From positions 1-44,633 of IMG/VR virus record IMGVR_UViG_3300025133_000219: a stretch of DNA of 44,633 nucleotides, one strand, 5' to 3'. A program made the position numbers and the translations under genes. Of this stretch, positions 1 to 44,633 are shown piece by piece. The notes below the pieces were generated by a model. It was given only the letters and a program-made list of their open reading frames with translations. It did not search any database and was not told the origin of the DNA. Source of the DNA: a virus. How positions within the stretch are numbered: the stretch's first letter is position 1; each line of letters opens with the position of its first letter.

Positions 1-3000
1 AAGTCTTCCAGCCGTGGTAGCTGCGGTGGCAGCAGTCTTCTCTCGGAGACCTCCTACGGAGATCTGATCACTGACCGAGATAGTTCCGTCCTTCAGGGCC
101 TTCAGAGCATCCTTCTTGTTCGCAAAACGCTTGCCCGTACGCTTACCTATCTGACTCAGCTGGTAGACCCCGAGCTGCGACTCCTGCCGAGGAATGTGCA
201 TCAGGGCACCACTAGCGGGATTCAACAGATGCTTCGAGGGCATCATGCCCTTAGCCTCTAACACCGCCTCCTGAGTCATGGGAACGAAGATGCCCATCTT
301 GTCGCCGTCGAAATCTGCGTTGTACCCCGCAGTGACTAGCGGGTGGATCTGAATTGCTTTGCCCGAGACGATCTTAGGCTTGAACGCCATGACTCCGTGT
401 CGATGTAGCACGGGATCTCGTTTCATGATCACGGGACGGTTTGCCGCCACCTGCTCCAACGCCTTGTCGGCGATGGCCTTATTCTCTTTGATGGCTTTCT
501 GTGCCTTCAGGGGGGTGTAGCCGAAGCCCTTGACGAGCTCTCGCACTACGAAGGGCTTCATCATCTCCATAGCGGCCTTGCGAGGGATGCCCACCTCATC
601 CAGCCCCATGGACTGCTCGGGGATGATGGTGGATCGCATCGACAAGTCCTGTCGGCGACCGATGATCTTGCTCTGGAAGTAGCCGTACTTGGGCTGCGTA
701 CCCGAGATCGCCTCCATCACTCCTCGACGATGCCGACCCTGCAGGTCAGACCCCGTCAGGGTCAGGGCCCTGAGCCCGTCGTACAGACTCGCCCGCATCG
801 GCTGCCTCATGGACTCGGGGATCCCCTTGTCTGCCTTGAGCTCACGAAGCTTCTTATCCGACAAGGCGATGTCCTTGTACAGGTGGTTGAGATCCTCGGT
901 GTTGAGGTCCCCGTTGTCCATCACGGTGACGGGACGCATGGACGGGGGGAGTACCGGGACTGCCTTAGTGGTGTACGCCTCCGTGGGAGACATCTTCGCG
1001 TCGACTAGGGCCTGGAGGTACCTGACTCGCTTACGAGCCTTGCTCAACTGGTCCTTCCGTGCCGTCTTCAGATCCTTCTTCGCCTGAGCGAGCTCGGTCT
1101 TGGGATCGATCTTCGCCAAAGCATTGACGACGGCAGTGGGGCCCGACGCGTCGCCGATGGTCTTGGTCCCTGCGATCACTCCGTTCAACTGCCCCTGCTT
1201 CAACCCAAGGATGCCGCTGATTGCCTTCTCGAAGGTCGGGTTCGGCAGCGGTTCGGACAGCTCCAGATGTGACCACTTCTTGCCATCAGTACCACCAGTC
1301 AGCTTGTTGTCGAACAAGCCTCCCTTTTCGGGGCGGAGGTCCTTGCCTCGCAGCATCCTACCGCCGTTGGGGAGAGCTCCTGCACTTAGCTCCCGCACCT
1401 GCTTGTCGGTTAGGGGTCGCAAGGTCTGCGTAGACCCGTTCTTGTCTACGTTGACTCCCATCACCTTGAGGTAGCTGGTGAACTTGTCGTAGGTGAAGGG
1501 AATCTGCGGCGGAGGGATGGTCGCCCCCTCCTGCAGACGGGTCCACAGCTCGTCGTTTCGATCCGACTTCAGCGTGGCCATCTCTCTGATGTTGTGTTTG
1601 GCCCCGTGCGAGAGCATCGCGTTCAGGCCCAACGCTCCGATGGACTGCGCCCCTGTACTTGACTTGGGGATCCCGTCCATGGTGTAGGGGTTGCCCGCTC
1701 CACCACCTCGAGGACTCATGCTCTTGCTGACCTTGTGCTTGAGCTTGAAGATGTACTGTTCGCCGTTCAGCACCTTGCCGAGTACGCGGCCTGTACCTGG
1801 GTCTCGAACATCCTCCTGGTCAGACAGGCCGTGAGCCTTCAAATCCCTCATCACCTTCCTGGTGTAATCCGGCTCGCTCGGGTCGAAGTTGTCTACGACG
1901 TACGGCTTGCCTGTCTTCCGAGCGATCTTCCCGGCTGCGGTCTCTAGCACCTGCCCCAAATTGATGCGGCTGGGGATACCTGCCGGGTTCATGGCGACCT
2001 CTAGAGGCTTCCCGTCCGGAAGCACGACCATCTCGTGATCAGGAATGACTGTAGAGATGATCCCCTTGTTGCCGTGACGTCCCACCAGCTTGTCGCCGAC
2101 CTGAGCAGGCTCCTCGGTCTTTACGTGGACCTCTACACCTCGAGAGGTCCGAGCTACCCGAGAGACTGTGCCCTGGTAGCCCTTGTCCCAGACCACCGCC
2201 CGGTTTCGGTGATCCTTGACCATGGACTTCTTCAGGTTCCGAAGCTTCTTCTGCTCGGTGGAGATGTCCTCCCTCTGCAGCTTCGCTACCAGGACGTCCC
2301 CCTCCTCGACTCGAGTACCTGGCTTGATGATCCCCTCATCATCGAGCTTGTCCCACTGCTCCTTGTTCAGGAAGTCCGAAGAGACGTGGGCTCGGAACTT
2401 CTTCTTACTCAGTACCGTCTGCTTGTCGATGCCGGTCTTGGGCCGATACATGTGCTCGGACGTCAGCTTCTTTGCAGCCGTCTCGGAGATGACGATACCG
2501 TCCTCGAAGTTGTAGCCCTTGAAGGGCATGTACCCGACTCGAAGGTTCTTACCTAGCGCGAACTCCCCTCCCTTGGTGAAGTTCGTATCCGCTAGGAGCT
2601 CCCCCTTCTTCACCTTCTGCCCCACCTTGGCGGTTGTGTCCGCCTTGATGAATGCGTCGTCCTGGTTCAAGGGGAAGTCGTTGTAGATCTGAACTTCGTG
2701 AATCTTGCCCTTGGCATCCTTCACGTTGATCGAGTCTTCGTCGATGGAGACCACCGTCCCGTGAACGGGAGACGCGTGAGAGTTGAACGCGCCCATCACC
2801 TTCTCGAAGGTGACGTTCTTGTTCCCTGTCGCCGACTGCACCAAGGGAGCCTCTCGATGCTTCAGTCCTACAGCCTGTTCCTGCATCCGCGAAGCCGTCA
2901 TGGCTCGGTTGCTCTGGTTGTTCTGGAGGAACGGGATCAGGTTCGTCGGCAGGGAGTACATCCCCTTGGTGGAGACCATCACGTGGGTGACGTCTCCGTA

Positions 3001-4431
3001 GGGGCGGGCCTCGATCTCGTTACTCTTGGAGGCTACGGTCACCTCCTTGCCCTTTGGAAGAGGCCTCCCACCCTTCCAGTCCACCTGGTCCGGGAACGCC
3101 ACCACAGCTGCGTCGAACTGGGCAGGGGACAGCTCTTCCAGCTTCCCGGTCTTCCGGTTGTACGCCTTGGTGAAGAGCTCCTTGCCTTTTTTCCTGGCGC
3201 CTAGAGGCAGCTGCAGCGTGATGCCTGTCTTCTCCCCTTCCGGAGTGGGGATGGGATCGATGAACCCCAGGTGACTGGGATTGATCCGGACAGCGTCCTC
3301 TGGCACGGACTGAATGTCCCCAATACCGCCAGGGCCCATGATGGTTGTGCGCATGTGCCCCGAGACGAAGTCCAGCGGGTTCGTCTGCGTGGGCATGGGG
3401 GCTAGAGCTGTAGAGAAGAAGGACTTGAGCGGCTTGTTGAACACTGCGGGGCTCACTACGTCCCGAACACTGTCCTTGACGTCCACCGTCTGCTTGAGTC
3501 TGCGGGTGATGTCCCACGTACCCCTCTTGAGTCGATCTGCCAGGTGATCTTCAGCCGACAGCAGGTCCTTGAAGATCAAAGACTCTCGATCGTCCGCCTT
3601 CACCTTGCCTCTGGCCAGATCCAGCAGCTTGCCAGACGAGCGGAGCATGGCCTCCCCGTTGACCTCCGCGTACTCCTTGCCCAACGTGACCTTCGTGCTG
3701 TCTGGGCGGAGCTTGGCGGTGCCGAAGATCTCTCCTGCTCGTAGCCGGGCTTCTGGCAATGTCTTCGCGGTCTTGCCAGACGTCTTGGCCAGCAGCTTGT
3801 TCAAGCTCTGCAGCTGCTTGGCCTCTCCTCCGTACTGCTTCACGGAGGAGTCGTAGATGTCCTTGCCCCACAACTTCCTGATCTCGGCGTCAGATCTGCC
3901 CAGTGCTTTGAGTACTGGGTACAGCCCGATGTCTCGGGTGCCATCTACCTCGACCTGAAACTTCCGAGTCTTCGGATCGAAGTACGTGTTGAAGCGGGAA
4001 GCCTTCGAGCCTTCCCACCTCTCGAGGTTCCAGTGAGCGTTGAGCTCCCCGGCCTCGTTCTCTCGGTGGTACGCACCTGCCTTGAGACGAAACTGGTTCT
4101 CTATCTGCCTCTCACGGCCGTCCACGATGTACGAGTAGCGCCTCGTGATCTTGGGAATGCGGGCTACTGTGATGACCTGTCGGTCGATCTCCTTGCCCGT
4201 CTTCTTGTCCTTGAGTGAGATCTCTGCCTTGAGCGGGACATCCCAGCTCCGGCCCTTCAACTTCGAGTCCTGCTGCGACTTGATGTCGTCGAGGCTCTTC
4301 GAGTCGTCTACCCAGACCTTGTGCATCTCCAAAGTGCGGTGACTGCCCTCGAAGGGGAAGTGCGAGGAGACGGACTCCACTGCTCGAGTCTTCAAGGATT
4401 CGAACGTGCTCTCGGGATCCAGCTGCGCCAT
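1..4431 (-). CDS. Fused beta-beta' subunit DNA-directed RNA polymerase (partial, 3' end off window)
   Basis: This gene would make a phage-encoded multisubunit-type RNA polymerase catalytic chain. The frame is open from ATG at 4431 to base 1, 1,477 codons without a stop. Residues 1 to about 1000 match beta: GPGG near 366, a PxPTPEGEKTG segment, FEDGIVISE at 642-650 and GDKLVGRHGNKGII around 785. The same frame then continues into beta': RPEKGGLFDNKLTGG near 1038, a GRRQDLSMRS segment, RDPVLHRHGVMAF, and the Mg-binding NADFDGDKM at 1371-1379, whose three Asp chelate catalytic Mg2+. The order is beta then beta', as in bacterial rpoBC. The beta half is shorter than the roughly 1,340 residues of E. 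coli, and the beta' N-terminal zinc domain is missing. Trigger loop and bridge helix must lie off the window. It diverges from 4532. A weak AGG precedes the ATG. The family call is firm; whether alpha, omega or sigma partners exist cannot be seen. Confidence 0.96.
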   Translation of the reverse strand, partial: MAQLDPESTFESLKTRAVESVSSHFPFEGSHRTLEMHKVWVDDSKSLDDIKSQQDSKLKGRSWDVPLKAEISLKDKKTGKEIDRQVITVARIPKITRRYSYIVDGRERQIENQFRLKAGAYHRENEAGELNAHWNLERWEGSKASRFNTYFDPKTRKFQVEVDGTRDIGLYPVLKALGRSDAEIRKLWGKDIYDSSVKQYGGEAKQLQSLNKLLAKTSGKTAKTLPEARLRAGEIFGTAKLRPDSTKVTLGKEYAEVNGEAMLRSSGKLLDLARGKVKADDRESLIFKDLLSAEDHLADRLKRGTWDITRRLKQTVDVKDSVRDVVSPAVFNKPLKSFFSTALAPMPTQTNPLDFVSGHMRTTIMGPGGIGDIQSVPEDAVRINPSHLGFIDPIPTPEGEKTGITLQLPLGARKKGKELFTKAYNRKTGKLEELSPAQFDAAVVAFPDQVDWKGGRPLPKGKEVTVASKSNEIEARPYGDVTHVMVSTKGMYSLPTNLIPFLQNNQSNRAMTASRMQEQAVGLKHREAPLVQSATGNKNVTFEKVMGAFNSHASPVHGTVVSIDEDSINVKDAKGKIHEVQIYNDFPLNQDDAFIKADTTAKVGQKVKKGELLADTNFTKGGEFALGKNLRVGYMPFKGYNFEDGIVISETAAKKLTSEHMYRPKTGIDKQTVLSKKKFRAHVSSDFLNKEQWDKLDDEGIIKPGTRVEEGDVLVAKLQREDISTEQKKLRNLKKSMVKDHRNRAVVWDKGYQGTVSRVARTSRGVEVHVKTEEPAQVGDKLVGRHGNKGIISTVIPDHEMVVLPDGKPLEVAMNPAGIPSRINLGQVLETAAGKIARKTGKPYVVDNFDPSEPDYTRKVMRDLKAHGLSDQEDVRDPGTGRVLGKVLNGEQYIFKLKHKVSKSMSPRGGGAGNPYTMDGIPKSSTGAQSIGALGLNAMLSHGAKHNIREMATLKSDRNDELWTRLQEGATIPPPQIPFTYDKFTSYLKVMGVNVDKNGSTQTLRPLTDKQVRELSAGALPNGGRMLRGKDLRPEKGGLFDNKLTGGTDGKKWSHLELSEPLPNPTFEKAISGILGLKQGQLNGVIAGTKTIGDASGPTAVVNALAKIDPKTELAQAKKDLKTARKDQLSKARKRVRYLQALVDAKMSPTEAYTTKAVPVLPPSMRPVTVMDNGDLNTEDLNHLYKDIALSDKKLRELKADKGIPESMRQPMRASLYDGLRALTLTGSDLQGRHRRGVMEAISGTQPKYGYFQSKIIGRRQDLSMRSTIIPEQSMGLDEVGIPRKAAMEMMKPFVVRELVKGFGYTPLKAQKAIKENKAIADKALEQVAANRPVIMKRDPVLHRHGVMAFKPKIVSGKAIQIHPLVTAGYNADFDGDKMGIFVPMTQEAVLEAKGMMPSKHLLNPASGALMHIPRQESQLGVYQLSQIGKRTGKRFANKKDALKALKDGTISVSDQISVGGLREKTAATAATTAGRL

Positions 4432-4531
4432 GGGGGTAATCCTAGCTCTGTCTCACCGCTAATGGGCTGTCGTGGCCCGGTGACAATGTGCCTGCACTTG
4501 GAGAGATAAGGGAAGTAGAAAGGAAGTAACC
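4432..4531. promoter_or_regulatory. Divergent intergenic region, probable promoters
   Basis: This 100-base gap separates the minus-strand RNA polymerase gene from a plus-strand cluster of small genes, so at least one promoter in each direction is expected. On the plus strand a GATAAG-like hexamer near 4505 lies downstream of GTGACA near 4481, but the spacing of about 19 is long for a sigma70 promoter. AAGGAAG at 4520-4526 is the Shine-Dalgarno of the next gene. No convincing phage-specific promoter motif could be confirmed. Confidence 0.4.
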
Positions 4532-4651
4532 ATGCCTGATGACAAGACCGAGACCTCCGCTTCCCAGTTCAGCTCCGCCATCGAGGAGGCCATCTACGGC
4601 TCCTCGACGGAGGAGGAGAAGAAGGAGCAGAAGGAAGAAGAGAAGGAGTAA
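4532..4651 (+). CDS. Small acidic Glu/Lys-tailed protein, unknown
   Basis: A 39-residue protein starting MPDDKTETSASQFSS and ending in a highly charged Glu/Lys tail. The start is supported by AAGGAAG five bases before ATG. It is the first gene of a tightly packed group of four, and the next ribosome binding site (AGAAGGAG) lies within its own last codons, which suggests translational coupling. No domain is recognised. Its tail composition suggests a disordered or coiled segment. It is short enough to be doubtful alone, but the strong ribosome binding site and the coupled neighbour support it. Confidence 0.6.
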   Translation: MPDDKTETSASQFSSAIEEAIYGSSTEEEKKEQKEEEKE

Positions 4652-4653
4652 TC

Positions 4654-4764
4654 ATGCCGCTGATTTTCGGAGCCGGCGTCGCCCTCGGTCTCGTGCTCTA
4701 TGCACGAGACCAGTGCTGGTTCGGCATGGCTCGAACCGCGAAGCACTTGAAGAAGGATGAGTGA
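4654..4764 (+). CDS. Small single-span membrane protein candidate
   Basis: A 36-residue protein. Residues 2-16 are hydrophobic (PLIFGAGVALGLVLY), followed by a positively charged C-terminus with several Lys and Arg. This fits a single membrane segment with the basic end in the cytoplasm. AGAAGGAG lies five bases upstream of ATG, overlapping the end of the preceding gene. Its stop overlaps the start of the next gene. Small inner-membrane proteins in phage early regions can act in lysis timing or host interference, but nothing here shows which, so function is unknown. Confidence 0.6.
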   Translation: MPLIFGAGVALGLVLYARDQCWFGMARTAKHLKKDE

Positions 4765-5116
4765 CGATCCCCGTCTAGCGTATTGCCCGCTCCTCGTCCT
4801 GGCTTCCGAGCCGGGGCGTAGGAGCGGGCGGTGCCCGGATCCCCGAGATTGCTCTTCTTGCATTTACTTCCAGGAGGTCCTTGGGGATCTGGGGGTACTG
4901 GAGGAGGTCCTCTGGATCTGTCCTCGTTGCTTACCTACCGGTCGGCAAGCTAGCGGCTTCACGCTCCTGGGGCACTACTCAGAAGAAGAGTGCGCTGGGT
5001 GCGAGGGGATCAACAGTCTGTGCCAGGCCTGCGTAGAACCAGAGGCATTGTCCCAGAAACAGTGGAGGCACCTCGTAACCCACACAGCCTCGGAGATGTT
5101 CGAGAAGGAGGACTAG
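4757..5116 (+). CDS. Cysteine-rich zinc-binding-type protein, unknown
   Basis: A 119-residue protein with ten cysteines, mostly in pairs: C10, C26, C32/C35, C55/C58 (CPRC), C79/C82 (CAGC) and C89/C92 (CQAC). The spacing suggests two or more zinc knuckles. The start ATG overlaps the end of the preceding gene by eight bases, with AAGAAGG directly before it. The stop TAG shares its last base with the GTG of the next gene, so the cluster is translationally coupled. No enzyme family is recognised. A nucleic-acid or protein-binding role is inference from the cysteine pattern only. Confidence 0.75.
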   Translation: MSDDPRLAYCPLLVLASEPGRRSGRCPDPRDCSSCIYFQEVLGDLGVLEEVLWICPRCLPTGRQASGFTLLGHYSEEECAGCEGINSLCQACVEPEALSQKQWRHLVTHTASEMFEKED

Positions 5117-5457
5117 TGTACTGCGTCTACTGCCAGGAGGAGTTCACATGGGGAGAGGATGCGGTCGAAATCCGCCCAGGAAGGGTAGAGGTGAGCTCCC
5201 GAAGCCTGGGCCCTGCCTTCATCGCCGACGAGCCTGACGCAGAGCTCATCCATGTGGGCTGTATCGCCCACCACTTTCTACCCGATGAGGAAGGGGAGCT
5301 TCGAGAAGCTCTACGAGACGAGAAGATCGACGGAGTGGGGGAGCTGTTCCAGGAGTACCTGGACAAGGACGTCATCCCCCGTATCGAGGAGCCGGAAGCT
5401 CCGACACAGCCGGCACCTAGAGGGGGGCGGAATCGCTTTCGCACACGTCGGAGGTAA
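5116..5457 (+). CDS. Small CxxC...HxxC zinc-finger-like protein
   Basis: A 113-residue protein. The N-terminus carries C3-x2-C6 and, after about 40 residues, H46-x2-C49, a plausible single zinc site. The middle is acidic and helical (EELREALRDEKIDGVGELFQEY region) and the C-terminus is basic (RTRRR). I chose GTG at 5116 rather than an upstream ATG because GAAGGAGG lies five bases before it and it overlaps the preceding stop by one base. It is the last gene before a strong hairpin at 5462-5486. No named family; a small DNA- or protein-binding regulator is possible. Confidence 0.75.
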   Translation: MYCVYCQEEFTWGEDAVEIRPGRVEVSSRSLGPAFIADEPDAELIHVGCIAHHFLPDEEGELREALRDEKIDGVGELFQEYLDKDVIPRIEEPEAPTQPAPRGGRNRFRTRRR

Positions 5458-5460
5458 CTG

Positions 5461-5487
5461 GTCGGCACACGGGCTCCGTGTGCCGAT
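5461..5487. terminator. Bidirectional hairpin terminator between convergent genes
   Basis: A perfect 11-base-pair stem (TCGGCACACGG paired with CCGTGTGCCGA) closes a three-base GCT loop at 5462-5486. It lies four bases after the stop of the plus-strand gene at 5457 and before the minus-strand portal gene ends at 5560. There is no clean T-tract, only a pyrimidine-rich stretch to the right, so termination efficiency is uncertain. The rest of the 5458-5559 gap holds nothing else I can support. Confidence 0.65.
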
Positions 5488-5559
5488 CTACCTTCCCCTT
5501 CTGTTCTTATCTATCCCGTCCAGCATCTCCTGAAAGGAGTCAGCATTGCTCCTGTGGTA

Positions 5560-7551
5560 TCACACGATCGCCGAGCCTATGTCTCTCCTGGGCGGCTTCG
5601 CGCTCGGGAGAGGCGACTGGTTCGGGTCCAAGGGGTCTCTCTTGCCTCCCTTGGACTGCATGATCTGAAGCACCAGGTTCAGGAAGTTGGGCTGCTCCAT
5701 CTTCATCTTCTGCATCCACGCGTAGGCCGTCTTGGGGTCCTGCTTCAAGAGGTCGTCGAGCATCTTCGACACTCTCTTAGCTACGTACAACACGTTCATG
5801 CTCTGACCACCCGCTCCGCTAGCCTGGTTGATCGGAGACTGGGCCTCCTGCGGGACGCCCTCTGCTGGCGCCTGTCCTGCGTTCTCTGGGTTGATGCTGC
5901 CTCCCGAAGACGGAAGTGCTCCGGCTGCCTCAGGCGGCGGCTGGCGAGCCTCGGCGCCCGGTGTAGCCCCGCCCAGCATGTCCTGACTTGCGGCCTGCAT
6001 GTACCGCTGTGAAACCTGCTGAGCCTCTGCCTGAGCAATGGCGGACGCAACCTGCATCCGTCGCTGATCGTCGGAAGTCCTCCTGCCCTCGCCACGCTTG
6101 AGCCTCTGCTCTGCTTCGTAGTTCTCTCCCAGCTCTCGGAGCAGGGTGTGATCAGAGACCTTGCCACCCTGGTTCATCTGGAAGTAGATCATCGTCCGCT
6201 GCAGGTCGTCGGCCATCTTGAAGCGCTTGAACTTCTTATCGACCTTCGGCCAGCCCATGAAGGCGCCGATGCTGTCGAACACCCAGTTCGTCAGCCCCTG
6301 CGTCTCCGTGCGGTAGTTGATGAACTCGTTCTCGAGGTTCCGCATCGACACGTTGGTGCCGCTGTACGACATCCCGCCGAAGATGAACTCCTGTGGGGCA
6401 TGCATGCCTGCGATGATCTGCTCTGCCCAAACCCGATGCTCCTGGTGGAGCACCATGGCTCGGCCCTGCCCACCAATGACCTGGTGCCCCACGGGCATGG
6501 GGAGGATGGGCATGTAGTTGGGATCACGCCTCCACCGCTCGATCTCCTCTTCCATGGTGTTCTTCCACCCCTGGAGAGGCACCGTGGTGTAGGGATCAGA
6601 GGTGCCGGACCCGGCCTGCGGGAAGAGGACTCTCAGGGGCACGATATGCTCCCTGGCGATCATCTCCTGGCCCTTCTTGAGCACCTGCAGGTAGTACGAG
6701 TCCTTGAGCACTGGGAGGATGCGAGGCATCCCCCACCCCTGGTCCTTACCCGCTAGAGTCGGACGCTTGAGGTGGAACACCTGTCCAGGCGAGAACTTGA
6801 GGGCCAGCTTCTTCTTGGCGGCCTTCAAGAAGATCGAGGGGATCCTCTCGATGACGTGCGGCTTGCCTACCAGTAGCTGCCCTCGAGTACGAGCACTCAT
6901 CTGATAGAAGTACTGGGTGTCTCCGGTCTCCTCGTTGTACTGGATGGAGATCCTCTCCGGATCCCACCGGATCAACCGGATCTGGTGAGGGGAGCGGAGA
7001 GCGATGTCCTTTTGCTTAGCCTTCCCTCGAGAGTTGCACTTCGGGCACTTGAGCACGAAGCCCATGTCCCGCCACTGGTAGAACTTCCTCAGCTGCTTGA
7101 CGGGCTCACTGTGCTTGCAGTTGCCGCAGATCAGGTACTTGACGAAGGGGTAGTGGATCGAGACGAAGGCGTTGCCGTAGCACTGGTAGTCCAGCCCCGC
7201 CTCTACAAGGAACTGGCGGTACCCCAGGATGTCATCCTTGAGGTGAGCGTACTTGTCCTCTACTGCCGCGTGCTCGCTGGTGAACACCAGGTCGGTGATC
7301 GGGTACGACGCCATCTTGTAGCAGACGGCGTTCACCAGGGGATTCGTGAGGAAGTAGTACCGGCAGTACTTGAAGAGCTTCTTCATCGTGGCGGGCAAGT
7401 ACGTATGCGCGCCGTCGAAGAAGGGGTTGGGGTAGGCCACGCCTCCCCGACCACTGGTGTTCATCCGGAGATCGCCGAAGCCCCCAGACCCCCCAGAGCC
7501 TAGACCATCGGTGATCCCTCCCGGGAAACTGCCGAAGTCGAAACCGGCCAT
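5560..7551 (-). CDS. Phage portal protein with internal zinc knuckle
   Basis: A 663-residue protein forming the dodecameric DNA gate at the capsid vertex. Recognisable features are a Gly-rich N-terminus, an aromatic core helix region (residues 55-80), a middle domain with a GKDQGWGMPRILPVL segment, a long helix rich in Ile/Met/His around REHIVPLRVL, a clip/stem region, and a Gln/Ala-rich then Pro/Gly-rich C-terminal tail. Two CxxC pairs (C142/C145 and C169/C172) form a zinc-knuckle insertion not usual in portal proteins. It lies directly downstream of 7552-8277, with start and stop abutting, in a minus-strand virion block. Terminase and major capsid genes are not in the window. The portal call rests on overall pattern recognition rather than a catalytic motif. 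Confidence 0.82.
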   Translation of the reverse strand: MAGFDFGSFPGGITDGLGSGGSGGFGDLRMNTSGRGGVAYPNPFFDGAHTYLPATMKKLFKYCRYYFLTNPLVNAVCYKMASYPITDLVFTSEHAAVEDKYAHLKDDILGYRQFLVEAGLDYQCYGNAFVSIHYPFVKYLICGNCKHSEPVKQLRKFYQWRDMGFVLKCPKCNSRGKAKQKDIALRSPHQIRLIRWDPERISIQYNEETGDTQYFYQMSARTRGQLLVGKPHVIERIPSIFLKAAKKKLALKFSPGQVFHLKRPTLAGKDQGWGMPRILPVLKDSYYLQVLKKGQEMIAREHIVPLRVLFPQAGSGTSDPYTTVPLQGWKNTMEEEIERWRRDPNYMPILPMPVGHQVIGGQGRAMVLHQEHRVWAEQIIAGMHAPQEFIFGGMSYSGTNVSMRNLENEFINYRTETQGLTNWVFDSIGAFMGWPKVDKKFKRFKMADDLQRTMIYFQMNQGGKVSDHTLLRELGENYEAEQRLKRGEGRRTSDDQRRMQVASAIAQAEAQQVSQRYMQAASQDMLGGATPGAEARQPPPEAAGALPSSGGSINPENAGQAPAEGVPQEAQSPINQASGAGGQSMNVLYVAKRVSKMLDDLLKQDPKTAYAWMQKMKMEQPNFLNLVLQIMQSKGGKRDPLDPNQSPLPSAKPPRRDIGSAIV

Positions 7552-8277
7552 CTAGTGCTCGTCTCGGTAGTAGGCCTGCCTGAACGCCATCTTGGCCGTA
7601 GCGGCAGCCGGACGAGGACGCCCTGTGATCAGGCGGCCCGCCCCATCAACTACCTTGCCGACTCCGCCGCCAACTGCGCCTAGTGCTGCTCCAGATACCA
7701 TGGACGAGATCATGCCTCCCCGCATACCTCCGATGAATCCCGCACCGCTGCCAATGGCCTTGCCCCACCGCTCCGCTCTACCAGCGTTGGGCTGTGTGGG
7801 ATCGGGCCCCTTCTTAGCGGCACCGTGAAGACCAAGTCCCGTGAAGCCTGCGGTCAGGGCCTTGGTGCCCGCGCCTGCCCCCACTTCCACGGGTACGCCG
7901 CCCACCATCTTGCCGTTCACCATCTTGCCGCCGACCATCTTGTACTGACCCGCCGACTGCCAGCCCTTTCGGAGCTCTCTGCCTCCGGTACGCGGATCCA
8001 GGGTCCTGCCGGCGCTGCGGAGACCTTGACCAACTCGATGAAGCGCTCCACCGGGAGTCCACCATCTGCCACCGTGCTGCAAGAGCTCCTTGCCGGGACC
8101 TTCAGCAGCTCGCAGGAACTGACCTGCCTCGTCAGTACCCTTTGCTCCGACCGTCCACCCCTTGTCCAGCATCCGGCGGGTCGTGCCCGTAGCTCTATTG
8201 ATCGCGGACCACAGCCGAGCCTCCTTCTGGAGCTCGAATGCTTCTGCCGAGAACGCTTCGTAGACGAGAGGGTTCAC
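7552..8277 (-). CDS. Gly/Ala-rich virion-type protein, possible ejection protein
   Basis: A 241-residue protein of unknown family. The N-terminal 60 residues are helical and mixed (FELQKEARLW). The centre contains three near-copies of a KMVGG/KMVNG unit, seen in DNA as repeated ccatcttgccg around 7900-7945. The last third is a long glycine-zipper segment (GAGFIGGMRGG and SGAALGAVGGGVG), which could insert in membranes. The start is GTG at 8277, overlapping the upstream stop in a GTGA arrangement. Directly upstream of the portal gene and similar in style to 9156-11975, it may be an internal head or ejected protein. That role is inference. Confidence 0.7.
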   Translation of the reverse strand: MNPLVYEAFSAEAFELQKEARLWSAINRATGTTRRMLDKGWTVGAKGTDEAGQFLRAAEGPGKELLQHGGRWWTPGGALHRVGQGLRSAGRTLDPRTGGRELRKGWQSAGQYKMVGGKMVNGKMVGGVPVEVGAGAGTKALTAGFTGLGLHGAAKKGPDPTQPNAGRAERWGKAIGSGAGFIGGMRGGMISSMVSGAALGAVGGGVGKVVDGAGRLITGRPRPAAATAKMAFRQAYYRDEH

Positions 8278-9152
8278 AACTTCTTCCCTAGCAGACCTTC
8301 GAGAGCGGTCACCTGCTGGTGAAGCAGTGCCTGACGGTGCTCCATATGCCCTTCAGCAACCAGGAGCTTGGCACATACTACATCCTCTGGAACATCGTCT
8401 TGCAGCATGTAGTCCCCTTCGGGATCCTGCTTGATCCTCTTCCACGGAGTCTCCACAGAGCGAGGATCGTTCTTCAGCTCGTACTTCAGGTTCCTCCCGA
8501 CCGAGTCAGGCACCCCCTTGGCCGGCTTCATGTTCATGGCGTTGCCGTCAGAGTCTGGAGAGAATCTGCCTACGCAGACATCGCATCTCCCGTCTCGCAG
8601 GTCTACCTCATCCTGATTGCCGCAGTCCCTGCACTCGTAGTGCGGTCGAGCAGCATGACCTTGGGCGAAGTCTAAAGGCTTCGGCAAGAACCAAACACCT
8701 TGCTCCAAGCACGCAGCAGCTACGAACCGAGAGATCTCCTCAGAGAACTCCTCCTCCCGGATCGTAGACACGATGTCCAGCCCCGCCATCAGCTGAGCCA
8801 CCGAGGGCTTCTGCAGCGTGTCGAACACTGGCACGTTGTTGTTCAACGCCTGCATGATCGGGCAGAAGATCTGCCACTCTTCCCAGAAGCCGTTGCTCAG
8901 CAGGAGGGTACGGATCGCCTGGATCTTGTTTCTGTTCAGCCCGCTGACCGTCACCTTGGTAGGCCGACCTCTAGCGCTGAACCGCCGACTGAAGTCATCC
9001 TCGATCTCGTACCACAGCACGTCCGCTTCCCACTCGAGCCACTCCACGTCGTACTCCTTGAACAGGAGCGTGGCTAGCACGACAGGGTGTGCGTCGTGGT
9101 GTCCGAAGATCAGGCTGGGAGAGAACCCGATCTTTTCGGCGGCTTCGGCCAT
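8274..9152 (-). CDS. Virion-block protein with zinc ribbon, unknown
   Basis: A 292-residue protein with a helical, Trp-rich N-terminal two thirds (EWLEWEADVLWYEIEDDF) and a zinc ribbon near the C-terminal third: C174/C177 and C190/C193. The Phe/Trp-rich helical domain is cytoplasmic in character with no signal peptide. It sits between the giant Ala/Gly-rich gene and the smaller Gly-rich gene, overlapping the latter by four bases, and is therefore probably co-transcribed with the portal. It could be a head-assembly chaperone, a scaffold-related protein or a minor virion component; the sequence does not decide between these. Confidence 0.75.
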   Translation of the reverse strand: MAEAAEKIGFSPSLIFGHHDAHPVVLATLLFKEYDVEWLEWEADVLWYEIEDDFSRRFSARGRPTKVTVSGLNRNKIQAIRTLLLSNGFWEEWQIFCPIMQALNNNVPVFDTLQKPSVAQLMAGLDIVSTIREEEFSEEISRFVAAACLEQGVWFLPKPLDFAQGHAARPHYECRDCGNQDEVDLRDGRCDVCVGRFSPDSDGNAMNMKPAKGVPDSVGRNLKYELKNDPRSVETPWKRIKQDPEGDYMLQDDVPEDVVCAKLLVAEGHMEHRQALLHQQVTALEGLLGKKL

Positions 9153-9155
9153 GGG

Positions 9156-11975
9156 TTATGCCGAGATTCGAGAGATGACGTGCTTCACATCCGAGGGCAA
9201 GGACTCGAACACTGCTACCGGAGCCTTGGCGAACTCGTAGAAGCCGTCGTCTCCCAGGGCAGTGGTCAGCGGAATCCGCTTCTCCTTGCTGGCTGCTACC
9301 AGCTGATCTCCGGTCACCGTGTCGGGACCTTCTGACCACCGGAAGTCTTCGGAGGCAGACTTCGTGAGGATCGCAGCGTAGGGATCTACTACGTGAGTGT
9401 CCCACTTCTGGCTGATGCCGTAGTGCTCATCGACCTGGGTGAGCGCATCCGCGAGGTAGTCCGGGTCGGCGGTCGGGATCTCCTCGGCCAGCTTGATCAG
9501 CACCTCACGACCGTAGTCGTCCACGTACTTGGCTCGAGCGTTCAGGTGCAGCACAGCTTCCGTAGAGACAGCGTCACCGGCGTACTTCTCGAGGTTCTCG
9601 GAGGTCGGGTAGACCCCGTGAGCCAGGGCGGCCTTGACCAGGTTGGTCGCGTACGTTCGTCGATCAGAGGGATGGAGCCTCTGCCAGTGCTCGTCGAAGA
9701 AAGCCTCTGCCTGCTTGATCTGCTCCGGGTTCTCTACCGGGTAGTCTCCTCGTAGAAGGGTAGACGGGGCCGCGGTCTTCGGCCTGTTGAAGAGCTTCTG
9801 CTGCAACATGCCGCTACCTGCCCCTAGAGCGGTGGTGCCTGCCGCCACAGCGCCGAGTCGACCGCCCTTCATCTTGCCGAGCAGACCGGTGTGCTTGGCG
9901 ATTCCCGCCGCGCCCAGTCCTCCAGCCGCACCTGCTGCACCAGCTTCGCCAGGAGTCCATCCACGATAGCTGAGCAAGCTCCGCTTTCGACCTTGTGGAG
10001 CAGTGGTACTGGTGTTGGTGCCTGTCAGAGAGAAACCAGCGGCAGTCTTCTGGTTCTCTCGAGCCTGCTCAGCCTTGCGCTGTCGGTGCATCACGTAGGC
10101 ACCTCCTGCCGCCAGGGCTCCGGCGGCCGCCAGGGCTCCGCCAGTCGCTCGTGGGGAGGAAGATCTCGGGATCGGTCGAGACTTCGGGGAGTCCAACCGG
10201 GCCTTGATCTTCGGGGTCTTGAAGAAGAGCTTGGATCTCTTCCTGGGAGCAGGAGGGGAAGAGGGGGCGCGTCTATCCGCTCTCGCGACTCTATCTATGT
10301 GCCTCGAGTCCTTCGCTCCCCCTGGCCGCAAGTAGTCTGCCGTGGCCGACGGGTCCATCAGCCCCCGAAACTTGAGCTCCTGGCGAAGTCTACGACCCTT
10401 GGACTTGTCGATGTCCTTGTTGATGAGCCTGGCACCCTCGCGGACATGACGGTTCTCGGAATTTCTCGAGATGTCGAAGAAGGACTTCTCCGCATTCTCC
10501 AGTCCCTTGCGCCTCTCTCGAGCCTTGTCGGCTGCCCTGGCCTTGAGCTCCTTGCTCAAGGCTTCCTTCGTCTGGCCGGCTTCAAGCCGCTTGATCCTCT
10601 GAACCATGGCAGCTCTCTGAGAGTGATCGGTGCCGAGCTGGTAGCCCTGCCGACGCCCACTCCAGTAGCCCTTTTGGCTACCCGAGCCGAATCCTGCGGA
10701 GAAGCCTTCAGCCTTCCCCTTCTTCTTGCCCCGCTTGTGGCCCAGCACAGCTCCGCCCATAGCGGTAGCGGCGGCGATGCCAGCGGTGGTCTTGGCACCT
10801 GCCTGCTTCCTCATATCCTTGTTGAGCGACAAGAGGGCCTGAGCCTTGTTGACTCCAGGCTGAAGACTGACGTGGCCTACCTGCTTGAACGTACTGGGGT
10901 TCTGGAGAGCCTGCACCGCCTGAGACTTCGACAAGGCCCTACCACCTAGCTCGAAGAACTCATTCTTGTTGTGGTACTCCTTGACCAGGGATCTCGCACC
11001 TGCCGCAGACTCAGGCCTCTTGTTACCTTTGAGGGCAGTGGACCAGTTGTATCCCTCCATAGAAGCCGACGCCCGCTTTCTACGTCCCATCATGTAGCCA
11101 GTACCTGCGACCCCTGCCTGCTTCGGCCGACCGAGCATCCTCTTGGCGCCGTAGGCACCCGCACCTAGGGCAGCAGCACCTCCAGCAGTAGCTGCACCGG
11201 CAGCGGCAAGGTTCGTTCCTGGGGCGTACTTCGCGTTCCTGGAGACATTGCCAACTGCCTTGGCCCAGTTTTGAGGGGCGGTACGGGTGACGTCCCTCTT
11301 CGCCAGCAAGTTCTTACTCCTCGCCACACCCCTGCCAGCCTCCTGTAGACCCGCTCCGCTGGCTCTAGCGAACTGCCCGGCTGCTCCGCCCATGGCCTTG
11401 GCACCAGCTGCCATCTGACCGCCCCAACCTGCTCCCCCTTGGCCCGCTGCCGTAGCGGCTTGCCGCCCTGCCTGATAGGAGCCCTTGGCGGCCCGTCCCA
11501 GCATCTTGAAGCCTTCTCCGGCGGCTCGGAAGAACGCCTTCTTCTCGGCGCTAAGATCGGTGATGTCCACCACCGGAGTATCTCCGAAGTAGACGAGCTC
11601 TCCCTCACCGTGGAGAGACTCGTTCAGGGCAGACGCCACCTTCTCGACGAGCTCCATCGGGGGAGGCGTACTCGTGCCCTCGAGGACGTGCATCAGATTC
11701 GTGCCCGCCAGGACAGCCGCCGTCTTCGGCATGCGGTCCCAGGAGCCGAGCAGACACATCGTGTTGAGCCAGGCGGTCCCAGGACTCATACAGGCGAACT
11801 TCCTGAACCTCTCACTGCCATCGACCATGATGAGGGCGAAGTCCTCGTCGGGGTAGTTGTCCAGCTCGTCTTCCGACGGGAAGTGGCTGCTCCCGACCTC
11901 ATCGGGAACGCCGATGCCGGCCTCCTTGACGAGGCCAGGTCCGAAGTCGTGAAGATCCAGGTACGTACGGTGCAT
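9156..11975 (-). CDS. Large Ala/Gly-rich virion protein with repeated hydrophobic segments
   Basis: A 939-residue protein of no recognised family. The N-terminal 140 residues are globular and acidic. The long middle alternates Ala/Gly-rich hydrophobic stretches (GAAALGAGAYGAK, GGALAAAGALAAGGAYVMH, GGLGAAGIAKHTGLLGK, GAVAAGTTALGAG) with very basic linkers. Residues about 440-480 have many Gly at helical spacing. The C-terminal 180 residues are globular again. A short K-x-A motif (KTAA, KQAG, KEAG) recurs more than ten times. CAAGGAGCTC precedes the ATG. It begins the minus-strand portal operon. Membrane-active, highly basic composition suits a DNA-associated internal protein ejected at infection, but this is inference. 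Confidence 0.75.
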   Translation of the reverse strand: MHRTYLDLHDFGPGLVKEAGIGVPDEVGSSHFPSEDELDNYPDEDFALIMVDGSERFRKFACMSPGTAWLNTMCLLGSWDRMPKTAAVLAGTNLMHVLEGTSTPPPMELVEKVASALNESLHGEGELVYFGDTPVVDITDLSAEKKAFFRAAGEGFKMLGRAAKGSYQAGRQAATAAGQGGAGWGGQMAAGAKAMGGAAGQFARASGAGLQEAGRGVARSKNLLAKRDVTRTAPQNWAKAVGNVSRNAKYAPGTNLAAAGAATAGGAAALGAGAYGAKRMLGRPKQAGVAGTGYMMGRRKRASASMEGYNWSTALKGNKRPESAAGARSLVKEYHNKNEFFELGGRALSKSQAVQALQNPSTFKQVGHVSLQPGVNKAQALLSLNKDMRKQAGAKTTAGIAAATAMGGAVLGHKRGKKKGKAEGFSAGFGSGSQKGYWSGRRQGYQLGTDHSQRAAMVQRIKRLEAGQTKEALSKELKARAADKARERRKGLENAEKSFFDISRNSENRHVREGARLINKDIDKSKGRRLRQELKFRGLMDPSATADYLRPGGAKDSRHIDRVARADRRAPSSPPAPRKRSKLFFKTPKIKARLDSPKSRPIPRSSSPRATGGALAAAGALAAGGAYVMHRQRKAEQARENQKTAAGFSLTGTNTSTTAPQGRKRSLLSYRGWTPGEAGAAGAAGGLGAAGIAKHTGLLGKMKGGRLGAVAAGTTALGAGSGMLQQKLFNRPKTAAPSTLLRGDYPVENPEQIKQAEAFFDEHWQRLHPSDRRTYATNLVKAALAHGVYPTSENLEKYAGDAVSTEAVLHLNARAKYVDDYGREVLIKLAEEIPTADPDYLADALTQVDEHYGISQKWDTHVVDPYAAILTKSASEDFRWSEGPDTVTGDQLVAASKEKRIPLTTALGDDGFYEFAKAPVAVFESLPSDVKHVISRISA

Positions 11976-12086
11976 TTGAGCTCCTTGGGACGGCTCGATG
12001 ATGCCGCTAGGGCGGCAAGAACGTCAATGCAAGAACCCGTAGCAGGTCGGCATAAGACAGGTAATGGAGATTACTTAGGAGGTTCC
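11976..12086. promoter_or_regulatory. Divergent promoter region with inverted repeat
   Basis: This 111-base gap separates the minus-strand portal operon from the plus-strand replication operon. It contains a perfect inverted repeat TGCCGC-TAGG-GCGGCA at 12002-12017 that could be an operator or hairpin. On the minus strand TTGACG (about 12030) resembles a -35 box, without a clear -10. Each flanking gene has a strong Shine-Dalgarno (TTAGGAGG rightward, CAAGGAGC leftward). Promoters are expected from the layout but are not proven. Confidence 0.45.
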
Positions 12087-12470
12087 ATGTCCGACATTCC
12101 CCGACTACGTAGAGTACCAACCTGTTTCGGAGATGCCGAGGCTTACGACCCTGATCACAAGGAGTGTAAAGCCTGCGACGTCAGAGTGCGCTGCAAAGTG
12201 CGAGTCCGAAACGCATCAAAGTTGAAGAAAGGCAAATCGTCGTCATCCTCGAACTCCGTGGCCATTAGATCACGGAACAAGGTGTCCAAGCACGATGATG
12301 ACGATGCGGCTGAGTTCCGCACAGCAAAGACCCGTACCAAGGGCTGGTGGGGCGCACTGAGCCACAACGCGTTCATCAGGATGTCTTCTACATTCCTGAG
12401 AGAAGCCGCGTTCGGAGTAGAGCAGATCCCTCTCGAACCTTACTCGGACGAGGAGCTAGAAGATGACTGA
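12087..12470 (+). CDS. Cys-cluster protein opening the replication operon
   Basis: A 127-residue protein. The N-terminus has a four-cysteine motif, C13-x13-C27-x2-C30-x5-C36, within TCFGDAEAYDPDHKECKAC, a metal-binding-type arrangement. The middle is basic with a Ser tract followed by an Asp tract, probably disordered, and the C-terminus is acidic (EELEDD). I start it at ATG 12087 because TTAGGAGG lies just upstream; the open frame extends further left, but that part overlaps the oppositely oriented gene and its promoter. It overlaps the next gene by eight bases. Function is unknown; its position suggests an early regulatory or replication-accessory role. Confidence 0.7.
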   Translation: MSDIPRLRRVPTCFGDAEAYDPDHKECKACDVRVRCKVRVRNASKLKKGKSSSSSNSVAIRSRNKVSKHDDDDAAEFRTAKTRTKGWWGALSHNAFIRMSSTFLREAAFGVEQIPLEPYSDEELEDD

Positions 12471-12909
12471 TGTCGGAGCCATGATCCGCACGCACCGCAA
12501 GCGGATGTTCAAATACCGCAGCGATGCAGCCAAGCTGATCATGATCGACAGGGGCGGAGGAATCCGTACCCACATGAGTAGAGAAGGTCTCCGCAAGCTG
12601 GAGGAGAACCTCAACCTTCCCAGCGCAGAAGTCCTCAACGAGATCATCTCCAAGTGGGGGCTGGACTTGGCAGAGGCGGAGAATCTGAGGAGAGCAGTTC
12701 ACGTACAACACCAGCGTCGGGCTGGATACGAGGAACCGACCACAATCAACCCGTTGGGGAACGACATCGAATCTCTGATCAACACGACCATAGGAGCCAT
12801 CGTGCGAGACGTATCAGTAGTGCTCGAGAGTAGGGGGGTGGACGTCAAGGAGATCTCGCAAGACCTGTTCGAGATCGTAGAAGTCCACATCAAGTCCAGC
12901 TTCAGATGA
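12463..12909 (+). CDS. Helix-turn-helix (XRE-like) protein candidate
   Basis: A 148-residue protein. Residues 5-75 look like an XRE-type helix-turn-helix unit: a basic first helix (IRTHRKRMFKYRSDAAKL), a turn, MSREGLRKLEENLNLPS as recognition and following helix, then EVLNEIISKWGLDLAEAENL. The C-terminal half is a separate helical domain (SLINTTIGAIVRDVSVVLE) that may dimerise. It lies second in the operon, next to a divergent promoter region with an inverted repeat, so it may regulate that region. The HTH reading is moderately secure; an alternative is a small structural helical protein. Confidence 0.65.
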   Translation: MTDVGAMIRTHRKRMFKYRSDAAKLIMIDRGGGIRTHMSREGLRKLEENLNLPSAEVLNEIISKWGLDLAEAENLRRAVHVQHQRRAGYEEPTTINPLGNDIESLINTTIGAIVRDVSVVLESRGVDVKEISQDLFEIVEVHIKSSFR

Positions 12910-14246
12910 GCGACGACGTACTGCAGTTCTGTCGTAGAGACCCGGGAGTCGCCTACCTGGACGCCGACCTCTGGTTGCCTCTCTCAGAGGTGCCAGTACG
13001 TGGAATCCAGCAGCGGCTCACCTTCACCATGTTCAGTGGGAGAAAGAGAGACATCCCCACCGACATCGAGATCTTCTCGATGGCGAAGCATCACATTCAG
13101 GTTCCTCGAAACCTGTTCACCCTCAAGTACGTAAGGCATGCGTACGGCATCGAGATCGTAGATCTCCGGCCTTCCTCTTACCCCCCCACAACAATCCTCC
13201 ACTCCATCATCCCCAGAGACAACCAGACCGAGCCCCTGCGACTCATGGAGGAGCTGGGGGATGGGACGTTGAATCTAGCTTGCGGACTGGGGAAGACGGT
13301 GGTGGCGCTCTACCACGCCGTGAGGCTAGGCGTCCCGACCCTGGTGATCTGCAACAACACGACCATCCTCGCCGGGTGGGAGAGGGAGATCATTGGAAAG
13401 CTGGACTTCGAGGGGAAAGTCGGCTGGGTCAAGCAGAACAAGTTCCCCGAGGACACTCCGATCTGCTTGGCCACGGTGCAGACCCTGGCGAGTAAGGCGG
13501 ACGTGCTTCCCAGATCGTTCCTACGCCGGTGGGGCCTCGTCATCTTCGACGAGGGGCACCACATGTCGGCGAACTGGTTCTGCACGGTGGCCAACCTCTT
13601 CCCGGGGAAGCGGCTAGCCTTGACGGCTACCACGACCCGCAATGATGGGCTGGAAAAGGTCTACCAGTATCACCTGGGGAAGGTCTTCTACTCGGACCTG
13701 AGCCAGGATCTAGAGCCTGAGATCGAGTTCGTACACCTGCATGGACTCCGTCCAGCTAGGGAGTACTCGGAAGACGTGGCTCTGAAGAACTGGATCGCCA
13801 GGAACGCAGAGTTCAACCAGGTCATCACTGAGGAAGTGAGGACGCTGCTTCAGGAAGGGCGGAGCATCCTCGCCCTGTCTCACCGGGTAGAGCAACTCGA
13901 GCTACTCCATCCGACGTTGCCTGGAAGCGGGCTGATTCACGGAGTGATCAAGGACTCCGCCAGGGAAGAAGCCTTGAGCGAAGCAAACCCCATTCTGGCG
14001 ACCATGCAATTGGCGCAGGAAGGACTGGATAAGCCCTCACTGGACACCCTGCTCTGCCTGACGTTGTTCTCGAACGAGAATGCCTTCCAGCAGTGCGTGG
14101 GTAGAATTTTGAGGACTTACGAGGACAAGAAACACCCACGAGCTCTGTTCTTCGTGCCGGATGTTCGTCGCTGCCAGAAGCAGGCTGCGAGGATCCGTCG
14201 GTTCGCGAAGATGCGGGGCTACAAGATCAAGGAGACGAGAAGATGA
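12906..14246 (+). CDS. SF2 DNA helicase, UvsW/XPB/type III res-like
   Basis: A 446-residue ATP-dependent DNA helicase of superfamily 2. Residues 120-131 hold motif I (ACGLGKT), 215-218 the DEGH Walker B box, about 239-243 motif III (TATTT), and about 393-402 motif VI (QCVGRILR). A roughly 110-residue N-terminal domain precedes the RecA folds, as in UvsW-like proteins. Phage UvsW unwinds R-loops and drives branch migration in recombination-dependent replication. The start overlaps the previous stop by four bases. The presence of a recombinase and resolvases downstream fits a branch-migration role. The specific assignment as UvsW rather than RadD or a restriction helicase is inference. Confidence 0.9.
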   Translation: MSDDVLQFCRRDPGVAYLDADLWLPLSEVPVRGIQQRLTFTMFSGRKRDIPTDIEIFSMAKHHIQVPRNLFTLKYVRHAYGIEIVDLRPSSYPPTTILHSIIPRDNQTEPLRLMEELGDGTLNLACGLGKTVVALYHAVRLGVPTLVICNNTTILAGWEREIIGKLDFEGKVGWVKQNKFPEDTPICLATVQTLASKADVLPRSFLRRWGLVIFDEGHHMSANWFCTVANLFPGKRLALTATTTRNDGLEKVYQYHLGKVFYSDLSQDLEPEIEFVHLHGLRPAREYSEDVALKNWIARNAEFNQVITEEVRTLLQEGRSILALSHRVEQLELLHPTLPGSGLIHGVIKDSAREEALSEANPILATMQLAQEGLDKPSLDTLLCLTLFSNENAFQQCVGRILRTYEDKKHPRALFFVPDVRRCQKQAARIRRFAKMRGYKIKETRR

Positions 14247-14638
14247 GCAAGCGAGAATCAAAGCAGGCGATCGTTGCTAGTGGGGGCTCCCACTACATCG
14301 GCGAGATCTGGAAGGGGTCTACCCCGACGGAAATCCGCGACGCCACCCCCATCTTTGGGGGTCATGTGTCTACCCAGGATGGCCGTGTGGCGTTGCAGGT
14401 GATGACCCCTCCCTACGGGTGTGCCGAAGGGGTCATCAAGACCCTGCACCTGGGCTCCGTGGACAACTGGGTCTTCGTAGAGGAGTTGAGCACTTACGAT
14501 CAGCAGACCGTCAAGGACTTCCTGGAGAGGAGGGCTGTGGCCGACGATGCTCGTAGGGCATCCGAGGCAGGACTCGTGCTTCCCAGAGACATGTCTCCGG
14601 AAGACATGTCCAAGGTAGTCCGTGGGGCTCGTGGGTGA
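14243..14638 (+). CDS. Conserved-looking hypothetical protein in replication operon
   Basis: A 131-residue protein without a recognised domain. The first 80 residues look beta-rich (GGSHYIGEIWKG, RVALQVMTPPYGCAEGV, DNWVFVEEL), and the remainder is helical and charged (QQTVKDFLERRAVADDARRA). It overlaps both neighbours by four bases, being coupled to the helicase upstream and the uracil-DNA glycosylase downstream. That placement suggests a replication or repair accessory function, but the sequence alone does not name one. Confidence 0.7.
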   Translation: MSKRESKQAIVASGGSHYIGEIWKGSTPTEIRDATPIFGGHVSTQDGRVALQVMTPPYGCAEGVIKTLHLGSVDNWVFVEELSTYDQQTVKDFLERRAVADDARRASEAGLVLPRDMSPEDMSKVVRGARG

Positions 14639-15381
14639 AGTCCCTCGAGGTTCTGTACGAGACCTACGTCGAGGGTGAGTGCGATCTGTGTCCCAGACTA
14701 GTTGAGAGTCGGAGCTCCATCGTGTTCGGCGAGGGAGACACCGACGCTGACCTGGTGATCGTGGGAGAGGGTCCTGGAAGGATTGAGGATGAGATCTGTC
14801 GTACCTTTGCGGGTTCGGCAGGTCTCCTGCTCGACACCTTCCTGACCTACTTCGCAAGAGCCGATGAAGAATGGCTTCACGGCATGGGACGCAGGATGAC
14901 CTCGGGCTACAAGCCCTCCGATGCAGAGTCAGACGAGATCAGGGACGCACTAGTGGCGTCCGAGAAGATCTTCTACCTCAATGCCGTCATGTGCCGGCCT
15001 CCCGAGAACGTGGATCCCACGGCAGCGGAGCTCCGAAACTGCGAAGAGCGGCTTCATCAGACGATCTACAACATCGATCCGCTTCTAGTCCTGGCTGTGG
15101 GCAAGGTCGCCTCCAAGGCGGTCCTTGGAAAGCAGCTTTCCATCACCAAGGACAGGGGACAGCTCTTCGACGTTGAAATCATGGGAGTGACCGGAGGCAT
15201 CAGATACCCCCTACTGGTTACGCTCCATCCCGCCTACGTGGCGAGGGTGGGGAATTACACCAGTCCAACCAGTCCGGGCCAGAAGTTCGCTCAGGACATC
15301 GAGAAGGCGTTCGGCCTCCTGGACGAAGCCCGGCTTCTAACCAGGGATGAGCCCCTTCCCAAGAGGAGAAAATGGAAATGA
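14635..15381 (+). CDS. Uracil-DNA glycosylase, family 4-like with Fe-S cysteines
   Basis: A 248-residue enzyme predicted to excise uracil from DNA. Four cysteines (C16, C19, C120, C136) match the [4Fe-4S] ligands of family 4/5 glycosylases. Motif 1 appears as GEGPGRIEDEICRTFAG (44-60), the RPPENVDP segment follows C120, and motif 2 is TLHPA (197-201). An insertion of about 35 residues around 75-110 is longer than in common family members. The start is GTG at 14635, overlapping the upstream stop. Among replication genes it would remove dUMP arising by deamination or misincorporation. Family assignment is strong; activity is untested. Confidence 0.88.
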   Translation: MKSLEVLYETYVEGECDLCPRLVESRSSIVFGEGDTDADLVIVGEGPGRIEDEICRTFAGSAGLLLDTFLTYFARADEEWLHGMGRRMTSGYKPSDAESDEIRDALVASEKIFYLNAVMCRPPENVDPTAAELRNCEERLHQTIYNIDPLLVLAVGKVASKAVLGKQLSITKDRGQLFDVEIMGVTGGIRYPLLVTLHPAYVARVGNYTSPTSPGQKFAQDIEKAFGLLDEARLLTRDEPLPKRRKWK

Positions 15382-15839
15382 GTGATGATCTAGGTCGAGT
15401 AGCGGAGTCGGCAATCGAGGCCTTTGAAGAGGCCGATGAGGACCTGAGAGAGATCTCCGCAGAGGTACGAGAATGCCTGGGGGAGGATCTGTGGAACGCC
15501 TGGATGGAGTCCATCGATCTGCGTCGGAGGCGCTGCAAGGATGCCCAGATGGCTGTGCGAGCAGCTGGGGACTCCATGGGGCCCTTCACCGTGACGAAGA
15601 GAGGGAAGAACGTCTGGGACAACAGCCGAGCTGTTCAGCTCTCGAGCGACCGAGACGAGTGGGATGACCTCGTAGAAGGCGGCGTCATCAAGCAGTCCTT
15701 CGACCACAAGCGTGCCCAGGCTGTGCTCGATCCCGCCGTCTTCGCTATCTACAAGGACCGCTGCCACAAGTACGAGGCGGGAGCCAGCACGGCTGTCAGC
15801 GGCCCGAAGGTCGATGACGATGTCTTCTCCCTCCTCTAG
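15372..15839 (+). CDS. Hypothetical acidic helical protein
   Basis: A 155-residue protein. Residues 1-60 are helical and strongly acidic (SAIEAFEEADEDLREISAEV), possibly a coiled coil, followed by a mixed domain with a basic TVTKRGKNVWDNS segment. No catalytic motif is evident. AGAGGAG lies three bases before the ATG at 15372; a second ATG two codons later (15378) is also possible. It overlaps the glycosylase gene and the next gene, as expected for a coupled operon. Function unknown. Confidence 0.7.
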   Translation: MEMSDDLGRVAESAIEAFEEADEDLREISAEVRECLGEDLWNAWMESIDLRRRRCKDAQMAVRAAGDSMGPFTVTKRGKNVWDNSRAVQLSSDRDEWDDLVEGGVIKQSFDHKRAQAVLDPAVFAIYKDRCHKYEAGASTAVSGPKVDDDVFSLL

Positions 15840-16188
15840 CTACAGGTCTCCGTTAGTCAAAATCCAACTACGTCGTTGGGCTGTCGAGAAGGGTCTAGAC
15901 CCTATCGAACAGGTCAGTGATGATGTTCAACCCTCGAGGAGCCAAATGGACACTGCGAAGAAATTGCTGGGGGCCGGAGATGCCCGAGTCAGCGCTGGGG
16001 TCGACCTGGCGCTGAAGGACTTCGGGGACGGGTACGGAGTACACGTCTCGGTGAGTCTGAGCTGCGACCAGAAGGACAAGGTGCTGGAAGATGCGATGGA
16101 ACTGGCCAAGGAGATTGCTCATGGCACAGCGGAGATCCACCTGGAGGAGGCAGCAGCCCTCTTCGAGCACATGACGGCCAAGAAGTAG
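15814..16188 (+). CDS. Hypothetical protein in replication operon
   Basis: A 124-residue protein. The N-terminus is Ser-rich and basic, then a segment around YGVHVSVSLSC suggests a beta-hairpin, followed by two acidic helices (KDKVLEDAMELAKEIAHGTAEI). I chose ATG 15814 because GAAGG lies four bases upstream; the frame is open further left, but that part is the shadow of the preceding gene. ATG 15820 is an alternative. It ends directly against the next start. No family is recognised. Confidence 0.65.
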   Translation: MTMSSPSSSYRSPLVKIQLRRWAVEKGLDPIEQVSDDVQPSRSQMDTAKKLLGAGDARVSAGVDLALKDFGDGYGVHVSVSLSCDQKDKVLEDAMELAKEIAHGTAEIHLEEAAALFEHMTAKK

Positions 16189-16434
16189 ATGCCAATCTCG
16201 GTACAGGATCATGAGCTGTTCACCTCAGAGCTCCTGAACTTGACCGTTGACCGGACTCCGGGCGCTGATTTCTTCTCTCTAGAGATCAGCGTCCGGATCG
16301 TCAACAAATCCACCGGAGCCTCGGCGGTCATGAAACTTGTGGATCTCCCGACGGAGATCCAGGAGGATCTACGACTAGTGCTGGCAGGGATAGAACTCCA
16401 CAGCGGATCGAGGTTCTTCGGTGATATCCAATAA
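16189..16434 (+). CDS. Small hypothetical beta-rich protein
   Basis: An 81-residue protein starting immediately after the previous stop. It contains alternating hydrophobic stretches (FFSLEISVRIVNKS, SAVMKLVDLP) typical of a small beta-sheet fold, then an acidic helix. AAGAAG is the only upstream purine run. The gene lies before the replicative helicase, which has its own strong AGGAGGAG site in the 12-base gap. Function unknown; a helicase-loader or accessory role is possible but unsupported by any motif. Confidence 0.65.
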   Translation: MPISVQDHELFTSELLNLTVDRTPGADFFSLEISVRIVNKSTGASAVMKLVDLPTEIQEDLRLVLAGIELHSGSRFFGDIQ

Positions 16435-16446
16435 CAGGAGGAGTAG

Positions 16447-17889
16447 ATGGGGCTGGAAGCCACGCTGATCAGTAACGTGCTCAAGCGGCACGAGTTCAAA
16501 CCGCTGGTCAAGGCGGGTTTGACAGAGGAAGATTTCGAGACCCTCGAGGGCAAGGACTGGTTCCGGCATATCTCGAGGATCTACTTCTCTAGAACTACGT
16601 ACGGGGAGGTTCCCTCCCTGGAGTCGTTCAAGAGGAAGTTCCGCAGTTTCGACTTCAGGCCGTCCAAGGACTCCTTGACCTCGCTGTGTCAGGAAATCAT
16701 CAACCGCAACATGTCCAACGACGCCTCGCTTCTCTGCGAAGAGATGCTGGATGACCTGGACGCAGACGACCTCGACGACGCCATGTCCAAGGTAGCCGCC
16801 TTCCTGACCAGGTGGCAGACCCGGAAGGCGGAGGGCGGGGACATCGATCTATCTCAGAGCGTCAAGATGCTCCGGGAGCAATACGAGCGGGTAGCCAGTG
16901 CTGAAGGGATGCTCGGCATCCCTTGGCCTTGGGAGCCTGTGAACAGAGAGACCTTGGGGATGCAGTCCGGGCAGCTGGTCCTGCTGTATGGCAGACCGAA
17001 GCACATGAAGACGTGGGTGGCCCTGTACATCGCCATCAACGCCTATCTGTATCACCACGCGAGAGTCCTCTTCTACAGCCGAGAGATGAACAAGATGCAG
17101 CTTCTGCTGCGAGGTACGTCGATCATCTGTGAGGTGGACTACGGGACGCTGAAACGGGGGGAGCTGCCTCCCTCCGTCAAGAAGGACGTCTTCGCCACCA
17201 TGGAAGACCTGGCGGAGTCAGACGGTGACTTGAAGCGGGCAGACGGGCGCCGTAGCGCCTTCATCATCAGCAACGACCGGGGGCCCAACCACGGAGCCAC
17301 CGTGCGAATGCTGGTGGAGAAAGCCAAGGAGGTGGATGCAGATCTGCTGGTAGTGGATGCGGTCTACAAGCTGGCTGACGGGAGAACGAAGAACAGGGAC
17401 GCCAAGTGGACTACTCAGGTCAACATCATGCAGGACCTCAAGGATGCTGCTGTGGACCTGGAGATTCCGGTGATCGCTGTGACTCAGGCCAACCGGAAGG
17501 CAGCGAAGAGCGCGAAGAACGTGGACACGGATGAAGCAGCGTTCACGGACTCGGCCGGCATGGAGTGCGACTTCATGCTCAGGGTGATCAAGAGCAAGGA
17601 CGCCGACACCGGTAAGTCCGAGCTCACCTTGTGCTGGCCTGCTGCTCGAGATGAGGAGCTTTACCCCATGCTGATCCACGGACAGCCAGGGAACAACTTC
17701 TCGGTCAAGCAGGAGCGTCTGACAGACGAGGACCTGGAGGACAGGGCCAAGGCAGCTGACGCTCAAGACGAGGAAGAGAACAAGAAGAACAAGCGGTCCT
17801 CTAGGGCCGGCCCTGGTAGGCGATCTGGTGGGGGCCGTGGAGCTCTCGCACAGGCAAGGACGGGGGCGAAGAGAAAGAAGAGTAAGTGA
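16447..17889 (+). CDS. DnaB-type replicative helicase with variant P-loop
   Basis: A 480-residue replicative helicase. The N-terminal 160 residues are helical, as in DnaB. The ATPase begins at about 165 and carries an unusual Walker A, GRPKHMKT (182-189), in which the Gly before Lys is Met. A Walker B-type stretch (LLVVDAV) lies near 300-306, and VIAVTQANR supplies the conserved glutamine region. The C-terminus from about 440 is an extended Lys/Arg/Gly-rich tail. It is followed by the primase gene with a GTGA overlap, the classic helicase-primase pair. AGGAGGAG precedes ATG by four bases. It would unwind the fork 5' to 3' on the lagging strand. Confidence 0.88.
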   Translation: MGLEATLISNVLKRHEFKPLVKAGLTEEDFETLEGKDWFRHISRIYFSRTTYGEVPSLESFKRKFRSFDFRPSKDSLTSLCQEIINRNMSNDASLLCEEMLDDLDADDLDDAMSKVAAFLTRWQTRKAEGGDIDLSQSVKMLREQYERVASAEGMLGIPWPWEPVNRETLGMQSGQLVLLYGRPKHMKTWVALYIAINAYLYHHARVLFYSREMNKMQLLLRGTSIICEVDYGTLKRGELPPSVKKDVFATMEDLAESDGDLKRADGRRSAFIISNDRGPNHGATVRMLVEKAKEVDADLLVVDAVYKLADGRTKNRDAKWTTQVNIMQDLKDAAVDLEIPVIAVTQANRKAAKSAKNVDTDEAAFTDSAGMECDFMLRVIKSKDADTGKSELTLCWPAARDEELYPMLIHGQPGNNFSVKQERLTDEDLEDRAKAADAQDEEENKKNKRSSRAGPGRRSGGGRGALAQARTGAKRKKSK

Positions 17890-18872
17890 ATGTAGCGACC
17901 TTCGTTCAGCAGGTCGTAGATAAGCACATAGACGGCGCGAGGTTGGTGGGGGATGGGGAGTTCGCAGCTCCCTGTCCATTCCACCAAGACTCGTCGCCGT
18001 CTTTCTTCATCAACCGAAAGACCGGTCTCTGGATCTGCCACGCAGGGTGCGGCAGCGGGTCCTTGCCGTACTTGCTTCGCAAGCTCGGGTACGGACGAGG
18101 TCAGGTTGATAAGGCCCTAGCTCCCATAGCCGACGATCTGAAGTCGAAGAAGGAGGCGAGGCCACGTCTACGATCCCCCCTCAACCCGTTCATAGCCGCA
18201 CACCCACTGCCCGAGGCACACCTCGGAGCCTACGACGTCAAGCAGCCTGTAGAGGAGTTGGTCAGGAAGGGGTTCGACCCCACGATCCTGACTGACTACG
18301 ACGTAGGTTTCGACCGAGTCAACAAACGCATCACGTTCCCGGTGCGTGATCTGTACGGGAATCTATCTGGCATAAGTGGCAGGGCCACACTTCGTGGTCA
18401 GAAACCCAAATACAAGTTCTACGCATCCGAACTAGAGGAGGTCTATCCGGGCTACACGTTTGAGCGTCAGAGGCATCTTTGGAATGCCGATCGAATCTAC
18501 CCCACCTTGTACTTTGCAGACGCGCCAGAAGAAGAAGAAATCCTTGTAGTAGAGGGATTCAAAGCGTGTCTGTGGCTGCTACAATGTGGCTTCAGTAATG
18601 CGGTGGCGACATTGGGATCCTCCCTGTCGCGCACCCAGGCAGCGCTACTCCACAGGATGGGCTGCCGCATAACCCTGTTCATGGACAACGACCGTCCTGG
18701 TCGTGAGAAGACTCAACACGCATTGAAGCAACTCTGGGGTGCGATCTCCGACATACGGGAGGTTGAATACCCGTACGACGCCTTCGCGCAACCAGACGAC
18801 TTCGATGAAGAAGAGCTCCAAGAACTGATCGAAAATGCCGTGCCAATCATTCCACGGCGCAGGAGAGACTAG
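17886..18872 (+). CDS. DnaG-type DNA primase
   Basis: A 328-residue primase that would lay RNA primers for replication. The N-terminus has a CHC2-type zinc site: C30-PF-H33, then W-I-C51-H52-A-G-C55. The extra His after C51 leaves open which residue is the third ligand. After an RNA-polymerase-like middle region, the TOPRIM domain shows LVVEGFKA (Glu near 223) and FMDNDRPG (Asp pair near 266-268). It is shorter than bacterial DnaG (about 580 residues) and lacks the C-terminal helicase-binding domain. The GTG start overlaps the helicase stop. Third-position bases in the second half look more A/T-rich than in the neighbours. Confidence 0.9.
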   Translation: MNVATFVQQVVDKHIDGARLVGDGEFAAPCPFHQDSSPSFFINRKTGLWICHAGCGSGSLPYLLRKLGYGRGQVDKALAPIADDLKSKKEARPRLRSPLNPFIAAHPLPEAHLGAYDVKQPVEELVRKGFDPTILTDYDVGFDRVNKRITFPVRDLYGNLSGISGRATLRGQKPKYKFYASELEEVYPGYTFERQRHLWNADRIYPTLYFADAPEEEEILVVEGFKACLWLLQCGFSNAVATLGSSLSRTQAALLHRMGCRITLFMDNDRPGREKTQHALKQLWGAISDIREVEYPYDAFAQPDDFDEEELQELIENAVPIIPRRRRD

Positions 18873-20155
18873 TGGCTACGTTCCGCTCCAGAAACAGAAG
18901 AAACGAGAGCAACCGAAACCGTCGTCGGAATCGCGGTCCCACCGCGTTCTGGTCTGACGAGATCAAGATCCCCAAGAAGTCCCAGAAGGCGGATGGTGAC
19001 CCCATCCTCTTCCTGGAGGCCAAGTACCCCAACCCCAAGGCCGACGGCTACCTGGAAGACGACTACCCCGCGTACATCTTCCTCCAGGGCAAGGTCGTGA
19101 TCCGTGACAAGGCTGGCAAGTTCAAGAGCATGCGCTCGGACTGCCTCCCCGGGTGGCGTCGCCCCTGCGACGAGTACCCCTCGGACGATCCCCGTGTGTA
19201 CGACTCCCGATCCGATCGGCCGTTCACCATCTGGGATCACCTCAAGGCCCAGGGCGACCCCCGAGTCGGCAAGGCCGAGCAGTACGCTCTGAACGCCCTC
19301 GATCTCCGTATGCAGCACCTGGTCGAGAAGACCGACCGGGACGGCAGGGTGATCAAGTACAGCAAGGGTGACCGCGCTGGTGAGGCCGTGATGGAGCGCC
19401 GTGCCTGCGAGGGCAAGGGCTGCGAGCACTGCGACGATGGCCTGGACCAGGTGGTGGCTCGCAAGGGCTACATGCAGCTGGGCTCGGGTCACTACGGAGA
19501 GCACGGAATCCTCGGTCTCGAGCAGACCATCGAGGACAACTGCCGATCCTGCCAGGAAGGCGAGATCACCCGAGTCGCCCTGACGTGCCCCGAGTGCGGG
19601 GAGGTCTGCGCCGACAGCCAGGTCTTCGACGCCGATGACCTGGAGGGGCTCTACAACGAGGGCATGAACTGCTCGGAGTGCAAGGCCAAGGGGATCTTCC
19701 CCATGGAGGAGCTCGAGTGCTCCGAGTGCAAGCAGCCGGCTCGTGCCGGGCTCTCCGACGTCGTGTGGTTCCTCCGCAAGACGGGAGAGGGCAAGGACAG
19801 CAAGGTGTCCGCGTATCGGAAGAAGGAGCAGCCCTGGTGCTGGCTCAAGGACTTCGACATGTCGGGCGACGATGACTTCGTGGCCGAGGACTACGAGATC
19901 GAGGAGACGGACGACGGCAAGTTCGCCATCAAGTACGAGTTCCACAAGGACCTCCAGGACATGCTGAAGCCCTACGACTTCAACGCGGTCAAGGGGATCG
20001 GAGTCCCGAAGCTGTCGGCCGCCAAGGTCTGCGACTTCCTCGGGATGACGGTTCCGGACGGCGTTGACCCCGGTGACGACGATCCAGCCCCCTCCAGCGG
20101 TGGAGGTGGCTCTACCCGCAGCTCCTCCCGCCGTCGCGGTGGGGCTCGCAGGTAG
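18872..20155 (+). CDS. Zinc-cluster protein, candidate single-stranded DNA-binding protein
   Basis: A 427-residue protein with an Arg/Asn-rich N-terminus and many cysteine pairs: a DnaJ-like cluster CEGKGCEHC near 170, CRSC, CPECGEVC, CSEC and another CSEC near 290. The C-terminus is Gly/Ser-rich with a preceding acidic GDDD patch and a basic end. Codon choice is strongly biased to C/G-ending codons, suggesting high expression. AGGAGA precedes the GTG start, and the gene ends at a strong hairpin. Position after helicase and primase and before polymerase, plus predicted abundance, fits an ssDNA-binding or replisome scaffold protein. That role is inference; no OB fold can be proven by eye. Confidence 0.8.
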   Translation: MATFRSRNRRNESNRNRRRNRGPTAFWSDEIKIPKKSQKADGDPILFLEAKYPNPKADGYLEDDYPAYIFLQGKVVIRDKAGKFKSMRSDCLPGWRRPCDEYPSDDPRVYDSRSDRPFTIWDHLKAQGDPRVGKAEQYALNALDLRMQHLVEKTDRDGRVIKYSKGDRAGEAVMERRACEGKGCEHCDDGLDQVVARKGYMQLGSGHYGEHGILGLEQTIEDNCRSCQEGEITRVALTCPECGEVCADSQVFDADDLEGLYNEGMNCSECKAKGIFPMEELECSECKQPARAGLSDVVWFLRKTGEGKDSKVSAYRKKEQPWCWLKDFDMSGDDDFVAEDYEIEETDDGKFAIKYEFHKDLQDMLKPYDFNAVKGIGVPKLSAAKVCDFLGMTVPDGVDPGDDDPAPSSGGGGSTRSSSRRRGGARR

Positions 20156-20166
20156 CAACCCCTAAG

Positions 20167-20196
20167 GAGGGGAGGGGCCTTCGGGCCCCTCCCCTC
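20167..20196 (+). terminator. 13-bp TTCG-tetraloop hairpin between operon segments
   Basis: A perfect 13-base-pair, almost entirely G-C stem closes a TTCG tetraloop, one of the most stable loops known. It begins 12 bases after the stop at 20155. No T-tract follows; instead GGAGG and the DNA polymerase start come within ten bases. It may be a partial terminator, an mRNA-end stabiliser or a processing barrier that lowers polymerase expression relative to the gene before it. Confidence 0.75.
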
Positions 20197-20205
20197 GGAG
20201 GCGTA

Positions 20206-22233
20206 ATGCTTAGACCTGTAGCCGAGTTCATCGACTCGGAGAAGAAAGCCAAAGACGTCCTGCGCTACGTGATGAAGCACACGGACGTGGGCGTGGACAC
20301 GGAGACCACCGGTCTCAACATCTCCCGGGACTACGTTCTGTTCTGGGGACTGGCGACTGAAGATCGCCGCTTCTGTATCACCGACGACGTGCTCCCGATC
20401 TTCGAGCCCTTCTTCGTAGACAAGAAGATCGACAAGCACTTCACCAACGCCAAGTACGACCTGCACATCCTGGCGAACTCTGGCATCCCAACTGTCAACG
20501 GCCACATCATCTGCACTCGTACCCTGGACTGGCTCCTGGACGAGAACCGCAGAGGCATGCACGGCCTCAAGGAGTGTGTCTGGGATCACCTAGGTGACCG
20601 GATGCTCAAGTTCGACGAGGTCTTCGGCAAGAAGATGTCCGCCGAGAAGCAGCCTCGCTTCCTCCTGGACGTGTTGAACGACGTAGACGGAGGCGGACGA
20701 GAGAAGGCAGTAGAGTACGCCTCCAGAGATCCGTGGGAGTCCCTACGACTGTCCCTGTACCTCCAGGAGGCGCTGGATGAGGTTCCTATGGGTGAGGAGG
20801 GCAGCTACACGCTGCTCGACCACTTCTGGGACGTGGAGGAGCCGTTTACCAGAGTCCTGTACCGCATGGAGCGGAGGGGAGTCATGGTGGACACCGGCTA
20901 CCTGGATGAAATCTCCCCCGGCATCGCTAAGAGGGTCGAGGAGATCGAACGATCCTTCAACGCCGCCGCTGGGAAGCCCGTCAACATCCGCAGCTCCAAG
21001 CAGCTTGCAGCCCTCTTCTTCGACGAGCTCGGCGTGCGTCCCACCAAGTGGGGCAAGCCCAGCAAGGTGACGGGCCTGAAGAACCCGTCCTGTGACAAGG
21101 AGGTAGTGGAGGCCTGGCGGGGAGGAGACATCGCCTTCTGGGACGGGGATGAGGACGTACCTCCAGAGGACTGTGAGGAAGAGCGGGAGATGGTGCAGGA
21201 GCTCGCACAGTCGTTGGGGGATCATCGCAAGCTGGCGAAGTTCCTCAGCACCTACGTCTATGGGCTGGCGAAGTGGACTGACTCGAACTTCAGAGTCCAT
21301 CCGACCTTGAACCAGAGTGTGACCGTCACTGGTCGCTTGTCCTGCGGCGATCCCAACCTGCAGAACATCCCCCGGAAGGAGAACGACGTGTTCAAAATCC
21401 GGGATGCCTTCATCGCTGACGGGGGGAACATCCTCTACGTGGCGGACTATGCCCAGCTCGAGATGCGCCTCATGGCTCACTTCAGCAGGGACGCCAACAT
21501 GATCAAGTCCATCCTGGACGGCACGGACCTTCACGGGTTCACGGTGTCCGAGATGAACATGGGCTTCTCCTATGCGGACGTGGTCTCGGCAAGGAAGGTG
21601 AAGGACTCTGGGGGCAAGTTGACTCCTCACCAGGCAGACGCTCTCCGAACTCGTAGTGCGGCCAAGGCCGTTGGCTTCGGCTTGATCTACGGGATCGGTG
21701 AGGTGAAGCTGGGGATGCAGCTGGGTCTGCCGATCATCATGCGGCAGGGACGTAACGGAAAACTGCGTCCCAGCTGCCCTGAGGCGGCGAAGATCACGAA
21801 AGCGTACTTCGGAGTGTTCCCAGGTGTGCAGGACTTCATCAAGGACACGCACAGGGCGTGTAGAGACATGGAGTACGTGCAGACCTACTTGGGGCGCTAC
21901 CGTCGGCTGCCGACGATCAACTCGGGTAACAGGATGCTGGCCTCTCAGGCTCGGCGACAGAGTGTGAACTCGATCATTCAGGGATCGGCCGCTGATGTGG
22001 CCCGACTTGCGATGATCAAGTGTGAGTTTGATCCCGACCTCGAAGCTGCCGGAGTAAGGCAGCTGCTGCAGGTCCATGACGAGCTCATCTTCGAGATGCC
22101 AGATCACAAGGACATCCGCAGGGATGTTCAGGAGAGAATCCAGGGGCACATGGAGCACCCCTTTGAAGAGCCTCTACTAGTTCCACTCCCTGCAGACGGT
22201 GCGTTTGCTGTGGCGTGGGGAAATGCACATTAG
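20206..22233 (+). CDS. Family A DNA polymerase with 3'-5' exonuclease
   Basis: A 675-residue replicative DNA polymerase. The exonuclease domain shows DTETTG (31-36), a KYDLHIL stretch (motif II) and YASRDPWES (motif III). Polymerase motif A is DYAQLEMR from D414 (Ser of the usual DYSQ replaced by Ala), motif B RSAAKAVGFGLIYG (483-496) and motif C VHDE (623-626). No 5' nuclease domain is present, typical of phage T7-like Pol I relatives. The start follows GGAGG by five bases, just after a strong hairpin. It acts with the helicase and primase encoded upstream. Identification is certain; processivity factors are not evident here. Confidence 0.97.
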   Translation: MLRPVAEFIDSEKKAKDVLRYVMKHTDVGVDTETTGLNISRDYVLFWGLATEDRRFCITDDVLPIFEPFFVDKKIDKHFTNAKYDLHILANSGIPTVNGHIICTRTLDWLLDENRRGMHGLKECVWDHLGDRMLKFDEVFGKKMSAEKQPRFLLDVLNDVDGGGREKAVEYASRDPWESLRLSLYLQEALDEVPMGEEGSYTLLDHFWDVEEPFTRVLYRMERRGVMVDTGYLDEISPGIAKRVEEIERSFNAAAGKPVNIRSSKQLAALFFDELGVRPTKWGKPSKVTGLKNPSCDKEVVEAWRGGDIAFWDGDEDVPPEDCEEEREMVQELAQSLGDHRKLAKFLSTYVYGLAKWTDSNFRVHPTLNQSVTVTGRLSCGDPNLQNIPRKENDVFKIRDAFIADGGNILYVADYAQLEMRLMAHFSRDANMIKSILDGTDLHGFTVSEMNMGFSYADVVSARKVKDSGGKLTPHQADALRTRSAAKAVGFGLIYGIGEVKLGMQLGLPIIMRQGRNGKLRPSCPEAAKITKAYFGVFPGVQDFIKDTHRACRDMEYVQTYLGRYRRLPTINSGNRMLASQARRQSVNSIIQGSAADVARLAMIKCEFDPDLEAAGVRQLLQVHDELIFEMPDHKDIRRDVQERIQGHMEHPFEEPLLVPLPADGAFAVAWGNAH

Positions 22234-22238
22234 TCTAT

Positions 22239-22254
22239 TTCCCCCATGGGGGAA
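22239..22254. repeat. 16-base perfect palindrome TTCCCCCATGGGGGAA
   Basis: A perfect palindrome lies five bases after the polymerase stop. It could act as a dyad protein-binding site, or as RNA it could pair only with a strained tight loop. It contains an ATG in frame with the next gene, but that ATG has no ribosome binding site. It overlaps the GGGGGAAG purine stretch that precedes the more likely start at 22270, so it might influence ribosome access. Confidence 0.5.
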
Positions 22255-22269
22255 GACGGAGCCGTACCC

Positions 22270-22779
22270 ATGGACGACCTAAAGACAGATAAGCAGGTGG
22301 TGGCTCTCATCGACGAGATCAAACACCGCCTCAAGGCAGGACAGCCTTACTCCCTACTGCGATCAGACTTCTGCATCGCCTTGAACCAGCTCATCGAGAA
22401 GCATGGACTGGACTGGGATCCCCACAGCTACGCCCGCCTACCAGAGAAGCCTCTCATCAAGTGGCAGTCCTGGGAGTACGTAGGGATCGAAGTATTCCTG
22501 TGGGTCGATGACCTGCCTGAACACGTCAACCCTCTCACGGACCTGCCGACCATCAAGGAGAGGGACGGCATCAAGGAGGGGGATCTGCTCATCGTGGGTA
22601 GCGTTTTCGGCTGGACAAAGGCTCGAGCAGGAGCGGTGTTGGCTGACGGGAGCATCAACGCCAAGAGCACCGCAGGATCCATGTTGTGCTTCCTGGAGTT
22701 CGCCAAGGACGACAGGAAGTGCTGGATCTGTAGCGGTTCAGGCAACCTGGCCGCCATCAAGAAGCTGGAGCTGAAGTGA
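22270..22779 (+). CDS. Hypothetical protein after DNA polymerase
   Basis: A 169-residue protein. Residues 1-55 are helical (KQVVALIDEIKHRLKAGQ), then a beta-rich region with several Trp (KWQSWEYVGIEVFLWVDD), and a C-terminal segment with CWIC near 150. I place the start at ATG 22270 because GGGGGAAGACGGAG lies just upstream; an in-frame ATG at 22246 lacks a ribosome site. It overlaps the next GTG by four bases. No known family is evident; polymerase accessory function is possible from position only. Confidence 0.65.
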   Translation: MDDLKTDKQVVALIDEIKHRLKAGQPYSLLRSDFCIALNQLIEKHGLDWDPHSYARLPEKPLIKWQSWEYVGIEVFLWVDDLPEHVNPLTDLPTIKERDGIKEGDLLIVGSVFGWTKARAGAVLADGSINAKSTAGSMLCFLEFAKDDRKCWICSGSGNLAAIKKLELK

Positions 22780-23258
22780 GTGATCTAGGACAATGCCCTA
22801 ACGGGTGCGGCGAACTCGTTGCTAATGAGAGGCGGGCGTACTGCATCGAATGCGGAGCTACGCCAGGCTTCATTGTTGGTGACCGCATGCCGATCACCAA
22901 GGTGATCGAGTCTTCGTCGATGAAGGACTGGTTCGGGCTAGAGGAGGAGCACTTCTTCAAGCCCGAGGACGTCAAGAAGATGTGGGCCGACTGCGATGAC
23001 ATCGTTAGGAAGGCTGGAGTCGCTCACGGTGAGCGCTTTGACGTCCCCTACACCCCCGAGGAGCTGGCCAAGTGGGCGAAGGCGGATGAGGCATACAAGA
23101 GGGCAGTGCTCGACCCTCTATCTGAGATCTTCGAGGAGTTCGGGGAAGGGATCAGAGACGCGATGGCCAAGTACCTTCCCGCTGTAAGGGGGTGCCCCGG
23201 CTGTTACCAACTGCCCGACCACTGCATCTGCCCGGAGACCAACGATGACGAGAAGTGA
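22776..23258 (+). CDS. Protein with N- and C-terminal zinc ribbons, unknown
   Basis: A 160-residue protein with a zinc ribbon at each end. C7/C11 and C23/C26 form the N-terminal site, and the GCPGC and CIC cysteines near 143-155 form the C-terminal one. Between them is an acidic helical domain with KKMWADCDD and EELAKWAKADEAYKRA stretches. The start is GTG, overlapping the preceding stop, with GGAG six bases before it. The next gene starts within its last 14 bases. Function unknown, though it sits with the HU-like and recombination genes. Confidence 0.75.
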   Translation: MSDLGQCPNGCGELVANERRAYCIECGATPGFIVGDRMPITKVIESSSMKDWFGLEEEHFFKPEDVKKMWADCDDIVRKAGVAHGERFDVPYTPEELAKWAKADEAYKRAVLDPLSEIFEEFGEGIRDAMAKYLPAVRGCPGCYQLPDHCICPETNDDEK

Positions 23259-23556
23259 GCTGATCGAGAGGGTTCTTGTTCGACTAGGCGAGGACCCTCT
23301 CTGGAAGGAGAAAGTTCCTGGGAAAGCGTCTGGAAGACAGGTGATTTCCCAGGTACTCAAGGGTACAATCGCTGAGCTGGTTGACGCCGTTGAGGACAAG
23401 ATCGACGTCCAGGTTCACGGCCTCGGGACCTTCCTGGTCTCGAAGCAGAAGGTCCAGGACTATGACTTCCGCAACGGCAAGCAGTTGCCTGTCGAGAAGA
23501 GGTACGTGCTTCGGTTCCGGCCCGGCAAAGCACTCATCGCAGCCTTGGAGAAATGA
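23245..23556 (+). CDS. HU/IHF-like DNA-binding protein
   Basis: A 103-residue HU-family protein that would bend or compact phage DNA. The helical N-terminus (SELIERVLVRLG) is followed by LKGTIAELVDAVE, then the beta arm start VHGLGTFLVSKQK and the C-terminal RFRPGKAL, matching the usual GFGTF and F-x-PGKAL elements. The arm tip lacks the Arg-Asn-Pro of classic HU, so the intercalating proline may be missing and DNA bending may differ. CGGAGA lies seven bases before the ATG. It overlaps both neighbours and precedes the recombinase, where DNA architecture would help replication or recombination. Confidence 0.88.
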   Translation: MTRSELIERVLVRLGEDPLWKEKVPGKASGRQVISQVLKGTIAELVDAVEDKIDVQVHGLGTFLVSKQKVQDYDFRNGKQLPVEKRYVLRFRPGKALIAALEK

Positions 23557-23735
23557 TGGACAAGTACGCAGTAGAGATCGAACCCGGCATCGAGAAGACC
23601 GCCCAGCGCGGGAACGTCAAGCACTGCCAGAAGTGCGGCAAGAAGCTCTCCCAGAGCTCCAATGTGCCGCACTGTGCCGACTGCGGAACTCAGCCCTTCG
23701 AGCGGCATAAGACTCCCGATACCAAGCGGCGTTAG
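23553..23735 (+). CDS. Small zinc-ribbon protein
   Basis: A 60-residue protein dominated by one zinc ribbon, C25-x2-C28 and C41-x2-C44, with a basic C-terminus. The start ATG overlaps the HU-like gene stop (ATGATG at 23553-23558; the second ATG is also possible). It precedes the 53-base recombinase leader. Single zinc ribbons of this kind often bind nucleic acid or contact RNA polymerase, but no specific partner is shown. It contains an EKTA segment like those noted in the virion proteins. Confidence 0.7.
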   Translation: MMDKYAVEIEPGIEKTAQRGNVKHCQKCGKKLSQSSNVPHCADCGTQPFERHKTPDTKRR

Positions 23736-23776
23736 CCGCAACTAATCAATTGCGTTTACAGGCGCTCAATGAGCGT
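23726..23776 (+). promoter_or_regulatory. Leader with small hairpins before recombinase
   Basis: The stretch spanning the end of the zinc-ribbon gene and the gap before the recombinase can form three short stems: GCGGC-GTTA-GCCGC (23726-23739), CGCAA with TTGCG (about 23738-23754, mutually exclusive with the first), and CGCTC-AAT-GAGCG (23763-23775). The overlapping first two could be alternative structures. The third ends just before the AGGGGA ribosome site at about 23779. A regulatory role is suggested, not shown. Confidence 0.4.
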
Positions 23777-23788
23777 CAGGGGATACCT

Positions 23789-25027
23789 ATGGCTAAAAGA
23801 AAGACTGCTGCCCGGAAGGAAGGGCCGAAGCTGTCCCGCAGGGACAGGATCCAGGAGCTGAAGGCGAGGATCAACAAGAACTACGGCGGCAAGGGCGTGA
23901 TGATGTCTGGGGACGAGTACGAGGCACCGTTCCTGGTGCTACGTCGTCCCTCCGGAATCGTAGAGCTCGACATCGCTTGCGGTGGTGGCCTGCCTGCAGG
24001 TGGTCTGAGCGAGCTCATCGGCAAGACCTCCTCCGGGAAGACGACGCTGATGAACCAGTACTTCCGTCGTCAGCAACAGCTGCGAGGGGATGACGCCACG
24101 CTCGCAATCGCCATGACCGAGCACAAGTTCGACAAGGGACACGCGAAGTTCAACTGCGGCGTGGTTCTGCCTATCCACAAGCGAGAGATCGCTGCCTTCG
24201 AGAAGACCCATCGCCGCATCCTCGACGACGCCGAGAGGCTCAAGATGTCGGAGACGTTGGGGGTCTTCGAGGAGATCGGATCGGACATCGTTGACACGCT
24301 GTACGAGATCATTCTCGACTGCGTGGAGGACAAGACGTTCGACATCATCGGGATCGACTCTTGGGGTGCCGTGCTCACGAAGGTGGCCCAAGAGGCAGAG
24401 ATGGACGCTCGCATCCCTGGTGGTGCGGCTCTCATCAACACCATGTTCGTCAACAAGATCGCCGGCCTGTTCGCTGTTCCTCGAGGGGGAGAGATGAACT
24501 ACACCAGTGTCCTGGGCGTCAACCAGTACCGGGAGAAGATCGGCGGCAAGAACATGCGGGCCGGTGACATGACCAACATGAGCGTGCAGGGGGGCAACGC
24601 CCTCAAGCACCTCAAGCTCCTGTCGATCTACCTGGACTCCTCTGCCTACTGGAAGGAGGTCCAGGGGAAGAACAAGAGGATCGGCAAGAAGGTCAAGTGG
24701 ACGATCTACAAGGGCAAAGCAGGGTGCCATGACGGTGCCTCCGGTGAGTTCAACCTGATCTACGGCAAGGGTCTGGACATTGCCGGAGCCAACATGATGT
24801 CGGCTCTCAAGCGAGGGATCATTCGTCAGAGGGGGGCCTGGCTGACCATCGTCGACTCGTCAGACGAGACGGAGATCCTCAAGGCCAACGGCAAGGTCAA
24901 GATGACTGAGGCCCTGGAGAACGACCCCGATGTCCACGAGTGGCTTGTGGACGAGGTGGTCAGGTACGCCATCAAAGAAGAGGGGGCGATCGTCAACACC
25001 AACTACCTGCCCCCGGAAGATGACTGA
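23789..25027 (+). CDS. RecA/UvsX-like strand-exchange recombinase
   Basis: A 412-residue RecA-fold ATPase that would form filaments on ssDNA and pair homologous strands. After a basic N-terminus, a VELDIACGGGLPAGGLSELIG stretch leads into Walker A GKTSSGKT (78-85). The Walker B-type FDIIGIDSWG lies near 185-194. The length is close to T4 UvsX (391) and longer than bacterial RecA. I chose ATG 23789, with AGGGGA seven bases upstream, over an earlier in-frame start that has no ribosome site. It is followed within overlapping frames by two nucleases. Recombinase identity is strong; whether it works as RecA or as a RadA-like accessory is less certain. Confidence 0.9.
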   Translation: MAKRKTAARKEGPKLSRRDRIQELKARINKNYGGKGVMMSGDEYEAPFLVLRRPSGIVELDIACGGGLPAGGLSELIGKTSSGKTTLMNQYFRRQQQLRGDDATLAIAMTEHKFDKGHAKFNCGVVLPIHKREIAAFEKTHRRILDDAERLKMSETLGVFEEIGSDIVDTLYEIILDCVEDKTFDIIGIDSWGAVLTKVAQEAEMDARIPGGAALINTMFVNKIAGLFAVPRGGEMNYTSVLGVNQYREKIGGKNMRAGDMTNMSVQGGNALKHLKLLSIYLDSSAYWKEVQGKNKRIGKKVKWTIYKGKAGCHDGASGEFNLIYGKGLDIAGANMMSALKRGIIRQRGAWLTIVDSSDETEILKANGKVKMTEALENDPDVHEWLVDEVVRYAIKEEGAIVNTNYLPPEDD

Positions 25028-25523
25028 GTTCAAGCCGTGTCCTAGCTGTGGGGCAGAAGGCTCCTTCTCGCAGTACATGAGGAGGTACCTCTTCCAGTGC
25101 TCCGAGTGCTTCGGAGTCTTCAAGCAGAGCGTCCTCGAGAAGCCGAAGAAGCGCACCCGTGCCAGCCACAAGGCAAAGGCACAGGTGCGTAGGAGTCGGA
25201 AGAACGAGAACAAACGAGCTCGCAGCATCGGAGGGAAGGTGACTCCTGGATCAGGAAACCGGGAGCTGCCTTCCCTCAAGGGCGACGTCGTCGTGGAAAA
25301 CGTCCTCCGTGAGGAGGATAAGGAAACCGAGGCCAAGAGCTTCGTACTGAAGGCTTCTGAGCTGGAGAAGATCCAGATAGAGGCTCGAGCTAACGGAGAA
25401 CTCATGGCCTTCCGAGTCACTTTCCTGGGTGGCCGGAAACCGAAGTCCTACGTCCTGGTCACGGAGGACGTATTCGACACCTTCATAGACCTGTGGAGAG
25501 CAGATGCAGATCAAGACGATTGA
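25020..25523 (+). CDS. PD-(D/E)xK nuclease with N-terminal zinc ribbon, resolvase-like
   Basis: A 167-residue protein. The N-terminus is a zinc ribbon, C7/C10 and C27/C30, followed by a long basic linker. The C-terminal 100 residues match the phage resolvase-like PD-(D/E)xK pattern: PGSGN near 76-80, KGDV with D89, and E104-A-K106, then a helix (ELEKIQIEARANG) and strand. It would cut Holliday junctions or other branched DNA. It overlaps the recombinase by eight bases, consistent with a recombination partner. I recognise the catalytic pattern, but the substrate is inference. The zinc ribbon plus long linker is an unusual fusion. Confidence 0.72.
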   Translation: MTEFKPCPSCGAEGSFSQYMRRYLFQCSECFGVFKQSVLEKPKKRTRASHKAKAQVRRSRKNENKRARSIGGKVTPGSGNRELPSLKGDVVVENVLREEDKETEAKSFVLKASELEKIQIEARANGELMAFRVTFLGGRKPKSYVLVTEDVFDTFIDLWRADADQDD

Positions 25524-26343
25524 AGACGGGCTGCGGCTCGGCAAGGAGAAGCTAGTAGCGCTGGGCAAGACCGTCTCCTTTCGAGCGGACCTGCTCGACT
25601 GGATCGAAGAGAACATGAACCGAAACAGCTCCGACCGAGAGGTGAAGGAGCTCGAATGTGGGACGTGCGAGGGATCAGGAGTCCTGATATCGCGACCTCG
25701 CTCACGAGGAAGACTTCACCCCTCTTCGTTCAAGCCGGATGCCTGCTTGCAGAAGCACTGGTACGACTTGATCGACGACGGGGACGAGGTAGAGGAGCGG
25801 GGGAACTTCGAGGCCGAGACCCTGATGATCTTCCAGACGGGGCACTGGGTCCATGATGGACTGCAAGGCTTCGCTGCCAAGATGTATGGGGACACGTTCG
25901 AGGCAGAGGTGCCTGCCCGCATCGACGACTACTTCATCAGCGGATCTGCTGACGGAGAGCGAACCGTTCCTCAGCTGCGGTACGGCTTCGAGTTCAAGAC
26001 GATCAAGGAGCAGCGGTTCAACGAGCTCACAGGTGTGAAGGAAGATCACATCTGGCAGGGCACCGTGTACATGAAGGCGCTGGATCTCCCGGTGATGCTC
26101 TTCATCTACTTCAACAAGAACAACTCGCACCTCTTGGAGTTCGTGTCCCCCTTCAATCCTGCCGTATGGGAGGAGATCGAAGAGACCCTTATCACCCCCG
26201 TCCTGGAGGCGGGGAATGACGGTCCTGGGGCAGTGACTCCTCGCGGTCGTGAGGTCACCAAGTGGACCTGCAGGGACTGCGGATACAACCACGGTTGCCC
26301 GCTCTCCAAGTTCAAGCCAGGCCGCAGGAGGCGTAAGCGATGA
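25504..26343 (+). CDS. Cas4/RecB-like PD-(D/E)xK exonuclease with Fe-S cysteines
   Basis: A 279-residue nuclease. Motif I appears as GHWVHDGLQ (113-121), the active site as D150 and E163-F-K165, and motif IV as QGTVYM (185-190). C81 and C256, C259, C265 are placed as the four Fe-S ligands of Cas4 and AddB-type nucleases. C52 and C55 form an extra CxxC pair. It lies between a resolvase-like nuclease and a RusA-like one, beside the recombinase, so DNA end resection for recombination is the likely role rather than CRISPR adaptation; no CRISPR genes are present. Confidence 0.85.
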   Translation: MQIKTIEDGLRLGKEKLVALGKTVSFRADLLDWIEENMNRNSSDREVKELECGTCEGSGVLISRPRSRGRLHPSSFKPDACLQKHWYDLIDDGDEVEERGNFEAETLMIFQTGHWVHDGLQGFAAKMYGDTFEAEVPARIDDYFISGSADGERTVPQLRYGFEFKTIKEQRFNELTGVKEDHIWQGTVYMKALDLPVMLFIYFNKNNSHLLEFVSPFNPAVWEEIEETLITPVLEAGNDGPGAVTPRGREVTKWTCRDCGYNHGCPLSKFKPGRRRRKR

Positions 26344-26909
26344 GTCGACGACGAGAGCTAAAGGTCAGCCCCTCTGACTCTGATGACGTAGCCGCCGAGT
26401 ACGAGGCTGCGTTTGATGAGGCAGTGGATGAGCTGGAAGAGAAAGGAGTGGCCTTGTCTACCTCCGCCCCCAAGACCGACTTTTGTGGGATCTTGCCCTC
26501 GAACCTGCCTGCCCTGGATTCCAAGGACCTGGGGGAGCTCTTGGGCCAGACGCAGACCTGGAGGTCCTACGTGTCCGGCCTGATGGCGCTAGCCGACGGC
26601 CAGAGCACTGCCCTGGAGCACGCCTTGAAGGCGGCCGAGGCAGAGGCACGGAAGCGCTTCGCCCACAGCGACGACATGAAGAAGTACGAGAAGGACGATG
26701 ACGTGAGGCTGGATCCTCGAGTGGTGGAGCTCCGTGCTCGCTTCCTCAAGGCCAAGATCATGTCGGACTTCCTCTCCAAGAGTGTGGTTCCTTCTGCCGA
26801 GGGCTCGTACGGAGCAGTCAGCAGAGAGATCTCCCGCCGAGAAGGCGACCTGAGTACTGGGATGCGTACCACCAACGCTACCGGCAGGCGCCGGGGGCGA
26901 GGACGTTGA
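26340..26909 (+). CDS. Hypothetical helical protein in recombination cluster
   Basis: A 189-residue protein with an acidic N-terminus (Asp/Glu-rich), a long helical core containing TALEHALKAAEAEARKRF, and a basic Arg-rich C-terminus. It has no cysteines clustered for metal binding and no catalytic motif. It is coupled by four-base overlaps to the Cas4-like nuclease and to the RusA-like gene. A structural or DNA-bridging accessory is conceivable because of the charge separation, but no family is recognised. Confidence 0.7.
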   Translation: MSRRRELKVSPSDSDDVAAEYEAAFDEAVDELEEKGVALSTSAPKTDFCGILPSNLPALDSKDLGELLGQTQTWRSYVSGLMALADGQSTALEHALKAAEAEARKRFAHSDDMKKYEKDDDVRLDPRVVELRARFLKAKIMSDFLSKSVVPSAEGSYGAVSREISRREGDLSTGMRTTNATGRRRGRGR

Positions 26910-27394
26910 CCGTCGTATTCGAGTACCCCGGCCTGCCCTTGTCCGAGAACCGTGCCTACTTCACCAAGGGGAAGATGCGGATCTTGAACAAGGACGGCCG
27001 GGCGTGGAAAAGCAGGCTGCGAAGTGATCTGTGGGAGGCCCTGGACAAGGAGTTGAACGAGCTTCTGGATCTGGCAGGCGATGACCTCTGGATCATGGTC
27101 GGATACGACATCTACTTCGACTCCTTAGTCAACAAAGGGTGGCTGAAAGGAAAGGCGAAGACTCGCTATAAGAAATGTGATGCACGGACCAGGGTTAAGC
27201 TACTCGAAGACGCGCTGTCCGAAGCCCTAGGCATTGACGATTCGCGCTTCCAAGTCGACCACATCTACAAGTGGCATGACCCCGACAACCCGCGTGTGCG
27301 GGTGGAACTGACCGTCATCGATCCTGAGGACTTCGGCGTGCCAGAAGGATTCATCGATGTCGAAGGAGGAGGCGCCGTGCCCAGCGCACGGTAG
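26906..27394 (+). CDS. RusA-like Holliday junction resolvase
   Basis: A 162-residue endonuclease of the RusA type, cutting four-way DNA junctions. The N-terminal PLSENRAYF resembles the RusA opening. The core carries KKCDARTRVKLLEDALSEAL with D92 and D102, then GIDDSRF with D111/D112, which parallels the RusA Asp cluster. The length is somewhat above the usual 120-140 residues. The start is TTG at 26906, overlapping the previous stop, with GAGG upstream. An ATG at 26974 would remove the conserved N-terminus. It is a second candidate resolvase in this window. The codon usage of its 3' half looks less G/C-biased. Confidence 0.85.
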   Translation: MTVVFEYPGLPLSENRAYFTKGKMRILNKDGRAWKSRLRSDLWEALDKELNELLDLAGDDLWIMVGYDIYFDSLVNKGWLKGKAKTRYKKCDARTRVKLLEDALSEALGIDDSRFQVDHIYKWHDPDNPRVRVELTVIDPEDFGVPEGFIDVEGGGAVPSAR

Positions 27395-27734
27395 CTACAA
27401 GGATCGTGACGGGGTCAAGAGGTACTACAGATCAGCTAGCCGAATGTTTTGTTTACTGGAGTCGTACGACGCCTGCAGGAAGTGTGAACACACGGAGTTC
27501 GAATTAGAGCTGATCAAGGCGGACACACTCGTCGAGTGTCCCGTCGTGGCTGCGGCCCAATGTGGTCCAGGAGCCACTGACGATCCCGTTAGGAACGCAG
27601 AAATAGACAAGCTACGAGAAGGAGACGGACCACCAGATGCACTGACCACACTAAACACCTGCGTATCGGACATGCCCTTCCCGGTATGTCCAGGATGCCT
27701 AACGAGGCGAAAATGGACGAAGAAACCAAGCTGA
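27357..27734 (+). CDS. Cysteine-rich hypothetical protein
   Basis: A 125-residue protein with cysteines at 8, 32, 40, 43, 61, 69, 102, 111 and 114, including the pairs CRKC and CPGC. It begins inside the RusA-like gene (38-base overlap) and ends inside the next gene. The pattern suggests metal binding but does not match a known enzyme. The ribosome site before ATG 27357 is weak, so coupling to the upstream gene is likely. Codon usage is mixed, with rare-looking codons such as TTA and TTT near its start, unlike the 18872 and 28252 regions. Confidence 0.6.
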   Translation: MSKEEAPCPAHGSYKDRDGVKRYYRSASRMFCLLESYDACRKCEHTEFELELIKADTLVECPVVAAAQCGPGATDDPVRNAEIDKLREGDGPPDALTTLNTCVSDMPFPVCPGCLTRRKWTKKPS

Positions 27735-28027
27735 TCAACGTCACGGAACTTGTGACTTGCGGCGACGAGCAAGGTCTCGGAGTCCTGTCTCGAGGGGCCG
27801 GCAAGAAGCGACTGAAGGAGGTCGTCATCGAGGGCGAAGATCCGACAGAGAGCGACCTCTGTGGGACAACTTCTCTACGAGAGCGAACCACCTACTTCAT
27901 CCGCAAGTATCGCCGCCAGATCACACTCCCCCCATCCGTGGGAGGCGGGCCCTGTAGCGGGGATTGCCGTACCTACGGGTGCCCTACCATCGTCGCGATC
28001 AACTGCTCTAGGAACATGAGCAAGTGA
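27713..28027 (+). CDS. Cysteine-cluster hypothetical protein
   Basis: A 104-residue protein. A basic central region (YFIRKYRRQI) is followed by a C-terminal cluster C81-x3-C85-x4-C90-x7-C98, with additional C16 and C50. The cluster spacing resembles a metal or Fe-S site. GAGGCGAA precedes ATG 27713; an upstream ATG at 27686 lies deep in the preceding gene and has no ribosome site. It overlaps the next gene by four bases. It is one of three consecutive genes with similar cysteine-rich parts. Function unknown. Confidence 0.6.
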   Translation: MDEETKLINVTELVTCGDEQGLGVLSRGAGKKRLKEVVIEGEDPTESDLCGTTSLRERTTYFIRKYRRQITLPPSVGGGPCSGDCRTYGCPTIVAINCSRNMSK

Positions 28028-28827
28028 GGTTCAAGAAACAGAGTTGTGCAGGTTGTGCCCTCGTGGCCGCCTGTGACGAAGCCGAGAATGTCGGCGCGGG
28101 TGAGATCTCCAGGGGACATTCCTGCTCTTCCTGGAAGGAGGCAACTGCTCCTACGATCGCAGCTCGCAAAGACGCCATAGAGACGCTGGGGATGATCGGA
28201 CTCAAGGCCATCCTCGACGTGCCAACCACCAAGATCCATAGCGGAGACATGATGAGCGACAAAGAGACACGAACGACAGAGCTGGGCGACCTGAGCCGTC
28301 CCCAGCTGAAGACCGAGCTGTACAACATCCTCGCGGAGCTGAAGGGCAAGGACCTCCAGGCCGCGTTGAAGGTGTACAACCCCGAGACGAAGTGGAACAG
28401 CGACGACGTGCTGGCCCTCAAGGAGGCGAAGCGTGCGGGCATCCGCACCAAGCCCGACCGTCTGATCGAGGTGATTCTCGGCCTCGAGTTCCCGGAGAAG
28501 CCCAAGACGACCCGTCGTCGCAAGGCCGCGGAGAAGGAGCCCGAGGAGACTGAGGAGGCTCCGAAGAAGACGACTCGCCGCCGCCGTACCACGAAGAAGG
28601 AAGAGCCGAAGGCGGATCCGATCGAGGTCAGCTTCGACGCGGAGGCTTTCATGGATGCGCTCATCGAGAAGATCGGCCCGTCCCTGAACGGGATCGCCGA
28701 CGCGGTCGAGGCGCTGCAGAAGGACGTGAGCGCGCTCAAGACGGGTCAGACCGTCCTGGGTGTGGCGACTGTCGATGAAGAGATCGAGAGCCACGACGAC
28801 CTGAAGGCGTTCCTCGAGGAGGGGTAG
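28024..28827 (+). CDS. Two-part protein: Cys cluster plus Lys/Arg/Glu-rich coiled-coil region
   Basis: A 267-residue open frame with two unlike halves. Residues 8-34 contain C8-x2-C11-x5-C17-x16-C34. From residue 76 onward the sequence becomes highly charged, with a basic-acidic low-complexity linker (TTRRRKAAEKEPEETEEAPK) and a C-terminal coiled-coil-like helix (GIADAVEALQKDVSALK). The start GTG 28024 overlaps the previous stop. GGAG five bases before an in-frame ATG at 28252 would start a 191-residue product, and codon bias rises sharply there, as in the abundant-looking 18872 gene. Either one fused protein or two products from nested starts are possible. No family is recognised; a DNA-compacting role is conceivable. 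Confidence 0.65.
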   Translation: MRFKKQSCAGCALVAACDEAENVGAGEISRGHSCSSWKEATAPTIAARKDAIETLGMIGLKAILDVPTTKIHSGDMMSDKETRTTELGDLSRPQLKTELYNILAELKGKDLQAALKVYNPETKWNSDDVLALKEAKRAGIRTKPDRLIEVILGLEFPEKPKTTRRRKAAEKEPEETEEAPKKTTRRRRTTKKEEPKADPIEVSFDAEAFMDALIEKIGPSLNGIADAVEALQKDVSALKTGQTVLGVATVDEEIESHDDLKAFLEEG

Positions 28828-28829
28828 AT

Positions 28830-28888
28830 ACCCGACCTGCTGGGAGGCCAGCCCTCCCCCCTAAGACGGGGGAGGGTTCAGGTCGGGT
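28830..28888 (+). terminator. Nested double hairpin terminator
   Basis: An outer stem ACCCGACCTG / CAGGTCGGGT (28830-28839 with 28879-28888) encloses an inner stem CCCTCCCCC / GGGGGAGGG (28852-28860 with 28868-28876) around a CTAAGAC loop. It lies just after the stop at 28827 and closes the long replication-recombination operon. There is no T-tract, so it may also protect mRNA 3' ends. The remaining bases to 28919 hold nothing else I can support. Confidence 0.75.
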
Positions 28889-28919
28889 TAGGCCGCCTGG
28901 GGAAGGCGAGCTGATCGAG

Positions 28920-29102
28920 TTGACCTCTGAGGATCTCCGATCCATGACGGACTTGGAGCTCATCGACTTCTGCTCCAACGAAGTCGGGATGGTGCTGGAA
29001 GACGAGGACCTGGTTCGCCGAGGCGACAAGGTGATCGGCTGCAAGAGAAGCCGCCTGTACACCAGGCTGATGAGATTCGCGTACGACGTCCGGCCTCTCT
29101 AA
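28920..29102 (+). CDS. Small hypothetical protein at operon end
   Basis: A 60-residue protein with an acidic first half (LRSMTDLELIDFCSNE) and a basic Arg-rich end. The start is uncertain: TTG 28920 has GGAAGGCGAG upstream, while ATG 28944 (52 residues) has GAGGA ten bases upstream. It lies between the nested hairpin and a minus-strand gene ending 20 bases further on. No domain is recognised. It could be expressed by read-through or by its own promoter, which I could not identify. Confidence 0.5.
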   Translation: MTSEDLRSMTDLELIDFCSNEVGMVLEDEDLVRRGDKVIGCKRSRLYTRLMRFAYDVRPL

Positions 29103-29135
29103 GGGTCGGGCGTCTGCGCCCTCACCGCTTTTTAG
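29102..29135. terminator. Compact convergent junction with hairpin
   Basis: The 19-base gap between convergent genes can form GGGCG-TCTG-CGCCC (29108-29121), followed rightward by CTTTTT after a short spacer. This suits a rightward terminator placed inside the start of the opposing gene's 3' end. Stem length is only five pairs, so the call is tentative. Confidence 0.45.
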
Positions 29136-29346
29136 CTATTTCCGCGATCTTGTTCAGATGCTGTGCGTAGCTAGAGCTACGCCGGCGTACCTGCACACCC
29201 CGCTTACGAGCTCGGGCGGGCATGGCCGCCACGATGTCTGCTGGAGGAGAGCCCTTGTGCTTCGGAGCGGGGGCTTGTTCGGGCAGCACATGCTTCATGG
29301 CCTGAGCCGCAGCCTTAGCCAGCTTGATGGGGTCCGACACGATCAC
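29122..29346 (-). CDS. Small basic hypothetical protein after giant virion gene
   Basis: A 74-residue basic protein, Ala/Lys/Arg-rich, with AKAAAQAMKHVLPEQ as a likely helix and RARKRGVQVRRRSSSY as a strongly basic patch. I start it at GTG 29346, which overlaps the TGA of the giant upstream gene in the GTGA pattern common in this genome; TTG at 29370 is an alternative. It ends in LNKIAEIAKKR. It is the last gene of the right-hand minus-strand virion block. A small DNA-binding or virion-associated peptide is possible, but nothing specific is shown. Confidence 0.6.
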   Translation of the reverse strand: MIVSDPIKLAKAAAQAMKHVLPEQAPAPKHKGSPPADIVAAMPARARKRGVQVRRRSSSYAQHLNKIAEIAKKR

Positions 29347-32300
29347 GGGTTGATCCGGTTGTACTGGCAACCGAGCGTGGCTCCCAGGAACTTGAACCGA
29401 GTAATTTGCTTAACCGCTGTGAACACCGTCGCCGACGCAGCGTTCGCCGAGATATCGGACGCAAGCCCGATCCGCATACCCGAGGTCCCGTCGGGGTTAT
29501 CGACCAGGTAATGATTCACGTCCTGGTTGACTCCACCGCCCTTACCCCAGCAACGAAGCACTAGGGCGTAAGAGAACTGCCGCCTGTCCACATGAGCAGG
29601 GTTGAGAACAGTGACCTGCGGATCCTCTACCTCGGTGTAGAGCTCCTCATGCAGATCAAGCTTCAGCAGATACTGTCGATCTGTTCGAACGTCCTGGTTG
29701 ATCTCATTCCCATCGCATTTTTGGTCTATGGACTTTGTAGTGGGAGCCACTCCCTCCATCCAAGGGATGTCGACCTCCTTGGAGAGGATCACTTCGGAGA
29801 AGCCGTGGGCAATGCTGCTCACTACTGCCGCCCCCACCTCTCGTTCCTCGTCAAAGGCGTTCTCCGTCGGGGAGACCCAGTACCTGTGGAGCTCTAGGAG
29901 GAAGCCGATATCACTTGCTGACGCCTGCGTCATCCCTCCCGGAGTGCAGGAGGTTCCGTAGAAAATTCCTCCGTCCGGAGTCCAGGAACCTTCCACATCC
30001 TTCCCCCCAGGACGGTAACCGAATCCGACTGTCAACGAGGACAGGATGGATCCGTGAGGGGGATCCAATCGGATGATGTGGCCCACCATCGGGGGGAAGC
30101 AACCCAGCCCGTCATCCAACGGGCTCTGCGGCATGAATCTGTCATGGACAAAGTTGAAGCACGCGGAGTGCTTGCCCCTTCTCCAGTACAGGTAAGGATC
30201 TGCTAGATCTAGGAAGTTCTCCCCCGTCAGCTTGACCTCACCGTCTAAATGCAGTACACGCCTTCCCGCCAGGAAGGCCATGTTCGGGGGGCTAATCTTC
30301 CCCTCATCTCCCGTGACAGTGGCGCCGTAGGTCCTGGATCTATCATCCCATGGGACCTCATCACCGTAGCCGCCCTCTGAGTAACACTCTGCACTCTCGG
30401 GGCCGTAGGACTTGTAGTCCATGGCCGTGCCCGCGATGGAGAACCCTGCAGCCAACACCGGCCCCTCGTTCACCAGCACTCCGTGGTGAACGTCTACGGC
30501 TTCGGTATCCACTACTAGGCTGTAGATGAAGAGCTTCTCTTCTCCGGTTCCGGCCTCGTGCTCTACATCACGCATCCAGGTCTGCCCCAGGCCGAGGCGC
30601 ACCATCACGGGGGTGCCGTCTGAGAGAGCGTCCGCCGCCGCCTCTCTCAGATCGTCAGGACTGTCGAAGAAGAGCTCCGTAAACGTAGTGACGTCAGGCA
30701 GCAGCTGGAACGTCTGTGCAGGGGCCGCCTCGTTCCAGGGAGCGAAGTTCTGTCCAACAAGGGCGACTGAGATCGTCTTCTCGTCGTCGAAGTTCTGCGT
30801 CCCTGACCACCGCAACCCGATCTTCACTCGAATCCTGAAATGCCGCTGTCGGACCCACCTAGCTCCGCCAGTATATGCGTGCAGCGTCTCAGGGTCTGCC
30901 TCCGCCGTGCCGTTAGACCAGTTGAGGAGGATTGCCCCTAGAGGTTCGGAGACGTCGTCGAAAAGGTTGTCTGGGTCCTTGAAATCTGTGCTGAGCCTGA
31001 ATGTCCCACCGACGCCATTGTCCCGGAACACCCACTCCGAGCTGTTAAAATTCAGGTCTCCAAGATCTCCAAGATCTAGGGGCTCGTAGAGGGGGTGCCA
31101 GGCCTGGTTAGCGATCGGCGGACGAGAGGCGTTCTGGAGCGCCCCGAGGAGAGCTTCCTCTTTCCTCGACATGCCTGCGGCGTAGTCATTCAGGAACAGG
31201 GTAGGGGGTGAAAGCGGCCCGTTCGGACCCAGCCCCATCGGGTAGCCCGCCATATCGCGCGCCTTGGAGTCCTTGTCCAGGAACCTGCCGAACGCCCCTA
31301 GCTGCTTGAACGCGATGTCCGGGTCTTCCCCCGGTGTGGCGGTCATGTAGGTGCCGACAGTGAACCATGACTCGATATCGAGGTTCGCCCAGTGCCACCG
31401 GTTACCTAGAACCGTAATCCTCTGGTTAGCAGAAGCGTCCGCAGTCAGGGCCGTAGCTCCTACGTAATCAGGGTGATACACCTCGAACAGGTGGTACCTG
31501 TAGCCTAGCCCAGTGATCGACTCGTCCAGAGACACGTTGACGATCACGTAGTCCCCCGCCTTCGCGGCATTGGCTCCGGCTAGATCATAGAGTCTTGCGA
31601 TCTGCCCGACGAATGCTGACGGATCCTCGACCGGCGTACCTGGATGCGTGTAGAAACGCACGAACCCGCTGGTTCTAGCTGATCTGGACGAGGCAGCGTC
31701 CGGAGCCTCGATAGTGCAGAGATGTCCTCCCGTACCTCGATACGGGAGAACCCGCCCTGGCTGACCCAATCGGGCCGAGATCCGCTCTTCCAGAACAGCG
31801 GGGTTCCCTTCTCGAGCCACATCGTGGTTGGTCTCCCAGTACCGCATCCACGGCTCAGACATGGGGGAGTTCGAGAACCTGGACGTGCTAGACAGCTCCG
31901 AGTACGTGCCTCCGTACATCTCGTGCAGGTTTTCTCCGTCCGGCCAGGAGATCCGGGGATCCCACTGGTAGACGCCGCCCATGATTTCGAGGGCACCGCC
32001 CTGCATCATAGACCACCTGTCCTCTCGAACGATGACGCCTGTAGCCTTGCCATCCACGAATGTGATGTCGTCTGGATTCGGAAGGTCGGCGTGGGCTCCA
32101 CCGGTCTGCCAGCCCACCGCTACGAACGCGGAGTCGGTGCCCACCTGCGCCAGGTATAGCGCGGTGCCCATCATGGAAGGACTGGCCTTAGTGCCGTCCA
32201 TGGAGTACGTGTCTGCGATCAGAGCGCCGGCCCAGCCGCCCCTCTTAACCGTATCCGCGTCCTCAGAATCTCCGTAGTGCCGAGCAAGGAATCCTCTGGC

Positions 32301-34940
32301 CGGCTCGGTAGTCGCGATGTCTGTAGCAGGACCTCGCGTCAGCCCCAGCCCCAGCCCCTTTGAGAGCAAGTCCGGGTCGTTCAGGCGCATGACGATGCCG
32401 GAGGACGTACCTCTCCAGTCAATCCCTACGACGCCCATGTGGGCAGAGTCGGCAGTGCGATCGTCTGACCACTCCTTCGCATCGTCGAAGAAGAGGTTGG
32501 CGATTCGGACATCTAGATCGGCAGCGTAGCCGTCAGCTACCAGGTACTTCAGTAGCGCGAAGCCTTGAGTCGGCAAGTACAGGTGACCTCGAGCCGTGCT
32601 CGTAGCGTCGAAGTTCGGACGGGTGCCGTCGAAGTTCTGGAGGTACACCCGGAGAGGTACACCAGCGATTCGGTTGACGACGTACCAGCCATCATTCCCT
32701 TGCCCCTCTGTGATCCTGATGATCGACGGGGTGATCGACGGGTCCTTTACGTCATCCTCGAATGCTCGAATGTTCGACGTGGTGGTAGGGTTCATCCCTG
32801 CGGGGAACGTGACGCTGTTGTCTCCGCCGGCGAACTCCACATCGAACACATCCATCGGTAGTGCTGCGGCGTCCTCGTGAGTGCCGCACTCACGAAGGCC
32901 GAGCATGTGGTGCCCGTACTCCCTGCCCGCAACCCGATCCTCCTCATGGACGTAGCCCAGCCGACCGTAGCTGTTCGACTGCAGTACGTGGGTGCTCATC
33001 GATGCAGGGAAGCCGTTGAAACGGTCCTGCATGATCGAGTAGGAGTAGGAGCCTCCTGTGGGGATAGCCGGGTTGTTCTCTCCCGGCTCCACCACGACGT
33101 GTTCTGCGTCCAAGTAGTCGATGATGCAGAAGGACTGGTAGTTCCTCAGGGATCCACCGATCCCTCCAGGAATCACCATGAACTCTCGGCCAACATCGTC
33201 TAGAGAGAAGTTCTCTCCGGTGATGTAGACCACGTTGCCGGCCTGGATCGTAGCGGTGACTCCAGTCCTGTTGGACGTGCCTGCCTGCGGGGTCTTCGGC
33301 GTGAGGTTGTTCCACTCCGGGGCGTTCCAGTCCACGTTGACGAAGTACCCGCCACCACCGCCACGTCCCTGACCGTCGTAGGCGCCCTGGAGACTGATGC
33401 GTCTCCACAGGAGCTCCATGGTGACGTCGGCCTCACCTGCGTAACCGTTACCGCCAGGCAGAGTGTGGGCGAAGGGAGGCTGGGTGAAGTCGTCCGTGCT
33501 GTCCAGCAGCGGGCCCTTCATCTCCCGGATGACCTTCTGCACCAGGTCGTCTACCTCTTCCGAGGTGGAGAGAGCGATGCGGAGGAGGTGGTCTGTGGGC
33601 AGGCTGCAGAGGCTGTATCCGCCACCCAGCATGAGCGTGAACTTCGCCGCTCCGGCAGTTGCAGGGATGGGCGGGTCGAAGGTCAGCCACACGTCCTCTG
33701 AGAAGAGGCCTCCCTGGAAGATCTCCACGTTGCCGAAGACTCCGGTACCGGGGTTGAGCTCCCCTCGGTCGCCAGCGTTCGTGGGCCGTAGGAGGATCGT
33801 CTTCTCGTCGAAGACCTGCTCGACCGTGTACGACCCGTCGTGGTTGAAGGGGACGTTGACGGTGGATCCACTGATGGTGGCTACGTCACCAGGTACGACT
33901 CCGTCAGTGAGGAACGTGGCACCTGCACATCGAATGGCAGAGCGGTACAGGATCTCCGAAATGCCGACCGAGGCAGTCTTCTTGACGTTGACGCCTAGCA
34001 GTCCCTTGCCGTCCGCCGGGAGCCACGGGGCGGTCGAGTCCGCCATCGCTACAATCGGAGGATCAGTGTCCGAGCTGCCGAAGTTTGGGGGCGCTCCATT
34101 TCTCTGTCCGTGTGTCACAGCAGAGACTCTGACAGGGTACCCGCCTACAATGATCTCCACCCTGTTCGGGTCGGTGACCGCGAAGTAGTCGGCGATGTCC
34201 TGGAGGCTGGAGTCCTGATTGTCTAGGCCGATGCCCAGGTACACCCGGTCGGAGAGGCCGGCATTGATCGCAGAGAGTCCACCGACATTGATCTGGTCGA
34301 TGTTCCCGTCAGACTGCTTGATTCGAGCGGGCAGCCAAGGGTTGCCTACGGCGACGGAGTCCACCTCCACGATCATCGGGAGGGCTACCTCCCGCTCGAG
34401 ACAGGCGTTCAAGTAGTCTGCGTTGACCGACAACGCTCCAGCGACGCGGTTCAAGACGTCCGACGTGACATCCTCCCCGTCGGCGGCCATGTAGGTGCCG
34501 ACGGGGTTGTTCTCAGAGCCTCCAGCAGGGGAGTAGGCTCGGTCTCCTCCCTCTACTAGCGCCAGGGGATCAGGACTGACCGGGAAGCCGAGTAGCGCAG
34601 AGGCGTCGTTGCCTCCAGCGTCAACGATCTCTACCGAGGCGCCGTCACCCGAGGCGTTGGAGAGGATGACTACGTAGCCCCCTCGATCCTCTGCACTACC
34701 TACAGCGCCTAGAGCGGTGTTGATGTCTGCGATGATCGTGTTGATCACCAAGCCGCTGAAGCTGAGCGGGATAGCCGCACCACCGTCGATCTTGATCGAC
34801 ATGTCCGCAGGTAGGCCCATGCCCGGGAACTGCAGAGTGACGTCGCTGCGTCGGATGGACCCACGGATGGACGGCTGAGCCTGGATCAGCTCTCGGGCAT
34901 TGCCGCCCAGAATGGGTCGTCTCGTGTATCGGAGGGACAT
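29343..34940 (-). CDS. Giant virion protein, tail/baseplate or fibre-type
   Basis: A protein of about 1,865 residues, beta-rich throughout with many Gly, Asp, Thr and Val, and with no transmembrane segment or signal. The N-terminus (SIRGSIRRSDVTLQFPGMG) leads into repeated beta units such as AGNVVYITGEN and VPGDVATISG. Such composition is typical of long phage tail, baseplate or fibre proteins. ATG 34940 overlaps the previous stop (TGATG); a TTG one codon earlier is also possible. It is followed by a small basic protein. No enzymatic motif (lysozyme, peptidase, depolymerase) is obvious by eye, so receptor binding or baseplate structure is the cautious reading. Confidence 0.75.
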   Translation of the reverse strand: MSLRYTRRPILGGNARELIQAQPSIRGSIRRSDVTLQFPGMGLPADMSIKIDGGAAIPLSFSGLVINTIIADINTALGAVGSAEDRGGYVVILSNASGDGASVEIVDAGGNDASALLGFPVSPDPLALVEGGDRAYSPAGGSENNPVGTYMAADGEDVTSDVLNRVAGALSVNADYLNACLEREVALPMIVEVDSVAVGNPWLPARIKQSDGNIDQINVGGLSAINAGLSDRVYLGIGLDNQDSSLQDIADYFAVTDPNRVEIIVGGYPVRVSAVTHGQRNGAPPNFGSSDTDPPIVAMADSTAPWLPADGKGLLGVNVKKTASVGISEILYRSAIRCAGATFLTDGVVPGDVATISGSTVNVPFNHDGSYTVEQVFDEKTILLRPTNAGDRGELNPGTGVFGNVEIFQGGLFSEDVWLTFDPPIPATAGAAKFTLMLGGGYSLCSLPTDHLLRIALSTSEEVDDLVQKVIREMKGPLLDSTDDFTQPPFAHTLPGGNGYAGEADVTMELLWRRISLQGAYDGQGRGGGGGYFVNVDWNAPEWNNLTPKTPQAGTSNRTGVTATIQAGNVVYITGENFSLDDVGREFMVIPGGIGGSLRNYQSFCIIDYLDAEHVVVEPGENNPAIPTGGSYSYSIMQDRFNGFPASMSTHVLQSNSYGRLGYVHEEDRVAGREYGHHMLGLRECGTHEDAAALPMDVFDVEFAGGDNSVTFPAGMNPTTTSNIRAFEDDVKDPSITPSIIRITEGQGNDGWYVVNRIAGVPLRVYLQNFDGTRPNFDATSTARGHLYLPTQGFALLKYLVADGYAADLDVRIANLFFDDAKEWSDDRTADSAHMGVVGIDWRGTSSGIVMRLNDPDLLSKGLGLGLTRGPATDIATTEPARGFLARHYGDSEDADTVKRGGWAGALIADTYSMDGTKASPSMMGTALYLAQVGTDSAFVAVGWQTGGAHADLPNPDDITFVDGKATGVIVREDRWSMMQGGALEIMGGVYQWDPRISWPDGENLHEMYGGTYSELSSTSRFSNSPMSEPWMRYWETNHDVAREGNPAVLEERISARLGQPGRVLPYRGTGGHLCTIEAPDAASSRSARTSGFVRFYTHPGTPVEDPSAFVGQIARLYDLAGANAAKAGDYVIVNVSLDESITGLGYRYHLFEVYHPDYVGATALTADASANQRITVLGNRWHWANLDIESWFTVGTYMTATPGEDPDIAFKQLGAFGRFLDKDSKARDMAGYPMGLGPNGPLSPPTLFLNDYAAGMSRKEEALLGALQNASRPPIANQAWHPLYEPLDLGDLGDLNFNSSEWVFRDNGVGGTFRLSTDFKDPDNLFDDVSEPLGAILLNWSNGTAEADPETLHAYTGGARWVRQRHFRIRVKIGLRWSGTQNFDDEKTISVALVGQNFAPWNEAAPAQTFQLLPDVTTFTELFFDSPDDLREAAADALSDGTPVMVRLGLGQTWMRDVEHEAGTGEEKLFIYSLVVDTEAVDVHHGVLVNEGPVLAAGFSIAGTAMDYKSYGPESAECYSEGGYGDEVPWDDRSRTYGATVTGDEGKISPPNMAFLAGRRVLHLDGEVKLTGENFLDLADPYLYWRRGKHSACFNFVHDRFMPQSPLDDGLGCFPPMVGHIIRLDPPHGSILSSLTVGFGYRPGGKDVEGSWTPDGGIFYGTSCTPGGMTQASASDIGFLLELHRYWVSPTENAFDEEREVGAAVVSSIAHGFSEVILSKEVDIPWMEGVAPTTKSIDQKCDGNEINQDVRTDRQYLLKLDLHEELYTEVEDPQVTVLNPAHVDRRQFSYALVLRCWGKGGGVNQDVNHYLVDNPDGTSGMRIGLASDISANAASATVFTAVKQITRFKFLGATLGCQYNRINP

Positions 34941-35584
34941 CAAACCACCCGGAGTTCGTAGATGACCTCTAGCGTACGCCCAGTCGTCTTGGTGAAGGGG
35001 TCGAAGGTCTTGTAGCCAACCGGAGCGGTCAGCTTAGCCGTGTCGAATGCCGTAGGACGCGGAGGGATGTTGCTGTTGGCTGGATCACCGTCCGTGAAGC
35101 AGCCGAATTCAGTGAGTACGACTGGGCCGGCCAGGCTGATCTCTGTCTCGGCGTATTCTCGGATGAGCTGCACCGAGGTCTTCGGGGTACCCAGACTGAC
35201 GGAGGGGAAAGTGGCAGGGACCTGAGCCGCTGCCAGGAACTCTCCTGCGACGTAGGGAACAGGATCCACCAGGCGAGCTACCGCAGCTACCTCAGGGGTA
35301 GAGCCGGTGCCTAGGCCGAAGTACAACAGAGCGTCATCACGATTCTTGGTACGCGTAGGAACCAGCGAGGCCAGGCTGATGGTCTCGACGATGTACTCAC
35401 GACCCGTCAGGGTCCAGATGTTGTGTCCTTCCCGGCGGCTACCGGGAACGATCTTCCCCCGTTCCCGCATAAGGCACGAGAAGTGGCCCCCGATGGTGGG
35501 GCCGTCGTGGGGCGGGGGGTCAGGCGACGGACCACGGCCACCGAAGAAGAGCCTGTCTGCGATCCTTGCGAAGTCTTTGAACAT
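34940..35584 (-). CDS. Virion structural protein, baseplate/tail-associated candidate
   Basis: A 214-residue protein between two giant virion genes. A Pro-rich linker near residues 17-30 is followed by a beta-rich domain with HNIWTLTGREYIVETISLAS, GLGTGSTPEV and VDPVPYVAGEFLAA, a pattern seen in phage tail proteins. AGGT lies before the ATG at 35584. Its stop overlaps the start of the next gene, so the two are coupled and probably assemble together. The exact assembly position is unknown. Confidence 0.72.
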   Translation of the reverse strand: MFKDFARIADRLFFGGRGPSPDPPPHDGPTIGGHFSCLMRERGKIVPGSRREGHNIWTLTGREYIVETISLASLVPTRTKNRDDALLYFGLGTGSTPEVAAVARLVDPVPYVAGEFLAAAQVPATFPSVSLGTPKTSVQLIREYAETEISLAGPVVLTEFGCFTDGDPANSNIPPRPTAFDTAKLTAPVGYKTFDPFTKTTGRTLEVIYELRVV

Positions 35585-35586
35585 TC

Positions 35587-38500
35587 TTACCTCACTACGC
35601 GGAGAAGCCTACCAGTTACCGCTCCAGCCGGAGCCGGAGCGTTCGTCAGGTCGAAGGTCGTGGCTGCGGTCACAGCAGAGATCACGTACTGCCCCGCATC
35701 GACTCCGTCCAAGATCTCAAAGAGATCCCCTGGATTCAGCTGGTTGTTCACTAGATCGCCTCCCAAGTACGTTACCGTATCTCCTGCGATGGTGAACGCC
35801 AAGTCGTCATCCAGCACCTCTACCGTGGCCGGAACCACGGACGTCTGCAGATCAGTCTCGAGGGTAAGGTCGTTCCCGGACACGCCAGCGATCTTGTATA
35901 CACCGGAGTTGTCCCCTACGACCTGCACATAGTGACCTATCGCAGCGCCGCCAGCCTGGAAGTCGGTACCGGCAGAGGAAAGCACTCTGCCGCTGGCTGT
36001 GACGTCAGCGATGCCTGTCAAGGCACCTACTACTGCTCGAGGGCGCTCCATCACCAGCGTCAGCTGATCCTTCAGGGACCAGTGCTTGAGCTGGTTGAGT
36101 AGCATGCCACCGCCCTCACCCAGACCCTTAGTACGTCGGATCTCCCAGTCTGCTCCGCCGTAGTTGGCAGGTGGGGGAGGGCGAACGTACAGCTCGGTAG
36201 CGCTAATCACGTCCAAGACCTGATACGTGCCAGCACTGGGCCCGTCCAGGATGCGGAGCTCGTCGAAGGTCTGTAGTAGCTCGAGGTCGAAGTTCTGGGC
36301 AGCGACGGAGACCTGGTTGCTCCCAGCCACCGTTGCCATGTTCTTCTGGCCGCTGAGGATGGGGTTGGTGCGGAGACACTCCCTCACGATGCTGTACACG
36401 GCAGATGAAGACGCTGCGGGAGTCGGGTCGATGCGGAGAGTGGTCCAAGGGAATACGCCGCTAGTAGTCTCCCAAGGATTCGGCCCAATTCCTGGATTGA
36501 TCATCTCCGTGATCGTGTAGACCTCCCGGTTAGCGGTGTCCCAGATGATCAGCTTGTCACCTACCGCGACCCCCTCCGTGTAGAAGCCGTTCAGCCCGTC
36601 CACCACGGTGTTGACACCTGCTGACATGGTGAGCTTCGACCCATTCGTGATCTCGTACCCGGTGGGCCGGTACACGAAGAAGGTCTGAGCCGTGTCCGCC
36701 TGAAGCCCATCGACACCCGGAGCTGCGAAGGGGTAGGTGGTGTGCTGCTTGATCACCAGGTCGGTGTCGGAGCTAACGCTGTCTACCTCGTACCAGCCCG
36801 CGTTCTGCCCTAGAGGGATGTACAGCAGGTCACCTGCACGTACCAGGGGATCGTTGTGCCACACCGTCAATGCCGAGTAGGCGGGGTGAGGGGCGTTCGC
36901 TAGCGGGGCCTGGAACCCTCCTCGCACGGAGGACACGGTGGCCGTGGCTCCGGCACCGTCAGGCGTCACCAGGTCCCAGCCTGCGAACATCTGCCGAGAC
37001 ATGAGGGGAGGGGCCCCTAGGAAGTTCAGGTGGAAGCCTAGCCCGTTGTGGGCATCCAGCTGAGCGGTGGCCTCGATGGGGAAGATGTCGTCGGTGAGGT
37101 ACTGCTTACCGTGGGTGTAGAGCGTGTCCTGGATCTCCATGTCATCGGTGAGCGGCTTCACCATCTTGGCGACCACATCGACCCAAGCAGGGTCGAACAC
37201 CTTGACGAACTGGGCCGCCAGATCCAAGTCATCTGGGTTCACTACGTCGATGCTCGCTCGCAGAGACCACCGGTGGTACTTCTGAAGCTCTGCGGACGAG
37301 GCGCCCTGGTGATACTCCCCCTTCCACCAGTCGGGATCGTTCACGTAATCCGAGACGACGACCCCCTTGGACAGGGCAGCAAACCGCTCCACCGTATCCC
37401 CGACCTTGTATGTCTCCCCTGTCGCAGGATTGGTCTCGAGCCCTGCAAAGTCAACTACGTCGTCAGCATTCAGGGGCGGGAAGAAGTAGATCCTCACCAG
37501 CCCTGTGCCCACCCCATCATCATCCAGGTCTTCTACAAGGATCCTTCCCAACGAGGGCAGCCCGGTGTCGGGGTCCAGGGAGTAGTCCTCCTTGATGTCC
37601 AGGATCTGCCCCCGCACGTCAGCGACCGGCAGCCCTAGAAGGATCTGCACACCGAGGCGGATGTTGCCCTCCTTGGGTCCATTGGCCCAGGCGTACATGA
37701 GGCCCAGTACCGCTTCTCGGTAGGTGGTAGAGCTGGTGTTCCTGGAACTGAGATCCTCCTCGGAGAAGGAGACCATCATTCCGAAGTTGTCTTCGATGAC
37801 CTCTGAGTTGTCCAGGAAGGTCACCTCCGCCCACAGCCGGTCAGGGGCAGGGGCAGTCACTGAAAACGTGCCAGGAACGAAGCGAATGAACGTGCCAGAC
37901 GTGCTCCGCTCCAGTGTGTACGGCAACGCAGTGTCAGTGAACAGGAAGGCGGCCCCCGTAAGAGAGTTCAACACCTGCAGCTGCGTCTCTGACAACACCT
38001 GGACTATGGTGTAGTCGAGCTCCAACACCTTCAACGTGTCGCCTATTCGGACGTTCCGGCTGAGGAATCTTCCGGCTGCCGAGGTGAATGTCGGAGACCC
38101 TAGAGTGGTCGCACCATCTCGTCCGGAGAAGTCCATCTCCCCGTCAACTACGTACTCCAGGTTCTCCGTGAGCGACACCGGGATGTTGGGCACCTGTGTA
38201 AGCGCCCCATCCCGACTTGCCACGTGCACGTCTCCGTCCTGGAGCGACACGAAGGGGGTAGCGATGTACTCCCGCAGGCCGGGGATAGCTCGAGTCTTTT
38301 CGTCTACGAGGATGAGAGAGTTCCGAATGATTCCCTGAGCAGCGACGTAGAAAGTGTGCCCCGCAATCGTAACGGGCTCCCCGAACTCGACGGGGATGTT
38401 GTGGTACATGGCAGAGAACTGGTAGCTGCGAACTCCAGTATTCAGGGACGCAGCATCCCCCTCCAGGACCAGGTCCCCCAGCCCATTCCGAGTGGCTCCT

Positions 38501-40302
38501 GCTACCCCCAAGCTCTCCGCAAGCGCCTCAATCTCTACATCGGTAAGATCGAGTACAGCTCCGGGAGACACCGTGCCCGTAGTGATCTCGAACCCCAAAC
38601 GGTTTCGATCCACGCCCACCACAGTACATAGAACCTCGGCCACCTTGCCTGTCGCGAGGTAAGTCACCTCCGCGATCAACACATCGCCTGAGGAGACCCC
38701 AAGCTCTTCGAAGTTCAGGGAAGTGGACACCAACGTGTGAGGGATTCGCCATTCGGCCGCCGAAAGCCCTCCTGTGATCTCCTCACGATCTAGAAGAGCT
38801 AGAGACAGCGGACCCGGTCCTACAGGGGGAGCAGGCTGCGCTTCAGAATTCTTGACCCGACGGATCGTGTACGCCTTCCCATTGACTAGCAGGACTCGGC
38901 CCTCTGCAGTGCTGATGGTGGGAAGGGCGAAGGTCACCGATTGGGGGAAGGGGCCTCTCAGGGGCTGATCCAGGTAGTATCCGTCCCCTGCGGGGGTGAT
39001 TCCGCTGATCGTGAAACGGCCCGAGTTCGGCGAACCGTACACGTCAATAGTCCTACCGATTGCCGAGGTGAAAGCGAACCTCTCCCCGGTACGGATCTCG
39101 TACGTTCCTAGAACGGTGCCCACCCCTCCCAGACTCTCTGTCCGCAAGGTCGTGAAGTCCTCGTCAGGTAGGGGCACGGCCACTACATCAGTGAAGGGGG
39201 AGTCGTCCTCGTCTTCTACGACCGCATTGGATGCGGAGATCAGGGTGAATGCGTGCGAGCCCGAAGCACTGAACGTCTGGGAAAGGCGCAATGAGTTGTT
39301 GTTGGGGAGTCCTCCGGCAACGCCGATAGCCTCGATACGGAACACGCCGCCGCCCACTCCGGAGGGCAATCGGATTCCGTCACCCACATCCAGACCTACG
39401 ACAGCGCTGAAGTCCACTGTTGCTGACAGGGCCACGTCGCTACCCAGAACGACTGACAGGTCTCCTACAGGTCCGGAGCCCAACACCTCTACTGCTGGCG
39501 CGGGGAACACTGTGGACCTTCGCAGGACGTAGCTCTGTAGATCGTTGCCTACTCGATCTATGACGTAGTTCCCAGCGTTGGTCCCGAGGCTGGTAAGCAC
39601 TTGTAGGGTGCGGCCTGCATTCTCCTCTCTAACCGCACCCTGCAGAGCTACGAAGATACGGGAGTCCAGCACCACCCCGATCAAGGGCTCCCCTACTGCA
39701 CCGGTAATGGCTGTAGACCCGTCCGCCCGGTTCCCGAAGTGGAAGTAGTGCTGCGAGGGTTCCAGATCCAGTCGGGGCTCGTAGGCCTCCCATCGCCTCT
39801 GGTAGAGATCTTGAATGGAAACGATCGACTTGTTGTAGTCGGTCTGGAATACGTCGAGGAGCTCCGCAGCAGCTTGCTGCATGTAAGACGACCAGAGAAC
39901 TGTCAGGGCGTCGGCGTCCTCTATCCCTGACCAAAAATCCCCCAACACCCGGAAGAAGAACTTGCCGTCGGGAAGAATGTCCGTGCTGGTGGGAGCCTGG
40001 ATCAGACCTACGTTGACAACACTCTCTGCTCTAACACTGTCAAGGGTGCCGTCATTGACGACTAGTCCGACTACGTAAGGACCTCGGATGTCAGGCGAGT
40101 ACGTGGCTACCCCATCCAGGATCTCTACCAGGTCTGCGTCTACCAGCCTCGAGCCCAGGGGGCGAGACACGAATGACCAGGAGTACGTGAGCGCGTCACC
40201 GTCAGGGTCTACGCTGGCTCGGCCGTCCAGCCGGACGGTCACCCCCGTCACAGCACGCTGCTCGGCTGGACGGATTACGGCGGTGGGAGGTAGTCCAGGC
40301 AC
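35587..40302 (-). CDS. Giant virion protein with N-terminal PKD-like domain
   Basis: A 1,571-residue beta-rich protein. Residues about 5-98 form a PKD/immunoglobulin-like domain (LDGRASVDPDGDALTYSWSF, then VVNDGTLDS). Residues 105-180 are helical and aromatic (FWSGIEDADALTVLWSSYM), resembling the assembly region of large tail proteins. Much of the rest consists of repeated units of the form GD-x-L-x-I-x-x-G-x-x-A-G-x-Y-x-I-x-x-V. The start is GTG 40302; an in-frame stop lies five codons upstream, so no longer start exists. It probably lies in the baseplate or tail. The PKD call is good; the role is inference. Confidence 0.8.
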   Translation of the reverse strand: MPGLPPTAVIRPAEQRAVTGVTVRLDGRASVDPDGDALTYSWSFVSRPLGSRLVDADLVEILDGVATYSPDIRGPYVVGLVVNDGTLDSVRAESVVNVGLIQAPTSTDILPDGKFFFRVLGDFWSGIEDADALTVLWSSYMQQAAAELLDVFQTDYNKSIVSIQDLYQRRWEAYEPRLDLEPSQHYFHFGNRADGSTAITGAVGEPLIGVVLDSRIFVALQGAVREENAGRTLQVLTSLGTNAGNYVIDRVGNDLQSYVLRRSTVFPAPAVEVLGSGPVGDLSVVLGSDVALSATVDFSAVVGLDVGDGIRLPSGVGGGVFRIEAIGVAGGLPNNNSLRLSQTFSASGSHAFTLISASNAVVEDEDDSPFTDVVAVPLPDEDFTTLRTESLGGVGTVLGTYEIRTGERFAFTSAIGRTIDVYGSPNSGRFTISGITPAGDGYYLDQPLRGPFPQSVTFALPTISTAEGRVLLVNGKAYTIRRVKNSEAQPAPPVGPGPLSLALLDREEITGGLSAAEWRIPHTLVSTSLNFEELGVSSGDVLIAEVTYLATGKVAEVLCTVVGVDRNRLGFEITTGTVSPGAVLDLTDVEIEALAESLGVAGATRNGLGDLVLEGDAASLNTGVRSYQFSAMYHNIPVEFGEPVTIAGHTFYVAAQGIIRNSLILVDEKTRAIPGLREYIATPFVSLQDGDVHVASRDGALTQVPNIPVSLTENLEYVVDGEMDFSGRDGATTLGSPTFTSAAGRFLSRNVRIGDTLKVLELDYTIVQVLSETQLQVLNSLTGAAFLFTDTALPYTLERSTSGTFIRFVPGTFSVTAPAPDRLWAEVTFLDNSEVIEDNFGMMVSFSEEDLSSRNTSSTTYREAVLGLMYAWANGPKEGNIRLGVQILLGLPVADVRGQILDIKEDYSLDPDTGLPSLGRILVEDLDDDGVGTGLVRIYFFPPLNADDVVDFAGLETNPATGETYKVGDTVERFAALSKGVVVSDYVNDPDWWKGEYHQGASSAELQKYHRWSLRASIDVVNPDDLDLAAQFVKVFDPAWVDVVAKMVKPLTDDMEIQDTLYTHGKQYLTDDIFPIEATAQLDAHNGLGFHLNFLGAPPLMSRQMFAGWDLVTPDGAGATATVSSVRGGFQAPLANAPHPAYSALTVWHNDPLVRAGDLLYIPLGQNAGWYEVDSVSSDTDLVIKQHTTYPFAAPGVDGLQADTAQTFFVYRPTGYEITNGSKLTMSAGVNTVVDGLNGFYTEGVAVGDKLIIWDTANREVYTITEMINPGIGPNPWETTSGVFPWTTLRIDPTPAASSSAVYSIVRECLRTNPILSGQKNMATVAGSNQVSVAAQNFDLELLQTFDELRILDGPSAGTYQVLDVISATELYVRPPPPANYGGADWEIRRTKGLGEGGGMLLNQLKHWSLKDQLTLVMERPRAVVGALTGIADVTASGRVLSSAGTDFQAGGAAIGHYVQVVGDNSGVYKIAGVSGNDLTLETDLQTSVVPATVEVLDDDLAFTIAGDTVTYLGGDLVNNQLNPGDLFEILDGVDAGQYVISAVTAATTFDLTNAPAPAGAVTGRLLRVVR

Positions 40303-40327
40303 TAGATGCTCGTGCTAGCCTTCAGGA

Positions 40328-40606
40328 ATGCTGGTTGAAATGACTGAAGAGGAGTTGTTGGCCGCCCTTGAGGGAGAGGAGTGCATCCTAGACCAGGTGG
40401 CTCAGCCCGGACTAGACGCTGTGAAGTCGGCAACCTGCCCGGAGTGCGGGGCTCGCCCCCTCCCCATGGTTGATCCGCACAACCCTCTGCATGCATTCTT
40501 GCCGACATTCAACTACGTCGCCAACTGCCCGGACTGCGGGTGCCAGTTCAGCCCACAGAGTGGAGTGATACGGAAAGTAGGAGGGTTCAGCCCGATCATC
40601 ACCTGA
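40328..40606 (+). CDS. Plus-strand zinc-knuckle gene between virion genes (moron-like)
   Basis: A 92-residue protein on the strand opposite to both flanking virion genes. The acidic N-terminus (TEEELLAALEGEE) is followed by two CPxCG knuckles, CPECG near 37-41 and CPDCGC near 67-72, about 27 residues apart, forming one zinc site. An ATG at 40340 is an alternative start. Its 3' end overlaps the convergent gene by eight bases. Inserted opposite-strand single genes in virion operons are typical of morons, which often alter the host. The two well-formed knuckles argue for a real gene; function is unknown. Confidence 0.75.
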   Translation: MLVEMTEEELLAALEGEECILDQVAQPGLDAVKSATCPECGARPLPMVDPHNPLHAFLPTFNYVANCPDCGCQFSPQSGVIRKVGGFSPIIT

Positions 40607-43600
40607 ACCTTGCTGCCGTGGTCTCTTGCGTGAGCTTCAACTGCTCCCCCGGCTCCGCCGCATCGCCCGAGCCAGAAGCTATCACAGTCCCTGGAATGAA
40701 GAAGCTGATCCGGTTGCTGCCGTTGAAGAAGTAAGGCTCGTCCCCTCCCAGGCGGTCCCGAGACCTGTTCCCTACCAGCCGCCGGTTGATGTCGTGCGTA
40801 ACGGCTACCAGGTAGATGTCGTGCGCCCAGTCGTTCGCCCCGTTGTTGTCCAACACCTTCTCGATCTGCGTTGCCAGGCTCAGCGGGTCTACAGGCGAGA
40901 GAAGGTTGATCGCTGACTGAATCTTCTCCCCCATCACTGACGGCGCGCTTCCACCGGTGTAGCGGATCTCCGCACTGATGTACGACGGCAGGAAGTGCCT
41001 TCCTACAGGGTTGGCACAGACCGTTCGCTCCTTGGGAGAGATGAGGAATCTGTGGATCTGGTTCACTAGTGGGGAGTGATCGTACTGAATCTGCAGGCTC
41101 TGTCCGTGCAGCGGAATCGTCTGGGTCAGACGATCTTCTCTTCCTATCGGCAAGAAGCTGGGGGAGAGCATGAGCTTCACTCTCTCGAGGGTGGAGAAGG
41201 TGAAGTTGGGATCCTCGACTTCGTAGTAGTACCCGTCTGCCTGGTACGTGCCGAACACTGCCTCGAACCGCTGCTCGGCTGGGACGTTGTGCACCTCGTC
41301 GGTTCCGAGAGCCCGAACGGCCACGTCGAAGTAGTACAGGGCCCCTTCCCGCTGCGCCTCCATGCGGGTGGAGGAGATCCTCTGTACACCCGGACGCACA
41401 ATGCGGAAAGGCTGGGTAGTCCCTGCCCGAGGTGTAGCTGCCGGGGCAGTGGGGCTCCACACGGAGAAGGTGGTGCCTGCCGTGAGAGAGGAGCCTACGC
41501 CCACTACCGTAAACCGCTTTGCCGAGCCCTCGTAGATCCGCACGGCCCTTGCTGCGACGAGCTCCGTGCCTCCAGCAGTGGTGGAGGGAGGATCGACTAG
41601 TGGGGCGGCGGTGATGGCCCAGATCACTGCATTGTCGTCAACGGTGAAACTGCCTGCAGGGATGTCAAGGTCTACATAGTTCCCGCCTGCGTGTACAGCG
41701 GTGATCTCATATGACCCGTTGGACTGGGGCTCGTCCGACATCATGATCGTCAGGAACTTGCCCACGTCCGTGGACTGGAAGGGGTTCGAGTTGTCCCAGA
41801 ACCGGGAAGGGAGCGCTCCTGAGCCAGCGTAGAAGCCTACGCCGCCACTCTTCTCGATCGACAGGGTCGTCTCCGTGAGAGGTCGGTCGAGCTCGAGCTG
41901 GTAGGCATTGACGATCTTGGTGACGACGTAGCCGCCCTTGTCTGCTCCACCCTCGATGAAGAAGAGGTCACCTACCTCCACCAGATCCCGCAGGTCTACA
42001 GTGGGGATCAGCGTACGCAGAGCAAGGGTGACGACATTGCTCCCGAAACGTGTGGTGAAGGCCGGAATGTGGTCGGTGTCGTCAGTAGACGGGGCACTGG
42101 GTAGTACAAACACCTCCTCATGAATCTCGATCTCGTCTCGGTACTGCCGAATGCCCTCGAGGATGGGAGCGTCTCGGTCCGCCCCTATCAAGGTTAGCGC
42201 CGTGAAGGTGTTGTCTCCGTTGATCGTTGCTGTTCCTACTGCCAAATCTCGAGGGTACGCCTGCGGCTGAGTAACTGCTGCCTCGTCTTGGGAAGGGATC
42301 ACGGGATGCGGGTCGGCGTCGGGGTCGGCGCCGAACAGCACCTCCAACGCGCCTACCGTGGTGGTGAAGAGGGTGGGTCTAGAGGCTGGTAGGACTACAG
42401 GGGTGGGATCTGGAGACGTGGTGGGATCGTAGAAGACGACGCACCTACCGCCGCTATCCACCTCTACCGAGGTGGGCTCGGTGAAGTACAGCCGCATCGT
42501 GCCAGCACAAGTGGATGGACCAACGCAATACGGGACGCTAGACCCGTTCATGAGACCTGCGAAGAACTCCGATGCCGTGAGGTCGAACGTCCCTGAGATG
42601 TCCATCCCCAAGGATTCCAGCGCCTCTAGGATCCACTTGAAGAATTCAACCAACACGTCGAAGGGGTCTGTGGGATCGCCATAGCTGTCGTAGCAGACGT
42701 CGAAGTCGGGAGCCTCGGGCGGAGAGGGAACGAGCGGGAACCCAAACGCGAACAGATCGCAGAAGGGCTTCCACGGGTCCACAGGGAACTGCCCTCGGAT
42801 ACCTACGGCGCACAGCTTCAGCACGGAGCGGAAGGCGTCTATGCCGTCTTCAAGCGAGCTGGTCAAGCTGATGAACTTCGCCTGATCTGCTGGCGACATG
42901 TTGACTAGGTCAGCCCTCGCAAAGCCCGTCACTGCCGCAGACAGGTCTACCGAATCCTCATCACCCGCCAAGGCGATCAGCAGGTTGATGAGACCGAAGA
43001 CGTCCTGACCTTCCGCAGCTCCGGCAAGCATGGCCAAGCCGACGCCGCTTCCCAGAGGAGTGGTGTCGAGGGAAAGCTCGTAGACGCTAGCAACATCATA
43101 GCCCCCCGCATTCGGCCCATCAGTGAGCACGAGAGTGTCTCCCACCAGAGAGGAACACAGAGCCGGACCGGTGCGGGGCAGCATGTTCAGGATGTCTGCC
43201 ACCAGCTGCTGGGCTTCAGCGCTGTCTAGCGTGTCCGGCGTGCCCGACTTGATGAGCTTGAACCAGTCCGACAGCGCCCTGAACAACTTGACCAGGTCCA
43301 CATCGGGCATGGCCATGAACAGGTTACTGCAGCAGCCGATCAGCTCCTTGGGAACACAGATCTCGAACTGCACGAAGGGGGTGAGGCCATCGGTGAGGAA
43401 GTCCCCTGTGAGCAGGGTCATGTTCCAGTTGATGACCATCTTGTCGTCTTCGACTTGGAAGATGGGCGGAGTACCTGCGATGAAGGAGGGGAAGAAGGCT
43501 GCGATGGTCGTGGTGAGCCAGTCAGCTATCTCGTTGACGTAGTCCTGCCCCGTCGATGGAAGGCCCCAGTTGATGGAGATCTCATCCGGATGGACCGTCA

Positions 43601-44633
43601 CACAGAAGATGTACCCGTCGCAGTCCAAGCACTCCGACGTGTAGTAGTCCTGCCGCCCCAGCATGGACGCCGCGATGACTTCGAAGTCGGGGGCAGCCGG
43701 GTTCAAGGCCAGGAAGGAGCTCAGGCTGGGAGGGCAAGCCGCTCCCATGTTCTCGAACGCTAGCCCGAGGCTCGGAACCGTGAACCCCAGCGTTCCACAT
43801 GCCGTGGTGTCCGCTCCCGTGAACGCCTGGTTAGTACGAGCCTCTACAGGCAGGGCGTAGGGCACGTTGATGTCGGAGGGCTGCCCGGTGCTATCCAGAA
43901 GCGTTACGCCCTTGGGAGGGATACGTACTAGGGGAAGCTGGATCCCCGACTGGGAGGTGTAGACCTCGTAAGTCAGGTTCGACGCGCTGTCCGTCAGTGT
44001 CCGGTCTACGATCGGGGTGGCCCCGCCGCCCAGGGTATCGAACCCCCGGATGACGTAGTCTCCGGCGTCGTCCCCGTCCTTGATCTTGATGATGTCGCCT
44101 ACCGCTACTCCGTACGAGATCAGATTGACCGTGACGATGAGAACACTCGAACCGATCACCGTACTCAGATCTGCTCCGCCGACTCCTCCGAAGGGGATCT
44201 TCAAGATCTTGGGCTCGATCGGGTCGAACTCGAGGTCGGTTACGACGGAGAAGGGGAGACCGATCTCGTCAGCAACCAGATCGACGTCCAGCACTAGCTG
44301 GAGGGGTGTGACATCGAGGATGCGGTACACGCCTGCGTCAGCACCGCCCTTCAGGACTAGGTACATCCCGATCTGAACACCCAAATCCTCCCAATCCACC
44401 GTGATGTCCGAGGACGTGACGATGTTGGGGAACGCCCCAGACCCTGCAGTTACGAGCGTGGTCATGGACACTAGAGGCGACTCGTCACTGATGTTGGTGA
44501 CGGACATCGTGCTTCGCACATCCTTGGTAGGCCGCACGAATACGTCGTGGTGTCCACCGATATGAACTACCTCATCTAGTATTTCGAGCTCCCCTGAGCC
44601 GGTATTGGGGGCCTGGATCCCTCCCGGTATGTC
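40599..44633 (-). CDS. Giant virion protein, modular beta repeats (partial, 5' end off window)
   Basis: The frame stays open from 40599 to the right edge, 1,344 codons, so the true start lies beyond 44633; a GTG at 44537 is in frame but not the natural boundary because coding sequence continues upstream. The protein is beta-rich with multiple modules of the form VGD-x-L-x-I-x-G-x-A-x-G-x-Y-V-I, for example VGDIIKIKDGDDAGDYVI and VGDLFFIEGGADKGGYVV, matching modules in the neighbouring 35587 gene. A cysteine-containing middle region (CGTLGF, ECLDCDGYIFC) is present. A tail or baseplate role is likely. It converges with the small plus-strand gene at 40606. Confidence 0.8.
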   Translation of the reverse strand, partial: DIPGGIQAPNTGSGELEILDEVVHIGGHHDVFVRPTKDVRSTMSVTNISDESPLVSMTTLVTAGSGAFPNIVTSSDITVDWEDLGVQIGMYLVLKGGADAGVYRILDVTPLQLVLDVDLVADEIGLPFSVVTDLEFDPIEPKILKIPFGGVGGADLSTVIGSSVLIVTVNLISYGVAVGDIIKIKDGDDAGDYVIRGFDTLGGGATPIVDRTLTDSASNLTYEVYTSQSGIQLPLVRIPPKGVTLLDSTGQPSDINVPYALPVEARTNQAFTGADTTACGTLGFTVPSLGLAFENMGAACPPSLSSFLALNPAAPDFEVIAASMLGRQDYYTSECLDCDGYIFCVTVHPDEISINWGLPSTGQDYVNEIADWLTTTIAAFFPSFIAGTPPIFQVEDDKMVINWNMTLLTGDFLTDGLTPFVQFEICVPKELIGCCSNLFMAMPDVDLVKLFRALSDWFKLIKSGTPDTLDSAEAQQLVADILNMLPRTGPALCSSLVGDTLVLTDGPNAGGYDVASVYELSLDTTPLGSGVGLAMLAGAAEGQDVFGLINLLIALAGDEDSVDLSAAVTGFARADLVNMSPADQAKFISLTSSLEDGIDAFRSVLKLCAVGIRGQFPVDPWKPFCDLFAFGFPLVPSPPEAPDFDVCYDSYGDPTDPFDVLVEFFKWILEALESLGMDISGTFDLTASEFFAGLMNGSSVPYCVGPSTCAGTMRLYFTEPTSVEVDSGGRCVVFYDPTTSPDPTPVVLPASRPTLFTTTVGALEVLFGADPDADPHPVIPSQDEAAVTQPQAYPRDLAVGTATINGDNTFTALTLIGADRDAPILEGIRQYRDEIEIHEEVFVLPSAPSTDDTDHIPAFTTRFGSNVVTLALRTLIPTVDLRDLVEVGDLFFIEGGADKGGYVVTKIVNAYQLELDRPLTETTLSIEKSGGVGFYAGSGALPSRFWDNSNPFQSTDVGKFLTIMMSDEPQSNGSYEITAVHAGGNYVDLDIPAGSFTVDDNAVIWAITAAPLVDPPSTTAGGTELVAARAVRIYEGSAKRFTVVGVGSSLTAGTTFSVWSPTAPAATPRAGTTQPFRIVRPGVQRISSTRMEAQREGALYYFDVAVRALGTDEVHNVPAEQRFEAVFGTYQADGYYYEVEDPNFTFSTLERVKLMLSPSFLPIGREDRLTQTIPLHGQSLQIQYDHSPLVNQIHRFLISPKERTVCANPVGRHFLPSYISAEIRYTGGSAPSVMGEKIQSAINLLSPVDPLSLATQIEKVLDNNGANDWAHDIYLVAVTHDINRRLVGNRSRDRLGGDEPYFFNGSNRISFFIPGTVIASGSGDAAEPGEQLKLTQETTAARFR

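Follow-up and report, generated by a model that had tools for sequence, protein, structure and literature searches.

A tailed phage encodes the beta and beta' subunits of a bacterial-type RNA polymerase in one gene, as a single polypeptide of 2,067 amino acids (aa). The window analyzed here, which comprises all 44,633 bases of an IMG/VR record, carries the first part of this gene at its left end. The fusion, the intact catalytic residues, the fold of the two halves and the existence of a phage family with this enzyme are established here. We consider it likely that the chain constitutes the whole catalytic core of a DNA-dependent RNA polymerase, with a predicted polymerase activity and a presumed sigma partner. 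If this is true, no natural enzyme of full bacterial architecture would be simpler: it would need a single gene and no assembly pathway. A one-chain enzyme would also provide a direct test of the roles of alpha, omega, and the beta' zinc ribbon, and experiments are already possible with cultured two-chain relatives.

An earlier note on this DNA had described an unbroken minus-strand frame of 1,477 codons, in which beta motifs are followed by beta' motifs, and had read it as a single-chain polymerase of a phage. Translation of window positions 1 to 4431 on the minus strand indeed gave a single open reading frame of this length, which starts with ATG, contains no stop codon and is open on its 3' side at the contig end. 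The motifs FEDGIVISE, GRHGNKGII, and NADFDGDKM were all present. The frame was matched by the Pfam families Rpb2_6 (E = 7e-58) and Rpb1_2 (E = 9e-29), and also by Rpb2_3 and Rpb1_1. These matches and the open frame lie well past chance expectation.

The complete gene was found in two further IMG/VR contigs, 3300008050_000022 (105.9 kb), whose positions 22685-67317 align to the whole window without gaps at 99.955% identity, and 3300025141_000043 (96.8 kb), a close relative. In the complete gene, the Pfam domains follow the cellular order Rpb2_3, Rpb2_6, Rpb1_1, Rpb1_2, Rpb1_3, Rpb1_4, Rpb1_5, with Rpb1_1 and Rpb1_4 each slightly below the Pfam cut-off. Extension to the left, as the earlier note had suggested, placed the trigger loop, the second zinc site and a normal stop codon on the same chain, which contains the bridge helix as well. 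Neither a frame break between the halves nor a loss of the beta' C-terminus was seen in the two contigs. As the window is a metagenomic contig that terminates within the gene, one could suspect an assembly artefact or a chance frame. This is virtually impossible, and already refuted: two other contigs have the same open frame, and about 100 homologues are single-chain too. The features of the window discussed below are the following:

1..4431, minus strand: fused beta-beta' RNA polymerase gene, first 1,477 of 2,067 codons, truncated by the contig end (complete at L005:10001-16204)
1447..4431, minus strand: beta (RpoB-like) part, residues 1-995, from the end of the RpoB matches and an AF2 model
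1..1434, minus strand: beta' (RpoC-like) part within the window, residues 1000-1477, from the alignment to E. coli beta' and an AF2 model
1252..1317, minus strand: site of the missing four-cysteine beta' N-terminal zinc ribbon, LFDNKLTGGTDGKKWSHLELSE, a clean gap in alignments
301..321, minus strand: NADFDGD catalytic motif, residues 1371-1377, its three Asp invariant in 20 fused relatives
2062..2097, minus strand: GDKLVGRHGNKG, with the beta active-site lysines K781 and K789, both invariant in 20 relatives
2482..2508, minus strand: FEDGIVISE motif, residues 642-650, present in the translation
3325..3420, minus strand: residues 338-369, which an alignment to E. coli RpoB matches to its rifampicin-site segment
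802..906, minus strand: beta' clamp-helix segment EDLNHLYKDI..., residues ~1176-1210, from the alignment to bacterial RpoC
5560..7551, minus strand: portal protein gene, the immediate upstream neighbor, homologous to Arash gp204 'portal protein'

Homology to bacterial RpoB ends around residues 996-1015 of the chain. In the alignment, the beta C-terminus, YLKVMGVNV (residues 987-995), and the N-terminal segment of beta' are no more than about 10 residues apart, the latter matching E. coli beta' from E. coli residue 25 onward. Judged from these alignments, the head-to-tail join is nearly seamless, with hardly any linker. Profile comparisons, which had also been proposed, gave the same picture: in addition to the Rpb2 and Rpb1 domains of Pfam, hhalign aligned E. 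coli RpoC with the beta' half at 100% probability across 1,006 columns. AF2 models were generated separately for the two halves, and their TM values concern each half, not the mutual packing: residues 1-1010 (pLDDT 81.8) matched a solved cyanobacterial RpoB with a TM of 0.76, and residues 960-2067 (pLDDT 84.8) matched solved RpoC of S. aureus with a TM of 0.84.

The enzyme departs from the bacterial form. In bacteria, beta and beta' are separate chains, whereas here they form a single frame, and the beta' zinc ribbon of bacteria is missing. The gap left by the ribbon is clean against five bacterial RpoC sequences plus E. coli RpoC, and was seen again in a separate alignment to E. coli RpoC. 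None of the aligned phage enzymes, whether fused, two-chain, or three-chain, has the ribbon, and all retain the flanking sequence. The second zinc site (CGT...C..GLC.KC) is retained in the 2,067-aa enzyme. Alignment to E. coli RpoB further indicated that the phage enzyme has neither the E. coli insertions in beta nor the long E. coli flap segment.

The catalytic elements of a bacterial-type core were found, namely the NADFDGD motif, the beta lysines, the bridge helix, and the trigger loop. The Phe-His pair of the trigger loop is, like the catalytic Asp triad and the two beta lysines, invariant among the 20 relatives. At the rifampicin site, five of the six classic contact positions, as read from the alignment, are unlike E. 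coli (Q513P, F514M, D516T, H526G, S531T), which leads us to predict that transcription by the phage enzyme is insensitive to the drug.

According to our model, the single chain would fold into the beta/beta' crab-claw. The covalent junction would lie close to the C-terminus of beta and the N-terminus of beta', and the two-barrel active site would perform catalysis. An alpha-dimer scaffold may not be needed for the fold to close, since the covalent link may replace the help that alpha and omega give in cells. The search for partner genes that the earlier note had recommended yielded a sigma-like gene, but neither alpha nor omega. Alpha (RNA_pol_L) was found above the cut-off in none of 30 family records and omega in none of 23, with positive controls in both cases; as the family contigs are mostly fragments, absent genes may lie beyond the records. 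We infer independence from alpha and omega from the absence of phage copies only, and host copies could still bind.

The sigma-like gene lies outside the window, at 77472-78263 of a 106-kb relative (G002), and encodes a protein of 263 aa. This protein matched phrog_351 (E = 3.6e-13) and Pfam Sigma70_r3 (27.1 bits, above the cut-off), and gave a weak phmmer alignment to SigA spanning regions 2-4; its region 2 was not recognized by Pfam. Sigma70_r4 was detected at E ≤ 0.1 in 20 of the 30 family records, in nine of them above the cut-off, and annotated sigma factors are also present in Arash and D69. The clamp-helix segment of beta', the docking site for sigma region 2 in bacteria, is retained in the alignment of the phage enzyme. 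The diverged phage sigma-family protein, encoded about 50 kb away, probably docks on these helices and, once docked, would steer the enzyme to phage promoters. In the 106-kb relative, a motif search of 39 upstream regions revealed only ribosome-binding-site-like words clearly above a Markov background; therefore, no phage promoter is proposed. Sigma-70-like promoters occurred near chance frequency. Window positions 4300-12600 contain no intrinsic-terminator-like sites, compared to a mean of 5.0 in shuffled sequences (sd 2.1), perhaps reflecting a different mode of termination.

Three alignment-based scans of viral contigs and two phage records yielded 229 loci in 143 distinct clusters of phage relatives. 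Plain fused chains of 2,016-2,329 aa make up 90 clusters, and fused chains with in-frame inserts another 12, one of which is truncated by a contig end. The remaining clusters contain in-frame stops (5), two-chain enzymes (11), three-chain enzymes (8), part-chains (2), and genes cut by contig ends (15). Single-chain fusion is the rule within this large phage family, with approximately 100 single-chain versus 20 split enzymes, and the cellular beta/beta' boundary is broken in none of the 143 clusters.

Several members showed peculiarities of their own. In L039, L046, L052, L063, L071, L115, L122, L127, L128, L155, and L092, the polymerase contains large inserts (about 330-530 aa) that keep the frame and have intein-like borders. 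They interrupt the most conserved motifs (PTPEG, GRHGNK, NADFDGD, and the trigger-loop FH), with two in some chains, and those examined look like inteins within active-site motifs. Polymerase frames interrupted by TGA and ended by TAA were seen at L044:7932-14003 (at least nine TGA), L064:7938-14060 (at least four), and L066:7947-15017 (at least one); judged from these codons, the three phages probably decode TGA as an amino acid. A single in-frame TAG at L167:8146-8148 could reflect recoding or an error. In a fused subclade (L056:1190-7336 and L085:7977-14264), the second beta' zinc site has lost its cysteines as well, and in L056 SSDIDGD replaces NADFDGD.

Phylogenetic trees were computed with FastTree (165 sequences) and twice with IQ-TREE (38 and 43 taxa, LG+F+G4), using the sampled bacteria as the sole outgroup. 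As far as bacterial enzymes are concerned, the phylogeny asked for in the earlier note separated the phage enzymes as one clade on a long branch (FastTree 1.0; IQ-TREE 100/100). Cellular rpoBC genes joined head to tail exist in Helicobacter and Wolbachia, and a recent capture of such a gene could explain a fusion in a phage. Such cellular fusions are part of their own bacterial lineages and work with alpha and omega, whereas the phage branch stands alone against the sampled bacteria, neither genus being included. Among the matches listed in a genome scan, the best 80 of which were all cellular enzymes, the top cellular one was 29% identical; prophage copies may lie beyond this list. With the monophyly, the long branch, and the loss of the zinc ribbon common to the family also against it, we regard a capture as very improbable.

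With basal members added, an all-fused clade (L078, L262, L265, L266, L269, L270; 100/100) was sister to the rest of the phage enzymes (99/100). The split forms, including that of Salmonella phage Arash, fell into one derived clade (100/100), with the three-chain enzymes nested among the two-chain ones. In three-chain phages, the first ~110 residues of beta' (NLEPEKGGLYDP...WTHYELAE..PNP) form the end of the 'beta' chain, and the chain after it begins inside beta'. The simplest explanation for a break at this point is that beta and beta' had been joined beforehand. Tree topology and break position are two independent lines that argue for an ancestral fusion in the phage family, a strong but not final case with a root on bacteria alone. 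The split enzymes of cultured relatives thus appear to be later breakages of a fused chain. In two-chain phages (L002, L003, L067-L076), the beta'N/beta'C break lies at residue ~1460, near the position of the cyanobacterial rpoC1/rpoC2 split, a resemblance that is probably convergent.

These breaks also bear on the idea that the product is a precursor, which a protease cuts into normal beta and beta' subunits. Such phages encode a head maturation protease (g7 of G002, phrog_18299, E = 4.6e-6). However, the junction offers hardly any linker, and since split family members break elsewhere, inside beta', a cut at the junction is not required. We therefore consider processing improbable and favor a chain that acts in one piece. 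Going further back is more tentative: the ancestor may have been a one-polypeptide enzyme with its own minimal sigma factor and no need for alpha or omega, from which multi-chain relatives arose by breaks inside beta'. For group 1 jumbo phages, the split subunits were taken to be left over from an ancestral polymerase of several pieces (PMC7824862). The family described here appears to run the opposite way, fused first and then broken at points unlike the cellular gene boundary, a warning that split subunits should not be taken as primitive without a tree.

Salmonella phage Arash (gp206 and gp216) and the Vibrio phages D69, D148, and D181 belong to the same family (~32-34% identity). Like the window enzyme, theirs joins beta to the N-terminal half of beta', lacks the zinc ribbon, and has the portal gene directly upstream; in contrast to it, the C-terminal half of beta' with the trigger loop is encoded on its own (606-609 aa). 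The nearest published concept is the multi-subunit RNAP-encoding Caudovirales (mReC; Weinheimer & Aylward 2020, PMC7481178), found in IMG/VR, whose polymerases are alignable to cellular beta and beta' and form a clade separate from cells. They were described with beta and beta' subunits, and the paper mentions a fusion for crAss-like phages only (PMC7481178). Our family probably overlaps with mReC, of which it would contribute only fused or long chains, as no others would clear the 800-residue filter for beta' used in that survey (PMC7481178). A phage clade apart from bacteria was likewise obtained here (100/100), archaea and eukaryotes being outside the tree. The mReC marker for TerL, PF03237, was matched weakly by 14 of the 30 family records and by neither G001 nor G002, whose TerL matches PF05876 and phrog_675. 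The mReC major capsid family PF07068 was found in 0 of 30 records, in a search that gave no positive-control match either.

Other phage polymerases differ more. The enzyme of crAss-like phage phi14:2, gp66, has both catalytic barrels on one polypeptide of 2,180 aa (PMC7886860) and resembles the window enzyme in its one-chain build and similar size. Kinship between the two was rejected (hhalign probability 0.1-0.2% versus either half). Polymerases of the phiKZ/AR9 type are also phage-encoded double-barrel enzymes without alpha and omega, but consist of four or more polypeptides and have no bacterial sigma homologue (PMC7598289, PMC13282480), in contrast to the one frame found here. Their match scores were 57-155 bits versus ~430-460 bits for bacterial enzymes. 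We found no description of a fused bacterial-type beta-beta' in phages in the open-access literature, supplements aside. What is new is the architecture and its polarity; the existence of bacterial-type polymerases in phages was already known.

The polymerase gene is flanked by a portal homologue on its upstream side (108 of 118 loci) and by a baseplate-like gene directly downstream (95 loci). This position would suit a virion RNA polymerase that, like those of crAss-like phages and phiKZ, is packaged and injected for the transcription of early genes, and g066 of crAss-like phi14:2, detected by mass spectrometry, likewise sits among virion genes. Gene position by itself is weak evidence, however, and a phage-encoded sigma factor fits an enzyme synthesized during infection. 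We consider packaging possible, but somewhat less likely than not. The 1.1 kb between portal and polymerase (window 4432-5559) contain only small uncertain reading frames; the Arash equivalent holds one 92-aa gene.

Leftward in the longer contig lie genes for TerL and for products that resemble a head protease and a major head protein. The plus strand of the window encodes replication proteins (SF2 helicase, uracil-DNA glycosylase, DnaB-like helicase, primase, DNA polymerase A, and RecA-like), with the uracil-DNA glycosylase superfamily protein at 14722-15381 inside the cluster. By its gene content, the source is a tailed phage that carries its own replication and transcription machinery. Three giant minus-strand genes at 29343-34940 (1,865 aa), 35587-40251 (1,554 aa), and 40599-44633 (more than 1,344 aa) matched no Pfam family above the cut-off; their products are perhaps virion or tail proteins.
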